Shown: positions 1 to 64,000 of the stretch, piece after piece | Layout of the letters: every line of letters starts with the position of its first letter | Position numbering within the stretch: the first letter of the stretch is position 1 | Assembly (NCBI GenBank): GCA_002733135.1 | Contig: NVUJ01000002.1 | Location: forward strand, 1 to 64,000 | Length of the DNA stretch: 64,000 bases | Direction of reading: 5' to 3' | Source of the DNA: Cycloclasticus sp. | GTDB lineage: Bacteria; Pseudomonadota; Gammaproteobacteria; Methylococcales; Cycloclasticaceae | Position numbers and translations under genes: made by a program | Notes under the pieces: generated by a model | The model's database searches: none | What the model saw: only the letters and a program-made list of their open reading frames with translations | Told to the model about the DNA's origin: nothing

Positions 1-1
1 C

Positions 2-211
2 TACCATAAACCTATTTTCTTATCCGGCAAACGCCTTGCTTTTTATTGCGGTGGCGGTATGCGCTCTGCGCTTGCTACGTTAGCGGTACAACAAATGGGT
101 TTAGAGAACCTTTGTCATATCGAGGGTGGCTTCGCAGCTTGGAAACAGGCCGATTACCCAATTGAGGCCGTTAAAATGAAGGCGGTTTCTTTAGAAGGGT
201 TCCAACGATAA
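2..211 (+). CDS. Rhodanese-like domain protein, C-terminal part
   Basis: The window opens inside this gene, and 69 codons remain. The visible part is the C-terminal half of a rhodanese fold. It has an active-site loop with the catalytic cysteine (YCGGGMRS, residues about 18-25 of the fragment), and then the typical ending with an IEGGF-x-AW segment. Rhodaneses carry sulfur as a persulfide on this cysteine. The glycine-rich loop resembles single-domain members annotated as sulfurtransferases, but the substrate cannot be told from the fragment. The gene ends at TAA 209-211. The next gene lies on the opposite strand, so this is the end of a plus-strand unit. Confidence 0.8.
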   Translation, partial: YHKPIFLSGKRLAFYCGGGMRSALATLAVQQMGLENLCHIEGGFAAWKQADYPIEAVKMKAVSLEGFQR

Positions 212-419
212 GAGGCACTTTTATTGCCTGCCACATTACGTGGCGTTGAGTGATTTTTTCAAATAAGAATTATCAACTGTAGAGGCATATCGGTTCCAGA
301 TAATTCATAACCTAAAACAATGTTAGTTTTTTCATTTCTTGCATCATCTTTTTTTGTGGTGGAATTGGCTCTGCACGCCGAAGTTGTGCCGCAATGATAG
401 AAAACCGATCAATCAATGC

Positions 420-992
420 CTAACCCAAATGTGCTGTCTCATTCACGCTGATAACTTTGGTTGCATTCAAACTAAGTGCTTTTATTCGTGATATTGAACA
501 ATAATGTGGAATGAAGTTCAATACCCCGTCCAGTCCAAGCGCATCAGCCAATACTATGTTAATCGGGATTGCATGGGTGTAAACGACCACATTATCCGTG
601 TGATTTGCATCACGAATAGTCTGGAATGCGTCCAGTACCGTTGTGACAAATTCCGCATGGTTTCCGCCTAGATAGCCAATGGGATCATTTTGGAACTTTG
701 CCCATTCCGCCGGATTGGTCATGGTATCTTCGGCGAAGGTATAATGATTATTCTTGTCGGCCTCAGCCAACCCATCAAGCAAAGTCAGCTTGGTCTTTGC
801 TGCGGACGCCAGCGGTTCTGCGGTCTGGTGCGCCCGCTTTAAAGGGCTGGCGTAGATTGCGGAGATTTTTCTGGCTCCCAGAAATGCCGCTATGCTTTTC
901 GAATGCAGTATTCCCTGTTCAGACAGGCCAGGATCAAACCCGTCTATACCCCTTGCAGGTCGCCCGTGTCTTATGAGAAAAATTTGTGCCAC
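420..992 (-). CDS. Histidine phosphatase family protein
   Basis: A 190-residue protein of the phosphoglycerate mutase-like superfamily. The catalytic RHG motif is at residues 8-10 (the phosphohistidine is H9). An acidic residue lies in the GLAEAD segment, and a second conserved histidine is in VVYTHAIPIN near residue 140. Family members are small-molecule or phosphoprotein phosphatases; the substrate is unknown. It is the last gene of the minus-strand acyl-CoA operon and starts 2 bp after the decayed thiolase. Histidine phosphatases are often found in acyl-CoA dehydrogenase/APH kinase clusters, which supports membership in this unit. The second motif (THAIP rather than SHGG) is slightly atypical. 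Confidence 0.75.
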   Translation of the reverse strand: MAQIFLIRHGRPARGIDGFDPGLSEQGILHSKSIAAFLGARKISAIYASPLKRAHQTAEPLASAAKTKLTLLDGLAEADKNNHYTFAEDTMTNPAEWAKFQNDPIGYLGGNHAEFVTTVLDAFQTIRDANHTDNVVVYTHAIPINIVLADALGLDGVLNFIPHYCSISRIKALSLNATKVISVNETAHLG

Positions 993-994
993 AG

Positions 995-1819
995 TTATCT
1001 GTTTCCTATTCCATGCGCTCTATCGTAACTGCGATAGCTTGACCGCCGTCGATACACATTGTTGCCAGAGGCATTGCCCACAGTTACAGTACCATTCTTG
1101 CGAAACGCAGGTCGTAAACCGCTGAAATCACTGGCAACAGCACCATAACGAATCTGCTCGTCCTTATCGAAAACCGTGACTTTGCCACGATTTGTGCTTT
1201 CAACGGGCATGAGTTGACTATCAAAGTAACCCACCTTTTGGGCAGCTTCGGCCCGGTGATAACTTTCAAGCGAAAACGCATCCTGATCTTCGCGTGAAAT
1301 ATCATGCTCTTCCGCAAAGTTTTCCCCGGTAATTCCCATATGGCCATGGCCAAACGAATTAGAAAGTGCGCCTAGCAACATATCGTTAAACTCCGGATTG
1401 TCCAGGCATTTACCCCCCAGCGCATATCTCGCGTTGAATGTAGTGCGTGCGACATCACGGATTGCCTGTGTGCCGGATACAATCGCTTGCAAACCTGAAC
1501 CGCAAAGACGGTTTACCATCAGCGCAGGTGAGGTAATTGGAACACCGGCATTCACTGCAATAACCCGCGAAATATACACGTCAATTGTGTCTGTGTGAAT
1601 CACATGACCGAAAAAGCTTTGATCCACGTCTTCCGGTGATATGCCTGCGCGTTTAATCGCTTCTGTCGCAATAAGCGTGCCTAATGCAGTTGGTGAAAAG
1701 CTTTTTAGTGCACCACCAAAACCACCGATAGCAGTGCGTGCACCGTTTAAAATTACAGCATTGGGCGCAGGTATTCCTTTGCTTTCAATGCCTGACAAGC
1801 AGGCTGTGTTGGGCTGCAT
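995..1819 (-). pseudogene. Thiolase (acetyl-CoA acetyltransferase family), internally deleted remnant
   Basis: The N-terminal thiolase domain is clear, with an ILNGARTAIGGFGG start and the nucleophile cysteine in NRLCGSGLQAI. Thiolases are normally about 390-400 residues, but the open frame here gives about 274. Two deletions can be read. The glycine-rich stretch usually found after AIRD is missing. The frame also breaks right after GNASG: in another frame the DNA that follows reads MCIDGGQAIAVTIERM, which is the normal extreme C-terminus. About 120 residues are therefore gone, including the GHP histidine motif, and the join is out of frame. The enzyme cannot be active. The proposed start is ATG 1819, shortly after the synthetase stop. 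Confidence 0.85.
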
Positions 1820-1835
1820 CCTATTAATATGCGGT

Positions 1836-3473
1836 TCAGAGATCAATATCGTGCGTTCGTTCTCGCAGCACAAACTTCTTTATTTTACCAGTTGAAGTCT
1901 TTGGCAATTCACCGAACACAACATGCTTAGGAACCTTGAAACCAGCCATGTTCTGGCGGCACCACTCAATGGCCTCTTGCGCCTCACAGACCGCACCTTC
2001 TACAAGTTCAACAAAAGCGCAAGGGGTTTCGCCCCATTTCTCATCAGGTTTTGCCACAACAGCTGCTTCGCGGATTTTCGGGTTCCGGGTCAAAACCTCT
2101 TCTATTTCAATGCTGGATATATTTTCGCCACCAGAGATAATCACATCCTTAGCCCGGTCTTTAATCTCCAATACTGCATCAGGGTGCATCACAGCCAAAT
2201 CGCCTGTATGAAACCACCCACCTTCAAAGGCGGCTTTGGTAGCCTTGGGGTTTTTGTGATAACCCATCATGACTGTGTTTGATTGGATTTGAATTTCACC
2301 AACGGTCTTACCATCTGACACAATACTTTTTGAACTGTCGATGTTGCCAACCTGATAATCTTCAACCAACGGGTGGCTCTGTCCCTGACGCGCAAGACGT
2401 TGCGCAATCTGTTCTTTTGACGAATTTACCCAGTCATCCTGCTTTTCGCAAATCGTTGCCGGCCCGTAAGTTTCGGTTAGTCCGTAAAGATGGACAACCT
2501 CGAACCCCATATCTTCCATGCCGACAATCACAGTACTGGGTGGTGGAGCCCCGCCTGTTGCAATCTTGATAATATTCGCGGGGCGTTTTTTCACCGCAGC
2601 GGGCGCATGGATCAACATATTGAGCACAATCGGAGCCGCACAAATATGTGTAACGCCAGAATTTTCTATTTGATCAAATACCATCTTAGGTTCTACCTTG
2701 CGCAGACATACATGGGTGCCACCTACCAAAGTCACCGCCCACGTATGCGACCAACCGTTACAATGGAACATCGGCAGGGTCCACAGATAAACCGTATCGG
2801 CCGTCATACCAAAAGAGATCGTATTGGCGACCGCATTCAGATAAGCACCGCGATGACTGTAAACCGCCCCCTTTGCGTTGCCTGTCGTACCTGATGTGTA
2901 ATTCAGTGTGATCGGTTGCCATTCGTCATTGGGAAGGCAAAGGTCAAAATGCGGATCGCCCTTGGCCAGAAAATCTTCATATTCAACCACGCCAAGCTGT
3001 GGCGCAGGCGCAGTAGCTTTATCCGCGATACGAATAATCTGGGGTTTGGCCTTGGACAACTGCAGCGCCTTCGTTGCCAAATCGGCAAATTCGTCGTCCA
3101 CTAACAGAACCTTAGCTTCGCTATGCTCCAGAATAAACGCTACACTGGGTGCGTCCAGTCTTGTATTGATCGCCGACAAAACCGCACCAAGTGCGGGTAC
3201 TGCATAATGCGCCTCCAGCAGTGCAGGCACGTTTGGGGCAATGATAGAAACCGTATCGCCAACACCGATATTAAAGGTTTTTAACGCAGAGGCAAAACGG
3301 CGAACTCGGTCATTAAACTCATCATATGTGATGTGTCGCGTACCATAAGATATTGCCAGCCGAGCAGGATAAATCTTTGCCGCCCGTGTCAGGAATGAAA
3401 TCGGACTTAAGGGTACGTAGTTTGCTTGCGTCTTTTGCAGTTCGCCTTGCATGGCGCGTTCATCACCGATCAT
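1836..3473 (-). CDS. Acyl-CoA synthetase (AMP-forming), LvaE-like
   Basis: An ANL-superfamily ligase of about 545 residues that activates a carboxylic acid to acyl-CoA through an acyl-adenylate. Visible motifs are the P-loop TSGTTGNAKG, the LYGLTETYGP adenylation motif, the GWFHTGD motif with the conserved Asp, the hinge region (IEIKDRAKDVIISGGENIS) and the C-terminal catalytic lysine in PKTSTGKIKKF. The acid may be short or medium chain. The start at 3473 is chosen because a GAGGG ribosome site precedes it; ATG 3452 is an alternative. The gene overlaps the end of the DUF6285 gene. The neighbours match the lva-type 4-hydroxyacid module, where the synthetase performs the first step. Confidence 0.88.
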   Translation of the reverse strand: MIGDERAMQGELQKTQANYVPLSPISFLTRAAKIYPARLAISYGTRHITYDEFNDRVRRFASALKTFNIGVGDTVSIIAPNVPALLEAHYAVPALGAVLSAINTRLDAPSVAFILEHSEAKVLLVDDEFADLATKALQLSKAKPQIIRIADKATAPAPQLGVVEYEDFLAKGDPHFDLCLPNDEWQPITLNYTSGTTGNAKGAVYSHRGAYLNAVANTISFGMTADTVYLWTLPMFHCNGWSHTWAVTLVGGTHVCLRKVEPKMVFDQIENSGVTHICAAPIVLNMLIHAPAAVKKRPANIIKIATGGAPPPSTVIVGMEDMGFEVVHLYGLTETYGPATICEKQDDWVNSSKEQIAQRLARQGQSHPLVEDYQVGNIDSSKSIVSDGKTVGEIQIQSNTVMMGYHKNPKATKAAFEGGWFHTGDLAVMHPDAVLEIKDRAKDVIISGGENISSIEIEEVLTRNPKIREAAVVAKPDEKWGETPCAFVELVEGAVCEAQEAIEWCRQNMAGFKVPKHVVFGELPKTSTGKIKKFVLRERTHDIDL

Positions 3474-3861
3474 CACCACCACCCTCGTTTATTGCCTTCG
3501 GGTTCACTTCCGCCAACCGGTTTTGCACGCAAGCTAGCAAGTGTTGTCTGGCCTTATCATGACCATCTCGGCCAGATGCAAACTGACCAGAGCGAATGGC
3601 AGCGGCAAATTGTTTGTTGATGTTTAAAAGTGCATCTGGGTCGTCATAGAGTGCTTTTTTGCCCAGTATTTCTGATAGTGCAGTAATTTCTGCCGTGATT
3701 TTACTTTCAGTTCCTCCGAACTGCCTAGCAGCAATACGCATTGCATTTGCAATCATCAATGCGGTGTACTTCTTATCGGCAGGAAGTAGTGGCAAAATTT
3801 CCTGCCTGAAAGTTGCCTCTGCGATCTTAAGCAGATCATCTGCTTGCGGATTATCACGCAT
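3463..3861 (-). CDS. DUF6285 protein, LvaB-like kinase partner
   Basis: A 132-residue, mostly helical, soluble protein starting MRDNPQADDLLKIAEATFRQ, a form typical of the DUF6285 family encoded next to APH-type kinases and acyl-CoA dehydrogenases. In the Pseudomonas putida levulinate pathway the equivalent small protein LvaB is required by the kinase LvaA for 4-hydroxyacyl-CoA phosphorylation. Assignment here rests on the family look, on the position directly after the kinase gene (8-bp overlap), and on the complete lva-like neighbourhood. There are no catalytic motifs. The C-terminal tail GGGDDR is encoded by the same DNA that provides the ribosome site of the next gene. Confidence 0.75.
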   Translation of the reverse strand: MRDNPQADDLLKIAEATFRQEILPLLPADKKYTALMIANAMRIAARQFGGTESKITAEITALSEILGKKALYDDPDALLNINKQFAAAIRSGQFASGRDGHDKARQHLLACVQNRLAEVNPKAINEGGGDDR

Positions 3862-4864
3862 TGTCGGCCTCCTGCGTCATATGCATTATATCAAGTTCAA
3901 GCTCGGGCACGATATGGCGTGTCAAGGCAAGTTCCAGTGAGGGCTCACGTCCGGATATATGGCGATCCCCCTGTTTTATTGCGATAATCGCCCAACGCAT
4001 TGCTGCCATAACCTCCCAGTATAACACTGCCTTACGGTCAATCTTCTCCCCTGAAACAGCCTCATACCCGCTATAAAAATCAGCGCGTGCGCTGATGCCA
4101 CCCGCTTCATTTTGCACGGCTCCAAAACGCCAGCATTTGGCGCAGAACCAGCCGATATCAACCATCGGATCACCCCATGCGGCGAATTCCCAATCCAGAA
4201 CACCCGTTAATGATTGTTCGGTCACCATATAGTTCCCGGTGCGAAAATCATTGTGGCATAGCACAAGTTCCTTAACCGCTTCAGGTGCGTTTTGTTCTAG
4301 CCAATAAAGTCCCCATTCCAATGTTGGTTGCGGCATGTCAGACGCATCCAGTGCCGCACGATATTCATTGATACAGTACAAAGCCGGGGTTGGTGCAGGC
4401 CGGCTTAAAAAATCGAGTTCAGCTTGCCCGTATTTGATCGTATGGGTGCGTGCCAGTTCCCGCCCCAGACGATTGGCCAAAACCTTGCGCCCTCCGCCCA
4501 TCGCAGCGTTGCGCACGATCTTATGACCAGCGGCAGTTCCAGCCACACGGCGCATGATAAAAAACGGTTTGCCAATCCATTGCGGATCAACTGACAACCA
4601 AAGCGGTTCAGGGACGGTCACACCTGCATCAAAAACCTGCCTGAATACGGCATATTCCTGTGCACGCGACAGGCTATCCTCTAAAGACGAGGCAGAGTCT
4701 GTACGCAAAACCGTTTCCAGCGGCGCGCCGTTCACTGTGACATCAAGCAACCAGTTCTGCTGTATAGCCCCGCCGGACAATAAACATAGATTGGTTATCT
4801 CAACCGTGTCGACTTTTCCCAGATGCAACAGGTAGTTTTCTATGCCGAGCCGGAAATCTATCAC
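3854..4864 (-). CDS. APH-type phosphotransferase, LvaA-like acyl-CoA kinase
   Basis: A 336-residue kinase of the aminoglycoside phosphotransferase/choline kinase fold. The catalytic loop is LCHNDFRTGNYM (HxDxxxxN, residues about 204-215). The metal-binding aspartate lies in GVLDWEFAAWGDPMVDIGW. This subfamily is encoded beside acyl-CoA dehydrogenases, and in animals it is fused to them (ACAD10/11). It phosphorylates the hydroxyl of 4-hydroxyacyl-CoA so that phosphate can be eliminated. The start overlaps the dehydrogenase stop by 4 bp (ATGA), so translation is probably coupled. An aminoglycoside substrate is unlikely given the context. Confidence 0.82.
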   Translation of the reverse strand: MIDFRLGIENYLLHLGKVDTVEITNLCLLSGGAIQQNWLLDVTVNGAPLETVLRTDSASSLEDSLSRAQEYAVFRQVFDAGVTVPEPLWLSVDPQWIGKPFFIMRRVAGTAAGHKIVRNAAMGGGRKVLANRLGRELARTHTIKYGQAELDFLSRPAPTPALYCINEYRAALDASDMPQPTLEWGLYWLEQNAPEAVKELVLCHNDFRTGNYMVTEQSLTGVLDWEFAAWGDPMVDIGWFCAKCWRFGAVQNEAGGISARADFYSGYEAVSGEKIDRKAVLYWEVMAAMRWAIIAIKQGDRHISGREPSLELALTRHIVPELELDIMHMTQEADNA

Positions 4865-6063
4865 GCGTCATTCCCCCATCCCCAAAAATCGGTTCGGTCG
4901 TTCAACAAATTGCGCGACAACACCATTTTATGTACTTCGGATGCGCCGTCAATAATTTTGGCTTGGCGCGCATAACGGTACATCCATTCCAGTGGAGTAT
5001 CCTTAGAATAGCCCCGCGCACCGTTCAGTTGTAGTGCAGTATCCACAACCTTATGCAAAGTGTCCGCCACCTGTATCTTTGCCATAGAGACCTCTTTGCG
5101 TGCGAAACTGCCTTGATCCAGTTTCCAGGCCGCGTTCATTGTCAACAAGCGGCCGACCTGAATAGACATGGCTGCATCCCCCAGCATGGTTTGAATGGTT
5201 TCGCGGTCGATTAGTTTTGCGCCGAAATTATCGCGGTCCTCAACGTATTCCAGCGCAATTTCCATCGCACGCTTCGCCATGCCAAGCCATCGCATACAAT
5301 GGGTCAGCCGTGCTGTGCCCAGCCGAATTTGTGTGACTTTCAGCCCATCACCAATGTTCATCAGGCGATTTTCATCAGGAATTACCAAACCATCAAAACT
5401 CAGCTCACAATGCCCACCATGTTCCTCGGGGCCCATGATCGGAATGCGCCGCTCAATGTTCCAGCCGGTATCATCTGCGTCAAACAAAAATGCCGTCAGG
5501 CCTTTACGTGGATCATCAGATGTTTTGGCGATCAGGATAAAATGCTGCGCCTCTTCGGCCCCGGTAATGAACCATTTGCGCCCGTTGATCACCCAGTTAT
5601 CACCGTCTTTTGTAGCCGTAGTATAGGTCAGAGACGGGTCTGAACCGCAGCCCTTTGGCTCAGTCATGGCAAAGGCCGAACGCACACGGCCTTCTGCGAT
5701 CGGGCGCAGCCAGCGTTCTTTTTGTGCGGGCGTGCCGACCCTGTTCAGAATGAACATATTACCATCATCGGGTGCAGCACAGTTAAAGCAGGCCGGACCA
5801 AAGATTGATCGGTTCATCTCTTCATAGCAGGCCGCCATAGCAACCGTATTGATCCCCAACCCTCCAAATTCTTTTGACACTTGCGGTGCCCACATGCCTG
5901 CGGCTTTCACTTTATCGCGCAACGAGGCAAGCACGTCTTCACGGATATTTTCATGCGCATCATAATTGGCATGATCCGCTTCCAGCGGAATTATTTCTTC
6001 ATCCACAAAACTGCGAATGCGGGTTCGTAATGCATCTATTTCGGGGGAGAGTGTGAAATCCAT
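4861..6063 (-). CDS. Acyl-CoA dehydrogenase family protein, LvaC-like
   Basis: A 400-residue flavoprotein with the acyl-CoA dehydrogenase layout: helical N-terminus, FAMTEPKGCGSDPS flavin/substrate-binding strand (about residues 132-145), beta domain, and C-terminal helical domain with the QLNGARGYSKDTPLEWMYRYAR region. It is expected to act on the phosphorylated 4-hydroxyacyl-CoA made by the neighbouring kinase, yielding an enoyl-CoA that can enter beta-oxidation; this is by analogy to LvaC. It lies between the SDR (27-bp gap) and the kinase (4-bp overlap). Electron transfer to ETF is presumed for redox chemistry, but the lva-type reaction may be net redox-neutral. Confidence 0.85.
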   Translation of the reverse strand: MDFTLSPEIDALRTRIRSFVDEEIIPLEADHANYDAHENIREDVLASLRDKVKAAGMWAPQVSKEFGGLGINTVAMAACYEEMNRSIFGPACFNCAAPDDGNMFILNRVGTPAQKERWLRPIAEGRVRSAFAMTEPKGCGSDPSLTYTTATKDGDNWVINGRKWFITGAEEAQHFILIAKTSDDPRKGLTAFLFDADDTGWNIERRIPIMGPEEHGGHCELSFDGLVIPDENRLMNIGDGLKVTQIRLGTARLTHCMRWLGMAKRAMEIALEYVEDRDNFGAKLIDRETIQTMLGDAAMSIQVGRLLTMNAAWKLDQGSFARKEVSMAKIQVADTLHKVVDTALQLNGARGYSKDTPLEWMYRYARQAKIIDGASEVHKMVLSRNLLNDRTDFWGWGNDA

Positions 6064-6089
6064 GGGTTTATCCTATCATTGATTGTTTA

Positions 6090-6905
6090 TTAAAGGCTGC
6101 TAACCAGATGCCCGCCATCTACGGCGATAATTGATCCGGTCATATAACTGGAAGTGTCCGAGGCCAAAAGTAGCATTGGTCCGTCAAGTTCTGAAAGATT
6201 ACCCAGGCGGCGTTGCGGCACTCGCTTGATCAGCTCTTTACCTGCAGCGGTGGCAAAAAATTCACGGTTCAATTCAGTTTCCATATAACCCGGTGCCAGT
6301 GCATTTACCCTGATATCGTGCCTTGCCCATTCAAGTGCCAGTGATTTCGTTAGCTGAATCACGGCGGCTTTGGATGTAGCATATGCCGAAACACCTCCCG
6401 CAACGCGCATTCCCAAAATCGAGGCGACATTGATGATACTGCCTTTAATCTGGGCTTCGGTCATACGCAGGGCCGCTTCACGAGCTACAAACCAGACCCC
6501 TTTCAGATTTGTATCCATGACTCGTTCCCAATCAGATTTTTCGGTTTTTAAAGCTGAGGCTGTATGGGCCACACCTGCGTTATTCAAGACTACATCTGGC
6601 ACACCCAAAGATTTGATTGATGCCGCAAAGCCATTAGCAACACTTTCTTCATTGCAAACATCCATTTCCACCACGCAGATTTGTGCATTATGCGCGCACA
6701 AATCATCCGCTATTGCATTAAAACGGCTGGTCTGGCGTATTGTACGCAATTCACGCGCTAAAGCGTCAAGACGATCACCGCGACGAGCTGCAAGTGTCAG
6801 GTTTGCACCTCTGCTGGAAAACAAATGGGCAGCATGTTGCCCCAACCCGCTGCTTGCACCAGTTATAAGTATATGCCGTGATGTTAGGTCATATAAATCT
6901 AGCAT
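6090..6905 (-). CDS. Short-chain dehydrogenase/reductase, LvaD-like
   Basis: A 271-residue classical SDR. It has the NAD(P)-binding motif TGASSGLGQH (residues 15-24), the NNAG motif, the catalytic Ser in NVASILG, the YxxxK pair in SAYATSK, and the ALAPGYMETEL segment. It is the first gene of the minus-strand operon, with an AAGGAA ribosome site 6 bp upstream of ATG. In lva-type clusters an SDR assists the dehydrogenase in moving the oxygen function to C3. The exact substrate cannot be seen. Upstream (6906-7040) no further gene is present, so the operon promoter should be here. Confidence 0.82.
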   Translation of the reverse strand: MLDLYDLTSRHILITGASSGLGQHAAHLFSSRGANLTLAARRGDRLDALARELRTIRQTSRFNAIADDLCAHNAQICVVEMDVCNEESVANGFAASIKSLGVPDVVLNNAGVAHTASALKTEKSDWERVMDTNLKGVWFVAREAALRMTEAQIKGSIINVASILGMRVAGGVSAYATSKAAVIQLTKSLALEWARHDIRVNALAPGYMETELNREFFATAAGKELIKRVPQRRLGNLSELDGPMLLLASDTSSYMTGSIIAVDGGHLVSSL

Positions 6906-7042
6906 TATCGTTTCCTTATGTATAAAACTGGGTTTTTATATTGTCTATATTCTAAGTATTCTGTCAAGGCGGTAACCTTGTCTAATTATGAGATAAGTCT
7001 CAAATAAACGAAATTGTTCATAATCACCCGATGAGAACAATA

Positions 7043-7187
7043 ATGCATATTGAGAATTTAAACACGATTGAAGCGCTTGATGAATTTCTTCAATGTAATC
7101 AACCTGTTGCCTTTTCCGTTCTAGGCAACAAAGCTGAACGATATAATTTTATACGCAAAACTTTGGTGAAATTTGACTACATGACTT
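7043..7187 (+). pseudogene. Integrase/transposase N-terminal stub cut by an IS3 element
   Basis: The reading frame gives an N-terminal segment (IEALDEFLQCNQPVAFSVLG, then KAERYNFIRKTLVKFDYMTL). It is like the start of a family of integrase-catalytic-domain transposases that begin with a similar AFSV...RYxxIxxTLVRFxY motif. The similarity ends exactly where the terminal inverted repeat of the IS3 element begins (7188); the remaining residues of the frame come from the element. No continuation is seen on the far side of the element, so the rest of the gene has been lost. Confidence 0.6.
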
Positions 7188-7218
7188 TGAGGCTTTCCCA
7201 GTTTAACGGACGGGTTAA

Positions 7219-8080
7219 TTAGAGGGTGTTAGCCCTCTCATATTCATGAGGGCTTACATAACCCAAATACGAATGTCTTCGTTGTCGATTGTAAAACACT
7301 TCAATATATTCAAACAAACTTTGTTTTGCTTGCTCTCTTGTTCGGTAATCTTCATCATCAACCAATTCGACCTTTAATGTTCCGAAGAAACTCTCCGCCA
7401 CCGCATTATCATAACATTCACCTTTACGGCTCATACTGGGCAGCATGCCGTGATCATTAAGCAGTGATTGGTAATCGCCTGAGGATAGGTACTGCCTTGA
7501 TCGGAATGCACGATAACCGGCATTTCCGTGCGCCGATGAGAGATTGTCATCTGTAAGGCATCAACAACCAGTTTCGTGTTGTTACGCTCACTCATTGCTC
7601 AGCCTATGACTTGACGTGAGTATAAATCAAGCATCATTGCAAGGTACAGCCAGAGCCCTGACGGGTGCGTATAAAGGTCGTATCCGAGACCCAGGCCTGA
7701 TTTGGTCTGTCGGTTCGAAATTCCCTTTTCAACTGATCAAGCGCAGGTGCTAGGGTGTTTTTAGAGTTCGTCGTTATAACAAAACGTTTTGCCATCTTTG
7801 CCTGAATACCAGCAACCCTCATTAGTTTTGCAACACGGTTAATACTGACACTTTCTCCGGAAGCTATCAGGTCTTTATGGATCCTAGGCGAGCCATAGGT
7901 TTGACGACTTGATTGATGGAAACAGCGAATCTTAGTGATTAAGCTACTATTACTGCGTTGTGTCTCACTAGGGCGTCTATCTAGCCAATCGTAATAACCA
8001 CTAGTCGACACATTTAACGCTGCACATAAATGAGTTAATGCATGTCGCCGTCGATACTTTTTAATGAATGCGTACTTCAC
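7219..8080 (-). pseudogene. IS3-family transposase orfB, frameshifted
   Basis: The DDE catalytic parts are all present but in different frames. AWVSDTTFIRTRQG holds the first Asp, HSDQGSTY the second, and YDNAVAESFFGTLK the Glu. The frame is lost after RTRQG (the next frame reads LWLYLAMMLDLYSRQVIG). A TGA follows that family-typical text at what is normally a Trp codon, and a second shift occurs after SDQGSTY. At least two frameshifts and one stop therefore inactivate the transposase. Confidence 0.88.
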
Positions 8081-8110
8081 TTGAGTTCCCTTGCACCAAA
8101 AGTAGGCGCT

Positions 8111-8410
8111 TTAGGCGAAGTACGCTGCGGCCTTTTTTAGAATATCAACTTCCTCTCGAAGGCGATCGTTTTCCTGTCGAAGTGTCACTATTTCGCTTTG
8201 GCTTTCTTTAAGTGGTCGGCCTAGTTTATTTGAAAAGGTCTTGTCGCCTTTATGTTCAAGCTGCTCTTTCCATTTATACAACTGGTTGCGGCGGATGCCT
8301 AACTGCACCGCCAGTTCTGATGAGGGTTTTTCAGACTCAATCATCAACCGAACCGCTTCTATTTTGAATTCTCTGGTGTACGTTTTATATGGTTTTCTTT
8401 TGCTATTCAT
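8111..8410 (-). CDS. IS3-family transposase orfA (helix-turn-helix)
   Basis: A 99-residue protein with the HTH_Tnp_1 layout: a TREFKIEAVRLMIES start, an LGIRRNQLYKWKEQL recognition helix, and a leucine-rich coiled coil (LRQENDRLREEVDILKKAAA) ending in the usual LKKAAAYFA. In intact elements a frameshift at this end joins orfA to orfB, but here orfB is broken. The protein could still be made and bind the element ends. It belongs to the element and not to the surrounding operons. Confidence 0.85.
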   Translation of the reverse strand: MNSKRKPYKTYTREFKIEAVRLMIESEKPSSELAVQLGIRRNQLYKWKEQLEHKGDKTFSNKLGRPLKESQSEIVTLRQENDRLREEVDILKKAAAYFA

Positions 8411-8483
8411 ATGGATACTCCTTATGCGACATTGTCGCTTATTTAAAGTATCCGTTAAACTAGGTGAGCCTCAAATCTGTGAA

Positions 8484-8529
8484 ATAAAAAAAGCCCCTGG
8501 TCGTACAATTTTGGTATGACCAGGGGCTT
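8484..8529 (-). terminator. Rho-independent terminator of the urate-oxidase-domain membrane gene
   Basis: A 12-bp perfect stem (AAGCCCCTGGTC at 8491-8502 with its complement at 8518-8529) around a short loop. Read on the minus strand it is followed by a run of T (A-run at 8484-8492 on the plus strand). It lies 12 bp past the stop of the minus-strand gene ending at 8541 and directly beside the IS3 end. Confidence 0.9.
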
Positions 8530-8540
8530 CTTAAAATTAT

Positions 8541-9137
8541 TTAAAACAAGTTACCGTGACCGTACGCTGTCATTGACAAAAGCATTGGAACTGAAAGTAG
8601 AACATTCGTTCTTGATGCCATTGAAGCAACCACTTTAGCTGAAGCAATTTCATCAGCTGTAGCTTCAACAATACCCAATATTTTCTTTTGATTTGGCCAA
8701 ATCAATACCCATACATTAAATAGCATAATAGTACCTAGCCATGCGCCAACTCCAATAACAGGGCTCGCCAAAGTAAATGCATTCATAATACCTACACCCG
8801 TGGACTCTAGTGCGCTAACACCCGTTAACCATGTAACAGCAGCCGACATACGGAACCAAAGTAAAGCACGTGGCGCTACGTATTTGCCGATAGCTGCAGG
8901 ACCAGGACCACCTTCGTCACCTAATGCTTCTGCCATAGCAGGCACCTGCACAAAGTTAAAGTAATACAGTAGGCCAATCCAAGTAATGCCCACAATCACG
9001 TGTAGCCAAACAGTGGCCTCAAGCATATTGAAATTGCCAGAACTATCCCATCCAAAGACTGCAATCAGAATTGCAAGAACAAAACCCGCTGCAATAGTCG
9101 CTTTAATACTCGCTAAAAGTTTTTTAATTAAACCCAT
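8541..9137 (-). CDS. Membrane protein with urate-oxidase N-terminal-type domain (PuuD-like)
   Basis: A 198-residue integral membrane protein with about four to five hydrophobic segments and conserved histidine/tryptophan features (ATVWLHVIVGITWIGLLYYF, then NVWVLIWPNQKKILG). This looks like the membrane domain PF06181 found in PuuD-type urate hydroxylases and in stand-alone proteins of unknown role. No C-terminal cytochrome c domain is present, so it is the short form and urate oxidation cannot be claimed. It is monocistronic with its own terminator. The upstream 157-bp gap has an AGGAGAA-like ribosome site before ATG 9137. Confidence 0.65.
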   Translation of the reverse strand: MGLIKKLLASIKATIAAGFVLAILIAVFGWDSSGNFNMLEATVWLHVIVGITWIGLLYYFNFVQVPAMAEALGDEGGPGPAAIGKYVAPRALLWFRMSAAVTWLTGVSALESTGVGIMNAFTLASPVIGVGAWLGTIMLFNVWVLIWPNQKKILGIVEATADEIASAKVVASMASRTNVLLSVPMLLSMTAYGHGNLF

Positions 9138-9294
9138 TGTTATTCTCCTATGTTAAGTAAATGGTGGTTTATTATGCATCCATAGTGTTAATAAGTCTTA
9201 TTGTTTATTCATTTAAATTGGTTTTTTGTACCTATTAACGTTCATTACGATGAGTATAATGAATATTTAAATTGTTTGTAACAAAGGACGTAAA

Positions 9295-9678
9295 TTGGAC
9301 TTATCCACACCCGCGCTACTCTTTCCAGCTATATCACTGCTATTACTGGCCTATACCAACCGATTTATGGGCTTAGCTAATGTAATTCGCGGCTTGCATG
9401 GGCAAATTAATGACAGCAACAAAGAGCTAATCGCACGTCAAATCATCAATTTGAGATTGCGCATTAAACTTATTATTTGGATGCAAATTTTAGGTGTGCT
9501 TAGTATCAGCTTTTGCGTGGTAACAATGTTTTTACTATTTGTAGAATCCGCGCAATTAGGCCAAGCAATGTTCCTTATCAGTATGTTGTTAATGCTTCTT
9601 TCATTAGCCGTATCGCTGTACGAATTGAAAATATCAGGTAATGCGTTAACGATTGAGTTAGAAGATTTAGATCGCTAG
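9295..9678 (+). CDS. DUF2721 family membrane protein
   Basis: A 127-residue protein with an N-terminal hydrophobic helix (TPALLFPAISLLLLAYTNRF), a basic amphipathic middle (RQIINLRLRIKL), two further membrane helices and a short acidic tail. The pattern, with ANVIRGLH after the first helix, matches the DUF2721 family. The function is unknown. The start is TTG 9295; an AAAGGA ribosome site 8 bp upstream supports it, and the only upstream in-frame ATG runs into a stop. It converges with the carbonic anhydrase gene, with 6 bp between stops. Confidence 0.72.
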   Translation: MDLSTPALLFPAISLLLLAYTNRFMGLANVIRGLHGQINDSNKELIARQIINLRLRIKLIIWMQILGVLSISFCVVTMFLLFVESAQLGQAMFLISMLLMLLSLAVSLYELKISGNALTIELEDLDR

Positions 9679-9684
9679 CAAGCG

Positions 9685-10296
9685 TTAAACAAACGTAGAT
9701 TGCCCTGATATAGGCGTTTCTATTAGGTCCTTTAGAATGCCATTCTCAATGTTGTATATCCAACCATGTACGTGAAGATCCACCTCGTTTTTCCACGCGT
9801 TTTTTACAATGGTTGTGTTACAAACGTTACTAACCTGCTCAATCACATTCAACTCACATAAACGATCAAGCTTATCGGTATCATCCAAATTGTTTAGTTC
9901 TTGCTGATTTAAACGACTCACATCTTTAATATGGCCGAGCCAGTTATCAATAAGCCCGTGGTCTTTATCTTCAAGTGCTGCTGCAACCCCGCCACAACCG
10001 TAGTGACCGCAAACAATAATGTGTTTGATTTTAAGCACCTCCACGGCAAATTGAATCACCGATAAACAGTTCAAATCAGTATGCACCACCACGTTGGCAA
10101 TATTACGGTGTACAAACACCTCACCCGGCGCCAAGTTGATAATTTCATTAGCAGGCACACGGCTGTCAGAACAGCCAATCCATAACAATTCGGGTGCTTG
10201 AAGTTTAGATAAGCGTAGAAAAAAATCCGGGTCTTCTTTAAGGATAGACTCAGCCCAAGCTTTATTGTTTTTAAATAAATGTTGCAGGGTTTGCAT
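9685..10296 (-). CDS. can: Beta-class carbonic anhydrase
   Basis: About 203 residues from the chosen start, close to E. coli Can (220). The zinc site is plain: Cys and Asp in WIGCSDSRVP, and His and Cys in CGHYGCGG. The HTDLNCLSVIQFAVEVL segment is nearly the family consensus. It interconverts CO2 and bicarbonate in the cytoplasm, supplying bicarbonate for carboxylations. The ATG at 10296 (MQTLQHLFKNN) is preferred because homologues start here; an upstream in-frame ATG at 10362 would add 22 atypical residues. Confidence 0.92.
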   Translation of the reverse strand: MQTLQHLFKNNKAWAESILKEDPDFFLRLSKLQAPELLWIGCSDSRVPANEIINLAPGEVFVHRNIANVVVHTDLNCLSVIQFAVEVLKIKHIIVCGHYGCGGVAAALEDKDHGLIDNWLGHIKDVSRLNQQELNNLDDTDKLDRLCELNVIEQVSNVCNTTIVKNAWKNEVDLHVHGWIYNIENGILKDLIETPISGQSTFV

Positions 10297-10441
10297 AGCG
10301 GTAAATTGCCTAACTATTTGACGTGTTGAAAGTGTACCGCAAAGCGTAGGGTTACTCATCAACCAATTTTAAAATCGTTCAGTTGTTCGTGGGTAAATTT
10401 GGGAGTATGCTGAATTTATCGTCAATGAAAAGGAGATAAAC

Positions 10442-10651
10442 ATGAGTCATCATACCTATAAACATATCGAAATCACCGGCAGTTCAGAAGTAGGGTCGGA
10501 CGACGCGGTTAACAACGCTATCGAAACAGCATCCAAATCGGTAAAAAACATGGACTGGTTTGAAGTAATAGAAACCCGTGGGCATATCGTTGATGGTGGC
10601 ATCAAACATTGGCAAGTGACTATCAAGGTTGGTTTTAGATTAGAAGATTAA
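10442..10651 (+). CDS. Dodecin family flavin-binding protein
   Basis: A 69-residue protein matching dodecin from end to end: HTYKHIEITGSSEVGSDDAV, then NAIETASKSVKNMDWFEV with the tryptophan that stacks on flavin, and a final WQVTIKVGFRLED strand. Dodecins form hollow dodecamers that store or buffer riboflavin/FMN in the cytoplasm. A strong AAAGGAGA ribosome site precedes ATG. It stands alone between carbonic anhydrase (divergent) and the CmcJ-like gene. Confidence 0.93.
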   Translation: MSHHTYKHIEITGSSEVGSDDAVNNAIETASKSVKNMDWFEVIETRGHIVDGGIKHWQVTIKVGFRLED

Positions 10652-10678
10652 AACTATTTATCATAATCATCGTTTTTA

Positions 10679-11491
10679 TTGGGCACATTGAAAGCATCCC
10701 TGCAATTTCTAGAATCGATTGATAAAGAAGCTGTTTTTATAGCAAACCCAGCGGGCGAGGAAATTAAGCCACACCAAGGGCAATACCAAAATATAGAGGT
10801 GTCTTTACTCAGCGGTAGACAATTTATCAACAAATTCAGTCTTGATTTAGAAGGTTTTCGACTGGCTAAACATCCAACGGCAGTTAAAAATTTTTTAAAC
10901 GATGATGAAGTAAGCGATATCTATGAAAACGAATTAATTGAACTGCTAAAAAAACAAACTGGTGCGCAACAGGTCGAAGTTTTTGATCATACCCGCCGTT
11001 CGACATCGTCTAAAACTCGTCTCGAAAAAAAGCTGCGCGAAGGCGTATTTCTTGTCCATAACGATTATTCTTCAAACTCTGGTATTCAGCGTCTTAAAGA
11101 TTACCTTGCCGAAAACCCCGAAGTAACGACAGATGTATTAAAAAAGCAGTTTGCCATCGTCAATGTGTGGCGTTCAATGGCTGGCGTGGTTAAAAATCAT
11201 ACTTTAGCGCTTTGTGATGCAACGAGTTTAGGCCCTAACGACCTCGTTTCTATTAAAAGAAAAAGTGACAACCGTGAGGGCGAAATTCAATTCGCTTTTT
11301 TCAATGAGGCGCAGCGTTGGTTTTATTTTCCGGAACTTAACGCCGATGAAGTACTTATATTTAAAACATTTGATTCACAAACCGACGGACGCGCGAGATT
11401 CACACCACATACCGCCTTTTCAAATAAAAATTCAGATGACGATGACTTTATTCGTGAAAGTATTGAGTCACGTTGCTTTTTATTTTTCTAG
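10679..11491 (+). CDS. CmcJ/NvfI-like putative Fe(II)/2-oxoglutarate oxygenase
   Basis: A 270-residue protein. An HxD pair occurs in FLVHNDYSSNSG, and a later conserved histidine lies in GRARFTPHTAF. The NVWRSM and WFYFPELNADEVLIFKTFDS segments are shared with the CmcJ/NvfI/AsaB group, fungal and bacterial proteins that include Fe(II)/2OG oxygenases and GA4 desaturase-like enzymes. The substrate is unknown. No ribosome site is clear at the TTG 10679 start, so the true start may differ by a few codons (TTG 10688 is in frame). It is followed 21 bp later by the Sel1 gene. Confidence 0.65.
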   Translation: MGTLKASLQFLESIDKEAVFIANPAGEEIKPHQGQYQNIEVSLLSGRQFINKFSLDLEGFRLAKHPTAVKNFLNDDEVSDIYENELIELLKKQTGAQQVEVFDHTRRSTSSKTRLEKKLREGVFLVHNDYSSNSGIQRLKDYLAENPEVTTDVLKKQFAIVNVWRSMAGVVKNHTLALCDATSLGPNDLVSIKRKSDNREGEIQFAFFNEAQRWFYFPELNADEVLIFKTFDSQTDGRARFTPHTAFSNKNSDDDDFIRESIESRCFLFF

Positions 11492-11512
11492 CTAAAAAAG
11501 CGCTCTAAAAGC

Positions 11513-12058
11513 ATGAAAAAATCTTACCAAATCATATTCTTTTTACTACTGCTTATTCCTTTATATTACGGCGGCATACTGTGGTTGGAAAGGGCAGCTA
11601 ATAAAGGTTACGCAGATGCCCAAAATGATTTAGCATTACGTTATCAACACGGTGATGGGGTTACTCAAAGCGACGAGAAAGCCATTGAGTGGTTCACAAA
11701 AGCAGCAGAACAAAATTATGCAGCCGCTCAGTATGATCTAGCTAGAATGTACGCAGCAGGACGAGGCGTAACGCAAAGTTTTGAAACAGCAATGGTGTGG
11801 CATACCAAATCGGCAGAACAAGGTTATGCCCGTTCTCTATACGAAATAGCGCTAATGCATCAAGCGGGGCAAGGTACGGAGAAAAGTTTAATCAAAGCGC
11901 ATATGTTTGCGCAAATTGCCTCGTCTAATGGTCACGCTAAAGCTATTGATCTAAAAAACCACCTGACCGACATCATGGCGGAAGAAGACGTTAAAAAAGC
12001 GCAGTTGCTTGGAAAGCAGTGGGTCGTTAAGCGAACTAACGGCACGCTTGGGCAATAA
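11513..12058 (+). CDS. Sel1-repeat membrane-anchored protein
   Basis: 181 residues. There is one N-terminal membrane segment (IIFFLLLLIPLYYGGILWL), then three Sel1-like 36-residue repeats (ANKGYADAQNDLALRYQHGDG; AEQNYAAAQYDLARMYAAGRG; AEQGYARSLYEIALMHQAGQG) and a helical tail. Sel1 repeats form an alpha-alpha solenoid for protein-protein contact, probably periplasmic here because of the signal anchor. No specific partner can be named. Its last 23 bp overlap the end of the opposite-strand VWA gene. Confidence 0.8.
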   Translation: MKKSYQIIFFLLLLIPLYYGGILWLERAANKGYADAQNDLALRYQHGDGVTQSDEKAIEWFTKAAEQNYAAAQYDLARMYAAGRGVTQSFETAMVWHTKSAEQGYARSLYEIALMHQAGQGTEKSLIKAHMFAQIASSNGHAKAIDLKNHLTDIMAEEDVKKAQLLGKQWVVKRTNGTLGQ

Positions 12059-13172
12059 GTTTAACGGCTTGTTTTAGCGAATCCAAGCTGTGTGCAGGGG
12101 CATGCTTGTCGATATACGGCATGGCAAATTGCATAGGGCCTTTATCTGGGTTATAGCCCTCTCGGCCCAACATCGGGTTAAGCCAAATAATCTTTTTTGA
12201 GGTTTGTTTAATGTGCTTTAACTCGCCTGCCAGTTGCTCGGGTTTATTGGTGTCAAAACCATCACTGATGATAATGAACACAGTTTTAGAATTCAGCGTT
12301 TTAGCCGCGTAGAGACGATTAAACTTGTTCAGCGAGTCTGCAATGCACGTACCTCCCATCCAAATATTATTGTGTTCTTCCAGTTTCGTTCGCATTTTCT
12401 CAATAGAAGGTTCCCGGTAATATTCGGTTACCTTAAAAAGTTCAGTGTGAAATGCAAACGCTTCGCTGGTTTTAAATGCCCGAATCAAGCCGCGCGCAAA
12501 ACGAAACAATAAGGGGTTATTCCACGTCATTGAATGAGAGACATCGTGCAAAATCACCAAATGAATCGGTTTTTTACGGCGGTTACGATAAAATAATTTA
12601 AGCGGTTGGCCGCCTTGCGATAAATTGCGGCGAATCGTTTGCCGTATATCAATTTTCGAGCCTTGCGGTTTAATCACGTATTGATAACTCAACCGTTTAT
12701 TAAGTTTTAATGCCAATTGTTCGGCCAGCTTCTCAATCTCGTACATCGCCTTATGGTTGTTTAAAAAACGAAAATCAGCTTTCGAAAAGGTGTTTTGCTT
12801 GCCAGCGCCAACAGTAGTGTCGCCCGACATGTCTTTTATCAAGTCCGGCGCTTCGTGCGAGCTACCACTAAAGCCTGTAATCTTGTTGCTAGGCAGTTGC
12901 GGTAAGCCGCTTATGTCAACGTTAGACGGTTGCCCTGTATCCGTAGCGGGTAACCAATAAAAATCAAACAAACGATCAAATTGCTGCCATTCCAAACGGC
13001 TATGGCAAGACAGCGCTCGAAGAATGTTTTTGGTCTGCTTCTTGTCTGTTAGAACGTCACTGCCCAAACTGGTTAACACGTCCAAAATTTCACGCACACC
13101 AATATTAAAACCCGTGTCGCGCAAAAAATGCACAAAACTAATCAGACGGCTGGTGGGTTGGGTGGCTACCAT
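12036..13172 (-). CDS. VWA domain-containing CoxE-like protein
   Basis: 378 residues. The C-terminal half is a von Willebrand A domain with a MIDAS-like motif (LHDVSHSM, usually DxSxS) and FIISDGFDTN. The N-terminal half is the conserved helical part of CoxE-like proteins. Such proteins pair with MoxR ATPases to insert metals or remodel protein complexes. The ATPase gene lies immediately upstream (9-bp gap). No CO dehydrogenase or methanol dehydrogenase genes are near, so the client is unknown. It overlaps the Sel1 gene tail to tail. Confidence 0.82.
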   Translation of the reverse strand: MVATQPTSRLISFVHFLRDTGFNIGVREILDVLTSLGSDVLTDKKQTKNILRALSCHSRLEWQQFDRLFDFYWLPATDTGQPSNVDISGLPQLPSNKITGFSGSSHEAPDLIKDMSGDTTVGAGKQNTFSKADFRFLNNHKAMYEIEKLAEQLALKLNKRLSYQYVIKPQGSKIDIRQTIRRNLSQGGQPLKLFYRNRRKKPIHLVILHDVSHSMTWNNPLLFRFARGLIRAFKTSEAFAFHTELFKVTEYYREPSIEKMRTKLEEHNNIWMGGTCIADSLNKFNRLYAAKTLNSKTVFIIISDGFDTNKPEQLAGELKHIKQTSKKIIWLNPMLGREGYNPDKGPMQFAMPYIDKHAPAHSLDSLKQAVKLIAQACR

Positions 13173-13181
13173 TGGAAGGTG

Positions 13182-14063
13182 CTATGAAACGTTATTAATC
13201 AGCTGCGTCATTTCAGCGTTATTTAAACGCGTCACATCGTCTTGCGTTTTCAATAAGCAACTTTTAGAAGATTGAATCACAAAATCGCTGGCCGTTAGTT
13301 CAGTAATGCCTTGCCCCATCAATGCAGTCGCCCAATCCAATGTTTCAGCCACGCCAGGTTGTTTGCGCAATTCAATATCACGTAATTGCTGTAAAAATGT
13401 CGCTATTTGCATCGCTAATTTATCCTGAATCTCCGGCAATCGCGTATGAATAATACGCAGTTCTTTTTCATAACTGGGGTATTCCATGTAGTGATACAAA
13501 CAACGCCTACGTAGCGCATCGCTTAGCTCACGCGTGCCGTTAGAGGTAAGAATAACCTTGGGAATAGACGCCGCCTTAATCGTGCCAAGCTCAGGAATCG
13601 TAATTTGAAAGTCCGACAACAACTCCAATAAAAACGCCTCAAATGCCTCGTCCGTACGGTCAATTTCATCAATCAACAAAACAGGCGAAGTAGGCTGGCG
13701 AATGGCCTTTAACAAAGGCCGTTCTAACAAAAACTCATCGTTAAAAATATTAGACTCTTTGTGCTGATACGACGACCCCGCATCCTCCATCATCTTAATA
13801 GATAGCAACTGATGCGAGTAATTCCACTCATAAACAGACGTACTCGCGTCCAAGCCCTCGTAACACTGTAAACGAATCAAAGGGCAGTCATACACCTCAG
13901 ACAACACCTTAGCGATTTCCGTTTTTCCCACACCCGCTTCGCCTTCAATTAGTAATGGCCGTTGGAGTGAATCCATTAAGGATAGAGTGGTTACTAAATC
14001 AGCATCCGCAATGTATTGGTGCTGGGCTAATTGTTCGTTTAGGTGTTCGAATTGATCTGTCAT
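13182..14063 (-). CDS. MoxR-family AAA ATPase (CoxD-like)
   Basis: 293 residues. Walker A is GEAGVGKTEIAK (about residues 40-51) and Walker B is PVLLIDEIDRTDEAF. Sensor 1 is VILTSNGTRELSDALRRRC, with the arginine-rich stretch typical of MoxR proteins. These are chaperone-like ATPases working with VWA proteins, and the VWA gene follows directly. The two probably form one operon transcribed leftward from the 14064-14220 gap. Confidence 0.87.
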   Translation of the reverse strand: MTDQFEHLNEQLAQHQYIADADLVTTLSLMDSLQRPLLIEGEAGVGKTEIAKVLSEVYDCPLIRLQCYEGLDASTSVYEWNYSHQLLSIKMMEDAGSSYQHKESNIFNDEFLLERPLLKAIRQPTSPVLLIDEIDRTDEAFEAFLLELLSDFQITIPELGTIKAASIPKVILTSNGTRELSDALRRRCLYHYMEYPSYEKELRIIHTRLPEIQDKLAMQIATFLQQLRDIELRKQPGVAETLDWATALMGQGITELTASDFVIQSSKSCLLKTQDDVTRLNNAEMTQLINNVS

Positions 14064-14220
14064 CAGGTATGCCGCTAATTGAGTGGAATTATCTTAGGAA
14101 TTTTTTGGAGGTAATGCAAATGGTTAGTACCAGATTAAACCATAACAATAAGCTATGGTTGTTGTTATGGAACTAGCCGCATTGGGATAAGGTTAGAACA
14201 AAAGCCTTTTTAATTTCATT

Positions 14221-14272
14221 TGGACGAAATAATACTTTCATTTGGACGAAAGATTACTTACACTTGGACGAA
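14221..14272. repeat. Three 22-bp iterons upstream of the DUF4143 ATPase gene
   Basis: The core TGGACGAA occurs at 14221, 14243 and 14265, exactly 22 bp apart, with similar A/T-rich spacers containing TACTTTC or TTACTTAC. Two helical turns per unit would put three sites on one face of the DNA. The array ends about 40 bp before the proposed ATG of the ATPase gene, so it may be an operator for it or for the divergent MoxR unit. The binding protein is unknown; the HigA-like regulator encoded downstream is one candidate. Confidence 0.7.
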
Positions 14273-14311
14273 TACTTTCTCCCTCCCTTAGTAGATAAAA
14301 AACGTCATAAT

Positions 14312-15571
14312 ATGAATAACACACGCTACCACCGGTTCACTGAGCATACATTGTTAGAGGCACTCCAAGACACGCCCGTGGTGCTGATTCATGGCGCACG
14401 TCAATGTGGTAAAACAACGCTTGCCCAAGCGATTGGTAATGAATTAGGTTACCACTATATTAGTTTCGACGATAACAACCAGCTCCAAGCGGCTAAGGCT
14501 GACCCAATTGGTTTTGTTGAAGGACTGCCCGAGCTAACAATTCTTGATGAAATACAGCGCACTCCAGAGCTCTTCACTGCACTCAAAGCCAGTGTCGATC
14601 AGCACCGCAAACCAGGTCGGTTTATTCTGACAGGCTCTGCCAACGTATTACTGCTCCCTCAATTGGCAGACTCATTGGCGGGTAGAATGGAAATCATCCA
14701 TCTTCGACCTCTTGCGCAAAGCGAAATTGCAGGACAAAAACCAACATTCCTCCAGCAACTTTTCAGCGCCGATACGGGTTTAAATTTCAATAAAAACAAA
14801 TACCCACGTTTAGGTGAGGCAATAGCAGAACTAATAGGCGCAGGTGGGTACCCCGCCGCCATTGCACGTAGCAAAGCAAAACGACGCAACGCCTGGTACC
14901 GTGATTACATCACGACCATTATCCAGCGCGACGTGCAGGACATTGCCAGTATTCGTAACCTCGATATTCTGCCAAAGCTACTGGCCTTAGCTGCCAGTCA
15001 AACTGCACGCTTATTTAACGCAGCTGACTTGGCCGCACCATTTTCTATCAGCCGCCCCACCATTCGCGAATATTTGGCGCTATTGGAGAAGATATTCTTA
15101 ATCGAACAATTGCAACCATGGCATAGCAATCGATTAAGTCGCTTAATTAAAACTCCAAAAATGCATTTGTCAGATACGGGCCTAGCGTGTTCTTTGTTAG
15201 GCATAAGCAGCCAGTCTCTTTGGAAAGATAAAACGTTGCTCGGTCAGCTACTGGAAACTTATATTTATCAAGAATTACGCAAGCACGCAGACTGGGAAGA
15301 CGAAGACTTGAAGTTTTACCACTTTCGTAATAAAGACAAAGTAGAAGTAGATATTATTATCGAGAAAAATCGTCAGTTGGCTGGCATTGAAATTAAAGCT
15401 GCGGCAACAGTTACCCTACAAGATTTTAAAGGCCTAACTAAACTAAAAGAAGCTTCTGGCGAAAAATTTGCAGCAGGTGTTGTATTTTATGATGGCGAGA
15501 GGATCTTATCGTTCGGTGAGAAATTATTTGCTGTGCCGATTTCCGTATTAACACCGGCAATGTTGAAATAA
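14312..15571 (+). CDS. AAA_14/DUF4143 ATPase
   Basis: About 419 residues. The N-terminal ATPase domain has Walker A (HGARQCGKTTLA), Walker B (LTILDEIQR) and the sensor segment RFILTGSANVLLLPQLADSLAGR. A winged-helix part (ISRPTIREYLALLEKIFLIEQL) and a C-terminal DUF4143 domain with a nuclease-like strand pattern (VEVDIIIEKN, then AGIEIKAAATV) follow. The D-(x)n-ExK pattern hints at a PD-(D/E)xK fold. The function of this common family is unknown, and it is often in mobile islands. ATG 14312 is preferred over TTG 14264, because the latter would put the iterons in the coding region. Confidence 0.85.
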   Translation: MNNTRYHRFTEHTLLEALQDTPVVLIHGARQCGKTTLAQAIGNELGYHYISFDDNNQLQAAKADPIGFVEGLPELTILDEIQRTPELFTALKASVDQHRKPGRFILTGSANVLLLPQLADSLAGRMEIIHLRPLAQSEIAGQKPTFLQQLFSADTGLNFNKNKYPRLGEAIAELIGAGGYPAAIARSKAKRRNAWYRDYITTIIQRDVQDIASIRNLDILPKLLALAASQTARLFNAADLAAPFSISRPTIREYLALLEKIFLIEQLQPWHSNRLSRLIKTPKMHLSDTGLACSLLGISSQSLWKDKTLLGQLLETYIYQELRKHADWEDEDLKFYHFRNKDKVEVDIIIEKNRQLAGIEIKAAATVTLQDFKGLTKLKEASGEKFAAGVVFYDGERILSFGEKLFAVPISVLTPAMLK

Positions 15572-15594
15572 CAGATGACCACTAGGAGTCCATT

Positions 15595-15867
15595 ATGATT
15601 AACAACCCATTCCACCCCGGTGTTTTCTTACAAGAACTATTGGAAGAAATGCACATAACCCCCTATCGGTTAGCAAAAGATACGTTTATGCCCGCGACCA
15701 GAGTGGGCGACATCATTAAAGCAAGACGTTCGATTACGCCAGATACAGCATTAAGATTGGCTAAATACTTCAATACCTCACCCGACTATTGGGCAAGCCC
15801 ACAAAGTAGCTACGACTTGAGCCAGTGCCACCCAGAGCATTTAGATGCTATTCGAGCGATAGCTTAA
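15595..15867 (+). CDS. HigA-type addiction-module antitoxin (XRE regulator)
   Basis: 90 residues, starting NNPFHPGVFLQELLEEMHIT and continuing with a helix-turn-helix (YRLAKDTFMPATRVGDIIKAR) and the RSITPDTALRLAKYFNTSPDYW segment that marks HigA/VapI antitoxins. No HigB toxin is encoded beside it, although higB normally lies just upstream. Instead the DUF4143 ATPase ends 23 bp upstream. A clear AGGAG ribosome site precedes the ATG. It is either an orphan antitoxin or the regulator of the ATPase gene. Confidence 0.88.
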   Translation: MINNPFHPGVFLQELLEEMHITPYRLAKDTFMPATRVGDIIKARRSITPDTALRLAKYFNTSPDYWASPQSSYDLSQCHPEHLDAIRAIA

Positions 15868-15907
15868 AGAAATATAAAGAATGCCTTTGGTCATAAAACT
15901 GCTTATG

Positions 15908-15964
15908 ATTAAGCGGTTCAAAATTTTGAACAAGAGCTATTCAGGCAAGATGAATCCGCTTAAT
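15908..15964. promoter_or_regulatory. Nested inverted repeats between higA-like gene and DUF433 remnant
   Basis: A perfect 16-bp palindrome GTTCAAAATTTTGAAC (15916-15931) lies inside a larger inverted repeat, ATTAAGCGG (15908-15916) with CCGCTTAAT (15956-15964). A further TTATGATTTAAGCG copy follows near 15972. It is probably an operator region for the downstream toxin-antitoxin remnant; a terminator role is unlikely without a T run. Confidence 0.5.
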
Positions 15965-16035
15965 ATTATCTGTTATGATTTAAGCGTAAAATGCACGAAA
16001 GTAGATGGCACTAGGCCGATAAATAGGAAAACAAC

Positions 16036-16266
16036 ATGGCAAAAGAATTACTAAAACGCATTACTATAGAAGCCGATAAATGTGGTGGAAAGCCCTGTAT
16101 CCGCAATATGCGTATTCGTGTCACGGATGTACTCGATATGCTAGCGAGCGGTATGACGCATAAAGAAATCCTTGAAGACTTCCCTTATCTGGTAGAAGAC
16201 GATATTACGGCTGTCTTAAGCTAAGCTGCGCGACAGTTCGACCATCCCGTACTTCATGTTGCTTAA
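16036..16266 (+). pseudogene. DUF433 antitoxin with premature stop
   Basis: The open frame codes 62 residues of a DUF433 protein (ADKCGGKPCIRNMRIRV, then MTHKEILEDFPYLVEDDI). It stops at TAA 16222-16224 after AVLS. The same frame continues AARQFDHPVLHVA to a second TAA at 16264-16266. That text is the normal C-terminus of this family, where a Tyr usually precedes AARQ. A single change from TAT or TAC to TAA explains the truncation. The truncated protein may still fold, but the partner toxin is also broken. Confidence 0.85.
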
Positions 16267-16298
16267 TAATATCGTGGTCACCGTCAACGCTATCATTA

Positions 16299-16346
16299 AT
16301 GTATAAATTTATCGTTGATGCACAATTACCCCCTGCATTAGGTTAG
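16299..16346 (+). pseudogene. DUF5615 (PIN-like) toxin N-terminal remnant
   Basis: Only MYKFIVDAQLPPALG then TAG is left, matching the start of DUF5615 PIN-like toxins (usually KFLIDAQLPPALA), which are encoded immediately after DUF433 antitoxins. It sits 33 bp after the second stop of the DUF433 frame, the expected place. The rest of the roughly 110-residue toxin is missing. Confidence 0.75.
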
Positions 16347-16455
16347 GTGTTAAGTTTTTTCTAACTTAGTTATTTAGAGGTAAGATACGCAAACAGAAGC
16401 AGGGCTCAAAATAAGAAGAAAGTAAATCCACTGGAATATAGGGTGTTCTAACATA

Positions 16456-19400
16456 ATGAATAAAAGTGCGACATTGGAAAGTCAAATAGAAGAAGCCTTC
16501 ATTGCCAAACTCGAAGATCTAAAATACACCTATCGCAAAGACATTCGCGACAAAGCGACCCTCGAGCTAAATTTTCGTCAAAAATTTGAGGCACTTAATA
16601 GAGTCAACCTAACAGACTCAGAATTTGCCCGCCTACACGATGAGATAGTCAGCGATAATGTATTCACCGCCGCCACAACGCTTCGTGAACGTAACCTCTT
16701 TCAGCGTGAAGATGGTACGCCGCTGCATTACACGCTGGTCAACACCAAAGACTGGTGTAAAAACGAGTTTGAAGTCATTAATCAACTACGCATGAACACT
16801 GATAACAGTTTTCACCGTTACGATGTGATTCTACTCATCAACGGCGTACCTGTAGTGCAAATTGAACTCAAGTCATTAGATGTCAGCCCGCGCCGTGCTA
16901 TGGAACAAATCGTCGATTATAAAAATGACCCCGGCAACGGCTACACCAAAACACTGCTGTGTTTTATACAATTGTTTATTGTCAGCAATGAAAACAACAC
17001 GCGTTACTTTGCCAACAACCAAAACAGTCACTTTAGCTTTGATGCCGACGAGCAATTTTTACCCGTCTATGAGCTGGCAACGGAAGACAATAAAAAGATC
17101 CACCACTTACATGACTTTACCAAAATTTTTCTCGCCAAATGCACGCTAGGTCAAATGATCAGCCGCTACATGGTCTTAGTGGCCAGTGAGCAAAAATTAA
17201 TGATTATGCGCCCGTACCAAATCTATGCAGTTAAAGCGATTGATGACTGCATCCAACAAAACCGGGGGAATGGTTATATATGGCATACCACCGGTAGCGG
17301 TAAGACATTAACCTCTTTTAAAGCGTCAACGTTACTTAAAGATAATGACGATATTGCAAAATGCCTGTTCGTCGTCGATCGCAAAGACCTTGATCGCCAA
17401 ACCCGTGAAGAATTTAATAAATTTCAAGAGGGCTGCGTAGAACAAAACACCAATACTGAAACATTAGTACGGCGAATGCTCTCAGAAGAAAAAGCCGATA
17501 AAGTCATCGTCACCACCATTCAAAAGCTAGGCCTCGCCTTGGATGAAACCAGCAAGCGCAGCGTCGCTAATAAACAAAACGGCAAGCAAACATACAAAGA
17601 ACGGCTAGCACCACTGCGTAACCAACGTATTGTGTTTATATTTGACGAATGCCACCGCTCACAATTTGGCGACAACCACCAAGCCATTAAATCCTTCTTT
17701 CCCAATGCCCAGTTATTTGGCTTTACCGGCACACCTATTTTTGAAAAAAACGCCAGCGTTAAAAAGATTGACGGCACAATAGAAACATTTAAAACCACCA
17801 AAGATATATTCCAAAAAGAACTGCATGCCTACACCATTACCCATGCAATAGAAGACGGTAACGTACTACGCTTTGCGATTGACTACTTTGGTGAAAAACC
17901 AAAAGAAGAAAAGAAAAGCAAGGCAAAAGTTAAAGCACCTGCACCAGAAGCTGTGGTTAATGAAATACTCAATAAACACCCCGCCGCTAGTGATCATCGC
18001 CGTTTTAATGCCTTCTTAGCAACCAGCTCAATAAACCACGCCATTGAGTATTTTGAGCTATTTAAGGAAGCACAGACACAAAAGCTGCTAAAAGACGACA
18101 ACTACCAACCCTTAAATATTGCCTGCGTGTTCTCGCCACCTGCACAAACATTGGCGAAAGACAGTAAAAATGACAAGAACATAGCAGACATCAAACAGCT
18201 ACAAGACGACTTACCCCAAGAAAAAGAAGACAACAAACAAGAACCAGAAAAGAAAAAGGCTGCATTAATGGCTATCATTGCCGACTATAATCAGCAATAT
18301 GGCACCGAACATAAAATTAACGAATTCGATTTGTACTATCAAGATGTACAGCAGCGCATAAAGGACCAAAAGTACAACAATAAAGACTACGCACAAAAAA
18401 ACAAAATCGATATCGTCATAGTAGTAGATATGCTGCTCACGGGATTTGACTCTAAATACCTAAGCACACTGTATGTGGACAAAAACCTAAAGCATCATGG
18501 CTTAATTCAAGCCTTCTCACGTACCAATCGTGTGTTAAACGGCACAAAACCCCACGGTAAAATCCTTGATTTTCGCTACCAAGAAGAAGCCGTTGACGAA
18601 GCCATTGCCTTATTCTCTGGTGCAAACACAGCACAAGCAAAAGAAATTTGGCTTGTAGACCCCGCACCTAAAGTTATTAAACAACTAGACAAGGCCGTTA
18701 GCCAGCTGGAAGAATTTATGAAATCACAAGGCCTGGCTAGCACACCTGAAGAGGTCAACAACCTCAAGGGTGATGCTGCACGGGGCGAATTTATCAACCA
18801 CTTTAAAAAAGTGCAGCGCCTAAAAACCCAGCTCGATCAATACACCGACCTAAGTAAGGCGCAAGCAGAAAAAATAAAAGCATGCCTGCCTGAAGACCAA
18901 TTGCGCGGCTTCCGCAGCATGTACTTAGAAACAGCACAACGCCTTAAAGCCCAGCAAGGCAAAGGTGCTGATGCCAATGATGCCACACAACAACTGGACT
19001 TTGAACTGGTCTTGTTCTCATCCAGCATCATAGATTACGACTACATCATGGGACTAATCGCCAACGCCACCAGCGATACCGCCAGTAAACAGAACATGAC
19101 ACGCCAAGAAGTGATAGACCTCATTTGCTCAAGCAGCAACATGATGGAAGAGCGTGATGACATTGTTGACTACATCAACAGCCTACCAACCGGCAAAAAC
19201 CAGAACATAGCAGCCCTGCGCGAAGGCTATAACGCCTTTAAAGCAGAAAAATCGGCTAAGGAACTGGCCGCAATAGCGAAAAAACACGGGCTAACAAGCG
19301 AATCATTACAGCGCTTTGTTGATGCCATTATGGACAGAATGATTTTTGATGGCGAACAACTGGGCGATTTACTCGAACCCTTGGAACTAGGCTGGAAAGC

Positions 19401-19500
19401 ACGTACTAAAGCAGAGCTGGCGTTAATGGAAGACCTTGTGACCCTATTGAAAAAACTGGCTGAAGGGCGTGATATATCGGGGTTGTCGGCATATGAATAA
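16456..19500 (+). CDS. hsdR: Type I restriction endonuclease subunit R
   Basis: 1014 residues, in the range of EcoR124-type HsdR. The N-terminal nuclease domain has the PD-(D/E)xK pattern RYDVILLINGVPVVQIELKS (about residues 118-137). The motor domain follows, with motif I HTTGSGKTLTS (about 276-286), DECH in IFDECHRSQFG (about 395), FGFTGTP, and motif VI QAFSRTNRV. A C-terminal helical region contacts the methylase. It translocates DNA and cuts it when the target is unmethylated. It is the first gene of the operon hsdR-hsdS-prrC-hsdM and overlaps hsdS by 8 bp. A gap of about 110 bp upstream carries its promoter. It looks intact. Confidence 0.95.
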   Translation: MNKSATLESQIEEAFIAKLEDLKYTYRKDIRDKATLELNFRQKFEALNRVNLTDSEFARLHDEIVSDNVFTAATTLRERNLFQREDGTPLHYTLVNTKDWCKNEFEVINQLRMNTDNSFHRYDVILLINGVPVVQIELKSLDVSPRRAMEQIVDYKNDPGNGYTKTLLCFIQLFIVSNENNTRYFANNQNSHFSFDADEQFLPVYELATEDNKKIHHLHDFTKIFLAKCTLGQMISRYMVLVASEQKLMIMRPYQIYAVKAIDDCIQQNRGNGYIWHTTGSGKTLTSFKASTLLKDNDDIAKCLFVVDRKDLDRQTREEFNKFQEGCVEQNTNTETLVRRMLSEEKADKVIVTTIQKLGLALDETSKRSVANKQNGKQTYKERLAPLRNQRIVFIFDECHRSQFGDNHQAIKSFFPNAQLFGFTGTPIFEKNASVKKIDGTIETFKTTKDIFQKELHAYTITHAIEDGNVLRFAIDYFGEKPKEEKKSKAKVKAPAPEAVVNEILNKHPAASDHRRFNAFLATSSINHAIEYFELFKEAQTQKLLKDDNYQPLNIACVFSPPAQTLAKDSKNDKNIADIKQLQDDLPQEKEDNKQEPEKKKAALMAIIADYNQQYGTEHKINEFDLYYQDVQQRIKDQKYNNKDYAQKNKIDIVIVVDMLLTGFDSKYLSTLYVDKNLKHHGLIQAFSRTNRVLNGTKPHGKILDFRYQEEAVDEAIALFSGANTAQAKEIWLVDPAPKVIKQLDKAVSQLEEFMKSQGLASTPEEVNNLKGDAARGEFINHFKKVQRLKTQLDQYTDLSKAQAEKIKACLPEDQLRGFRSMYLETAQRLKAQQGKGADANDATQQLDFELVLFSSSIIDYDYIMGLIANATSDTASKQNMTRQEVIDLICSSSNMMEERDDIVDYINSLPTGKNQNIAALREGYNAFKAEKSAKELAAIAKKHGLTSESLQRFVDAIMDRMIFDGEQLGDLLEPLELGWKARTKAELALMEDLVTLLKKLAEGRDISGLSAYE

Positions 19501-20746
19501 GCCTACAACAAAAGCACTTGTGCCTGAGCTGCGCTTTCCTGAGTTTAAGGAAGCGGGGGAATGGTGTAAGAAAGAGCTAGGCAATGTGGCAAGATCTACA
19601 ACAGGAGAATCAAATCGTGAAGACTCAACTTCTGAGGGAAGATATGCATTCTTTGACAGATCAGAAGAAATTAGGGCAAGTAGTAGGTACCTATTCGATA
19701 CAGAGGCTATTATTGTAGCTGGTGAAGGGCAAGAATTCATACCAAAGTATTTTGTAGGTAAGTTTGATCTACATCAACGTGCTTATGCAACTTTAGATTT
19801 CCGAGAAAACATTATTGGGAAATATGTTTTTTACTGGATGCACCAAAACCGGAAACATTTTAATAAAGTAGCAGTTGGCTCAACGGTTCCATCACTTCGC
19901 TTACCTATGTTTACGGAGTTTCCAATAAGTTTCCCTTCGTCGTCTGATGAACAACAAAAAATCGCCGATTGCCTATCTTCCATCGACGATCTAATCACCG
20001 CAAACACACAAAAGCACGAAGCACTCAAAGCCCATAAAAAAGGGCTGATGCAGCAGCTATTCCCCACTGAAGGCGAAACCGTTCCTAAATTGCGTTTTCC
20101 TGAGTTTCGAGATGATAAAGGATGGAAAGAAATAAAATTTTTTGATATTGCCGACAAAGAAATAAAGTGGAGTTTTATTGGTGGCCCATTCGGCTCAAAT
20201 CTCAAATCTTCGGATTATGTGGAAGAAGGAGTTCGGATAATTCAGTTACAAAACATAGGTGATGCTAAATTTAATAATAATTACAAAATATTTACTTCGG
20301 AAGAGAAGGCAAATGAACTTTTAAGTAATAACATATACCCTGGGGATATCATCTTATCTAAGATGGGTGACCCAGTTGGTCGTGCATGTCTAATCCCCGA
20401 TGCCCATTCACGATATGTAATGTGTTCTGACGGTATACGCCTAGTGGTTGATGAAGAGTTGTATAGTAAATATTTTATTTATTCACTAATCAATGCAACA
20501 CCATTTCGTTCGTTAGTTGAGAAAACGGCTACTGGTTCTACAAGAAAGAGAATTGGTTTAAGTGAATTAAAAAATCTGACTTTTTTGGTTCCTAGATTAA
20601 AAGGCGAACAACAAAAAATTGCCGCCTGCCTTTCTTCCATCGACAACCTAACCACCGCCCAAGCTCAAAAAATAGAATCAATCAAAATCCATAAAAAAGG
20701 CTTGATGCAGCAGTTATTCCCCGCTGTTGGTGAGATAACCTCATGA
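19493..20746 (+). CDS. hsdS: Type I restriction-modification specificity subunit
   Basis: About 417 residues with two target-recognition domains. Each ends in a matching conserved helical repeat: EQQKIADCLSSIDDLI, then KKGLMQQLFPTEGE near residue 190, and EQQKIAACLSSIDNLT, then KKGLMQQLFPAVGE at the C-terminus. Both domains begin with a PELRFPEF-type box. This twofold design recognises a split DNA sequence. ATG 19493, inside the end of hsdR, is taken as start because the protein then begins just before the first box; GTG 19469 is an alternative. The stop overlaps the prrC start by 4 bp. Confidence 0.93.
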   Translation: MNKPTTKALVPELRFPEFKEAGEWCKKELGNVARSTTGESNREDSTSEGRYAFFDRSEEIRASSRYLFDTEAIIVAGEGQEFIPKYFVGKFDLHQRAYATLDFRENIIGKYVFYWMHQNRKHFNKVAVGSTVPSLRLPMFTEFPISFPSSSDEQQKIADCLSSIDDLITANTQKHEALKAHKKGLMQQLFPTEGETVPKLRFPEFRDDKGWKEIKFFDIADKEIKWSFIGGPFGSNLKSSDYVEEGVRIIQLQNIGDAKFNNNYKIFTSEEKANELLSNNIYPGDIILSKMGDPVGRACLIPDAHSRYVMCSDGIRLVVDEELYSKYFIYSLINATPFRSLVEKTATGSTRKRIGLSELKNLTFLVPRLKGEQQKIAACLSSIDNLTTAQAQKIESIKIHKKGLMQQLFPAVGEITS

Positions 20747-21915
20747 GTAAAACCACTAATTTCACCGATTTAGACATGCTCGTAACGCATTTGCGAGATG
20801 TGCTGGAAAACGGCGTGACGCAGAAAAATAAAAACAACAAGCAGATAAGACAAATATTGCTGTTTGCCTATAACGGCACAGGTAAGACACGTTTATCTAT
20901 GAGCTTTAAAGAGGCGGGTAAACATGAGAGTGAAAGAGACACCCTGTATTTCAATGCCTTTACCGAAGATTTATTTAATTGGGATAATGACTTAGCCTCT
21001 ATTCAAGAAAGCGACAGCCGAAGGGTATTGAAGCTTAATGCGGATTCTCGCTTTTTCGCTGGCCTGCAAGAGCTGGAAATGGATAACCGTATTCGCCCAT
21101 TGTTACAACGCTATGCAGATTTTGATTTTAAAATTGATACCAATAATTGGACGGTTAGCTTTCATCGTGAGGTTACTAACGATGAAAGCAGCGAAACAAT
21201 AGAGGATATTAAAATCTCCCGAGGAGAGGAAAATATTTTTATTTGGTGTTTCTTTCTTGCTGTAGCGCAACTCGCTATTGACGAGCAAGAGGCTTACGCT
21301 TGGGTGAAATACATCTACATCGACGACCCTATATCATCATTGGATGATAACAATGCCATTGCTGTGGCTAGCCATTTAGCACAGTTACTTATAAAGCCAA
21401 GCAAGATAAAAACGGTTATATCGTCACACCATACCTTATTTTTTAACGTGTTATGGAATGAGCTAAACGATAAGAAAAAATGCCAACCTTATTATCTGAG
21501 CAACGACAGCAACTCAAATGGTTATAACTTGCGTTACACCAATAGCACGCCGTTTTTTCACCATGTTGCTTTGCTAAAACAATTACATGAAGCGGCTGAA
21601 TCTGACAACCTATATACCTATCACTTCAACATACTGCGTAATTTACTTGAGAAAACAGCCACCTTTCATGGTTTTAAAAACTTTTCAGCATGCATCAAAA
21701 AGGATAACGATGACCCTGAAGATATTGTCCATGCACGTATGATTAATGTATTAAGCCATGGCAATTATTCGCTGTTTGAACCCATGGAAATGCTGGATGA
21801 AAACAAACAGTATTTCAAAAAAATACTTCGAGATTTTATGACTAATTACAGGTTCAACCCCGAACTTTTCCCTGAGCAATCAGATCAAAACATAGAAGAG
21901 GCAACCCAACCATGA
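20743..21915 (+). CDS. prrC: PrrC-type tRNA anticodon nuclease
   Basis: 390 residues, colinear with E. coli PrrC (396). The N-terminal ABC-like ATPase has Walker A AYNGTGKTRLS (residues 42-52), the PrrC box YFNAFTEDLFNWDNDL (69-84), signature SRGEENIFIW and Walker B YIYIDDPISSLDDNN (190-204). The C-terminal nuclease keeps the catalytic triad: R299 and E303 in RNLLEKTATFHG, and H339 in INVLSHGN, matching R320/E324/H356. PrrC cuts tRNA-Lys at the wobble base when the type I enzyme that restrains it is inhibited by phage. The anticodon-reading peptide around 262-276 (LRYTNSTPFF) differs from E. coli, so the tRNA target may differ. It is coupled by 4-bp overlaps on both sides. Confidence 0.93.
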   Translation: MSKTTNFTDLDMLVTHLRDVLENGVTQKNKNNKQIRQILLFAYNGTGKTRLSMSFKEAGKHESERDTLYFNAFTEDLFNWDNDLASIQESDSRRVLKLNADSRFFAGLQELEMDNRIRPLLQRYADFDFKIDTNNWTVSFHREVTNDESSETIEDIKISRGEENIFIWCFFLAVAQLAIDEQEAYAWVKYIYIDDPISSLDDNNAIAVASHLAQLLIKPSKIKTVISSHHTLFFNVLWNELNDKKKCQPYYLSNDSNSNGYNLRYTNSTPFFHHVALLKQLHEAAESDNLYTYHFNILRNLLEKTATFHGFKNFSACIKKDNDDPEDIVHARMINVLSHGNYSLFEPMEMLDENKQYFKKILRDFMTNYRFNPELFPEQSDQNIEEATQP

Positions 21916-23525
21916 CAGAACAACAACAAAAAGAATTGGGTAAAACCCTTTGGGATATTGCCGACCAATTACGTGGCGCAATGAATGCTGATGACTTCCG
22001 CGATTATATGCTGTCATTTTTATTTTTACGGTATTTATCGGATAACTACGAGCTGGCGGCAAAAAAAGAATTAGGGCCTGACTACCCTAAGCTTGAAAAA
22101 AGCGATAAGAGTGCGCCCTTGGCAGTATGGTATGAACAAAATGCAGAGGATATTGTTGAGTTTGAAAAGCAAATGCGCCGTAAAGTGCATTATGTGATTG
22201 AGCCACAACACTTGTGGAGCAGTATTGCAGAGCTAGCTAGAAAACAAGAGGGTGACTTACTTGTTACCCTACAGGACGGTTTTAAATACATTGAAAACGA
22301 GTCCTTTGAAAATAATTTCCAAGGCTTATTTTCAGAAATTAATTTAAATTCTGAAAAGCTGGGCAAAAAGCACGAAGACCGCAACGCTAAACTATGCAAT
22401 ATCATTTCTAAAATCGCAGAAGGTATTGCTAATTTTTCAACCGATAGCGATGTATTAGGCGATGCCTATGAATACCTTATTGGTGAGTTTGCGGCAGGGT
22501 CTGGAAAAAAAGCCGGTGAGTTTTATACGCCTCAACAATTGTCGAATATTTTATCTGAAATCGTCACGCTTGATAGCCAAGACCCATCTACAGGAAAAAA
22601 GAAAAAAATAAATAAAGTTCTCGATTTTGCCTGTGGTTCGGGCTCGTTATTGTTAAACGTGCGTCAGCAGTTAGGCGCTAACGGTATTGGTAAAATATAC
22701 GGGCAAGAGTCTAACATTACGACGTATAACTTAGCGCGTATGAACATGTTGCTGCATGGGGTTAAGGATTCTGAATTTGAAATCTATCATGGTGATTCAC
22801 TGCTGAATGATTGGAGCCTTCTTAATGAAATGAACCCCGCTAAAAAGCTAAAGGTAGATGCTGTGGTGGCAAACCCGCCTTTTAGTTACCGCTGGGAACC
22901 TAATGACGCGTTAGGTGAAGACTTTCGTTTTAAGAGCTACGGTCTAGCGCCTAAGTCAGCAGCCGATTTTGCCTTCCTGTTACATGGGTTTCACTTTTTA
23001 GGTGATGAGGGCACTATGGCGATCATACTGCCTCATGGTGTCTTATTTAGGGGTGGCGCAGAAGCGCGCATACGCACTAAATTGTTAAAAGATAATCATA
23101 TCGACACGGTTATTGGCTTACCCGCCAACCTGTTCTTCTCAACGGGTATTCCTGTCTGTATTCTCGTATTGAAAAAATGCAAAAAGTTCGATGATGTCTT
23201 GTTTATCAACGCCAGTGAGCATTTTGAAAAAGGTAAGCGCCAAAACAAATTATTACCTGAGCATATAGGAAAAATTATTGATACGTACCAGTTCCGTAAA
23301 GAAGAAGAACGGTATGCCAGAAAAGTTTCAATGGATGAAATTAAAAAAAATGATTTCAATTTGAATATCTCACGTTACGTGAGTACCGCTAAACCAGAAC
23401 CAGTCATTAATTTAGAGGTCATTAATAATGACCTAGTGAACATAGAGAAGAACATTATTAAAGCAACCGATGAGCATAATGGCTTTCTAAAAGAGTTGAA
23501 ACTACCGAAATTACCTACCTCCTAG
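21912..23525 (+). CDS. hsdM: Type I restriction-modification methyltransferase subunit
   Basis: 537 residues. The N-terminal helical domain starts with KTLWDIADQLRGAMNADDFRDY. The adenine methylase domain has the SAM-binding motif LDFACGSGSLL (about residue 237) and the catalytic NPPF in VVANPPFSYRW (about 320). A specific partner helix lies at the C-terminus. It methylates the target adenine together with HsdS. The 4-bp overlap with prrC means all four genes are one transcript. HsdM being last is unusual, since most type I loci start with hsdM so that methylation precedes cleavage. Confidence 0.95.
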   Translation: MTEQQQKELGKTLWDIADQLRGAMNADDFRDYMLSFLFLRYLSDNYELAAKKELGPDYPKLEKSDKSAPLAVWYEQNAEDIVEFEKQMRRKVHYVIEPQHLWSSIAELARKQEGDLLVTLQDGFKYIENESFENNFQGLFSEINLNSEKLGKKHEDRNAKLCNIISKIAEGIANFSTDSDVLGDAYEYLIGEFAAGSGKKAGEFYTPQQLSNILSEIVTLDSQDPSTGKKKKINKVLDFACGSGSLLLNVRQQLGANGIGKIYGQESNITTYNLARMNMLLHGVKDSEFEIYHGDSLLNDWSLLNEMNPAKKLKVDAVVANPPFSYRWEPNDALGEDFRFKSYGLAPKSAADFAFLLHGFHFLGDEGTMAIILPHGVLFRGGAEARIRTKLLKDNHIDTVIGLPANLFFSTGIPVCILVLKKCKKFDDVLFINASEHFEKGKRQNKLLPEHIGKIIDTYQFRKEEERYARKVSMDEIKKNDFNLNISRYVSTAKPEPVINLEVINNDLVNIEKNIIKATDEHNGFLKELKLPKLPTS

Positions 23526-23539
23526 CAGGAGGTAGAGGA

Positions 23540-23605
23540 ATGAAGTTACATGATGACTTGGTGGTATTTACAACTAGGTTGAAGGAGCTTGATTATGGTG
23601 CTTGA
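23540..23605 (+). CDS. Possible 21-residue leader peptide
   Basis: A very strong ribosome site (AGGAGGTAGAGGA) is followed directly by ATG AAG TTA and 21 codons ending TGA at 23603-23605. The frame ends 11 bp inside the next gene. It may be a short leader that couples translation of the next gene to the hsdM transcript. It could also be the start of a lost gene. The peptide MKLHDDLVVFTTRLKELDYG has no recognised family. Confidence 0.35.
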   Translation: MKLHDDLVVFTTRLKELDYGA

Positions 23606-24464
23606 TGAAATAGATGCTGGTTTTTCATTATGGGATAGGTTTAAAAAACATCGTGCAGATAAAGGCTCTAAAGAAACGGTCGTTAGTCGTTTTGTGATGT
23701 TATTTGAAGCGCATGGTGTTCATAGAAATCAAATACCACGCTTTTTTGATCACAATTTATCGTTAGAGAATGTTGCAACTGATAAAAGCTTGTTGCCAAC
23801 GTTAACGCCTGATGTATTACAGGCTGCAGCCGAATTGTTTGCAGTTCGGCTTGAGTGGTTGGAATGTGCTGATGATCAAGTTTATAAGATGCATCATTTT
23901 TATAAAGACCCTATAAGTTATGCGAGTTTTCTTGAGGAACTCATAAATAATACTGACAAACACCGTATTTATGCATTATTAGCAATTTCTTTAGATTCAG
24001 CATGGGAAGAAGATGCGGTGTTAATTCTTGAAGAAGAGATTGGTGAATTGGGCGAGGAGGTTATAACCAAGTACCATTTGTGTGCAGGGTGGGTGCATAA
24101 ATATTGGAAGTGTCGGGCGGAATTAGCAGCCTGCGTAGCATTAACCTTAAAACACCCAATATATCTTAAGTCGTATAGAACGATAGCGAACCTTTCAGAT
24201 CTGTGTAAAGGGAATGAGTTTGTATACCAGTTATATCAAAAGCCTGCGTTTGTAGAAAAGGATGAAGTGTTGAATCAGTGGCATCCAGATCATTGGTTAT
24301 TTAACCCAGGAGCTTTTATGGAAGGGGTGTCGGAAGGTGAGTTTGGTAAGAAAAACGCCTTAGCAATGTGGCTTGATTACGATAAAAAAGGATTGATGGA
24401 AGCAGGTTACGCTTGTGGGAGTGCTAGAGAGAAATTTAGAGTTGCATTTGAAGAATTAGCATAA
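23595..24464 (+). CDS. Hypothetical protein downstream of the type I locus
   Basis: 289 residues, not recognised. The first 100 residues resemble a degenerate XRE-like DNA-binding region: VSRFVMLFEAHGVHRNQIPRF, then LSLENVATDKSLLP and LTPDVLQAAAELFAVRLEWLE. The middle is acidic and helical (AVLILEEEIGELGEEV). There is no signal peptide or membrane segment. The start is ATG 23595, with GAAGGAG 7 bp upstream. It follows hsdM by about 70 bp, so it may be co-transcribed as a regulator or accessory factor; this is inference. Confidence 0.6.
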   Translation: MVLDEIDAGFSLWDRFKKHRADKGSKETVVSRFVMLFEAHGVHRNQIPRFFDHNLSLENVATDKSLLPTLTPDVLQAAAELFAVRLEWLECADDQVYKMHHFYKDPISYASFLEELINNTDKHRIYALLAISLDSAWEEDAVLILEEEIGELGEEVITKYHLCAGWVHKYWKCRAELAACVALTLKHPIYLKSYRTIANLSDLCKGNEFVYQLYQKPAFVEKDEVLNQWHPDHWLFNPGAFMEGVSEGEFGKKNALAMWLDYDKKGLMEAGYACGSAREKFRVAFEELA

Positions 24465-24549
24465 GGAAATCGTGGGGTCTGTCAGCTTGATTTTCAGCTT
24501 ACACCCCCAAGTCTAATGCCGCCAATCTCACACAAATAATGTAATAACT

Positions 24550-24852
24550 TTAATCTTCTAAAACCCTCAGCTCAACATCCATACTTTTATGAAGAATACG
24601 AATAATAACAATGTTGTCTTTTAACGCTTCGCTATAAAAAATGATATGGCTTCCTTGAGGGAGTTTTCTGTAGTCTGCTTTTATGTGGTGACATTGCTTG
24701 CCGATAGAAGGCGTTTCAGCTAATAAATGAAAGGCGTTATCAAATTGCTTTATGTACAGATACCGTTGTTCTCGTCCCCATCTTTTTTCAGTGAAAAGAG
24801 CGATTTTACGAAGGTCATGTTTAGCTTCACGGGTTAGCTTAAATGCATTCAT
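24550..24852 (-). CDS. parE: ParE/RelE-family toxin
   Basis: A 100-residue protein of the RelE/ParE fold: FKLTREAKHDLRKIALFTEKRWG, then FHLLAETPSIGKQC, and YRKLPQGSHIIFYSEA with a final IVIIRILHKSMDVELRVL. These features match ParE gyrase toxins more than RelE ribosome-dependent RNases. The start overlaps the antitoxin stop by 4 bp, the usual coupling that keeps toxin below antitoxin. Confidence 0.9.
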   Translation of the reverse strand: MNAFKLTREAKHDLRKIALFTEKRWGREQRYLYIKQFDNAFHLLAETPSIGKQCHHIKADYRKLPQGSHIIFYSEALKDNIVIIRILHKSMDVELRVLED

Positions 24853-25091
24853 CCATCTATATCGCTATCCAACTCTGTCATGAGGGCGTTGTATTCATAA
24901 TCTGAAATACCGCTTTTTTCTCCAACATCAAGCGCTTTTCTTAACGTGTTAAGCCTTGTTTCTGTGTTTTCAAGCATCCTAAGGGCTGCTCTTATTACTT
25001 CACTTGCTGAGCCAAACCGGCCGCTTTCAACTTGGCCGGTAATGAAACCGTCAAAATGATCGCCTAATGTCACACTTGTATTTCTAGCCAT
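24849..25091 (-). CDS. parD: ParD-family antitoxin
   Basis: 80 residues: a ribbon-helix-helix N-terminus (RNTSVTLGDHFDGFITGQVESGRFGSASEVIRAALR, given in parts by family pattern SVTLG...GRFGSASEV) and an acidic C-terminal tail that wraps the toxin. ATG 25091 is chosen because TAGGAGA lies 7 bp upstream; a longer frame to 25151 would swallow the promoter. It represses its own operon through the operator just upstream. Confidence 0.9.
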   Translation of the reverse strand: MARNTSVTLGDHFDGFITGQVESGRFGSASEVIRAALRMLENTETRLNTLRKALDVGEKSGISDYEYNALMTELDSDIDG

Positions 25092-25115
25092 AATGTTTCT
25101 CCTAAGTACCAATAT

Positions 25116-25132
25116 ATACCTGATTATGGTAT
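25116..25132. promoter_or_regulatory. parDE promoter/operator
   Basis: The inverted repeat ATACC-N7-GGTAT lies 25 bp upstream of parD. On the minus strand a -35-like TTGCCT and a -10-like CATAAT, 17 bp apart, overlap it. This arrangement fits autorepression by ParD dimers. Confidence 0.55.
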
Positions 25133-25179
25133 TTGTTACGATAATAGGCAAATATTTTTTGGTCTTAATAGACGTGGAT

Positions 25180-25416
25180 TATTTACAAATAATCACTGAG
25201 CAATGCCGTAGCCCATGTTGGGAGAGACTCTTTTGTATAGCTCATTCGACCCTGTTTTATCACCGCAACCTGTTGAAATGGGTTATCTAGGCGAGAGTTA
25301 TCTAAGATATAGCTGACATCACACAAGGGAAATGCTTGCTTGATATTCTGCACCACTCTGGGGATTCTGCTGATGACTTTATCATCGGGTACATGGTGGC
25401 CATCTTCGCTGACGTG
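25180..25416 (-). pseudogene. Zeta-type toxin C-terminal remnant (second copy)
   Basis: This stretch is a diverged copy of 27957-28193, the 3' part of the intact zeta-type toxin gene. Shared blocks include AATAATCACT, TAGCCCATGTTGG, CTAGGCGAGAGTTATCTA and CTGGGGATTCTGCTGATG. Insertions and changes break the frame. Only about 80 codons of C-terminus remain, and the N-terminal kinase part is absent. The copy lies between parDE and the hrpB fragment. Confidence 0.8.
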
Positions 25417-25489
25417 TTAGTGAGTTAGCTGAACTTGCAACGGACTATTTTATTATACTGTCAGTCTTTAAGCGTTTATCAAGCCAACA

Positions 25490-25805
25490 CAGGGGCCATA
25501 CCATTAGTCTTCCCATTCATAAAATACTCGCGCGCCTTTTACAGGGGGTAAACGATAATCAAAGTGTCGTTTTGCAAGCAGAACCTGGTGCGGGTAAATC
25601 TACTGTTGCACCGTTGGTGCTATTAAACGCTGAGTTTTTGGCTGGGCAACGGATTATTATGCTTGAACCTAGGCGAATGGCGGTGAGGTCTATTGCGAAT
25701 TATTTGGCGAGGTGCTTGGGTGAAAGGGTCGGGCAAACGGTTGGCTATCAAGTAAAGAATGAACGGAAAATATCGGCGTCCACTCGGCTTGAAATTAAAC
25801 AGAGT
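25490..25805 (+). pseudogene. HrpB-like ATP-dependent helicase fragment
   Basis: The frame reads SLPIHKILARLLQGVNDNQS, then VVLQAEPGAGKSTVAPLVLL (Walker A) and IIMLEPRRMAVRSIANYLA, followed by GYQVKNERKISASTRLEI. This is the first helicase region of HrpB (normally above 800 residues). Similarity stops after RLEI, and the next 23 codons are unrelated. There is no start codon in the conserved frame upstream. Fewer than 110 codons survive, so this is a fragment carried in by recombination. Confidence 0.8.
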
Positions 25806-25864
25806 ATCTACGATTTCGATTATGGCTGTGAAAGTTATGGGCTTGAATGTACTGGAGCTAAGCA

Positions 25865-26146
25865 ATGACAGATAATAAGCAAATTCAACTATTCCAACCG
25901 ATTGATGGCGGTGTCCTGCTTGAAGTGACATTGGAGCAGGAAACCGTATGGTTGTCTCAGGCGCAGATGTGTGAGTTGTTTGGCCGTGAGCGATCAGTTA
26001 TTACTAAGCACATTAATAAGATCTTTAAAGAGGGTGAATTGGTGCGTGATTCAATCAGTGCAAAAATTGCACATACGGCTAGTGGCGGTAAGGCCTACCA
26101 AGATTTTTTCTTGACTTATGGAGGAGTAAATAATGACAGATATTAA
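25865..26146 (+). pseudogene. Truncated RhuM-family N-terminal copy
   Basis: About 78 codons match the start of RhuM/Fic proteins (IQLFQPIDGGVLLEVTLEQE, then TVWLSQAQMCELFGRERSVITKHINKIF). The frame then runs into unrelated sequence after GGKAYQ and stops inside the start of the next, full-length paralogue. The strong AGGAG site before the next gene lies within its 3' end. It is a deletion derivative of a neighbouring family member. Confidence 0.75.
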
Positions 26147-27152
26147 GCAAATTCAAATTTTTCAATCTGCTGATGGAAACGTCCAGCTTGATATTAAATT
26201 AGAGCAGGACACTTTGTGGCTGACGCAGCTTCAAATGAGTGAATTGTTCAATACAACACCTGAAAACGTGTTGATGCACTTAAAAAATATCTTTAGAGAT
26301 CAGGAGCTTGGAGAGGAACGAACTACTAAGGATTTCTTAGTAGTTCGCCAAGAAGGTAAGCGTCAGGTCAATAGATCACTCAAACACTACAGTTTAGATG
26401 CCATTATCTCTGTGGGTTACCGCGTAAGCTCTACCCGAGCCACGCAGTTTCGTATCTGGGCAACCAAACTACTCAAACAGCACTTGGTTCAGGGCTACAC
26501 AGTTAACCAGAAACGGCTGCAAGAGCAGGGTGTAGAGTTTGAGCAAGTAGTGAAATTGCTCTCCCAAACCTTGAAAAACCAGCAGTTGGTGTCAGCAGAC
26601 GGGTCGGCTGTGCTAAGCGTGGTGAGCGATTACGCCCGTAGCTGGTCATTGTTGCAAGGCTATGACGAGCAGAGTTTAAGCGATAAAACCACTCGGCAAG
26701 ATGAAATGCAGGCGTTAGAATTACCCCCTGTTTTAACAGCAATAGCCGAATTAAAACAAATATTGATGGCTAAAGGTGAAGCCACCGCACTGTTTGGTCA
26801 GCTGCGTGGTGATGGATTGGAATCCGCTATTGCGACTATCGAGCAGGGTTTTGGTGATGAGTTTTTCTACCCCAATGTGGCGAGCCGTGCGGCTCATTTG
26901 TTGTATTTTGTGATTAAAAATCATCCACTGGCCGATGGTAACAAGCGCACGGGGTCATTCCTGTTCTTGTGGTATCTGCGTATTAACCAGAAGTTTCTAG
27001 CAAAACCTGTTGAAGCATTGGTTAATGACAATACCTTGGTTGCTTTGGCTTTATTGGTGGCGGAAAGTAAGCCAGAGCAAAAAGAGCTAATTATTCGTTT
27101 AGTGCAGCAGTTTATTTTATTGAAGGGCAGTAAAGGTGAGGAGCCGCAGTGA
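26133..27152 (+). CDS. RhuM-Fic/Doc fusion protein
   Basis: 339 residues. The N-terminal RhuM-type domain is LWLTQLQMSELFNTTPENVLMH, then HYSLDAIISVGYRVSSTRATQFR. The C-terminal Fic/Doc domain has the active loop HPLADGNKRTG at residues 264-274 (Fic HPFxxGNGR, Doc HxFxDANKR); the catalytic histidine H264 is present. Fic enzymes transfer AMP, and Doc phosphorylates EF-Tu; which applies here is open. This protein type is often encoded inside type I restriction operons. The hsdR stub that overlaps its stop codon supports that origin. Confidence 0.85.
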   Translation: MTDIKQIQIFQSADGNVQLDIKLEQDTLWLTQLQMSELFNTTPENVLMHLKNIFRDQELGEERTTKDFLVVRQEGKRQVNRSLKHYSLDAIISVGYRVSSTRATQFRIWATKLLKQHLVQGYTVNQKRLQEQGVEFEQVVKLLSQTLKNQQLVSADGSAVLSVVSDYARSWSLLQGYDEQSLSDKTTRQDEMQALELPPVLTAIAELKQILMAKGEATALFGQLRGDGLESAIATIEQGFGDEFFYPNVASRAAHLLYFVIKNHPLADGNKRTGSFLFLWYLRINQKFLAKPVEALVNDNTLVALALLVAESKPEQKELIIRLVQQFILLKGSKGEEPQ

Positions 27153-27240
27153 TAACGGAAGATCAACTAGAACAACTTTGCCTCGATTGGTTTTAATCCA
27201 TCGGTTACGACATTGCCCCGAACAATCGGGGACGGAACAT
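27149..27240 (+). pseudogene. N-terminal stub of a second hsdR
   Basis: GTG 27149 overlaps the Fic stop (GTGA). The frame reads ITEDQLEQLCLDWF, then TAA, then SIGYDIAPNNRGRN in the same frame. This is the start of a second class of HsdR (ITEDQLEQ...DWFxxIGYxxAxGxDIAP), with a nonsense codon at the residue that is normally Gln and a deletion after it. It shows that a second type I locus once stood here. Confidence 0.72.
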
Positions 27241-27284
27241 GGTTTTGTTAATAGACGTTGGATTGATTCGGTATATTTTCAACA

Positions 27285-27614
27285 TTACCGAATAATGATG
27301 GCAGCTAAATTTGTAACAGCTTCAATGGTTTTATCGGATGCTTTTTCAATAAGAGATACTTGTCTATTTTTATAGTCTAAAGATTTCATTTGGTGAATAA
27401 GCACAGAACCTTTGGTGCTGGCTTCCTTTGGTAATACAACTTCTAATTGCATGTTGCGTAGGGTGCTGGTTATGGGCGCTACTATTGCAAAGCCTGTGTG
27501 TTCGTTAAACAGTTTGCGTGAGATAACAAAGGCGGGTCTGCGTTTCATTATTTCGTTGCCGGCGCTTGGGTCAAAGTTTAGAGATACAATGTCACCTTTA
27601 TCGGGTATGTACAT
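27285..27614 (-). CDS. mazF: MazF/PemK-family mRNA interferase toxin
   Basis: 109 residues: the YIPDKGDIVSLNFDPSAGNE start, RRPAFVISRKLFNEHTGFAIVAPIT core, and HQMKSLDYKNRQVSLIEKAS, with the catalytic Arg (KRRP) and Thr/Ser (PIT) regions of the MazF fold. It cuts mRNA at short sequences. Its start overlaps the stop of the antitoxin by 1 bp. Confidence 0.92.
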   Translation of the reverse strand: MYIPDKGDIVSLNFDPSAGNEIMKRRPAFVISRKLFNEHTGFAIVAPITSTLRNMQLEVVLPKEASTKGSVLIHQMKSLDYKNRQVSLIEKASDKTIEAVTNLAAIIIR

Positions 27615-27868
27615 TAAATTTCCTTACCAACTAGGGGTGCGTCGAGCCACTCTTTGTCTTCATCTGTTATGTTAAAACATGCCTTTGGACTACCTATTAA
27701 CAAGGTTTCAAGGCTTAGCTCTTCGTCGACTGGGGTTAATATTATTTTGTTACCGTCTATGGATAAGTTGAGTTTTGAACCAACGTGCAAACCTAACGTC
27801 TTAATAATAACTTTTGGAATGCTAACGATATTTGCGCCACCTGATTGTCTTATTGATATAGCTGTCAT
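27614..27868 (-). CDS. mazE: MazE/AbrB-family antitoxin
   Basis: 84 residues. The N-terminal swapped-hairpin DNA-binding domain is SIRQSGGANIVSIPKVIIKT, then GLHVGSKLNLSIDGNKIIL. An acidic C-terminal tail binds MazF. It autoregulates through the two palindromes just upstream. Confidence 0.9.
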   Translation of the reverse strand: MTAISIRQSGGANIVSIPKVIIKTLGLHVGSKLNLSIDGNKIILTPVDEELSLETLLIGSPKACFNITDEDKEWLDAPLVGKEI

Positions 27869-27889
27869 GGGTATTCCTTTAGAATCGTA

Positions 27890-27935
27890 TTATACAATAG
27901 TATAACTGCTGGATATTGTTTTACAATAGTAAAAC
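27890..27935. promoter_or_regulatory. mazEF operator: two AATA-centred palindromes
   Basis: TTATAC-AATA-GTATAA (27890-27905) and GTTTTAC-AATA-GTAAAAC (27918-27935) are perfect inverted repeats with the same AATA centre, about 29 bp apart. They lie 21 bp upstream of mazE, which suits binding of MazE dimers. Confidence 0.7.
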
Positions 27936-27953
27936 TTTCGTGTTAAACGCCCA

Positions 27954-28682
27954 TTATTCCAAATAATCACTTAGCAATGGGGTAGCCCATGTTGGCAGTG
28001 GCTTTTTAGAAAAGGCTATTTTGCCGCCCTTTATTACCGCGACTTTTTGGAAAGGGTTGTCTAGGCGAGAGTTATCTAGGATATAGCTGACATCAAATAG
28101 GGGAAGGGCTTGTTTTATGTTCTGCATCACTCTGGGGATTCTGCTGATGACTTTATCATCGGGTACATGGTGGCCACCTTCGCTAACGCGTTGAGATATA
28201 CGAGCTAGATTCAGCGCTGCACGAGACCTCTGCACGAAAGTTCTTTCACTCTCATACGGCGTTAAAAAAGTGCTCAATCGGTCATTTACACCAGTAAACT
28301 CTCTCTTTCCGCGCGTTTTTGCCTTGTCTGAAAGGGAAAGCTCCTTCCGTGAAGAGGTCTCAGTATGAATATAAACCAGTATTATTTCGTACCCAAGAGC
28401 TTTTGCTTTGGCGATAAAGTCTATTTTTGATGGGTGCGAAAACACGGTTTCAAAACAAAAACTACGGCCTTCGCTCAGAAGGTTTAAACGCATGGTTTCT
28501 GCTATTTTTGCGGCTTCGTAACTGCGTGCTTCGGCTTCATCGGGAAACAGTTGTTTGGCCAATACATCAGCATTAATAAAGGCCATACCCAGCGGCTCTA
28601 GGCGCGTTTTGTAAAAGGTACTTTTGCCTGCGCCATTACCGCCAGCCAGTAACCAGAGTTGTTTTTTATGGCGGGTGTTCAA
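27954..28682 (-). CDS. Zeta-type toxin with a 47-residue insertion from a repeat element
   Basis: 242 residues of the zeta-toxin/P-loop kinase fold: Walker A AGGNGAGKST (residues 13-22), FINADVLAK, SFCFETVFSH with the catalytic acidic region, and HHVPDDKVISRIPR, which holds the conserved arginine. Zeta toxins phosphorylate UDP-N-acetylglucosamine. Residues 108-154 are not part of the family. They are coded by a 141-bp repeat element (28222-28362) inserted in frame between HT and AALNLARI. Whether the enzyme still folds is unknown. The start overlaps the antitoxin stop by 4 bp. Confidence 0.85.
   Translation of the reverse strand: MNTRHKKQLWLLAGGNGAGKSTFYKTRLEPLGMAFINADVLAKQLFPDEAEARSYEAAKIAETMRLNLLSEGRSFCFETVFSHPSKIDFIAKAKALGYEIILVYIHTETSSRKELSLSDKAKTRGKREFTGVNDRLSTFLTPYESERTFVQRSRAALNLARISQRVSEGGHHVPDDKVISRIPRVMQNIKQALPLFDVSYILDNSRLDNPFQKVAVIKGGKIAFSKKPLPTWATPLLSDYLE
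28222..28362. repeat. MITE-like element copy A (141 bp, inside the toxin gene)
   Basis: The outer ends are inverted repeats (GAGACCTCT-N-CACG... at 28223 and its complement ending at 28361). Internal text such as TTCTTTCACTCTCATACGGCG and CTCAATCGGTCATTTAC is shared with copies at 30726-30946 and 34836-35105. Its length is divisible by three and it has no stop in the toxin frame, so the toxin gene stays open. Confidence 0.8.
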
Positions 28683-29086
28683 TGTTGTTTTGGAATGAAC
28701 TGCCCGTTCTCGAACATGCCAACGGTGATGGTTCCGTTAGGCTCTAAGCGCTCTAGGTAACCTGGGTGCGTTGTGGATGCTTGGTACTTGATGGTGCTTT
28801 GAGTAACGCTATTGGATAAGGTGCCGGCTTCTCTTTCACGCTCTAAGGCATCAAAAACATCGGTAGGGTCAATGCTTGGGCTGTGTACTGGTTCTGTTTT
28901 TATTTTAGTTAAGCCGGAAACAACCGATAGCAACACGTCTGGGTCGAGTGTAGACGATACAGAGCGGCCAAGTTCAGCCCAGTATTCAATTTGTTCAGCA
29001 GCACTGCGGTGAAAGCGCTTCGCGGTTAGGCTTGCGGCTTGCATTAAATCGCTTTGCAGACGAACTGGGGATGATGCTTTTGCCAT
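28679..29086 (-). CDS. ParD-like antitoxin of the zeta-type toxin
   Basis: 135 residues. The N-terminal part (SSPVRLQSDLMQAASLTAKR, then FHRSAAEQIEYWAELGRSV) matches the ParD-like antitoxin family that precedes zeta-type P-loop toxins. The C-terminal part (THPGYLERLEPNGTITVGMFENGQF) is a beta-rich domain seen in the longer forms. ATG 29086 is chosen, with GAGG 6 bp upstream. The stop overlaps the toxin start by 4 bp. Confidence 0.82.
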   Translation of the reverse strand: MAKASSPVRLQSDLMQAASLTAKRFHRSAAEQIEYWAELGRSVSSTLDPDVLLSVVSGLTKIKTEPVHSPSIDPTDVFDALEREREAGTLSNSVTQSTIKYQASTTHPGYLERLEPNGTITVGMFENGQFIPKQH

Positions 29087-29186
29087 AGGAACCTCAATTT
29101 TTTTGAAACACGACTGCATTGTAGCATAATGCTACAAATTGAATAGAAGTTGTTAGTCTAGGGCTTTAAGGTGATGAGAGCCGTGT

Positions 29187-29363
29187 TTAGGCAAGTGTTA
29201 CGTGATACCGAGACGTCTTCTGGGTAAGTTTAGTTTCAATAGCTTTTATTGACTCACCCGTTTCAATCGCGGTAGAGCTGGCAATGCTACGAATAATACG
29301 CTTACGGGCGGTTGCTGTATCTTTTAGATAGGGGTTGGAGGCAGTAAGAGACTTTGTTTTCAT
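29187..29363 (-). CDS. Small hypothetical protein, 58 residues
   Basis: It begins MKTKSLTASNPYLKDTATAR, continues KRIIRSIASSTAIETGESI, and ends at TAA. The NPYLKD...R...SSTAIE pattern resembles short helical proteins near toxin-antitoxin genes, but the function is unknown. A TATAAT box ends 7 bp before the ATG and no ribosome site is seen, so a leaderless transcript is possible. The rest of the 29087-29446 gap holds nothing I can identify. Confidence 0.55.
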   Translation of the reverse strand: MKTKSLTASNPYLKDTATARKRIIRSIASSTAIETGESIKAIETKLTQKTSRYHVTLA

Positions 29364-29446
29364 AAGGTTTATTATAGCAGATTTTGGGTATTCAAGCTGT
29401 GGTACGAATAGTGGAGCTGGGCGTAAGCTTCGGAAAGTTATATTGT

Positions 29447-30055
29447 TTAATCAGCTCGCAAAACGGGCTCCAAATACCCCCAAACCTTATCCGCAATAAT
29501 CGGCTGGGCTTTTGCGCTGGGGTGAAGTCCATCTTTTTGTATCATGCCTTGCACTAGTGCGATATCTTCTAAAATAAACGGTACGAAGGGAATATCCATT
29601 TCTTCGGCTAAGTCGGGGTAGTTGTTGTAGAACATATCGGTGTAGCGTTTGCCGTAGTTGGTGGGGATTCGCATGCTGAGTAGCAACACTTGTGCGCCGG
29701 CTTTTTTACTGCGTTTTATTAATTCGCGCAGGTTTTTCTTGATGAGGAAAGGTGGGAATCCACGTAAACCATCGTTTGCGCCTAATTCTAATAGAACTAT
29801 TTCGGGTTTGTATTGCTCTAAGGCTTTGTCAATTCTTGCTAGGCCGCCGCGTGTGGTGTCGCCGCTGATGCTTTTGTTGATGAGGGTGTAGGGCAGGTCG
29901 TTTTCATTCAGCGTTTGTTGTAATACATTTACCCAGCCTTTTTCGGTGGGCATGTTGTACGCAGCGCTTATACTATCGCCTAACACTAAAATATTTTTTG
30001 CAAACAGCGTTGTTGAAAACAGCGCTAAAACAACCATTAAAGAAAATTTATTCAT
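29447..30055 (-). CDS. tesA: Arylesterase/acyl-CoA thioesterase I
   Basis: About 202 residues with a signal peptide (MNKFSLMVVLALFSTTLFA). SGNH blocks follow: LVLGDSISAAYNM with the catalytic Ser, ISGDTTRGG (Gly), ELGANDGLRG (Asn), and the Asp/His pair in KDGLHPSAKAQ. It is a periplasmic multifunctional esterase. The start at 30055 places the ATG over the start of the divergent ybbA gene (CATG), as in the tesA-ybbA layout of other gammaproteobacteria. Confidence 0.92.
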   Translation of the reverse strand: MNKFSLMVVLALFSTTLFAKNILVLGDSISAAYNMPTEKGWVNVLQQTLNENDLPYTLINKSISGDTTRGGLARIDKALEQYKPEIVLLELGANDGLRGFPPFLIKKNLRELIKRSKKAGAQVLLLSMRIPTNYGKRYTDMFYNNYPDLAEEMDIPFVPFILEDIALVQGMIQKDGLHPSAKAQPIIADKVWGYLEPVLRAD

Positions 30056-30728
30056 GCTGACAACGAACCCTATTATTGAAACAAAAAACCTTGGTAAAAC
30101 TGTGCCGATTGCTAATGACAAATTGTGCATTTTATCGTCGATTGATTTAACCATTCAGCGCGGTGAGAGTATAGCCATTATTGGTGCGTCTGGCTCGGGC
30201 AAATCGACCTTGCTGGGTTTGTTAGCCGGGTTGGATAGCCCCACCGAAGGCACTGTGGCCCTGCACGGGCAAGAGCTAACCACCCTGAATGAAGATGGCC
30301 GAGCTGATGTGCGAAGTAAGTGGGTGGGTTTTGTGTTTCAGTCATTCCAATTGATGGAGCGGTTAACGGCGTTAGAAAACGTGATGTTGCCTTTGGAATT
30401 ACGAGGCGATAAGAACGTTGTGCAGGCGGCGCAAGCGATGTTGGATCGCGTGGGGTTGAGCCATCGCTTGCATCACAAGCCAACACAGCTATCGGGCGGT
30501 GAACAACAACGGGTGGCTTTAGCGCGTGCGTTTGTGACGCAACCGGCCATTTTATTTGCCGATGAGCCGACAGGAAACTTAGACAGCAAAACCGGCGAGC
30601 AAATTATTGAGTTGCTGTTTGAGCTGAATCAAGAACAAAACACGACCTTGGTGTTGGTAACGCATGACGCGGCATTAGCGACGCGTTGTGAGCGCAGTGT
30701 GCAGCTTGAAGCGGGGCGTTTAGCATGA
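30054..30728 (+). CDS. ybbA: ABC transporter ATP-binding protein YbbA
   Basis: 224 residues of the LolD/MacB-type ATPase group: Walker A IIGASGSGKSTLLG, Q-loop FVFQSFQLM, signature QLSGGEQQRVALARA, and Walker B ILFADEPTGNLDSKTG. With the FtsX-type permease downstream it forms a mechanotransmission exporter-like complex. The stop codon TGA (30726-30728) is the first three bases of a MITE-like element. That element separates the gene from ybbP by 220 bp, whereas these genes normally overlap. Confidence 0.92.
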   Translation: MLTTNPIIETKNLGKTVPIANDKLCILSSIDLTIQRGESIAIIGASGSGKSTLLGLLAGLDSPTEGTVALHGQELTTLNEDGRADVRSKWVGFVFQSFQLMERLTALENVMLPLELRGDKNVVQAAQAMLDRVGLSHRLHHKPTQLSGGEQQRVALARAFVTQPAILFADEPTGNLDSKTGEQIIELLFELNQEQNTTLVLVTHDAALATRCERSVQLEAGRLA

Positions 30729-30946
30729 GGCCTTGCACGAAAGTTCTTTTGCTCCCATACGGCGTCGCCTTAATAGCGCCTACTGTTGGTAAAAATGTAC
30801 CCAAGGCATTTGCTACGCTCATGGGGCAGGCTCTACTCAATCGGTCATTTACTCCAGTAAACTCCCTCTTTCCGTGCATTTTGCCTCGCCTAAAGCACCT
30901 ACTGTTGGTGTCTGGAAGCAAAATCTTCTCCCGTGCAAAGGCCTCA
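30726..30946. repeat. MITE-like element copy B (221 bp, between ybbA and ybbP)
   Basis: It begins TGAGGCC-TTGCACG and ends with the complement (CGTGCAAAGGCCTCA); terminal inverted repeats extend about 35 bp with mismatches. The interior has GCGCCTACTGTTGGT and a second ACCTACTGTTGGT as direct repeats, and TTTACTCCAGTAAA as a central dyad. It shares blocks with copies A and C. No coding capacity is convincing. Confidence 0.82.
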
Positions 30947-30948
30947 TT

Positions 30949-33429
30949 TTGAATAGACTGAATATCGCCTTACGGTTTTTACAACGCGATGCACGCCATG
31001 GCGAGTTAACGTTATTGGTGCTGGCGTTGATTATTGCAGTCACCAGTTCAACGGCCATCAGCTTATTTGCAGATCGCTTACACAAAACGATGAATTCACA
31101 GGCAGCTGAGTTTTTGGCGGCGGATTTGGTCGTCACCAGTTCGGTTGTTATTCCATCGGCTTGGTCTGATAAAGCTGCATCATTAGGGTTAAATGATGCG
31201 TTTACGGCTGAGTTTTCTACCGTGTTAATTGAAAATGATGAGCTGTTATTAGCGGGCATTAAGGCGGTTAGCGGCGCGTACCCATTACGTGGTCATTTAA
31301 AAGCGAAAGATGCACTTGAAGCTGAGAGCGTGGTGCAGTCTGAAGGCCCGAGAAAAGGGTATGTTTGGATAGATAATCGCGTGCTGACGGCATTAAAGCT
31401 GTCTGTTGGTGATGCGGTAACGGTTGGCGAATTGCCGTTGACAGTGAGTCATATCATCACCTATGAGCCGGATAAACGCGGCGATATTTATAGCTTATCG
31501 CCACGGGTGTTAATGAACGAGGCGGATTTACCAGCCACCCATGTGTTGCAACCGGGTAGCCATGTGCATTACTTCTTTCAATTCAGTGGTGAGCCTGCGG
31601 CAATCAGCGAGTTTAATAAGTGGGTTAAACCGCAATTAGCCGTATCACAACGGGTGATGGACGTGCAGGATGACCGCCCAGAACTGGGCAGTGCTTTGTC
31701 TCGTGCAGAGCGGTATTTAGGCCTGTCGAGTATTTTAGTGGTATTGATTGCGGGTGTGGCGATTGCCATGTCGAGTCGACGTTTTACCGAGCGCCACTTT
31801 AATTCCACGGCGATTATGCGCTGCATGGGCTGTAAACAGAACGATATGGTGATGATTTTTCTGTATCAGTTCATTGTGTTGGGGTTATTGGCGTGCAGTA
31901 TTGGGCTGATTTTTGGCTGGTTCGTACAAGAAACTCTATTCGATTTATTGCGTAGCTTATTGCCAGCAAAAGTGTCTGATCCCAGCATGATGGCAGTGAT
32001 GTTTGGGTTTTTAACGGGCTTTGCGATATTGATAGGTTTTGCGCTGCCACCGTTGTTACGCTTAAAACGCGTGTCGCCGTTGCGCGTGCTGCGTCGAGAG
32101 TTAGACCCGATCAATAACAGCAGTTGGTTCGTGTATGGCCTTGCCTTGTTGTTAGTGGCAGCCTTGGTACTGCAATACACCGATGATGCCCGTTTAATGG
32201 CAAGCATTATTGGCGGCGGCTTATTGGCGATTGTTTTATCGGGCGGTTTAATCTTAGGGCTGTTGAAGCAATTGAACAAGCTCGTGCCGCGGCTCAGTTT
32301 GGGCTATCGATTGGGCTTCCAAGGGCTATTGAGCAACCCCACGGTAACGACGGTACAAATATTAGCCTTTAGTATTACGCTGTTGGCGATGCTGCTCAGC
32401 TTTACGGTAAGAAATGACTTGCTGAGCGATTGGCAAAAAAAACTGCCGAATGATGCGCCAAATTACTTTGCGCTTAATTTATTCCCCAGCCAAATCGCCT
32501 CGTTTGAAGAGCAGTTAGCAAAACACGAGATCCCCGCAGCGAATATTTACCCCGTAGTACGTGGGCGATTGGTAGAAATTAACGGTAAGCCTGTTCAGCG
32601 CCACGTGACGAAAGATTCCCAAGGCGCGCGCGCAATACATCGTGATTTAAGTTTAACCTGGGGCGACGAACTACCCGCAGACAATAAAACACTGGCGGGT
32701 TCTTGGGGACAAGCTAAAAAAGGTGAGGTGTCGATAGAAAGTAAATTAGCGAAAAGCTTAAAAATTGAAATGGGCGATAAACTGACGTTTACGATTGGCG
32801 ATGAACAAGCAACTGCGGTGGTTGTGCATATGCGCAGCGTGCAATGGGACACGATGAAACCGAATTTTTACATGGTGCTGTCAAAAGAAACCTTGGAAGG
32901 CTTCCCCACGACGTATATCACCAGTTTTTACTTGTCTGACGAGAATAAAAAGCACCTGAATGCCTTGGTGAAACAATTTCCCGCCATGACCGTTTTGGAG
33001 GTGGACGCGATGTTGAAGCAAATTAAAATGATTCTGACACAACTCACCGCTGCGATTAATTACTTATTGTATTTCGCCTTATTGGCAGGGTTTACGGTGT
33101 TGTTTTCATCAGTGTATTCAACATTAGATAATCGAATTTCAGAAGGCGCATTAATGCGAACTTTAGGTGCAGGCCGGGCATTATTACGACAGGCTCAAGT
33201 AGTAGAGTTTGCGATGATTGGGCTTATTACCGGCTTAATAGCGGTGTTTATGGTGCAGCTACTACTGTTCGGGCTATACAACTATGTGCTGCATTTACCG
33301 TTTCAGCTTAACGTTTTACTTTGTTTGGTTGTGTCAGTATTAAGTGTGCTGACGGTTGTGGCAGCGGGTTTGTGGGGCGTTAAAGATGTGGTTAAGAAAT
33401 CGCCGATGATCGTGTTAAGAGATTCTTAA
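30949..33429 (+). CDS. ybbP: ABC transporter permease YbbP (FtsX family)
   Basis: About 826 residues. The first membrane helix is near the N-terminus (LTLLVLALIIAVTSSTAISL). A large periplasmic domain, an FtsX core of several helices (SSILVVLIAGVAIAMSS, then FLYQFIVLGLLACSIGL), a second periplasmic domain and four C-terminal helices ending VVKKSPMIVLRDS follow. The start is uncertain: TTG 30949, 3 bp past the MITE end, begins LNRLNIALRF, the expected N-terminus, while ATG 30874 lies inside the MITE. The original ATG may have been altered by the insertion. Confidence 0.9.
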   Translation: MNRLNIALRFLQRDARHGELTLLVLALIIAVTSSTAISLFADRLHKTMNSQAAEFLAADLVVTSSVVIPSAWSDKAASLGLNDAFTAEFSTVLIENDELLLAGIKAVSGAYPLRGHLKAKDALEAESVVQSEGPRKGYVWIDNRVLTALKLSVGDAVTVGELPLTVSHIITYEPDKRGDIYSLSPRVLMNEADLPATHVLQPGSHVHYFFQFSGEPAAISEFNKWVKPQLAVSQRVMDVQDDRPELGSALSRAERYLGLSSILVVLIAGVAIAMSSRRFTERHFNSTAIMRCMGCKQNDMVMIFLYQFIVLGLLACSIGLIFGWFVQETLFDLLRSLLPAKVSDPSMMAVMFGFLTGFAILIGFALPPLLRLKRVSPLRVLRRELDPINNSSWFVYGLALLLVAALVLQYTDDARLMASIIGGGLLAIVLSGGLILGLLKQLNKLVPRLSLGYRLGFQGLLSNPTVTTVQILAFSITLLAMLLSFTVRNDLLSDWQKKLPNDAPNYFALNLFPSQIASFEEQLAKHEIPAANIYPVVRGRLVEINGKPVQRHVTKDSQGARAIHRDLSLTWGDELPADNKTLAGSWGQAKKGEVSIESKLAKSLKIEMGDKLTFTIGDEQATAVVVHMRSVQWDTMKPNFYMVLSKETLEGFPTTYITSFYLSDENKKHLNALVKQFPAMTVLEVDAMLKQIKMILTQLTAAINYLLYFALLAGFTVLFSSVYSTLDNRISEGALMRTLGAGRALLRQAQVVEFAMIGLITGLIAVFMVQLLLFGLYNYVLHLPFQLNVLLCLVVSVLSVLTVVAAGLWGVKDVVKKSPMIVLRDS

Positions 33430-33447
33430 TTTGAACGATTCAAATCC

Positions 33448-33598
33448 TTATACCCACAGGGCATAAGTCTCGTGGAAACCGTCTATAAATCCAGACGCTT
33501 TAACTCAGCTTTATACCCAGGGGGCATAAGTCTCGTGGAAACCGTCTATAAATCCAGACGCTTTAACTCAGCTTTATACCCAGGGGGCATAAGTCTCA
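33448..33598. repeat. Tandem repeat, 63-bp unit
   Basis: GCATAAGTCTC recurs at 33461, 33524 and 33587, giving a period of 63 bp. Two full units (33461-33523, 33524-33586) appear identical, followed by a partial third. Each unit carries GTCT...AGAC and CTTTATACCCAGGGGGCATAAG dyads. Because 63 is a multiple of three, the array stays open in one frame, but no ribosome site or family supports a gene. It lies between the convergent ybbP and DUF3750 genes. Confidence 0.9.
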
Positions 33599-33621
33599 TT
33601 GGGGTAAACGATAAAGCGCGT

Positions 33622-34224
33622 TTACTCCAATTCGGCTTTATAGTTTCTTTTCATCCAGTCTTTACCGATGGCCGACATGGGTAGTTTCAAACCCAGTTCC
33701 GGTACTTCTAGGCTTACCCATTCGGTGAATGAATTACTGTTTGGTCCTGGCCAAAGCGTGTATTCCTCTGGAAAGGGGTAGCTGATGACGGCTTGTTCTA
33801 CTTTTGGAATCAACTGCAAAGCCTGTTTGCCACGATAATCAGCTAAAAGTTTTGGTTCTGAACCAAACCAGAATCGATCAGGTATATCTTCTCTAACGGT
33901 TAGCACAGGGCGACCTGATCGTTGGTTCCAACCAAAGACTTGATAGGTTGTATAGGCATCTGCATTGACGGGTTTGATAGCAATCCACGTATGTACAGCA
34001 AAAATACCACGCCAACCGTAAGCATCGGCAGCATAAATCTGTAGAACGGCCTCTTTTGTCTCGCTGGGTAACGGTGCAATGTTGGCAGAATGCCGTTTGT
34101 TAAAATCAGAACGTCCAGATGAAATAGCCATGCTTATTATTGGTAGTGTGATCATTAGAGCCAATACACCCATGAGAATCCATGTGCGTCGTATTAGCCA
34201 TTTGTCTGATGCGTTATTTTCCAT
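33622..34224 (-). CDS. DUF3750 family membrane-anchored protein
   Basis: 200 residues: a short basic N-terminus, one membrane segment (ILMGVLALMITLPIISMAI), and a domain with VLQIYAADAYGWRGIFAVHTW, WNQRSGRPVL, and YTLWPGPNSNSFTEWV, which marks DUF3750. The probable location is periplasmic, and the function is unknown. It ends just beyond the tandem-repeat array. Confidence 0.8.
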   Translation of the reverse strand: MENNASDKWLIRRTWILMGVLALMITLPIISMAISSGRSDFNKRHSANIAPLPSETKEAVLQIYAADAYGWRGIFAVHTWIAIKPVNADAYTTYQVFGWNQRSGRPVLTVREDIPDRFWFGSEPKLLADYRGKQALQLIPKVEQAVISYPFPEEYTLWPGPNSNSFTEWVSLEVPELGLKLPMSAIGKDWMKRNYKAELE

Positions 34225-34301
34225 GCTTCTTGTCTATGAATCTGTTTATGAAAAAAAGTTCCCTTTAACAAGGATGAGCTCATATCTTGTATCATAAACG
34301 A

Positions 34302-34835
34302 ATGAAAAATATATCCCTACAAGATCAACTATTAAAAGCCGGCTTAACGAATAAGACAAAGGCTAGCAAAGTTAAGAGCCAAAAGCATAAGCAGCTGCAA
34401 AAAAAGCGTAAAAACAAAATTAAAACGGTTGATGAAACGGCATTATTGGCTAAACAAGCCGAAGATCAACGTCGTGAAAAAGACAAGTTGTTGAATGAAA
34501 AGCGTAATCAAAAGGCTGAGAAGAAGCAAATTGCGGGTCAGATTAAGCAGTTGATTATGTTGAATAAATTTGAGAAAGACGATGAAGGGACTGCGTTTAA
34601 CTTTACGCATAACGATAAGGTTAAATCCGTTTATGTGAGTGACGAACTGCGGAACAGGCTTGTTGCTGGCCGTGCGGTGATTGTGCAATTAGCTAAAGCC
34701 TATGAGGTTGTGCCGGCGCCCGTGGCTGAAAAAATAGCCCAGCGCGACCAACAACGGGTGATTTATTTGGACGATGTTGTGCCCGTCGTTGATGAGTATG
34801 CGGATTATCAAATACCCGATGACCTAATGTGGTGA
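34302..34835 (+). CDS. DUF2058 family protein (YaiL-like)
   Basis: 177 residues. The start MKNISLQDQLLKAGLTNKTK is family-typical, followed by a long basic, coiled-coil-prone region (lysine/glutamine rich) and the C-terminal DUF2058 domain with IKQLIMLNKFEKDDEG and FNFTHNDKVKSVYV. It is a nucleoprotein-like family of unknown role. ATG 34302 is preferred to TTG 34287. The stop is directly followed by MITE-like copy C. Confidence 0.85.
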   Translation: MKNISLQDQLLKAGLTNKTKASKVKSQKHKQLQKKRKNKIKTVDETALLAKQAEDQRREKDKLLNEKRNQKAEKKQIAGQIKQLIMLNKFEKDDEGTAFNFTHNDKVKSVYVSDELRNRLVAGRAVIVQLAKAYEVVPAPVAEKIAQRDQQRVIYLDDVVPVVDEYADYQIPDDLMW

Positions 34836-35105
34836 TGAGACCTTTGCATGAAAAATCTTTCACTCTCATACGGCGTCGCCTAAATGCGCCTACTGTTGGT
34901 AAAAAAGCACCCAAAGAATGCGTTACGCTCATGGGGCAGGCTCTGCTCAATTGGTCATTTATTCCAGTAAACTCGGCTTTGGCTTCCTGCGTCGCTCTAT
35001 CTCCTCCATCCATGGAGTCGCCCCTCTTTCTGCGCATTTTTGCCTCGCTTAAGGCGCCTACTGTTGGTGCCTGAAAATAAAATCTTCTTCCATACAAAGG
35101 GCTTA
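34836..35105. repeat. MITE-like element copy C (270 bp)
   Basis: It starts TGAGACCTTTGCATG immediately after the stop of the DUF2058 gene and ends CAAAGGGCTTA, 2 bp before the GTG of the next gene. It shares CACTCTCATACGGCGTCGCC, GCGCCTACTGTTGGTAAAAA and CTCATGGGGCAGGCTCT with copy B. Near 34975-35030 it has an extra internal stretch (CTGCGTCGCTCTATCTCCTC) absent from copy B. Confidence 0.82.
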
Positions 35106-35107
35106 TA

Positions 35108-35656
35108 GTGGCCCAAAATCAAACTATTATTGATAGTTGCCGGCAGTGGGTGGAGAAGGTCATTGTGGGGTTGAATTTTTGCCCGTTTGCTAAGCCGGTT
35201 GTTGAGTCTGGCAAGGTGAGTTATTCAGTGGTTAATGAGCGCTTGCTTGAACACTGTTTGCAGGCATTGAGTGATGAGTTAAAACGTTTGAATGACGATG
35301 TACGTGTTGAAACCAGTTTGCTTATTTACCCTGTTGGTTTTGAAGCGTTTGATGATTATCTGGAGCTGGCAGGTATTGCCGATGAATTGCTAATAGAGGA
35401 AGGTTTCGAAGGTGTTTTTCAGCTGGCAACGTTCCACCCAGATTATTGTTTTGAAGGGCAGGTGTATGACGATGCTGCTAACTACACTAACCGCTCGCCA
35501 TACCCTATATTACACATACTGCGTGAAGCGAGCGTTGAAAAGGCGTTGGAGAGCGTGGCAAATCCCGATAAAATCCCCAATAGAAATATTGAATTTGCCA
35601 GAACGAAAGGCCTGGATGAAATGAAAGCCTTGTTGGCGGATTGTAAACGGACATAA
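35108..35656 (+). CDS. DUF1415 family protein
   Basis: 182 residues: SCRQWVEKVIVGLNFCPFAK at the start, TSLLIYPVGFEAFDDYLELAG and VFQLATFHPDYCFEG in the middle, NRSPYPILHILREASV near the end. All are family marks of DUF1415, with conserved Cys and His residues. The role is unknown and it is probably cytoplasmic. The start is GTG 35108. The MITE end is 2 bp upstream, so its ribosome site must come from the element; none is strong. Confidence 0.88.
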   Translation: MAQNQTIIDSCRQWVEKVIVGLNFCPFAKPVVESGKVSYSVVNERLLEHCLQALSDELKRLNDDVRVETSLLIYPVGFEAFDDYLELAGIADELLIEEGFEGVFQLATFHPDYCFEGQVYDDAANYTNRSPYPILHILREASVEKALESVANPDKIPNRNIEFARTKGLDEMKALLADCKRT

Positions 35657-35707
35657 AAAACCCCAACTTTTGGAAAAATGGAGCATGTTTTTTTGTACAA
35701 AGACTAT

Positions 35708-35820
35708 TCCCTCCCCATTTAGGGGGAGGGCTAGGGTGGGGGTAAGCTGCTAGAAATTAACGTGTAATTTGTTCGGGTTCTTAACCCCCATCCCAGCCTT
35801 CCCCCTGCAAGGAGGAAGGA
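35708..35820. repeat. Extragenic inverted repeat, G/C-run type
   Basis: Left arm CCCTCCCC...AGGGGGAGGGCTAGGGTGGGGGT (35709-35742), right arm AACCCCCATCCCAGCCTTCCCCC (35782-35805) and beyond, about 40 bp between. Each arm also folds on itself. Similar CCCTCCCC/GGGGAGGG elements are common extragenic repeats in many bacteria. It lies between the converging DUF1415 and ABC-F genes, where it could limit read-through. Confidence 0.75.
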
Positions 35821-35858
35821 GATGTTGAAAAAATCTTCTATTAAACTTAGCCTTAACC

Positions 35859-37469
35859 TTACCGTGTGCCGGTTTTTAAGTTAACCTCTTGGCTTTTTAG
35901 ATATTCCTCATAGGTGCCGTGGAAGTCGATAACGCCATTCGGTGTGATTTCTACAATGCGGGTAGCGAGTGATGAAACGAACTCACGATCGTGACTGACA
36001 AAAATCAACGTACCGTCGTAATTTTCTAACGCTAAGTTGAGTGACTCAATTGACTCCATATCAAGGTGATTGGTCGGTTCGTCCATCAACATCACGTTGG
36101 TTTCGCCTAGGGTTAATTTGCCGAACAATAAGCGATTTTTCTCGCCACCTGAACACACGGCAACTTTCTTATTGAAGTCGTCTGTTGAAAATAACATGCG
36201 GCCTAAGGTCATGCGAACGACTTGGTCATCATGGTGTTTTTTACGCCATTGGCTCATCCAATCAAAGAGCGTTATATCCATAGTAAATTGGTCGGTAGCA
36301 TCTTGTGGGCAATAGCCTAAGGTGGCGTTTTCTGACCACTGAATCGTACCTGCGTTTGGTGATAGTTCACCCATTAAGCAACGCAAGAAGGTGGTTTTAC
36401 CCGCGCCGTTTTCACCGATAACGGCTAAACGTGTGCCAGCTTCAAGAATCATGTTTGAATTTTCAAACAATGGAGTATCTTCAAACCCATGGCCAACACC
36501 TTCCAGCGTAACGGCTTCGCGGTGTAATTTTTTAACTTGGTTAAAGCGAATGAATGGGCTAATGCGTGACGATGGTTTGATATCGACCAGCTCAATTTTC
36601 TCTAGTCGCTTAGCGCGAGATGTTGCTTGCTTGGCTTTAGAGGCATTGGCAGAGAAACGACTCACAAATTGCTGAAGTTCGGCGATTTGTGTTTTCTTTT
36701 TGGCGTTTTCCGATTGCATGCGTTCGCGAGCTTGCGTTGATGCCATCATGAAGTCGTCGTAGTTACCTGGGTAAATGCGTAATTCGCCGTAATCGATATC
36801 CGCCATGTGTGTGCACACCGCATTTAAGAAATGTCTATCATGCGAGATGATAATCATGGTGCTTTTAGACTGGTTGATAATGTCTTCTAGCCAACGGATG
36901 GTGTTGATGTCCAAGTTATTAGTTGGCTCATCAAGCAACAAAATATCAGGCTCGGAGAATAATGCTTGTGCGAGTAACACACGCAACTTCCAACCAGGTG
37001 CAACGTTGCTCATTAAGCCGTAATGGAGCTCTTGTTCGATACCTGCGCTCATCAGCAATTCTTCTGCACGGCTTTCTGCGCTGTAGCCATCCATTTCGGC
37101 GAATTCAACTTCAAGTTCGGCTACTTTCATGCCTTCTTCTTCAGTCATTTCTGGCAAGCCGTAAATGCGTTCACGCTCTTGTTTAATTGTCCAAAGTTCT
37201 GCGTGACCCATAATAACGGTGTCGACAACGCTGTATTCTTCAAACGCGAATTGGTCTTGGCCCAGTGTGCCGATACGTTCGCCGGCTTCTAGAGACACGT
37301 TGCCGCCGCTGGGTTCTAAATCGCCAGAAAGGATTTTCATATAGGTTGATTTGCCGCAACCATTTGCGCCGATTAGGCCGTAACGGTTACCGTTGCCAAA
37401 TTTGGCGGAGACGTTTTCGAATAATGGCTTGGCGCCAAATTGCATGGTGACGTTTGAGCTAATTAACAT
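35859..37469 (-). CDS. ybiT: ABC-F family ATPase, YbiT-like
   Basis: 536 residues from the ATG at 37469 ([20 protein letters not shown]), the family start. There are two ABC domains: [12 protein letters not shown] and [11 protein letters not shown] in the first, [22 protein letters not shown] and [13 protein letters not shown] in the second. They are joined by the charged linker with [25 protein letters not shown] proteins act on the ribosome. A longer open frame upstream overlaps the helicase gene and is not likely to be translated. Confidence 0.92.
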
Positions 37470-37503
37470 AAGTTGTATTCCGTAAGTTTGATTGGGTAGG
37501 TTT

Positions 37504-38871
37504 TTAACGATTGCCAAAGTTGTCTGGGCGATTGCTGGTATTGCTTTGGCGTCGCTTTGGATTGGCTGTGCGGGCATTGGTCGCTGGCTGAGGTTTGCGT
37601 TTGCCGTTAGCAGATTGTTGACCACGGGGCTTGTGACCGTTTGGTTTTTGTCCGCCAGCTTTATGTCCATTGTTCTTTCTTTGTGGACGAGGGCCGCCAC
37701 GGCCATTTCTAATTGGTTCAGCTTTAATGCTTGGGTCGGGCTCATAGCCTTCAAAGGTCACTTTAGGAATGTCTGCTTTAATCAGACGCTCGATATCATT
37801 AAGCAACTTTAGTTCGTCCACACATACGAGTGACATCGCTTCACCTTCGCTACCTGCGCGGCCAGTACGGCCAATACGGTGGATGTAGTCTTCGGGTACG
37901 TTGGGTAGTTCAAAGTTAACCACGTGAGGCAGTTGGTCAATATCAATGCCGCGGGCGGCAATGTCAGTCGCCACCAGTACGCGAATATCGCTTGATTTAA
38001 AGTTTGCCAGTGCTTTTGTTCTTGCGCCTTGGCTTTTATTGCCGTGGATAGCGGCAGAGGTGATGCCGTCTTTATTCAATTGTTCAGTCAGCTTGTTGGC
38101 ACCGTGTTTGGTACGGGTGAACACTAACACTTGTTTCCAATTGTTAGAGCCGATTAAGAACGACAATAATTCGCGCTTGCGTTTTTTATCCACTGGGTGA
38201 ATCACTTGGGATACGCTTTCAGCGGTGGTGTTTTCACGCGCTACTTCAATCAAAGTGGGTGATTTAAGTAAGCCATTGGCGAGCTTTTTAATGTCAGCTG
38301 AAAAGGTGGCTGAAAATAACAGCGTTTGTTTTTGCTTCGGTACGATAGCCAGCACTTTGCGAATGTCGTGAATAAAACCCATATCGAGCATGCGATCTGC
38401 TTCGTCTAGAACCAAGATATCAATTTGGGTTAAATCAATGGTTTTTTGACTGACGTGATCAAGCAAACGACCCGGTGTGGCGATAAGAATATCGATGCCT
38501 TGGCGAAGCTTTGAAATTTGCGGGTTAATTTTTACGCCACCAAAAATAACGGTAGAGCGTAAGGGTAAGTGTTTGCCGTAGTCAGCAATACTTTCGCCCA
38601 CTTGTGCAGCGAGTTCGCGAGTAGGGGTTAACACCAAGGCACGAATAACGCGTTTGTTGGTATTGCTTTTACGCGATTCCATGAGCCTTTGTAATAAAGG
38701 TAAGGTAAAGCCAGCTGTTTTGCCGGTACCAGTTTGTGCGCCACCCATGAGGTCTTTACCCTCTAATATAGTTGGAATGGCTTGTAGTTGGATAGGTGTA
38801 GGTGTGGTGTAGCCTTTTTCAGACACAGCACGAAGGATATCGGCGCTTAAGCCGAGGGATTCAAATGACAT
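37504..38871 (-). CDS. rhlE: DEAD-box RNA helicase, RhlE-like
   Basis: 455 residues from ATG 38871. The motifs are Q-motif [21 protein letters not shown], Ia [26 protein letters not shown], and [12 protein letters not shown]. The tail is rich in Arg, Gly, Asn and Lys ([18 protein letters not shown]), an RNA-binding extension typical of RhlE. It unwinds RNA in ribosome assembly or decay. It is upstream of ybiT on the same strand (34-bp gap), so the two may be co-transcribed. Confidence 0.92.
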
Positions 38872-39206
38872 AGTTTGTATTCTCTTGTCGTTCGCCTCCA
38901 TCATGAGCATTACACACATGAGATGCGGTCTAGGCGAAACCAATTTGTACGGGGAAAACCTAAAATGATTACCACGTTTAACAATGCAGACCGATGTGCA
39001 CTATGGATTGTGCGGTGCATTATATAGGAAACTTAAAAGAAATGCCCATATAACTGCTGTAAGCGCTGAAAAAAGGTGTTTTTATGGACTAAGTGGGTTA
39101 GAATCCATGTCGATACATTCTCTACTGGTTTTTTTAAGATCTGCTCTTGTTAATTTCCTTGTAAGATTTGTACGTTTTTTTTAATTTATTATATGAGGTA
39201 ATTATC
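38872..39206. other. Intergenic region with cold-shock gene leader
   Basis: 335 bp between the divergent helicase and cold-shock genes. It must carry promoters for both. The part next to the cold-shock gene is A/T rich with T runs (39174-39186), as expected for a long cold-shock 5' leader. A TTCGCCT...AGGCGAA inverted repeat lies near 38890-38938. I see no gene here. Confidence 0.5.
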
Positions 39207-39407
39207 ATGGCAACAGGAACCGTTAAGTGGTTTAACGAATCAAAAGGCTTCGGCTTTATCACTCCAGATGGTGGCGACAAAGATGTATTCGTACATTTTT
39301 CAGCTATTTCTAGCGAAGGTTTTCGCACGTTAAACGAAGGTCAACAAGTGAACTTCGACGTAGAAGAGGGCCCTAAAGGGCCACAAGCTGTTAACGTTAC
39401 AGCCTAG
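39207..39407 (+). CDS. Cold-shock domain protein
   Basis: 66 residues: [20 protein letters not shown] with RNP1, DVFVHFSAI with RNP2, and a GPQAVNV end. It is a single OB-fold that binds single-stranded RNA/DNA and melts RNA structure. ATG 39207 is preceded by TGAGGTAA. It has its own terminator downstream. Confidence 0.95.
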
Positions 39408-39429
39408 TATCTACTAGCATGTAAAGAAG

Positions 39430-39454
39430 CCTCGCAATAGCGGGGTTTTTTTTT
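39430..39454 (+). terminator. Rho-independent terminator after the cold-shock gene
   Basis: A short stem CCTCGC-AATA-GCGGGG (one G-T pair) is followed by nine T, 22 bp after the stop codon. Confidence 0.88.
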
Positions 39455-39475
39455 GTTTCGAATTAATTGTATGCC

Positions 39476-40429
39476 ATGACAGAAATAATTAACCAAATTA
39501 ATCAAGCGTTGTTACCGAGTGCATTCATTATATTAATGGGTGTTTTGTTGCGACATTGGCAACCAGCGGGTTTGACGCTGGTAGAAACACGTCGAGTAAT
39601 TAGTACACTCGTGTTGAACTTGTTTTACCCGGCACTTATTTTCGCGGTCATCCCTAGGGTCACCTTGGCAGGTGATATTTTTAGTTCACCTTTGGTGTCT
39701 AATGTGGGTATTGCTGTTGGAATGCTGGCATGTTGGGCTTTCTACCCGTGGCTAAAACGGCAAGGTTTTGGAAAGCCGGAGCTGGGTGCGTTGATGCTGG
39801 TGTGTGGCTTGGGGAATATCATATCGTTGGGCGTGCCTTTGTTGCAGGCCATCCAAGGTGAACAGGCCGCTCGATTCGCTATCTACATAGATATTATGGC
39901 AATAACGCCGATGTTATGGATTGTTGGGTTGTGGATTGCCATCGAGTGGGGGAATAATAATGAGCCGAGGCAAACGCCGGTAAGGTTTATCAAATCGCTC
40001 TTGAGCTTACCGCCAATTGGGGCGTTTATACTGGCAATTTTGATGAATATTTACGGTATTAGCTTGCCTGATTTCTTGCAAAAAGGCACGACTATGCTCG
40101 GTAACGTTACTATGTCCGGTATGTTGCTGGTGGTGGGCATGTCGTTATCGTTCGCGAGTTTGAGAAAGCATAAAGGCATTGCCATTTTAGCTTCGTTGAT
40201 TAAGTTGTTCATCGTACCTGCGGTTGTTTACTTTGCAGCAAATTTGGCCATGAGTGATGTAAAAACTATTCAAGCGACGGTGTTGATTGCCGCAACTCCC
40301 TCTATGATGGCAACGATGATTTTGAGTGAGCGATACGGCTTGAATACTGAACTGTTATCAACCGTGTTGGTCACTAGTACGGCTTTGTTTTTTGTTACTC
40401 TTCCGGTTTGGTTGTGGGTGCTGGCTTAG
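39476..40429 (+). CDS. AEC-family transporter (auxin efflux carrier fold)
   Basis: 317 residues, about ten membrane helices in two halves, with the half-boundary loop NNNEPRQTPVRFIKS. The segments LVLNLFYPALIFAVI, CGLGNIISLGVPLLQ and ATPSMMATMILSERYG correspond to the conserved AEC regions. Members move small organic anions; the substrate is unknown. ATG 39476 is chosen over TTG 39467. The last 35 bp overlap the end of opposite-strand tatB. Confidence 0.82.
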   Translation: MTEIINQINQALLPSAFIILMGVLLRHWQPAGLTLVETRRVISTLVLNLFYPALIFAVIPRVTLAGDIFSSPLVSNVGIAVGMLACWAFYPWLKRQGFGKPELGALMLVCGLGNIISLGVPLLQAIQGEQAARFAIYIDIMAITPMLWIVGLWIAIEWGNNNEPRQTPVRFIKSLLSLPPIGAFILAILMNIYGISLPDFLQKGTTMLGNVTMSGMLLVVGMSLSFASLRKHKGIAILASLIKLFIVPAVVYFAANLAMSDVKTIQATVLIAATPSMMATMILSERYGLNTELLSTVLVTSTALFFVTLPVWLWVLA

Positions 40430-40739
40430 GCTCTTCCGCAGAGAGTTCTTCTGTGGTTTCGTGAATATCGTTTTTCAAATCATTGAAAGACGATTCAACC
40501 GTTTCCATGGATTCCGATACGCTGTTATTCATCGAGTTTTCAACCTTCTCAAGTGATTGCTTGAGTTCATCCATTCGAATTTGTTCATCAATTTCATATT
40601 TAACGGTTCTAACCATACCGCGTGCTTTACCAATCCAAAGGCCGGCAGTTCGAGCAACTTTAGGCAGCTTTTCGGGCCCAATAACCAAAAGAGAGATAAT
40701 GCCAATGAGGCAAATTTCAAAAAAACCGATATCAAACAT
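40395..40739 (-). CDS. tatB: Sec-independent translocase subunit TatB
   Basis: 114 residues: N-terminal membrane helix MFDIGFFEICLIGIISLLVI, GPEKLPKVARTAG hinge with the conserved Glu and Pro, long amphipathic helix, and acidic proline-rich tail (AEEPKPAPTTKPEE). TatB receives folded twin-arginine substrates at TatC. Neither tatA nor tatC is adjacent, unlike the usual tatABC operon, so they should be elsewhere in the genome. Confidence 0.88.
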   Translation of the reverse strand: MFDIGFFEICLIGIISLLVIGPEKLPKVARTAGLWIGKARGMVRTVKYEIDEQIRMDELKQSLEKVENSMNNSVSESMETVESSFNDLKNDIHETTEELSAEEPKPAPTTKPEE

Positions 40740-40889
40740 GCTTTATATTGTAAATATTGTTGTTCATTTATGTGTGAAATGACTAAAATACGCACTTTCA
40801 GTGCAATTTGTTATCAGTATAGATTAAACACCGTGAGCAAACAAAGCGGGATGTTCTTGTGGATGCAAAAATAATTAAGAGGAAACAGT

Positions 40890-41339
40890 ATGTTTGACTT
40901 TTTAGACTGGGGTCACAATATGGGGTATACCACCAACGAATTGGCTGGTGTGAATCCATTTATGGGCTATGCAGCCGGTGTGTTTTTTGTGTTAGCTGCG
41001 TTGATGGGTGTATATATGTTAACTCGAGTGTTACAGAAGAAAGAAAATGATATGTTTTTGACGCTGTTACACTTTGTTGCTGGTGCAACGGTATTCGCCC
41101 TATTAATTATGCAATTAATTGCCGGTAGTGCAAGTGGCGACCCCATGCAACCTGAAGAATCTGGTTTATTGCCGCAGGCGTTGTTATTGTCAGGCGTAAT
41201 GTTAATAGTGGGCGGGTTTATTTGGCGGCAAAGGTTAAGAAACAACCGTAAAGTTATGCTTATTTATGCGCATGTTGTCGGTGGTTTAATAACGGGTACT
41301 GTTTTGTTAATATCGTTAATGGAATTGCACGAAATGTAA
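40890..41339 (+). CDS. Small membrane protein, four helices, unknown
   Basis: 149 residues with four predicted helices (MGYAAGVFFVLAALMGVYML; LLHFVAGATVFALLIMQL; ALLLSGVMLIVGGFIW; VMLIYAHVVGGLITGTVLLI). It has a few conserved-looking histidines (H69-type in TLLHFVAG, YAHVVGG) that could bind heme, but no known motif. I do not recognise the family. AGAGGAAAC precedes the ATG. Confidence 0.6.
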   Translation: MFDFLDWGHNMGYTTNELAGVNPFMGYAAGVFFVLAALMGVYMLTRVLQKKENDMFLTLLHFVAGATVFALLIMQLIAGSASGDPMQPEESGLLPQALLLSGVMLIVGGFIWRQRLRNNRKVMLIYAHVVGGLITGTVLLISLMELHEM

Positions 41340-41429
41340 AATTGAACCAATCGGGTCACAAAAGTATCTAATATTGAATATAAATAAAGTTTTAGTCCAT
41401 TGTGGACTGTTTAAATTATTGAGGGTTTT

Positions 41430-41759
41430 ATGTCTGTTACATTAACTGAAAATGCTGCAATTCAAGTTCAAAACCAATTGGACAAACGTGGAAAAGGCCT
41501 TGGTTTGCGCTTAGGTGTTCGCGAGTCTGGTTGTTCAGGTTATGCCTATGTGATTGATTTTGCAGATGAAATTGAAGCTGAAGATACGGTGTTTCAAGAC
41601 CACGGCGTCAAGGTGATTATCAATAAGGACTCGTTGAGCATCTTAGATGGTTTAGAGTTGGATTTTGCAAGAGAGGGCATTAATTCGGCTTTTAAATTTA
41701 ACAACCCCAATGTTGAAGATGCTTGTGGCTGCGGTGAGAGTTTTACGGTTTCATCATAA
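41430..41759 (+). CDS. iscA: A-type iron-sulfur carrier (IscA/HesB family)
   Basis: 109 residues: C35 in [10 protein letters not shown] and the C99-G-C101 pair in [10 protein letters not shown] are the three cluster ligands of A-type carriers. It receives or delivers Fe-S clusters in the cytoplasm. No isc or suf genes are nearby, so whether it is IscA, ErpA or another A-type paralogue is uncertain. Confidence 0.88.
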
Positions 41760-41890
41760 GACGTTTTGTATTTAGTTAGCCCGTTCGAGCTAATATCTCT
41801 ATAATTTTGCGGTGATTACTGGATTGCTAGTTTTAGCTGCAATCTGTAGACTACACACTTTATGACGGTTCTCCGTCAGATAACCTAATG

Positions 41891-41912
41891 CCGTGAATTT
41901 ACACGGTTTTTT
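41891..41912 (+). terminator. Rho-independent terminator between the A-type carrier gene and ndk
   Basis: CCGTG-AATTTA-CACGG is followed by six T. A second hairpin GACGG-TTCT-CCGTC sits just upstream at 41864-41877. Confidence 0.75.
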
Positions 41913-41945
41913 CTAAGATTAATTTTAAATGTTTGGAGTATTACT

Positions 41946-42377
41946 ATGGCGCTTGAGCGTACTTTTTCTATTGTTAAACCTGATGCAGTTGCAAAAAATG
42001 TTATTGGGCAAATTTATGCTCGTTTTGAACAAGCGGGTTTAAAGATTGTAGCGTCTAAAATGTTACAACTTTCGCGTGAGCAAGCGGAGGGTTTTTATGC
42101 TGTTCATAAAGAACGCCCCTTTTACAATGATCTTGTTGAATTTATGATGTCTGGCCCTGTGATGGTTCAGGTTCTTGAAGGCGAAAACGCGATTCTTAAA
42201 AACCGTGAAGTGATGGGCGCGACTAACCCAGCTGAAGCAGATGCAGGTACGATCCGTAAGGATTTCGCTGATAGCATTGATGAAAATTCAGTTCATGGTT
42301 CTGATGCGCCTGAAACAGCGGCTGAAGAAATTAAATTCTTCTTCAGTGATGCAGAGCTTTGCGAGCGTCTTCGTTAA
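41946..42377 (+). CDS. ndk: Nucleoside diphosphate kinase
   Basis: 143 residues, full family length. It has [15 protein letters not shown] at the start, and the active-site histidine in [12 protein letters not shown]. It balances NTP pools by phosphate transfer through this histidine. It opens the ndk-rlmN-pilW-hisS block; TTTGGAGTA precedes the ATG. Confidence 0.97.
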
Positions 42378-42383
42378 TAGCTG

Positions 42384-43460
42384 ATGAGCGAAAAACAAAA
42401 TCTGCTGAATTTTGATCGTAAGGGCCTAGAGGCTTTTTTTGCCGAACTCGGCGAAAAGCCTTTCCGTGCGACACAGGTTTTGAAATGGGTTCACCAAATG
42501 GGTGTGTCCGACTTTGAGTTGATGACCAACCTCAGCAAGACGTTACGTGAGCGCCTTGCTGAAGTCGCTGAAGTACGGTTACCAGAGATAGTTTTTGAAC
42601 AGAAATCTGAAGATGGCACCTACAAATGGGTACTTGAATTAGACGGTCAAAACCGAATTGAGACGGTGTTTATTCCCGAAGAGGGGCGTGGTACTTTATG
42701 TGTTTCATCACAAGTGGGTTGTGCATTAGAGTGCACATTTTGTTCTACTGGTCAGCAGGGTTTTAACCGTAACTTATCAACCGCCGAAATTATTGGCCAA
42801 GTTTGGGTGGCCGCTAGAGCACTTGAAGGTAAAGCGAGGTTAACTAATGTTGTGATGATGGGTATGGGTGAGCCGCTACTAAATTTTAAAAACACCGTGG
42901 CATCGTTAAATTTAATGATGGATGATTTTGCATACGGCTTGGCGAAACGTCGTGTCACAGTGAGTACGTCTGGCGTTGTGCCTGCGATGTATCGTTTGGC
43001 AGAATTGAGTGATGCAAGTTTGGCAGTGTCTTTACATGCACCGAATGATGAATTGCGAAATGAATTGGTACCCATTAACAAAAAATATCCTATTGCGGAA
43101 CTATTAGAAGCTTGCAAACACTACATAAAGGATGAAAAACGTAGAAAAATTACCTTTGAATACGTTATGTTAAGCGGTATTAATGACTCTGTAGAGCAGG
43201 CTCATGAATTAAAGAATTTGCTCAAAGATGTGCCGTCGAAAGTTAATTTAATTCCATTTAACCCATTTCCTAATACGCAATACAAACGCTCAAGCAATAA
43301 TGCTATTCATCGCTTTACAGCGGTATTGAAAGAAGCAGGTTTGATTACAACTACGCGTAAAACAAGGGGTGATGATATTGATGCGGCGTGCGGTCAATTA
43401 GTTGGTAAAGTTAAGGATAAAACGAAACGTCAGTTAAAAGCTCAGCAGGTTGCAATATGA
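42384..43460 (+). CDS. rlmN: Dual-specificity 23S rRNA/tRNA adenine-C2 methyltransferase RlmN
   Basis: 358 residues. The radical-SAM motif is [11 protein letters not shown] (CxxxCxxC), with [18 protein letters not shown] and the methyl-carrying cysteine near the C-terminus in DIDAACGQL. It methylates A2503 of 23S rRNA and A37 of some tRNAs. It starts 6 bp after ndk and overlaps pilW by 4 bp. Confidence 0.97.
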
Positions 43461-44251
43461 TGAAAACATGGATTTCTAGGTCAATACTGTTCTTGGCAAT
43501 GCTAATTCTCGTTGCATGTCAGTCGTCGCAGCCTGTACGAGAAGAGAGTTCATCAATACAAGGAGCTGTAGAAAGCCCGGCCGATGTATACACAGCGCTT
43601 GGTGTTGAATATATGAACCGAGGGCTGTATGAAGTGGCGTTGGAAAAACTGCAAAAGGCTCTGACTGTCGATCAATACTCAACGAATGCACATAATGTCA
43701 TAGCGGTGCTCTACGACCGTTTAGGCGACCAGGTTTTAGCGGGCAAGCATTATGAACGCGCTGTTGCTTTAAGCCCTGCTAATTCAAGCGCGCAAAATAA
43801 CTATGCACGGTATTTATGCGGCCTAAAGAAGTTTGATTTAGCCGATCAACACTTTAATAAAGCGCTTAAGAACCCCTTGTATAAATCTCCGTTGTTGGCG
43901 TTAACGAACGCCGGCACTTGTGCATGGAAAGCCGGTAATTTAGATAAAGCCGAATCGTATTTTCGGACAGCACTACAGCGAAATAAGCATTTTCCTGCGA
44001 CTTTATTACAAATGGCGAAGTTAAAATACGAACAAGAAAATTATTTGTCAGTTAGGGCATACCTACAACGTTTTAGAGACGTGAATAAACATACAGCAGC
44101 ATCTTTGTGGTTAGGTATTCAAGCAGAAGATAAGCTAGGGGACCAAAGCGGAGTTGCTAGTTATACGTTGCAATTAAGGCAGCTGTTCCCAGATTCTCAT
44201 GAAATGGGATTGTACGAAAAAAGTAAGTTTAACCGCTCGGTTCAGCGCTAA
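43457..44251 (+). CDS. pilW: Type IV pilus biogenesis lipoprotein PilW (PilF)
   Basis: 264 residues: lipoprotein signal with lipobox LVAC (Cys about residue 21) and then several TPR units ([58 protein letters not shown]). It acts as the outer-membrane pilotin for the PilQ secretin. The coupling to rlmN is the typical gammaproteobacterial order. The rodZ and ispG genes that often follow are missing here. Confidence 0.88.
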
Positions 44252-44257
44252 TTTTTC

Positions 44258-45523
44258 ATGAGTAAAAAGTTACAAGCCATCCGAGGCATGCATGATATTT
44301 TGCCTGACAAAACCCCATTGTGGCAAAAGGTTGAAAAGACGATGTTTAATGTCTGTCAGCAATACGGCTATTCAGAAATACGGATGCCATTGGTAGAAAG
44401 CACGGACTTGTTTTGCCGTTCCATTGGCGAAGTGACCGATATTGTAGAAAAGGAAATGTATACCTTTGAAGACCGCAATGGAAATTCACTGAGTTTGCGT
44501 CCAGAAGGTACTGCTAGCTGCGTTAGAGCAGGGCTTGAGCACGGCTTGTTTTACAACCAAGTGCAACGTTTATGGTACCAAGGTCCCATGTTCCGACATG
44601 AGCGCCCACAAAAAGGTCGTTACCGTCAATTCCACCAAATTGGTGTCGAGTGCTTCGGCATGTCGGGTGCAGAAATTGAGGCGGAAATCATATTAATGTC
44701 TGCTCGGCTATGGAAACAATTGGGTTTAGCTGAAGAGTTGTCATTAGAAATTAATTCTTTAGGTAGCAGTGAAGAAAGGCTTGCGTACAAAGACATACTC
44801 GTAAACTATTTTGAGAAAGCCGAAGAGCAGCTTGACGAAGATAGTAAGCGACGTTTACATACTAACCCATTACGTATATTGGATAGTAAAAATCCAGCTA
44901 TGCAAGGCCTTATTGAGGGCGCTCCACAATTGGCGAACTCGTTAGGAGCAGAGTCTATCGAGCATTTTAATCAGCTTTGTACTTACTTAAGCGAAGCCGG
45001 CATTAATTTTACGCACAACCCTCGCTTAGTCAGAGGCTTGGATTATTATTCTCATACCGTGTTTGAATGGGTAACAACGGCGCTTGGCTCGCAGGGGACA
45101 GTTTGTGCGGGCGGGCGCTATGATGGGCTGATTAATCAATTAGGTGGTAAGCAAACGCCGGCGGTAGGTTTTGCTTTGGGTGTTGAACGGCTTGTTTTAT
45201 TGTTGGAACAAAAAGAATACTCTGTCACTAAGCCTTTGGCTTATATTGTTCACCAAAGTGAAGCGGCCGGACAAATAGCGATACATTTAGCGGAGACGCT
45301 ACGTGACCAAATGCCTGAACAAGGGTTTGTTTTACATTGTGGCGGAGGTAGTTTAAAAAGCCAGTTTAAAAAAGCGGATAAGGTAGGCGCTAAGTTTGCT
45401 CTTATTTTGGGCGAGCAAGAGGTGGAACAAAATCAGATTGGGATTAAGTTTTTGCGTGAGAGAATAGAACAACAACAAATCCCACAAAATAAATTAAAAG
45501 ATTTTTTAACAAATAACAGTTAA
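44258..45523 (+). CDS. hisS: Histidyl-tRNA synthetase
   Basis: 421 residues of a class II synthetase: motif 1 region with [14 protein letters not shown], motif 2 [20 protein letters not shown], histidine-binding [15 protein letters not shown], motif 3 [13 protein letters not shown], and a C-terminal anticodon-binding domain. It charges tRNA-His. It starts 6 bp after pilW. Confidence 0.97.
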
Positions 45524-45537
45524 AACGGAATAAAACG

Positions 45538-46236
45538 ATGGATGTATATCAAACAGAAGAAGAGCAAGTTGAAAGTATTAAAAAATGGTGGGCTGAGAAT
45601 TCACGCTCCATAATTTTTGGTGTAGGCCTGGGGCTATTTGCCATTTTTGGATGGCAGAGTTGGCAAGAGCAGACACGTACTCATACCCTAGAGGCGTCTG
45701 ATATTTATCAGCAATTAACCAAGTCGCTTAAAGACTCAAAATATGAAGCAGTGTTGTTATTGGCCAAAGAAATTGAAGAGTCATATAGTGACACACCGTA
45801 TGCAGCTTTAGCTGGGTTGCAAAAAGCCAAAATTCAAATAGAGCAGGCTAAAAAAGATGAGGCTATAGTCACCTTAGATAAGGTTGCTGCAACAGCAGGC
45901 AATAACTCAATACAACATATCGCGAGAATTAGATCTTTTAGAATACGTATTGGTATAGGCCAAATGACGGACGTAATCAGTGATATTGATGCTGTCATTA
46001 ACGAACAAGGTGGTATCAATCCAGGTGAGTTTATTGGCCAATATGAAGCCCTTAAAGGGGATGCGTATCGCTTGTTAGGCGATGTCGAAAAAGCACGTTT
46101 TGGTTACATAGCCGCTTTGAGAACGGCTACGTTGGACCGTCGATTAATTCAATTGAAGTTAGATGACTTGGGCCCACCTCCAAAGAAATTTGCAGGAGAA
46201 AATGCGTCTAAAAATACCGAAGAGCCAAAAAAATGA
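45538..46236 (+). CDS. yfgM: YfgM, SecYEG-associated periplasmic TPR protein
   Basis: 232 residues: cytoplasmic start YQTEEEQVESIKKWWAENSR, one membrane helix (SIIFGVGLGLFAIFGWQSW), then periplasmic TPR-like helices. YfgM is an ancillary SecYEG/PpiD partner in secretion. The order hisS-yfgM-bamB-der is conserved. The stop overlaps bamB by 4 bp. Confidence 0.92.
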   Translation: MDVYQTEEEQVESIKKWWAENSRSIIFGVGLGLFAIFGWQSWQEQTRTHTLEASDIYQQLTKSLKDSKYEAVLLLAKEIEESYSDTPYAALAGLQKAKIQIEQAKKDEAIVTLDKVAATAGNNSIQHIARIRSFRIRIGIGQMTDVISDIDAVINEQGGINPGEFIGQYEALKGDAYRLLGDVEKARFGYIAALRTATLDRRLIQLKLDDLGPPPKKFAGENASKNTEEPKK

Positions 46237-47462
46237 TTCGTCTAAGTTTATTGTTGTTAGTGCTAACACTGTCTGGTTGTGCCGGTATGGTCGAACAGAC
46301 TAAATCAGCGGGCAAAAGTCTTGAAAGTAGTATTATTGACATGATGACCTATTCAGGGGGCGATGATTCTACGCCACCACGTGAATTGGAAGAGATTAAT
46401 ATTGAAGTGGTGATGACGGAAGTCTGGCAAAAAAACTTAATCAAGGGGCAGGGTGATAGATTCTTAAAGTTGGATATGGTCGTTTCAGAAGGCAAAGTGT
46501 TTGTTGCCGATAGAGAAGGCTTGGTTTTAGCATTAGATAAAGATACCGGCGAAAAAATATGGGAAGTCGAAACAAAACTACCCATTTCTGGTGGGTTGGA
46601 AATAGGGTTTGATAAGTTATTTTTTGGAACGACAGATGCAGAAGTCGTTGCTCTAAAGCTTGCTGATGGCGATACGGCTTGGACCTCTCAAGTGTCGAGC
46701 GAAGTATTATCAATACCTCGTTTTTCAGAAGGCTTTCTTGTGGTTAGAAGTATAGACGGGGCAATTACTGCTTTGGATACCGAGGAAGGCAAAGAAGTCT
46801 GGTCTTATATTAGAGACGTGCCCGCATTAAGTTTACGTGGCACCAGTTCGCCAGTACTTAAAAGCGGCGGTGTTATCAGTGGGTACGCGAATGGCCAATT
46901 AGTTGTGTTGCGCTTAGTAGATGGTGCGCAAATATGGGAAACCAGCGTAGCGGTGCCAAGAGGCCGGGGTGCTTTATCACGTATGGTGGATGTAGATGCT
47001 GACCCGGTAGCAGGTGATCGTTTTATTTACGCAGCAACATTTAATGGTGGCGTGGCTGCCGTTGATGTGAGATCTGGGCAAATCGCATGGCGACGTTCTG
47101 AGATGTCGTCTTATAAAACGATGGTGGCAGATTGGGTGTCATTGTATGTCGTAGACGTGAACAATCATGTTTGGTCTGCTGATCACAGTGATGGTTCTAT
47201 CAATTGGCAACAAGATAGTCTGGAAAACAGGCAGTTAACACCGTTAACAAAGTTAGATGACTATCTGCTAACCGCTGATTTTGAAGGCTATTTACACATA
47301 CTATCAGCGTCTGATGGCCGTTTGATGGGGCGAACGAAAGTAAGCGACGTCGCTATCACTGGATCACCAGTCGTTGATGATGGTTTAATTTACGTGCAAG
47401 ATATAGACGGCGAAATCACGGCTCTGAAGTTGAGCACTAATCTAGGGTCAGAAGAAGATTAA
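46233..47462 (+). CDS. bamB: Outer membrane assembly lipoprotein BamB
   Basis: 409 residues. The lipobox is LSGC (Cys 16). Eight PQQ-like beta-propeller repeats follow, visible as VFVADREGLVLALDKDTGEKIW, VVRSIDGAITALDTEEGKEVW and YAATFNGGVAAVDVRSGQIAW types. It supports BamA in folding outer membrane proteins. It sits between yfgM and der, as in other gammaproteobacteria. Confidence 0.93.
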   Translation: MIRLSLLLLVLTLSGCAGMVEQTKSAGKSLESSIIDMMTYSGGDDSTPPRELEEINIEVVMTEVWQKNLIKGQGDRFLKLDMVVSEGKVFVADREGLVLALDKDTGEKIWEVETKLPISGGLEIGFDKLFFGTTDAEVVALKLADGDTAWTSQVSSEVLSIPRFSEGFLVVRSIDGAITALDTEEGKEVWSYIRDVPALSLRGTSSPVLKSGGVISGYANGQLVVLRLVDGAQIWETSVAVPRGRGALSRMVDVDADPVAGDRFIYAATFNGGVAAVDVRSGQIAWRRSEMSSYKTMVADWVSLYVVDVNNHVWSADHSDGSINWQQDSLENRQLTPLTKLDDYLLTADFEGYLHILSASDGRLMGRTKVSDVAITGSPVVDDGLIYVQDIDGEITALKLSTNLGSEED

Positions 47463-47465
47463 AAT

Positions 47466-48875
47466 ATGTTGCCTGTTATTGCACTCGTTGGCAGGCCAAA
47501 CGTTGGCAAGTCGACTTTATTTAATTATCTAACACGGACGCGTGATGCACTGGTTGCAGATTACCCAGGGTTAACACGTGATCGCCAGTATGGGCTCGTC
47601 AAGCGAGGTGACATTAGGTCGCTTGTAGTCGATACGGGTGGCGTTACGGCGACATCTGAAGGGATTGATGGTGTTGCTGTTGAACAAGTTCAACGCGCGC
47701 TCGAAGAAGCAGATGTTGTTCTGTTTATGGTTGATACGCGTCATGGCGTACACCCAATTGATGAAGAGCTTGGTAAGAACCTCCGTAAATTGGGTAAGCA
47801 AGTTGTGTTAGTGGCCAACAAGATTGACGGCTTAGATGCTAATACGCACATTGCCGAATTTCACCAAATGGGTTTTGACAAACCTTGGCCAACGGCAGCA
47901 ACGCATGGCCGTGGCGTATTAGAACTTTTAAAGCATGTGTTTAGCCTATTACCCCCCGTAGAGTTTGTTAACGATACGCTGGCTGGGGAAGGAATACGTG
48001 TTGCTGTTATTGGTCGTCCCAATGTCGGTAAATCAACGCTCATTAATCGCATATTAGGTGAAGAGCGTGTGGTGGTGTTCGATCAGCCGGGCACAACACG
48101 AGATAGCGTATTTATTCCGTTTGAACGCGATGGCACTCAGTACACATTGATTGATACAGCGGGTGTTCGTCGCCGTGCAAAAGTATCCGAAGTTATTGAG
48201 AAGTTCAGTATCGTTAAAACCCTACGTGCGATTGACGATACGCATGTGGTTATTTATTTGATTGATGCCAGTGAAGGCGTCACCGATCAGGATGCTAGTT
48301 TATTGGGTATGGTGCTTGAAACTGGACGCGCCTTAGTGATTGGTCTAAATAAATGGGATGGTTTGACAGAAGATCAGCGCGATAAAGTAAGGCGTCAGAT
48401 TGATGTAAAGCTTAGTTTTTTAGAGTACGCCGAGCGTTACTTTATTTCTGCTTTACATGGCAGTGGGGTGGGTAAATTGTTTGAATCAATCGGTGCGTTG
48501 TATCGTTCTGCGATGATTGATATGTCAACCCCGCGTCTCACGGAAATTTTGGAACATGCGCTTAGAGCGCATCAGCCACCGTTAGTGGGTGGTCGCCGTA
48601 TTAAATTGAAATTTGCCCATCAAGGTGGGCAGAATCCACCTGTTGTTATTATTCACGGTAACCAAACGGTCGCTGTGCCGGGCAGTTATAAACGCTATCT
48701 AATGAATACGTTTAGAGAAAAATTGAATTTAGTGGGTACACCGGTGCGCATTGAGTTTAAATCACCGGACAACCCCTATGCGAAGAAAACTCGTAAGTCT
48801 GCAACCAATATTGCTAAAACCAAAGCGGGCAAAGACTTAGGCAAGAAAAGACATAAACAGAGCAAACACCGTTAG
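47466..48875 (+). CDS. der: Ribosome-associated GTPase Der (EngA)
   Basis: 469 residues with two tandem GTPase domains, each with its own P-loop ([12 protein letters not shown] at residue 8; [12 protein letters not shown] at about 183), DTGG/DTAG switch II, and NKID/NKWD specificity motifs. A KH-like domain and a basic tail ([10 protein letters not shown]) follow. It is needed for 50S subunit assembly. Confidence 0.97.
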
Positions 48876-48888
48876 GCCTCGCTATAAT

Positions 48889-49161
48889 TTATTTACAGCC
48901 TTGCCCTTTAGGTGGGTCGGCTCTTTCTACTAGCTTCACAAAATCCCCTGCAAATTTCAATTCTTGAAGTTCAGGATATTTTTTTGTGCGCTTTTTTAAG
49001 CTGGTGCGAATTGAGCGAATCATAAAACGCGTGTTGGTGTCCCAAGGCATCTCAAAACTATTATTGCAGTGTGTGCAGGTAAACGTTGCTATTTTATCAT
49101 CGTGTTCAATGGTGGTAATCGTCCAATGGTCGCAGCTAGTGCATAGGTCTTTAATTTGCAT
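48889..49161 (-). CDS. Small zinc-ribbon-like protein
   Basis: 90 residues with CTSC near the N-terminus and CTHC 21 residues later, a likely zinc ribbon. A basic helix (RFMIRSIRTSLKKRTKKYP) follows, and the C-terminus has one more Cys. It is not recognised as a named family. It lies just downstream of the M23 peptidase gene on the same strand (2-bp gap). Confidence 0.6.
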   Translation of the reverse strand: MQIKDLCTSCDHWTITTIEHDDKIATFTCTHCNNSFEMPWDTNTRFMIRSIRTSLKKRTKKYPELQELKFAGDFVKLVERADPPKGQGCK

Positions 49162-49163
49162 GA

Positions 49164-50012
49164 TTATTTATCTTTATTGGTTTGTAATTGGTGTATATGG
49201 TCGCTAATAAAGTAGGACGGGTCAACTTTCGTTTTGTTTAAATACACATTCCAATGTAAATGTGGCCCCGTCACGCGACCAGTAGCGCCAATTTCTGCAA
49301 TTTGTTGGCCTTGTTTTACACTATCACCAACATGTACTAAAGTTTTGTTGAGGTGAAAGTAGCCACTAATGAGTCCCTGTCCATGATCAATTAAGATAGT
49401 GTTTCCATTAAAAAAGTAGTTGCCCACATCAATGATGGTTGCATCCGCTGGGGCGACAACAGGTGAGCCATTTGGTGCGGCTATATCTAAGCCGCTATGT
49501 GGTTTTCGGGCTTGTTTGTTAAAGAAACGTTTTAGTCCAAACGGGCTACTCAACCTGCCTTTAGCGGGTAAAATGAAGTCAACGTGAGGTGTTGAATTAC
49601 TCCATGTTGATAAAGCTTTTGATAGTTTAGTTTTTTCTTGTCCAATACGCTCCATGTCCAATTTATTAGGATTGATCATGCGCTTATTTTTAGGCGTTTT
49701 CTTTAAGGTAATATATTGCGTTGGGTAGTCTTTGTTTTTCACCTCAAACGTTAAAGGCTGAGAGGAGGTTTTACTGACTAATAGATGTTTACCAACCTTT
49801 GCATTTAAAGGAATGCCAACAACTGCATACCAAGCATCATTGCGCTTAATGGTTAGGGTTTGTTGGCCATTGTAATTAACACGTTGAGGTGCTGCTGCGC
49901 TTAATTTAATAACGGCAATACCCCCTGGAACAAGGTTTTGTGTAGGGAATGCTTGAGCTGCTCCAGTAAAAAAAAGGCTGAGTAGTATGAGATAAAAACG
50001 ATTATTTTTCAT
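49164..50012 (-). CDS. M23-family peptidoglycan metallopeptidase
   Basis: 282 residues: signal peptide (YLILLSLFFTGAAQAFP), N-terminal beta domain, and C-terminal LytM domain with HSGLDIAAPNG (zinc His and Asp) and GPHLHWNVY (catalytic/zinc His-x-His). It is expected to be a periplasmic endopeptidase cutting peptidoglycan cross-links. The start overlaps the end of xseA by 11 bp. Confidence 0.9.
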   Translation of the reverse strand: MKNNRFYLILLSLFFTGAAQAFPTQNLVPGGIAVIKLSAAAPQRVNYNGQQTLTIKRNDAWYAVVGIPLNAKVGKHLLVSKTSSQPLTFEVKNKDYPTQYITLKKTPKNKRMINPNKLDMERIGQEKTKLSKALSTWSNSTPHVDFILPAKGRLSSPFGLKRFFNKQARKPHSGLDIAAPNGSPVVAPADATIIDVGNYFFNGNTILIDHGQGLISGYFHLNKTLVHVGDSVKQGQQIAEIGATGRVTGPHLHWNVYLNKTKVDPSYFISDHIHQLQTNKDK

Positions 50013-51345
50013 GAATGCTGTCTACGTTAGTTTGTATTGTTCCATCGGCCAACTGAATCACCAGTTTATCGTTTAAGCGAACGTTGTTTGTGCTTTTAAT
50101 AATCATGCCATCCGCTTCACGCTTTGTAATGCTGTAGCCTCTAGAAAGCGTCGCTAAAGGGCTGAGAGCTTCCAAGCCGGTATGGCTTTGCGCAAACCGT
50201 AGTTTTTCTTGTTGTAACGTTCGTTGTATAGGTGCGGGTAATTGATGTTTCAGCCTAGATAAGCGGTGTTGATAACCATCAATCAAACGTTGTGGGTGTT
50301 GGCTCATTAATTGCGATTTTAAATCAGATAGGCGTAGCTTGGCATTTTGCATGGCAACGTTCGGGCCTTGTAATAACCGTGCTTGGCAGTCATCAAGCCG
50401 CTGAGCATGCATTTGCAATTGCTTGCCGGGATGGGTTTGTTTTAAGCGATGTTGTAAATTGTTCAGTAGTTGGTTTTTGTCAGTGATGTTGAGCGAGAGT
50501 GTATTGGTTAATTGTTTGGCTAAATAATTGAAATGGCTAATCCATTGGTATTGATCAGGGCTTATAGCTTCAGCTGCAGCAGAGGGGGTTGGTGCACGAA
50601 AATCGGCAACATAGTCAGCAATGGTGAAATCAACCTCGTGCCCGACGGCGCTAATAATAGGAATGCTGGAATCATGTATTGCACGGGCAACGATTTCTTC
50701 GTTAAATGCCCAGAGATCTTCCAGTGAACCACCGCCTCTGGCGACAATGAGTACGTCACAATCTTCACGTTTATTAGCTAGTTGAATCGCGTCTGATATC
50801 TCATGTTTGGCTTTATCACCCTGAACCATCACGGGGTAAATCAATACGGGGATTGATGGGAAGCGGTTATTCAGTACTTTTAAAATATCGTGAACTGCAG
50901 CACCACTTGATGAAGTGACGACACCAATTTTTTTCGCTAGTGCGGGTAGCGGCTTTTTAATAGACCCTTCAAAAAGCCCTTCGTTTAGTAACTTGTTTTT
51001 TAATGCCTCGAACTGTTGGCGCAGCAATCCTTCACCCGCGAGCTCCATTTGTTCTGCAATGAGCTGAAAATTACCTCGTGCTTCATATAAGCTCACACGC
51101 GCTTTTAGCATAACGTGCATGCCATTTTCAGGCACAAAGCCGGTCTTTCGGAGCTGCGCACGAAACATAGCGCACTGAACTTGAGCTTTGTCGTCTTTCA
51201 GAGTGAAGTAAATGTGCCCAGACGCTGGGCGCGCTAGATTCGAGATTTCACCTTCAATACTGATTGTTAGAAAATGACTCTCTAAAGTGAGTCGTGTTTC
51301 TATGCAGAGTTGAGAAACCGTGTAAATGTGCTTGTTATCGTGCAT
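50002..51345 (-). CDS. xseA: Exodeoxyribonuclease VII large subunit
   Basis: 447 residues: N-terminal OB-fold (SQLCIETRLTLESHF, then GEISNLARPASGHIYFTLKD), the conserved catalytic domain with VVTSSSGAAVHDILKVL and VARGGGSLEDLWAFNEE, and long C-terminal coiled coil. It degrades single-stranded DNA together with XseB, which is not in the window. It is transcribed away from guaB. Confidence 0.95.
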   Translation of the reverse strand: MHDNKHIYTVSQLCIETRLTLESHFLTISIEGEISNLARPASGHIYFTLKDDKAQVQCAMFRAQLRKTGFVPENGMHVMLKARVSLYEARGNFQLIAEQMELAGEGLLRQQFEALKNKLLNEGLFEGSIKKPLPALAKKIGVVTSSSGAAVHDILKVLNNRFPSIPVLIYPVMVQGDKAKHEISDAIQLANKREDCDVLIVARGGGSLEDLWAFNEEIVARAIHDSSIPIISAVGHEVDFTIADYVADFRAPTPSAAAEAISPDQYQWISHFNYLAKQLTNTLSLNITDKNQLLNNLQHRLKQTHPGKQLQMHAQRLDDCQARLLQGPNVAMQNAKLRLSDLKSQLMSQHPQRLIDGYQHRLSRLKHQLPAPIQRTLQQEKLRFAQSHTGLEALSPLATLSRGYSITKREADGMIIKSTNNVRLNDKLVIQLADGTIQTNVDSIHEK

Positions 51346-51410
51346 ATCAGATAGAAAACGCTTAGTAAGAAACTCTAAATAGCGTATTAATTATGCTTGA
51401 GTTTCTATTA

Positions 51411-51439
51411 GTGATAAAAAGATGAATATACCTTATAAT
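51411..51439 (+). promoter_or_regulatory. Candidate sigma-70 promoter of guaBA
   Basis: -35-like GTGATA (51411-51416), 17-bp spacer, perfect -10 TATAAT (51434-51439), about 33 bp before the guaB ATG. The -10 lies in a CCTTATAATAAGG palindrome, a possible repressor site. Confidence 0.6.
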
Positions 51440-51441
51440 AA

Positions 51442-52938
<1,497 letters not shown>

Positions 52939-52952
52939 CAACGAGGTTTAGA

Positions 52953-54542
52953 TTGAATACACAACAGCATGGAGATATTCATTCTCATAAGATACTGATA
53001 TTAGATTTTGGTTCGCAATACACGCAACTCATCGCCAGACGCGTGCGTGAGATAGGGGTTTATTGTGAAATTTACCCCTACGACGTTGAGCAGCAAGCGA
53101 TCAGTGATTTTAAAGCCAACGGTATTATCTTATCGGGTGGCCCAGAAACAGTGACTGGAGGCGATGCGCCAAAAGCACCTGAGGTGGTTTTTGACTTAGA
53201 TATACCTGTTTTGGGTATTTGCTATGGCATGCAAACCATGGCAATACAAATGGGCGGTCGCGTTGAAGCATCTGAGGGCAAAGAGTTTGGTTACGCGAGT
53301 ATTCGTGCAAGAGGTCATACCGAGTTATTAAGAGACATCGAAGACCATGCAACGCCAGAAGGTTATGGCATGTTGGACGTATGGATGAGTCACGGCGATA
53401 AAGTAGTAGAGTTGCCAGATGGCTTTAAATTAATGGCGAGTACAGATAGTGCGCCGATTGCCGGCATGGCGAACGAAGACAAGCACTTCTATGGCTTACA
53501 GTTCCACCCAGAAGTGACGCATACAAAACAAGGCGGACGGATTTTAAGCCGTTTTGTCTTAGATATTTGCCAGTGTGAAGCGCTGTGGACGTCTAAAAAT
53601 ATTATTGACACTAGTATCGCTTCTGTTCAACAGCAAGTCGGATCAGACCAAGTTATTTTGGGCTTGTCCGGTGGTGTTGATTCATCTGTCGTCGCGGCTC
53701 TGTTACATAAAGCGATTGGCGATCAATTGATTTGTGTGTTTGTAGACACTGGGCTGCTTCGTTTAAACGAAGGCGACCAAGTGATGGCGATGTTTGCGGA
53801 ACACATGGGCGTTCATGTGATACGAGTAAATGCAGAGCAACGCTATTTGGACGCGCTTAAAGGCGTGTCGGATCCCGAGAAAAAACGCATTATTATTGGT
53901 AATTTGTTTGTCAGCATTTTTGATGAAGAGTCTGCAAAACTAAGCAATGCTAAATGGTTGGCACAGGGGACAATTTACCCGGATGTTATTGAGTCTGCCG
54001 GTTCCAAAACGGGTAAGGCGCATTTAATTAAGTCGCATCACAACGTGGGTGGCTTACCAAAAAACATGAAGCTTAAATTGGTTGAGCCGTTGCGCGAATT
54101 GTTTAAAGATGAAGTGCGTGAAATGGGTGTTGAGTTGGGTTTGCCGGCGGATATGGTTTATCGCCATCCATTCCCGGGCCCGGGCTTAGGTGTGCGGATT
54201 TTGGGCGAAGTTAAAAAGGAGTACGCCGACTTGCTTCGTTTAGCGGATGATATTTTTATCAGTGAACTGTATAAACACGATTTATATCAAAAAACCAGCC
54301 AAGCCTTTGCGGTTTTTTTACCGATTAAATCGGTGGGTGTTACCGGTGATGGCCGTCGATACGAATACGTGATTGCGTTACGTGCCGTAGAAACGATAGA
54401 CTTCATGACCGCTCGCTGGGCTCACTTGCCGTATGCTTTCTTAGGCCATGTTTCCAACCGCATTATCAATGAAATTTCGGGTATCTCGCGGGTAACGTAC
54501 GACATTTCTGGCAAACCACCGGCCACCATCGAGTGGGAATAG
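52953..54542 (+). CDS. guaA: GMP synthase (glutamine-hydrolysing)
   Basis: 529 residues. The N-terminal glutamine amidotransferase has nucleophile Cys in GICYGMQTM and His/Glu in FHPEVTHT. The ATP pyrophosphatase has PP-loop [12 protein letters not shown], and the C-terminal dimer domain has [10 protein letters not shown]. It makes GMP from XMP. The TTG start at 52953 is used: GAGG lies 7 bp upstream and the protein then begins as in homologues; no suitable ATG exists. Confidence 0.96.
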
Positions 54543-54551
54543 CCGCAATTT

Positions 54552-54998
54552 ATGGATGACGAAGCTTGGATGCGCAAGGCGATTGAGCTGGCGCACAAAG
54601 CTGAAGAGGTGGGCGAGGTGCCTGTTGGTGCAGTTATCGTTCAAGATGGGGAGTGTATCGGTAAGGGCTATAACTCACCCATAAAAAATCGCGACCCAAC
54701 GGCGCACGCAGAAATAGTCGCTATGCGTGCGGCTAGTCAAAAGATTCAAAACTACCGTTTAGTGGATGCCACGTTATATGTAACGCTCGAACCGTGTGTT
54801 ATGTGTATGGGGGCGATTCAACACGCACGTATTAAGCGAATTGTGTTCGCAGCTAAGGATCCAAAACGCGGCGCGGTGTGTAGCGCTTTGTCATTAAGTG
54901 ATGCTGAATACAGCAACCACCACGTTGAATGGTCAGAAGGTGTGCTTGGAGATGAATGCTCTACACTTTTAACATCTTTCTTTAAAAAAAAGCGCTAA
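54552..54998 (+). CDS. tadA: tRNA-specific adenosine deaminase TadA
   Basis: 148 residues, full length. The zinc deaminase motif is TAHAEIVAMR (HAE) and EPCVMCMGAIQHAR (PCxxC). It deaminates A34 of tRNA-Arg(ACG) to inosine. It starts 9 bp after guaA, a common gene pair. Confidence 0.95.
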   Translation: MDDEAWMRKAIELAHKAEEVGEVPVGAVIVQDGECIGKGYNSPIKNRDPTAHAEIVAMRAASQKIQNYRLVDATLYVTLEPCVMCMGAIQHARIKRIVFAAKDPKRGAVCSALSLSDAEYSNHHVEWSEGVLGDECSTLLTSFFKKKR

Positions 54999-55069
54999 TT
55001 GTGCCATTATGTAGGTAGAGATAGGAAGTAATTAATAGGTTATAACTAAAGTATAATAAAGGCGGTTAA

Positions 55070-55906
55070 ATGGCGGTAACTCACAGTGAGACACAATGGG
55101 TAGCTTGTGACGGCACACTGATGCACGCCGTCAGATGGTTGCCGGAAGATGAACCTAAAATGGTGGTTTGTCTTATTCACGGTCTGGGCGAGCACAGTGG
55201 TCGTTATCAAGAAATGGCCAAATATTACGCATCTTTCGGTGTGGAGGTGGTGTCTTTTGATTTGCGAGGACACGGTAAGTCGGATGGGCAACGTGGGCAT
55301 TGTCATGATTTTCAACAATTAATTAGAGACATTGATCGCTTTCTTAATCAAGCATCCAAGATTGATTTAGATAAACCGCACTTTATATATGGACATAGCC
55401 TAGGGGCAACCTTGGCGATTAAATACACATTGGCTCACCCAGGTGAATACAAAGGCGTTATTTTAAGCGCGCCTATGTTAAAGCCAGCATTTGAACCACC
55501 CAAATGGAAAGTGATGTTGGGAAAAAAAATACAATCTTTGTGGCCCACGCTATCGTTATCTAATGAGGTTGATATCAATACCTTGTCTAGAGATAAAGAG
55601 GTGTTGAGAAAGAACAAAGAAGACCCGTTAACGCACGATAGAATTTCAGCAAAGCTTGGAACGCAAATGCTAGAGGTAGGTGAGCAATTATTGCGAGATG
55701 CGTCATTGGTGGGTTTTCCATTGCTGATGATGCACGGTGATGCAGATAGGCTAACGTGTCATAAAGCGTCTACTCTTTTTTCTGAATGCGCTGGTGAACT
55801 GTGCACATTGAAAATTTGGGAAGATTTTTATCACGAGCTCCATCACGAACCACAAAAAGAAGACGTCCACAATTACTGTATAGATTGGATGATTCGCCAG
55901 TTATAG
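55070..55906 (+). CDS. Alpha/beta hydrolase, monoacylglycerol lipase-like
   Basis: 278 residues: oxyanion region CLIHGLGEHSGRY, nucleophile elbow YGHSLGA, catalytic Asp in MHGDADRLT, His in FYHELHHEP. The pattern SFDLRGHGKSDGQRGH is typical of the lysophospholipase/monoglyceride lipase group (serine aminopeptidase S33-like fold). No signal peptide. The last 6 bp overlap the opposite-strand mltF. Confidence 0.85.
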   Translation: MAVTHSETQWVACDGTLMHAVRWLPEDEPKMVVCLIHGLGEHSGRYQEMAKYYASFGVEVVSFDLRGHGKSDGQRGHCHDFQQLIRDIDRFLNQASKIDLDKPHFIYGHSLGATLAIKYTLAHPGEYKGVILSAPMLKPAFEPPKWKVMLGKKIQSLWPTLSLSNEVDINTLSRDKEVLRKNKEDPLTHDRISAKLGTQMLEVGEQLLRDASLVGFPLLMMHGDADRLTCHKASTLFSECAGELCTLKIWEDFYHELHHEPQKEDVHNYCIDWMIRQL

Positions 55907-57319
55907 GGCTGGAGTACGAATATTAAAGGCGTCCTCAGCGTTGATGTTGTCTTGGATAGGCGTCGTGGCTAATTCGTATTGGGTTAGCAATTCAAAATAT
56001 TGTCGAATATTTTTGACGTAGGTGACGGGTTCTTTTCCTCTTGCGTATCCGTGCTTTGTTTTTTTATACCATTTTCTTTCTGTTAGCAGGGGGAGTCGCT
56101 GTTCCACATCAATCCATTTATCGGGATCGCCTCCTTGTCGCTGAGTCAAAACGCGTGCGTCTTCCAAATGGCCTAAACCTATATTATAGGATGCGAGCGC
56201 CATCCAGGTTTTATCAGGTTCAGCGATTCGTTCTGGTATTTTCTTTAATCGTGTCGAAAGATAATGACTACCGCCATCAATGCTTTGTGCAGGGTCGAGA
56301 CGATTCAAAACCCCCATATGTTTGGCGGTTGCTTTAGTTAACATCATAATGCCGCGAACCCCGGTAGGTGATATAGCGTGCTGATTCCAGTGCGACTCTT
56401 GATAGGCTACAGCAGCTAATAGCTTCCAATCTATACCGTATTTTTTAGACGCCACGTGAAAGGACTTCTCTAGTTTTGGCAGCCTACTTTGGAGGTGTCT
56501 TCTAAAGGTGCAAATATTGACGTAGTTTAAATTTTTAGAGTAGCCAAAATGTTTATCTTGAAGTTGTTTTAATACCCCAGACTCTTTTAATTCAGTAAGA
56601 AATATGAGGGCCTCGTCGTAAAGGCTGTTGTCATTACTCAGGGGGAATGCCCAAGCGATTTTTTCAGGCTCGGCAATATTAAAAGCGCTGTTTAACTGAG
56701 GGAACTGGCTTCGGTACGTTTGAAATTGGTTTGAATCAGCAACCGTGTAATCGAGCAAGCCACTATTTACCATACTCACGAGTTCAAAAACATTGGTGTT
56801 GTTGGCTTCAACCCAAGACAGTGATGAGTTGTCTTTTTTTAGACGGCGTAAATTCTCTGCATGACTAGTGCCAGCGAGAACCTCAAAAAAAGAATCGTTT
56901 AAGTATTTAAGTGATTTTGGGCGACGAGACCGATAGTGATATATCACCTGCTGCGTCACCTCGTAATAGGGTTGGGTGAAGTGTAAAAGGTGTTCGCGTT
57001 GAGGCGTCACACTTAAGCCAGCGGCTGCAAAATCTGCTTCATGCTCAGCTGTAAGCTTTAATATATCGTGAAATTGTTTGGGTAAGACGAAGCGTGCTCG
57101 AACGCCAAGTTTTACAGCGAACAGAGTAGCAAGGTCATACTCAAAACCTTTTTCGCCGGCTTCATTAATCGTATATGTGGTCGGGTCGAGGCGGGTTAAA
57201 ACAATTAACTCACCACGGTTTTTTACTTGTTGTAGAGCGGAAAGAGGCTTAGAGCAGCTGGATAGGAATAGCCAGCATAAAAAAACAAAAAAGATTGCTA
57301 ATAAAGTTTTTTTATCCAT
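55901..57319 (-). CDS. mltF: Membrane-bound lytic murein transglycosylase F
   Basis: About 472 residues: lipoprotein signal (lipobox LSSC), a solute-binding-protein-like domain (GELIVLTRLDPTTYTINEAG, then GFEYDLATLFAVKLG), and C-terminal lysozyme-like SLT domain with catalytic Glu in AVAYQESHWNQ and GVRGIMMLTKATAKHMG. It cuts glycan strands of peptidoglycan at the outer membrane. ATG 57319 is preferred over TTG 57325. Confidence 0.94.
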   Translation of the reverse strand: MDKKTLLAIFFVFLCWLFLSSCSKPLSALQQVKNRGELIVLTRLDPTTYTINEAGEKGFEYDLATLFAVKLGVRARFVLPKQFHDILKLTAEHEADFAAAGLSVTPQREHLLHFTQPYYEVTQQVIYHYRSRRPKSLKYLNDSFFEVLAGTSHAENLRRLKKDNSSLSWVEANNTNVFELVSMVNSGLLDYTVADSNQFQTYRSQFPQLNSAFNIAEPEKIAWAFPLSNDNSLYDEALIFLTELKESGVLKQLQDKHFGYSKNLNYVNICTFRRHLQSRLPKLEKSFHVASKKYGIDWKLLAAVAYQESHWNQHAISPTGVRGIMMLTKATAKHMGVLNRLDPAQSIDGGSHYLSTRLKKIPERIAEPDKTWMALASYNIGLGHLEDARVLTQRQGGDPDKWIDVEQRLPLLTERKWYKKTKHGYARGKEPVTYVKNIRQYFELLTQYELATTPIQDNINAEDAFNIRTPAL

Positions 57320-57369
57320 GCGCAATAGATTAGTTCACTTTTAATGTGTCGTGTAAAATTATTTAGTAG

Positions 57370-57460
57370 GGAGAGGTACCGAAGTGGTCATAACGGCACC
57401 GATTCGAAATCGGTTGGTCCTTAGCTGGGCACGTGGGTTCGAAACCCACCCTCTCCGCCA
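57370..57460 (+). tRNA. tRNA-Ser (CGA anticodon)
   Basis: 91 nt including encoded CCA. The acceptor stem is GGAGAGG with CCTCTCC, perfectly paired. The anticodon stem ACCGA/TCGGT holds the loop TTCGAAA with anticodon CGA. The long variable arm is of the class II type, and the T arm is GTGGG-TTCGAAA-CCCAC. It reads UCG codons. It lies between mltF (opposite strand) and pmoC; no terminator follows closely. Confidence 0.97.
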
Positions 57461-57691
57461 AACAAAAACCCCGATATGCAAAATTATTATAAGAATATAA
57501 AAATGCATAAGAAAAAAGATCAAATAAAAATGAACTAAACAGTATTGAACGGTACTAATAATCATGCTCAGTGAGCTGAAATGCAAGCGGGGCTTGTTGA
57601 ATTCAATAAAAAGGGTTATCATCTTTCGCGTTGGAAACAACACTTTTTTGCAAAAAAGTAAATTTTAATTAAATAATAAGAGGAAAATATT

Positions 57692-58468
57692 ATGAGTACA
57701 CCTTCAACAGAAATGGGTGGCGATATCTCAAAAGGCCTTATCGGCGGAAAGAGAATTGCTATCATCTTCTTTTCAGTTTTTGCAGTGATGATGGCGTGGC
57801 GCATCTACCAGCAATTATTTGCTTGGGACATGGGTATGGATTCTTTCGAACCTGAATTCCAAACTTACTGGATGAACCTTCTATACGGCCAATGGATTTT
57901 AGAATTCACACTGGCTGCTGTCATTTGGGGTTACCTGCTAAAAACACGTGATAAAGACGTATTTAACATCACGCCACAAGAAGAGCTAAAAAGAACGTTT
58001 ACATTATTAGCTTGGTTGTTCTGCTATGTATGGATTGTATACTGGGCTGCTAGTTTCTTTGCAGAGCAAGATGCATCTTGGCACCAAGTAACAGTACGCG
58101 ATACTGACTTTACACCAAGTCACATCGTATTGTTCTACGGCACAATGCCTGCATACATCCTAGCGGGTGTTGGTGCATTCTTGTACGCTCGTACACGTTT
58201 GCCTCAGTTCGCAGAAAACATCTCAATTCCATTCGTTATCGCAGTGGTTGGTCCTTTCATGATTCTTCCAAACGTTGGTTTGAATGAATGGGGTCACACA
58301 TTTTGGTTTATGGAAGAGTTGTTCACAGCACCTTTACATTGGGGTTTTGTAACACTAGGTTGGACAGCGTTAGCACTAGGTGGTTTGTTAATTCAAATTA
58401 TTCTACGTATAATTACGTTGACTAAACTTGATGATGAAGTTCATGTAACAGAGAAGATGAGCGACTAA
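57692..58468 (+). CDS. pmoC: Copper membrane monooxygenase subunit C
   Basis: 258 residues with about six membrane helices. Copper-site residues can be placed at a constant offset of 29 from Methylococcus PmoC: CuC site D127, H131 and H144 (in AEQDASWH and TPSH), and CuD site N198, H202 and H216 (in LNEWGH and PLHWGF). All are present, so the catalytic copper centres of PmoC are likely intact. AGAGGAAAA precedes the ATG. A strong terminator directly after the gene separates it from pmoA. The 57461-57691 leader is A/T rich and must hold the promoter. The substrate may be methane, short alkanes or alkenes. Confidence 0.93.
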   Translation: MSTPSTEMGGDISKGLIGGKRIAIIFFSVFAVMMAWRIYQQLFAWDMGMDSFEPEFQTYWMNLLYGQWILEFTLAAVIWGYLLKTRDKDVFNITPQEELKRTFTLLAWLFCYVWIVYWAASFFAEQDASWHQVTVRDTDFTPSHIVLFYGTMPAYILAGVGAFLYARTRLPQFAENISIPFVIAVVGPFMILPNVGLNEWGHTFWFMEELFTAPLHWGFVTLGWTALALGGLLIQIILRIITLTKLDDEVHVTEKMSD

Positions 58469-58490
58469 TCAACGTTAGTGGTTTATAAAA

Positions 58491-58518
58491 AAGGGTGCTT
58501 CGGCACCCTTTTTTTTCG
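58491..58518 (+). terminator. Rho-independent terminator between pmoC and pmoA
   Basis: A 9-bp stem AAAGGGTGC-TTCG-GCACCCTTT with a stable UUCG tetraloop is followed by a T run, 22 bp after the pmoC stop. It should end most transcripts before pmoA. Confidence 0.92.
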
Positions 58519-58690
58519 TTTAAAAAAAAAGCGATATATAATGAAGGAGCAATGGGTTGTAGTTGCAGTAATTTGTCGCAGAAACTATTGATATGTTATC
58601 AGGATACGTATAGACTTTACGGCAGCGTTGTGCTCTAGCTTGGGCATGGGCAAAAGAAGAAAGAATTTTTATAATAATTAGGAGGTCGCG

Positions 58691-59440
58691 ATGAGCGCAG
58701 TACATTCAGTTTCAGCTATTACTACCGCTGAACAACAGCACAGAATTTACAAAGCATTTGATTGGATAATTATCCCAATCGTTGTTTTGGTTGTTATTGG
58801 AGCATTCCATATTCACGCCATGTTAACCATTGGCGATTGGGATTTTTGGATTGATTGGAAAGATAGACGTTGGTGGGTAACAGTAACACCGATATCATTG
58901 ATTTTCTTCCCTGCGGCACTTCATTACCTATTGTGGGAAAACTTTAGACTACCATTCGGCGCAACACTAGCATGTGGTGGCTTATTGATTGGTGAATGGG
59001 CAAACAGAATAGCTAACTTTGTTGGTTGGGCTTACTTCCCACTTAATATGGTTGTTCCTGGGGAAATTATTCCAATGGCGCTATGTTTGGATGCGGTTTT
59101 AATAATCAGTAGAAGCTTGACCATAACCGGTGTTCTTGGTGGGATGTTGTGGGGTATTATTTTCTACCCAGCAAACTGGGCGTTAATAGCTCCATTTCAC
59201 GTACCCGTTGAATACAATGGCGTCATGATGTCTGTTGCGGACTTGATCGGATACAACTACGTAAGAACGGGCACACCAGAATACATCCGTATAATTGAAG
59301 AAGGGACGCTACGAACCTTTGGTGAGGACGTAACGCCGGTATCAGCGTTCTTCGCGGGCTTTATCTCAGTATTAGCGTACTTCTTGTGGCTATACATCGG
59401 TAAATGGTTTTCAAAAACAACTTGGATGAAACGAATTTAG
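58691..59440 (+). CDS. pmoA: Copper membrane monooxygenase subunit A
   Basis: 249 residues, seven membrane helices. It carries the family signatures AMLTIGDWDFWIDWKDRRWWV and FHVPVEYNGVMMSVADLIGY, then NYVRTGTPEYIR. Family-wide text is kept, but the sequence GEWANRIANFVGWAYFPLN departs from typical type I methanotrophs, as in hydrocarbon-oxidising members. Strong AGGAGG lies 8 bp before ATG. The 222-bp gap after the pmoC terminator probably has a second promoter. Confidence 0.94.
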   Translation: MSAVHSVSAITTAEQQHRIYKAFDWIIIPIVVLVVIGAFHIHAMLTIGDWDFWIDWKDRRWWVTVTPISLIFFPAALHYLLWENFRLPFGATLACGGLLIGEWANRIANFVGWAYFPLNMVVPGEIIPMALCLDAVLIISRSLTITGVLGGMLWGIIFYPANWALIAPFHVPVEYNGVMMSVADLIGYNYVRTGTPEYIRIIEEGTLRTFGEDVTPVSAFFAGFISVLAYFLWLYIGKWFSKTTWMKRI

Positions 59441-59447
59441 TTAATAC

Positions 59448-59478
59448 ATTGCCCGTTGGCTAATTGTTAACGGGCAAT
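59448..59478 (+). other. mRNA hairpin between pmoA and pmoB
   Basis: A perfect stem ATTGCCCGTT/AACGGGCAAT with an 11-nt loop starts 8 bp after the pmoA stop. Only a weak T stretch follows, so it may stabilise the upstream message or partly attenuate pmoB rather than terminate. Confidence 0.65.
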
Positions 59479-59522
59479 TTATAAATTCATTACATTTAAA
59501 ATAATATAGATTGAGGAAGAAT

Positions 59523-60758
59523 ATGTTAAATTTTAAAAAATCAGTATTGATGCTATTGGCTATTATGGTTGGTTGCATCGCGTTATACGCTGCGCCTGCA
59601 ATGGCTCATGGTGAGAAATCACAAGCGGCGTATTTAAGAATGCGTACCTTATTATGGTACGACGTTGAAGTGTCAACCACTAAACTCAAGGTTAATGAAG
59701 AGTTAGTGATGACAGGCAAGTTTTATTGGTTCTATGATTGGCCAAGTAACATTGCTAAACCTGAAGTTGCGTTTTTAAACATTGGTATTCCAGGCCCTGT
59801 GTTTATAAGAAAAGCTTCTTATATCAATGGTGTGAGTGGAACAAACTCAACACGTTTTGATATTGGTGAAACATATGAATTCAAAGTGATTCTAAAAGCG
59901 CGTCGTGCTGCTAGAGTTCATATGCACGCTTTGATGAATGTTAAAGAAGCGGGTCCTTTAATCGGCCCAGGTCGTTGGGTTGAGGTAACAGGTGATATGG
60001 CTGACTTCACAAACGAAGTAACAACATTAACCGGTGAAACAATTGACCTTGAACATTATGGTTTGGTTAATGCTGTTAAATGGCATATCTTCTGGGGCGT
60101 TATCGCTGCAGCGTGGTTGTTGTACTGGATATTCCAAGGCCCAATCCTAATTCCACGTTACAAAAAAGTGAAATTATTAGGTGATGAAGCCGATGATATG
60201 ATAACACCTGCTAACCGTATGGTTGGCCTAGTGATGTTAATTGGTACAATTGTTGTAGTAACATGGAGCTACTTTAACGCTTATGCTCAATATCCAGTTA
60301 CTATCCCATTACAAAGTGGTCAAATCACAATACCTGCATTACCAGATGCAGCGCGTGGTGTGAATGTTGAAATGATAGATGCTAGATACCGTGTACCAGG
60401 TCGTGCTTTAGAGTTTACAATTAAAGTAACGAACAACACCAATTCACCCATTAAACTAGGTGAATTCACTTCAGCTAACATTCGTTGGATGAACCCTGAG
60501 GTATCACAAGCTGAACCAGCTGATAGCCATGATCCTGTTGCATCGAATGGTATGTCGTATGAAGGTGGTGCGGTAATGCCTGGCCAAACGAAACTTCTTA
60601 AAGCGACATGTACAGATGCTGCTTGGGAAACGTATCGTTTAGCTAAATTGATTTACGACCCAGATAGTCGCTTTGGCGGTTTAATCTTCTTCTTCGACGA
60701 AGAAGGTAACCGTTCGGTAGTGGCCATTGGTGGTCCTTTACTTCCTGTATTTATCTAA
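59523..60758 (+). CDS. pmoB: Copper membrane monooxygenase subunit B
   Basis: 411 residues from ATG 59523, chosen because GAGGAAG lies just upstream; TTG 59511 would start within that site. A signal peptide ends in APAMA, so the mature protein begins with His29 (AHGEKSQ). The CuB ligands are H29, H133 and H135 (RVHMHAL), offset 4 from Methylococcus H33/H137/H139. The bis-His site residues (H48, H72) are replaced by Leu44 and Tyr68. Two cupredoxin domains flank two membrane helices. The terminator follows. Confidence 0.94.
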   Translation: MLNFKKSVLMLLAIMVGCIALYAAPAMAHGEKSQAAYLRMRTLLWYDVEVSTTKLKVNEELVMTGKFYWFYDWPSNIAKPEVAFLNIGIPGPVFIRKASYINGVSGTNSTRFDIGETYEFKVILKARRAARVHMHALMNVKEAGPLIGPGRWVEVTGDMADFTNEVTTLTGETIDLEHYGLVNAVKWHIFWGVIAAAWLLYWIFQGPILIPRYKKVKLLGDEADDMITPANRMVGLVMLIGTIVVVTWSYFNAYAQYPVTIPLQSGQITIPALPDAARGVNVEMIDARYRVPGRALEFTIKVTNNTNSPIKLGEFTSANIRWMNPEVSQAEPADSHDPVASNGMSYEGGAVMPGQTKLLKATCTDAAWETYRLAKLIYDPDSRFGGLIFFFDEEGNRSVVAIGGPLLPVFI

Positions 60759-60778
60759 GGAAAGTTGATGTAAGTCAA

Positions 60779-60808
60779 AAAAGCCCCGCTTTGCGGGGCT
60801 TTTTTTTA
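60779..60808 (+). terminator. Rho-independent terminator after pmoB
   Basis: A 9-bp GC-rich stem AAGCCCCGC-TTT-GCGGGGCTT is flanked by A and T runs, so it can work in both directions. It separates pmoB from the downstream copper-protein genes. Confidence 0.92.
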
Positions 60809-60878
60809 TTTTTAATAAATGAGATAGAACTAAATCATTTATAATATGTCATATAACATTCAATAAAGGAGATGGGTT

Positions 60879-61475
60879 GTGCTTAAAACTTTATATATAA
60901 TCGTATTCGCATTAATGAGTACTGCATCATGGGGCCATGGTGGTGTAATGAATGAAGGTAATGAGTGTAAATTACGTGTGGGGCCATATGTAATGAACTT
61001 TTCAGGTTATCAGCCAGAAAACAATGTGTCTAAACAGTTTTGTGATGATATGCCAACCATTGGTAAATCAATCATTGTGTTAGATTTTATCGATAACAAA
61101 CTTCGTGATATGACGGTTAATTTTAGAGTGATTAAGGCCGAAGTTGCTGCATTGGGTACAGCAGATGATGGCAAAGTAAATAATGCAGAATTGGCCCAAA
61201 CGCCGTTTTTTGAAATCCCCGCCAAACGCTATCCAACAGGAACAATGACAATTACGCAAGACTTTAAAGAGAAAGGCCACTTTGTTGGTTATGTAGTCAT
61301 TGAAGGTGAAAACGAAAAATTTATTTCACGCTTCCCATTTTCAGTTGGTTACCCCAACCCAGGCATCCCAGCTGGTTTAAAAATCCCCATTGCTGTATTT
61401 TTGGTGATTATTGTCATTATGATTTGGTTAGCGCGTAGAAAACCAGTGGTTCTTAATGAAAGAAAAGAAGACTGA
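60879..61475 (+). CDS. Secreted, membrane-anchored protein of unknown function with N-terminal His-Gly-Gly
   Basis: 198 residues from GTG 60879 (AAGGAG upstream). A signal peptide LYIIVFALMSTASWG precedes HGGVMNEGNE. Two cysteines (NECKL, QFCDD) could form a disulfide. A beta-rich periplasmic domain and one C-terminal membrane helix (KIPIAVFLVIIVIMIWLA) follow. I do not recognise it as canonical PmoD. If cleavage leaves His at position 1, a histidine-brace copper site is possible, but a partner His is not proven. It is the first gene of the downstream copper unit. Confidence 0.6.
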   Translation: MLKTLYIIVFALMSTASWGHGGVMNEGNECKLRVGPYVMNFSGYQPENNVSKQFCDDMPTIGKSIIVLDFIDNKLRDMTVNFRVIKAEVAALGTADDGKVNNAELAQTPFFEIPAKRYPTGTMTITQDFKEKGHFVGYVVIEGENEKFISRFPFSVGYPNPGIPAGLKIPIAVFLVIIVIMIWLARRKPVVLNERKED

Positions 61476-61506
61476 AAATATAAAAAATTAAACTTAGATA
61501 TATAGA

Positions 61507-63213
61507 ATGAAGAAATCCTCTGTATCCGGATTAATAATGAGCGCAATAACATTAAGTGTTATAGCGCTTTTTCTTTATGATCCTTACTTAATGTATGAAA
61601 GGTTCTTTGAATATACGGGTATGCCTTCGTATAAGGAGGCACCAATTTCTAAACCTAAAGCAGGGTTAGCTAACCCTATGATATGCGATGAGGACTATCC
61701 AGAGTGGCGCAAAGCATATACTATTGGTGGAATAGACATACAAGCTTCTGATGCATGTAATCCAGATAATCCCTACGAAGTTGCAGCCTTTGTAAGAGGC
61801 ACTAATAATGTGATTATGCCGGTGCTGATGAAGACACAGCTATCTGACGACGCAGTGATTAAAACGAATGACCGTGACGGGGATGGTGACCCTGATGACA
61901 TTATTATTCGCGTAGAGGTTGCGGAACTTAATGGACGCTCACCTGATGAACTGGGCTTTATCCCCGGCTTTGAAATTGCCCCGGGCATAAGGCCGGGAGC
62001 TTGGGTGTTTGCACCTAAAAGTCGTGGCATGTCCACTGTCAATCGGCTGGATTTAACGGCTAATCATTTGTTACGACTACCATCAGCCCCAATACGTGTT
62101 GAAGCTGGAGATAACATCACGTTAATCTTAGAAAACACGCATTATTTTCCGCATACTATTCATTTACATGGTGTTGATCATGTGTTTTCGAATAATGACG
62201 GTGTGCCTCAAACCAGCGAAAAGATGACGATGCCGGGTGAGCAGCACGTGTATAAAATGAAACCGCGGCATGCTGGCACTATGATGTATCACTGCCACGT
62301 TCAAGTGCAAGTTCATATGATGATGGGGCTTCAGGGTATTTTTGTTGTTGAAGAAAATAAGCCAAACAATTGGGTACAAACTTTTAATGTCGGGGCTGGT
62401 AAGGTAAGGCATCCATCAGTTGCAGTAATGGAAGATTACGCTCAAGAATACGACATGCATTATCAGGCAATAGATACATCGCTTAATAATATGATTCAAA
62501 CGACAAATGACCCTCGTCAATTGGCTAAAAAAATGAACCGTGTTTACGATATTACTGATGGGACAGACGACTACTTTTTGTTGAATGGTCGCTCATTTCC
62601 GTACACGCTAAGAGAATCGTTAATCACTGTAGAGCCTGACCAACATACTAAGCTTCGCGTATTAAACGGAACGACTGAAGTTATTGCACTACATACGCAT
62701 GGGCATAAGGCGACAATTACTGCATATGATGGGGTTGATGTAAATCCTGCGGCTAGAATAACCCGAGATGTATATGATTTAGCATCTGCTCAGCGCCTAG
62801 ATTTAGATTTATATACCAAGGATGATGGCTTACACAGTTACGGCGAAGGTGTTTGGTTAATGCATGACCATGCCGAACGAGCCATTACTACTAATGGAAT
62901 AAACCCAGGCGGTAACGTCTCGCAGATTGTTTATAGAAAATATCTTAATAAAAATGCAATGGCAAATGTAGAAGGCGGAAGCGTCATGCCTTATTTTAGT
63001 CCTGAGTATTATCAAGGTGAGTTGCCAACATGGAGTGCCTCTGATGCCTTTGGTTGGTGGGACGATGTTGCTGGGCGAAGTATTAGCACCTATAAAGATG
63101 TTATTTTGATTATTGTTTTGGGCATGTTAACCGGTGTACTGTTCCTGCTGTTCAACGTTTGGTACAATTTTTTACATGATATCGCTATTAAGCTTAAGGG
63201 TAGGAGATCATGA
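61507..63213 (+). CDS. Membrane-anchored multicopper oxidase
   Basis: 568 residues: N-terminal signal anchor, EF-hand-like acidic loop (DRDGDGDPDD, about 122-131), then cupredoxin domains, and a C-terminal membrane helix (VILIIVLGMLTGVLFLLF). Trinuclear-site pairs are H219/H221 (IHLHG), H262/H264 (HCH), H396/H398 (HTHG) and H453/H455 (HDH). The type 1 copper Cys is C263 with H270, in the first catalytic domain rather than the last, like NirK-like or type B two-domain oxidases. Its stop overlaps the cupredoxin start by 4 bp. The role may be copper oxidation or electron transfer for Pmo. Confidence 0.85.
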   Translation: MKKSSVSGLIMSAITLSVIALFLYDPYLMYERFFEYTGMPSYKEAPISKPKAGLANPMICDEDYPEWRKAYTIGGIDIQASDACNPDNPYEVAAFVRGTNNVIMPVLMKTQLSDDAVIKTNDRDGDGDPDDIIIRVEVAELNGRSPDELGFIPGFEIAPGIRPGAWVFAPKSRGMSTVNRLDLTANHLLRLPSAPIRVEAGDNITLILENTHYFPHTIHLHGVDHVFSNNDGVPQTSEKMTMPGEQHVYKMKPRHAGTMMYHCHVQVQVHMMMGLQGIFVVEENKPNNWVQTFNVGAGKVRHPSVAVMEDYAQEYDMHYQAIDTSLNNMIQTTNDPRQLAKKMNRVYDITDGTDDYFLLNGRSFPYTLRESLITVEPDQHTKLRVLNGTTEVIALHTHGHKATITAYDGVDVNPAARITRDVYDLASAQRLDLDLYTKDDGLHSYGEGVWLMHDHAERAITTNGINPGGNVSQIVYRKYLNKNAMANVEGGSVMPYFSPEYYQGELPTWSASDAFGWWDDVAGRSISTYKDVILIIVLGMLTGVLFLLFNVWYNFLHDIAIKLKGRRS

Positions 63214-63863
63214 TGAAGTTCCCCTGTCAAAGTTTGATGCTTACATTACTCATCGTTTTTGCCACAGCCGCTCAAGCTGAAATGAGCCATATGGGCATGA
63301 GGATGGGTGAATGGGGCATGGTTATGAATGAAAACTATGATCAGCTGCCACAAGGCTGTGACGCTATTGCTGGCGAAGTGAATGTTACTATTAAGGCTGG
63401 AAGAGAGTATGCGAAAGAGTTTCCCGGCACTATTTTTGGTTATAGTCAGCATGAGTTCGATTTTCCTAAATGTACACGTGTGAATGTTACCTTTATTAAT
63501 GAAGACAATATTCGTCACCAATTTATGATTCATGGTTTGCCAACTTATTTACACCCCCAAGGGATGTTTCATTTGGAGCTGTATAGCAAGGGTGAAATAA
63601 CAGGAACTTTTATTACCCCGAAAACAGAACAGACCTATTTGGCGCACTGTGACGTTGCGCAACACATGGAAAAGGGTATGAAAGCCCAGATTAAAGTTGG
63701 CGGTGGAAACGGCAATTTACCTTCTATCCCTGGTATTTCAGGACAACTAAATAAAGATGTGTATGAACTTGATTTGAGTATAGAGAATATTCTTTTAATC
63801 TTTGCACTGTTTATATTAGGGCTATCAAGTTGTTTGTTTTTCTTCGTTTGGTATAAAGCTTAA
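63210..63863 (+). CDS. Membrane-anchored cupredoxin with Met-rich N-terminus
   Basis: 217 residues. A signal peptide ends near AAQA and is followed by the Met/His-rich stretch MSHMGMRMGEWGMVM, a possible copper-loading site. A cupredoxin fold has type 1 ligands H103 (IRHQF), C147, H152 and M157 (HCDVAQHMEKGM). A proline/glycine linker and one C-terminal membrane helix end it. It is translationally coupled to the multicopper oxidase and is a likely electron partner for it in the periplasm. Confidence 0.87.
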   Translation: MMKFPCQSLMLTLLIVFATAAQAEMSHMGMRMGEWGMVMNENYDQLPQGCDAIAGEVNVTIKAGREYAKEFPGTIFGYSQHEFDFPKCTRVNVTFINEDNIRHQFMIHGLPTYLHPQGMFHLELYSKGEITGTFITPKTEQTYLAHCDVAQHMEKGMKAQIKVGGGNGNLPSIPGISGQLNKDVYELDLSIENILLIFALFILGLSSCLFFFVWYKA

Positions 63864-63940
63864 TGAATTGGGCAAGTTTTACCACCCGCTTCAATTAAAC
63901 GTATGCCCTTTAGGTATAAAGCTAATCAAATTTATAGTGA

Positions 63941-64000
63941 ATGTTTGAAGACTTAGTCGAAGAGTACGGAATCTTTGGCCTATTTATTAGTGCATTTATT
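63941..64000 (+). CDS. YqaA/DedA-like membrane protein, N-terminal part
   Basis: 20 codons before the window ends: FEDLVEEYGIFGLFISAFI. This is the typical N-terminus of YqaA-type (SNARE-associated/VTT domain) inner-membrane proteins. Only this much is visible, and it is separated by 77 bp from the cupredoxin gene. Confidence 0.5.
   Translation, partial: MFEDLVEEYGIFGLFISAFI

Follow-up and report, generated by a model that had tools for sequence, protein, structure and literature searches.

A PmoD homologue, a two-domain multicopper oxidase and a tail-anchored cupredoxin form a candidate copper-handling cassette beside pmoCAB in Cycloclasticus sp.

The copper monooxygenase genes (pmoCAB) of Cycloclasticus sp. 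are followed by three genes for predicted periplasmic membrane proteins, which raises the question of whether this trio is part of the pmo operon and what role it could play in copper metabolism. The window (the whole 64,000-nucleotide stretch analysed here) carries the following features at the locus; the names MltF-like and YqaA-like are presumptive.

55901..57325, minus strand: MltF-like gene, left border of a syntenic block; in relatives it flanks the trio on the left whether or not pmoCAB is present
57692..58468, plus strand: pmoC, copper monooxygenase subunit C (Pfam AmoC, 1.4e-103)
58691..59440, plus strand: pmoA, copper monooxygenase subunit A (Pfam AMO, 1.2e-110)
59511..60758, plus strand: pmoB, copper monooxygenase subunit B (Pfam Monooxygenase_B, 7.8e-144)
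60777..60805, plus strand: terminator-like hairpin with T tail in the pmoB-pmoD gap (13-pair stem)
60879..61475, plus strand: gene 1, pmoD homologue (GTG start; phmmer match to PDB 6cpd)
61507..63213, plus strand: gene 2, two-domain multicopper oxidase (Pfam Cu-oxidase_3/_2)
63210..63863, plus strand: gene 3, tail-anchored cupredoxin (Pfam Cu-oxidase_2, 1.2e-6)
63941..64000, plus strand: start of YqaA-like gene, right border of the block; continues beyond the window end (L025:8941-9375)

An earlier, sequence-only reading had described the trio as coupled or closely spaced genes that encode membrane-anchored proteins, two of them with clear copper sites, and all of these points hold. The three open reading frames are on the same strand. 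The pmoD homologue and the oxidase gene are 31 bp apart, and the oxidase stop and cupredoxin start overlap by 4 bases. This tight packing suggests that the three genes are probably carried on one transcript. Hydropathy predicts transmembrane-like segments at the C-terminus of gene 1 (residues 160-193), at both ends of gene 2 (4-28 and 526-556) and as a tail anchor in gene 3 (184-217). The N-terminal signal peptide of gene 1 and the signal peptide of gene 3 were judged by eye. Finite dN/dS ratios were 0.03-0.10, with dS saturated in several of the comparisons.

Gene 1 matches the PmoD structure 6cpd (phmmer, E 4.4e-14), a homology that overturns the earlier claim that a canonical pmoD is absent. 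Like the PmoD/AmoD family as described in the available part of Fisher et al. 2018 (PMC6189053; PDB 6cpd), it combines a homologous periplasmic domain containing a conserved cysteine pair (C30 and C55) with a C-terminal transmembrane segment and the company of a copper monooxygenase; it differs in the terminator-like hairpin that separates it from pmoB. The His-Gly-Gly sequence proposed for the mature protein is found at its predicted N terminus. Among 43 aligned PmoDs from trios (L012 excluded), this N-terminal residue is His in 38 and Asp in 5. The cysteine motif of gene 1 is Cx8M..C rather than the CuA motif Cx7MxHxnC, with V and N aligned in two of the CuA ligand columns. Across the same alignment the CuA Met column holds Met in 2/43 sequences and the His column holds His in 25/43. 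According to the available portion of PMC6189053, a tested Cx8M..C PmoD bound copper without a CuA site, and this class is commonly encoded near oxidase genes. Gene 1 is unlike the CuA-forming PmoDs of that study: it lacks Cx7MxH and heads a trio with an oxidase and a cupredoxin. We considered an electron relay through a CuA site in gene 1 and rejected it because the motif is missing.

Gene 2 finds its best PDB chains in 3g5w (E 6.6e-27) and 2zwn, two-domain oxidases of the class that we take to be 'type C', with Nitrosomonas europaea as the presumed source. Two-domain oxidases with the type 1 (T1) site in domain 1 are known as homotrimers that hold their trinuclear sites between subunits. The T1 ligands of gene 2 (H216, C263 and H270) are in domain 1 (HCH), and its last domain has an HDH pattern without a T1 cysteine. 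By comparison, the T1 cysteine of a three-domain laccase sits in the third cupredoxin domain. Hence, the assignment as a three-domain laccase does not stand, and the T1 cysteine once thought unusual is explained by a two-domain oxidase with the type 1 site in domain 1. The T1 His/Cys/His ligands and the eight trinuclear histidines (219, 221, 262, 264, 396, 398, 453 and 455) are invariant in 68/68 aligned oxidases, a set comprising 75 loci minus six broken or cut copies and one fusion (L023). Candidates for the axial T1 ligand are M273 or L275, each kept in 67/68. These ligand sets and their domain placement are shared with 3g5w and 2zwn, unlike the N-terminal extension with five Asp residues (kept in 68/68) and the membrane anchors at both ends. 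The structure model of gene 2 was poor (pLDDT 49.5) and was kept out of the fold comparison. The enzyme may oxidize cuprous ions, phenols or quinols.

Gene 3 has the His...Cys-x4-His-x4-Met pattern of a type 1 cupredoxin (H103 or H108, C147, H152 and M157), and these ligands are invariant in 71/71 aligned homologues. Its model (pLDDT 76.9) has a cupredoxin fold, with laccases and auracyanin as Foldseek matches. A Met-x-Met pair is also conserved, with Met39 in 71/71 and Met37 in 69/71 cupredoxins. Furthermore, the cupredoxins of two other loci (L015 and L016) contain Met/His repeats (MDHSQHM).

The trio adjoins pmoCAB, as its earlier description as a tail behind pmo implied, but the hairpin and the gene order in relatives argue against a mere tail of the pmo operon. 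Hairpins with T-rich tails were present in 10 of the 11 pmoB-pmoD gaps tested, with energies of -13.6 to -24.9 kcal/mol versus -12.4 kcal/mol for the best of 10 shuffles per gap; the gap of L143 is the one without a hairpin, and L142 has one. Scans for promoters (20 matches versus 20.6 in shuffles) and terminators (9 versus 5.1) led us to give weight to long stems only. In addition, the MltF-[trio]-YqaA block exists without pmoCAB at L012, L111 and L114, and likewise at L081, L086, L089, L101 and L104. The window trio is thus best read as part of this older block, with a pmoCAB copy sitting between the MltF-like gene and the trio. A tRNA-Ser gene beside pmoC (window 57370-57460) was considered as an integration mark and set aside, being present at 1 of the 25 loci scanned, the window's own (L025).

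We examined the neighbourhoods of 75 oxidase loci, a non-random set taken largely from the best-listed matches, in which L013 and L024 may be halves of one gene. The cupredoxin gene lies directly 3' of the oxidase gene at 71 of the 74 loci with enough sequence, and PmoD directly 5' at 42/67. A pmo gene was present in the fetched stretch at 14/75 loci (including 11 of the 44 with PmoD) and absent from it at 61/75. The sequence-only reading had held that a trio occurring mostly away from pmo would count against a monooxygenase-linked copper module, and at the level of gene neighbourhoods this is partly the case. At the level of genomes, however, the link is supported. Within the genus, 13 of 18 genomes carry the oxidase, and these 13 are also the ones with pmoB. 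In an order sample (n=200), the oxidase was present in 175/175 pmoB-positive genomes, a count to which shared descent contributes uncorrected, and also in 17/25 pmoB-negative ones. In a class sample (n=369), 9 of the 11 pmoB-positive genomes carried the oxidase, which was not found at E 1e-60 in the other two (G248 and G433). This sample contained 11 oxidase-positive genomes in total, nine of them with pmoB; the oxidase was not found at E 1e-60 in the other 358. A plasmid search (72,556 records) gave no oxidase match at E 1e-40.

Two loci relate the trio to other copper proteins. In genome G264 (99% complete, one contig), the full trio (L140) lies directly behind cox2-cox1-cox3-cox3-cox4 genes (Pfam), and searches for pmoB and pmoA found neither. 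In the available part of PMC6189053, PmoD accompanies a copper monooxygenase in 98.5% of 860 sequences, making this locus a rare departure from the rule. It was the one case of trio-cox linkage among the loci read. The window genome also has a PmoD paralogue directly before a cox operon (L026). The second locus, from a distant relative, is the fusion L023, a single open reading frame that joins cupredoxin, oxidase and CusF (Pfam CusF_Ec, 1.3e-35, three stretches). This fusion ties the cupredoxin-oxidase pair to Cu(I) binding, and it is mainly from it that we infer a possible Cu(I) oxidation by gene 2.

The reading that we favour, at a probability of about one half, is that the trio is a copper-handling cassette that works at the inner membrane, on its periplasmic side, in bacteria with a copper membrane monooxygenase. 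PmoD would bind copper and pass it on. The oxidase, paired with its own dedicated cupredoxin, would accept electrons at the type 1 site, either by oxidizing Cu(I) or from the cupredoxin, and use them at the trinuclear site to reduce O2 to water. Periplasmic copper would in this way be kept harmless yet available when membrane copper enzymes, above all the monooxygenase, are loaded. A bolder and doubtful version is that the three proteins form a dedicated membrane-bound complex that oxidizes and delivers copper. This complex would be a standard accessory, so far overlooked, of copper monooxygenases in Gammaproteobacteria, would also serve a cytochrome oxidase in at least one lineage, and would be one of the components whose absence leaves isolated pMMO weakly active.

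The linkage to cox genes in G264, whose genome yielded neither pmoA nor pmoB, together with the PmoD paralogue before a cox operon, could point instead to a cassette of broader use, not specific to the monooxygenase, that assembles or metalates membrane copper enzymes, heme-copper oxidases among them. We consider this unlikely, as the trio-cox linkage is a single case and cytochrome oxidases are far commoner than an oxidase confined to 11 class-sample genomes, nine of them with pmoB. Rather improbable is a plain copper-tolerance cassette, similar to CueO or CopA, that serves copper-rich bacteria and has no direct role with the monooxygenase. The CusF fusion and the Met/His-rich cupredoxin repeats are consistent with tolerance, as is the copper-dependent expression of a PmoD gene that neighbours an oxidase gene in Methylococcus capsulatus (available text of PMC6688271). 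Yet the presence of the oxidase largely follows pmo. Copper-resistance genes are commonly widespread and also carried on plasmids, unlike an oxidase missing from most of the class sample at E 1e-60 and without a plasmid match.

Least probable to us is an electron relay, in which the cupredoxin and PmoD carry electrons to the monooxygenase and the oxidase acts as a side valve to O2. The anchoring of all three proteins (in an orientation that we infer), the invariant type 1 site of the cupredoxin, the genome-level tie to pmoB and the histidines in the CuA His column of 25 PmoDs would suit it. Against it, the CuA Met column is nearly devoid of Met and the window PmoD has neither ligand, the oxidase would drain the electrons that the relay needs, and one trio belongs to a genome in which searches for pmoA and pmoB found neither. 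Furthermore, quinone is favoured as the electron donor of pMMO in the available part of PMC4831470.

The copper-handling cassette resembles the CueO, CopA and CutO systems in tying a periplasmic multicopper oxidase to copper handling, and differs in its membrane anchors, dedicated cupredoxin and PmoD partner. The domain layout of these cuprous oxidases also differs from that of gene 2. Our searches of open-licence papers found no description of the three-gene cassette, and the available part of the M. capsulatus genome paper (PMC517821) holds nothing further on it. PmoD-oxidase neighbourhoods, by contrast, are known (PMC6189053 and PMC6688271, in their available parts), so that the earlier suggestion of an undescribed copper-delivery or electron-relay module does not hold for its PmoD-oxidase part, and a relay through a CuA PmoD is disfavoured with the motif missing. 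As in our trio, PmoD and oxidase genes adjoin in M. capsulatus (MCA2130) and Methylacidiphilum kamchatkense (PMC6688271); the third cupredoxin gene, the syntenic block and its joining to pmoCAB are unmentioned in the available part of that source. The same part states that the M. capsulatus PmoD gene beside the oxidase gene (MCA2130) is down-regulated without copper, although MCA2130 is not named in the main text of the primary study on which this statement draws (PMC4831470). The ways in which pMMO and related enzymes acquire and retain copper, and the function of PmoD, are standing questions (PMC6189053, available part). The presence of the oxidase in every pmoB-positive genome of the order sample offers two further proteins for study in tractable methanotrophs.

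The three genes behind pmoCAB are open reading frames on the plus strand, tightly packed and downstream of pmoC, pmoA and pmoB, as the sequence-only reading had placed them:

60879-61475, plus strand, gene 1, ORF for a predicted PmoD
61507-63213, plus strand, gene 2, ORF for a predicted multicopper oxidase
63210-63863, plus strand, gene 3, ORF for a cupredoxin
Upstream of the trio, pmoC (Pfam E 1.4e-103)
Upstream of the trio, pmoA (Pfam E 1.2e-110)
Upstream of the trio, pmoB (Pfam E 7.8e-144)

The assembly they come from has 1,756,937 bases in 24 contigs and is 83.3% complete. All oxidase relatives with at least 79% identity belong to records named Cycloclasticus or Piscirickettsiaceae.

Gene 1 matches the PmoD structure (PDB 6cpd) across the periplasmic domain (E 4.4e-14), which identifies it at the sequence level as the pmoD that had been thought absent. 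It keeps both conserved cysteines and has valine and asparagine at the positions of the methionine and histidine of CuA-forming PmoD. The protein shows the Cx8M..C spacing of a class set out in the 2018 PmoD paper (PMC6189053), a spacing missing from most trio PmoDs of other genomes; for instance, a histidine occupies the column after that methionine in 25 of the 43 that were aligned. Among these 43, the first residue of the predicted mature protein is histidine in 38 and aspartate in five, always followed by Gly-Gly, and HGG also occurs in many of the PmoDs listed from outside trios.

Gene 2 encodes a two-domain multicopper oxidase; its best PDB chains, 3g5w (E 6.6e-27) and 2zwn, each align as two stretches. 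Its first domain carries the motifs PH, HLH and HCH and its last domain HTH and HDH, with transmembrane-like segments at both ends. The type 1 (T1) His, Cys and His ligands and the eight trinuclear histidines are invariant in 68/68 aligned oxidases (75 loci minus L012, L013, L021, L022, L024, L141 and the fusion L023), as are five aspartates of the N-terminal extension; M273 and L275 are each kept in 67/68. A first-domain T1 cysteine, once considered unusual, is thus standard for oxidases of this family. Gene 3 had no match in a PDB sequence search at E 0.1, and its predicted model (pLDDT 76.9) matched laccases and auracyanin. It is a tail-anchored cupredoxin in which H103, H108, C147, H152, M157 and M39 are invariant (71/71) and M37 is kept in 69/71.

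Profile searches over the fetched stretches placed the cupredoxin directly 3' of the oxidase at 71 of the 74 oxidase loci where 1,000 or more downstream bases could be read. Of the other three, L141 and L148 yielded no cupredoxin, and in L023 it is fused to the oxidase and comes first. PmoD lies directly 5' at 42 of the 67 loci where the upstream sequence reached 1,400 bases (44/75 overall), and on a 61-row oxidase tree, by a quick method, the label 'PmoD upstream' changes twice versus a mean of 18 in shuffles. Among the Methylothermaceae and kin (L014, L018, L071 and relatives), the pair occurs without PmoD, beside genes that are presumably cyclodeaminase-like and methylene-H4MPT dehydrogenase-like. 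Frame breaks interrupt the trio pmoD and oxidase gene of G027 (L012:7376-7854 and 7989-9691), either by decay or by assembly error; the pmoB of that genome is located elsewhere.

Eleven loci (L008-L011, L015, L016, L019, L025, L108, L142, L143) have pmo genes ahead of the trio and three (L068-L070) have them after an oxidase-cupredoxin pair; none was found in the stretch read at the other 61 of 75. In G264 (99% complete, one contig), where pmoB and pmoA were not found, the whole trio comes immediately after cox2, cox1, two cox3-like genes and cox4 (L140). The window's genome also encodes a PmoD paralogue (L026:8596-9210, contig C2) directly before a cox operon (9392-14153; cox2, cox1, cox3, cox4). 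At L023 (273-2840), cupredoxin, oxidase and three CusF stretches form a single 856-aa ORF, which we read as two CusF ahead of the oxidase domain and one behind; searches of that genome, too, found neither pmoA nor pmoB. We count these three cases against a role restricted to pmo.

Oxidase and pmoB co-occur across genomes; the figures given here are not adjusted for common ancestry or for sequence absent from incomplete assemblies. Both are present in the same 13 of 18 genomes of the genus (Fisher 1.2e-4). In 200 genomes from the order of G014, a draw including the window's close relatives, 192 had the oxidase (E 1e-40) and 175 had pmoB (174 above the curated cut-off). All 175 pmoB-positive and 17 of 25 pmoB-negative genomes carried the oxidase (Fisher 2.0e-8), and the eight without it were all pmoB-negative; five pmoB-negative handles are unlisted, and G211 was set negative as absent from the positive rows. 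Among 369 genomes of the class, 11 had the oxidase (E 1e-60), 11 pmoB and nine both (Fisher 9.5e-15), with the oxidase alone in G264 and G384 and pmoB alone in G248 and G433.

The cassette sits in a syntenic block bordered by genes that we take to be MltF-like (left) and YqaA-like (right). The order MltF-pmoCAB-trio-YqaA is found in the window, L009, L011 and L019; G034 has the MltF-pmoCAB and trio-YqaA halves on separate contigs (L116, L007), and other genes occupy the breakpoint that separates pmoB from pmoD. Relatives without pmoCAB here share the order MltF-PmoD-oxidase-cupredoxin-YqaA, both in the genus (L012, L111, L114) and elsewhere in the order (L081, L086, L089, L101 and L104, from G152, G194, G133, G157 and G176, which have pmoB at another place). 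On this evidence the cassette is probably older than its pmo neighbour at this place; alternatively, pmoCAB may have been lost from it in some relatives. A terminator-like hairpin separates pmoB from pmoD in the window and in 10/11 such gaps overall (-13.6 to -24.9 kcal/mol; each gap was shuffled ten times, and the strongest shuffled value was -12.4; none in L143), and hairpins within the trio are absent or weaker (at best -10.7). A second long terminator-like hairpin (58487-58514) separates pmoC from pmoA, so pmoC may have a transcript of its own, distinct from that of pmoAB. A tRNA-Ser (CGA; 57370-57460) lies in the interval from the MltF-like gene to pmoC; of 25 loci scanned, the window locus alone showed it.

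The data show the copper ligands, membrane anchors, tight packing, conserved order and co-occurrence; in the mechanism that we propose on top of these, PmoD would carry copper, and the oxidase and cupredoxin could together oxidize Cu(I) and reduce O2, so that copper in the periplasm stays safe and available for insertion into membrane copper enzymes. Copper is favoured as the substrate mainly by two features: the fusion with CusF, and the richness in Met and His of the L015 and L016 cupredoxins. The module is not wholly undescribed, since the neighbourhood of PmoD and oxidase genes was already known. According to PMC6688271, a Methylococcus capsulatus PmoD gene beside an oxidase gene is down-regulated without copper; the main text of PMC4831470, the primary study cited for this, does not name that gene. 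For Cycloclasticus, PMC12510462 lists phmo A-D and describes cultured strains without short-chain alkane genes and other analysed genomes with phmo; its main text lacks the terms pmoD and multicopper. The literature searched yielded no account of a cupredoxin as the third gene, of the co-occurrence or the syntenic block reported here, of a fusion with CusF, or of a trio next to cytochrome oxidase genes.

We also identified further PmoD genes. Two of them come after a divergent copy of pmoCAB in G024 (L109:5764-10437); the second resembles the trio type, and the stretch has no oxidase or cupredoxin gene. The window's genome has, in a stretch with no pmo gene, two more PmoD-like genes in tandem (L027:7952-8995, contig C17).
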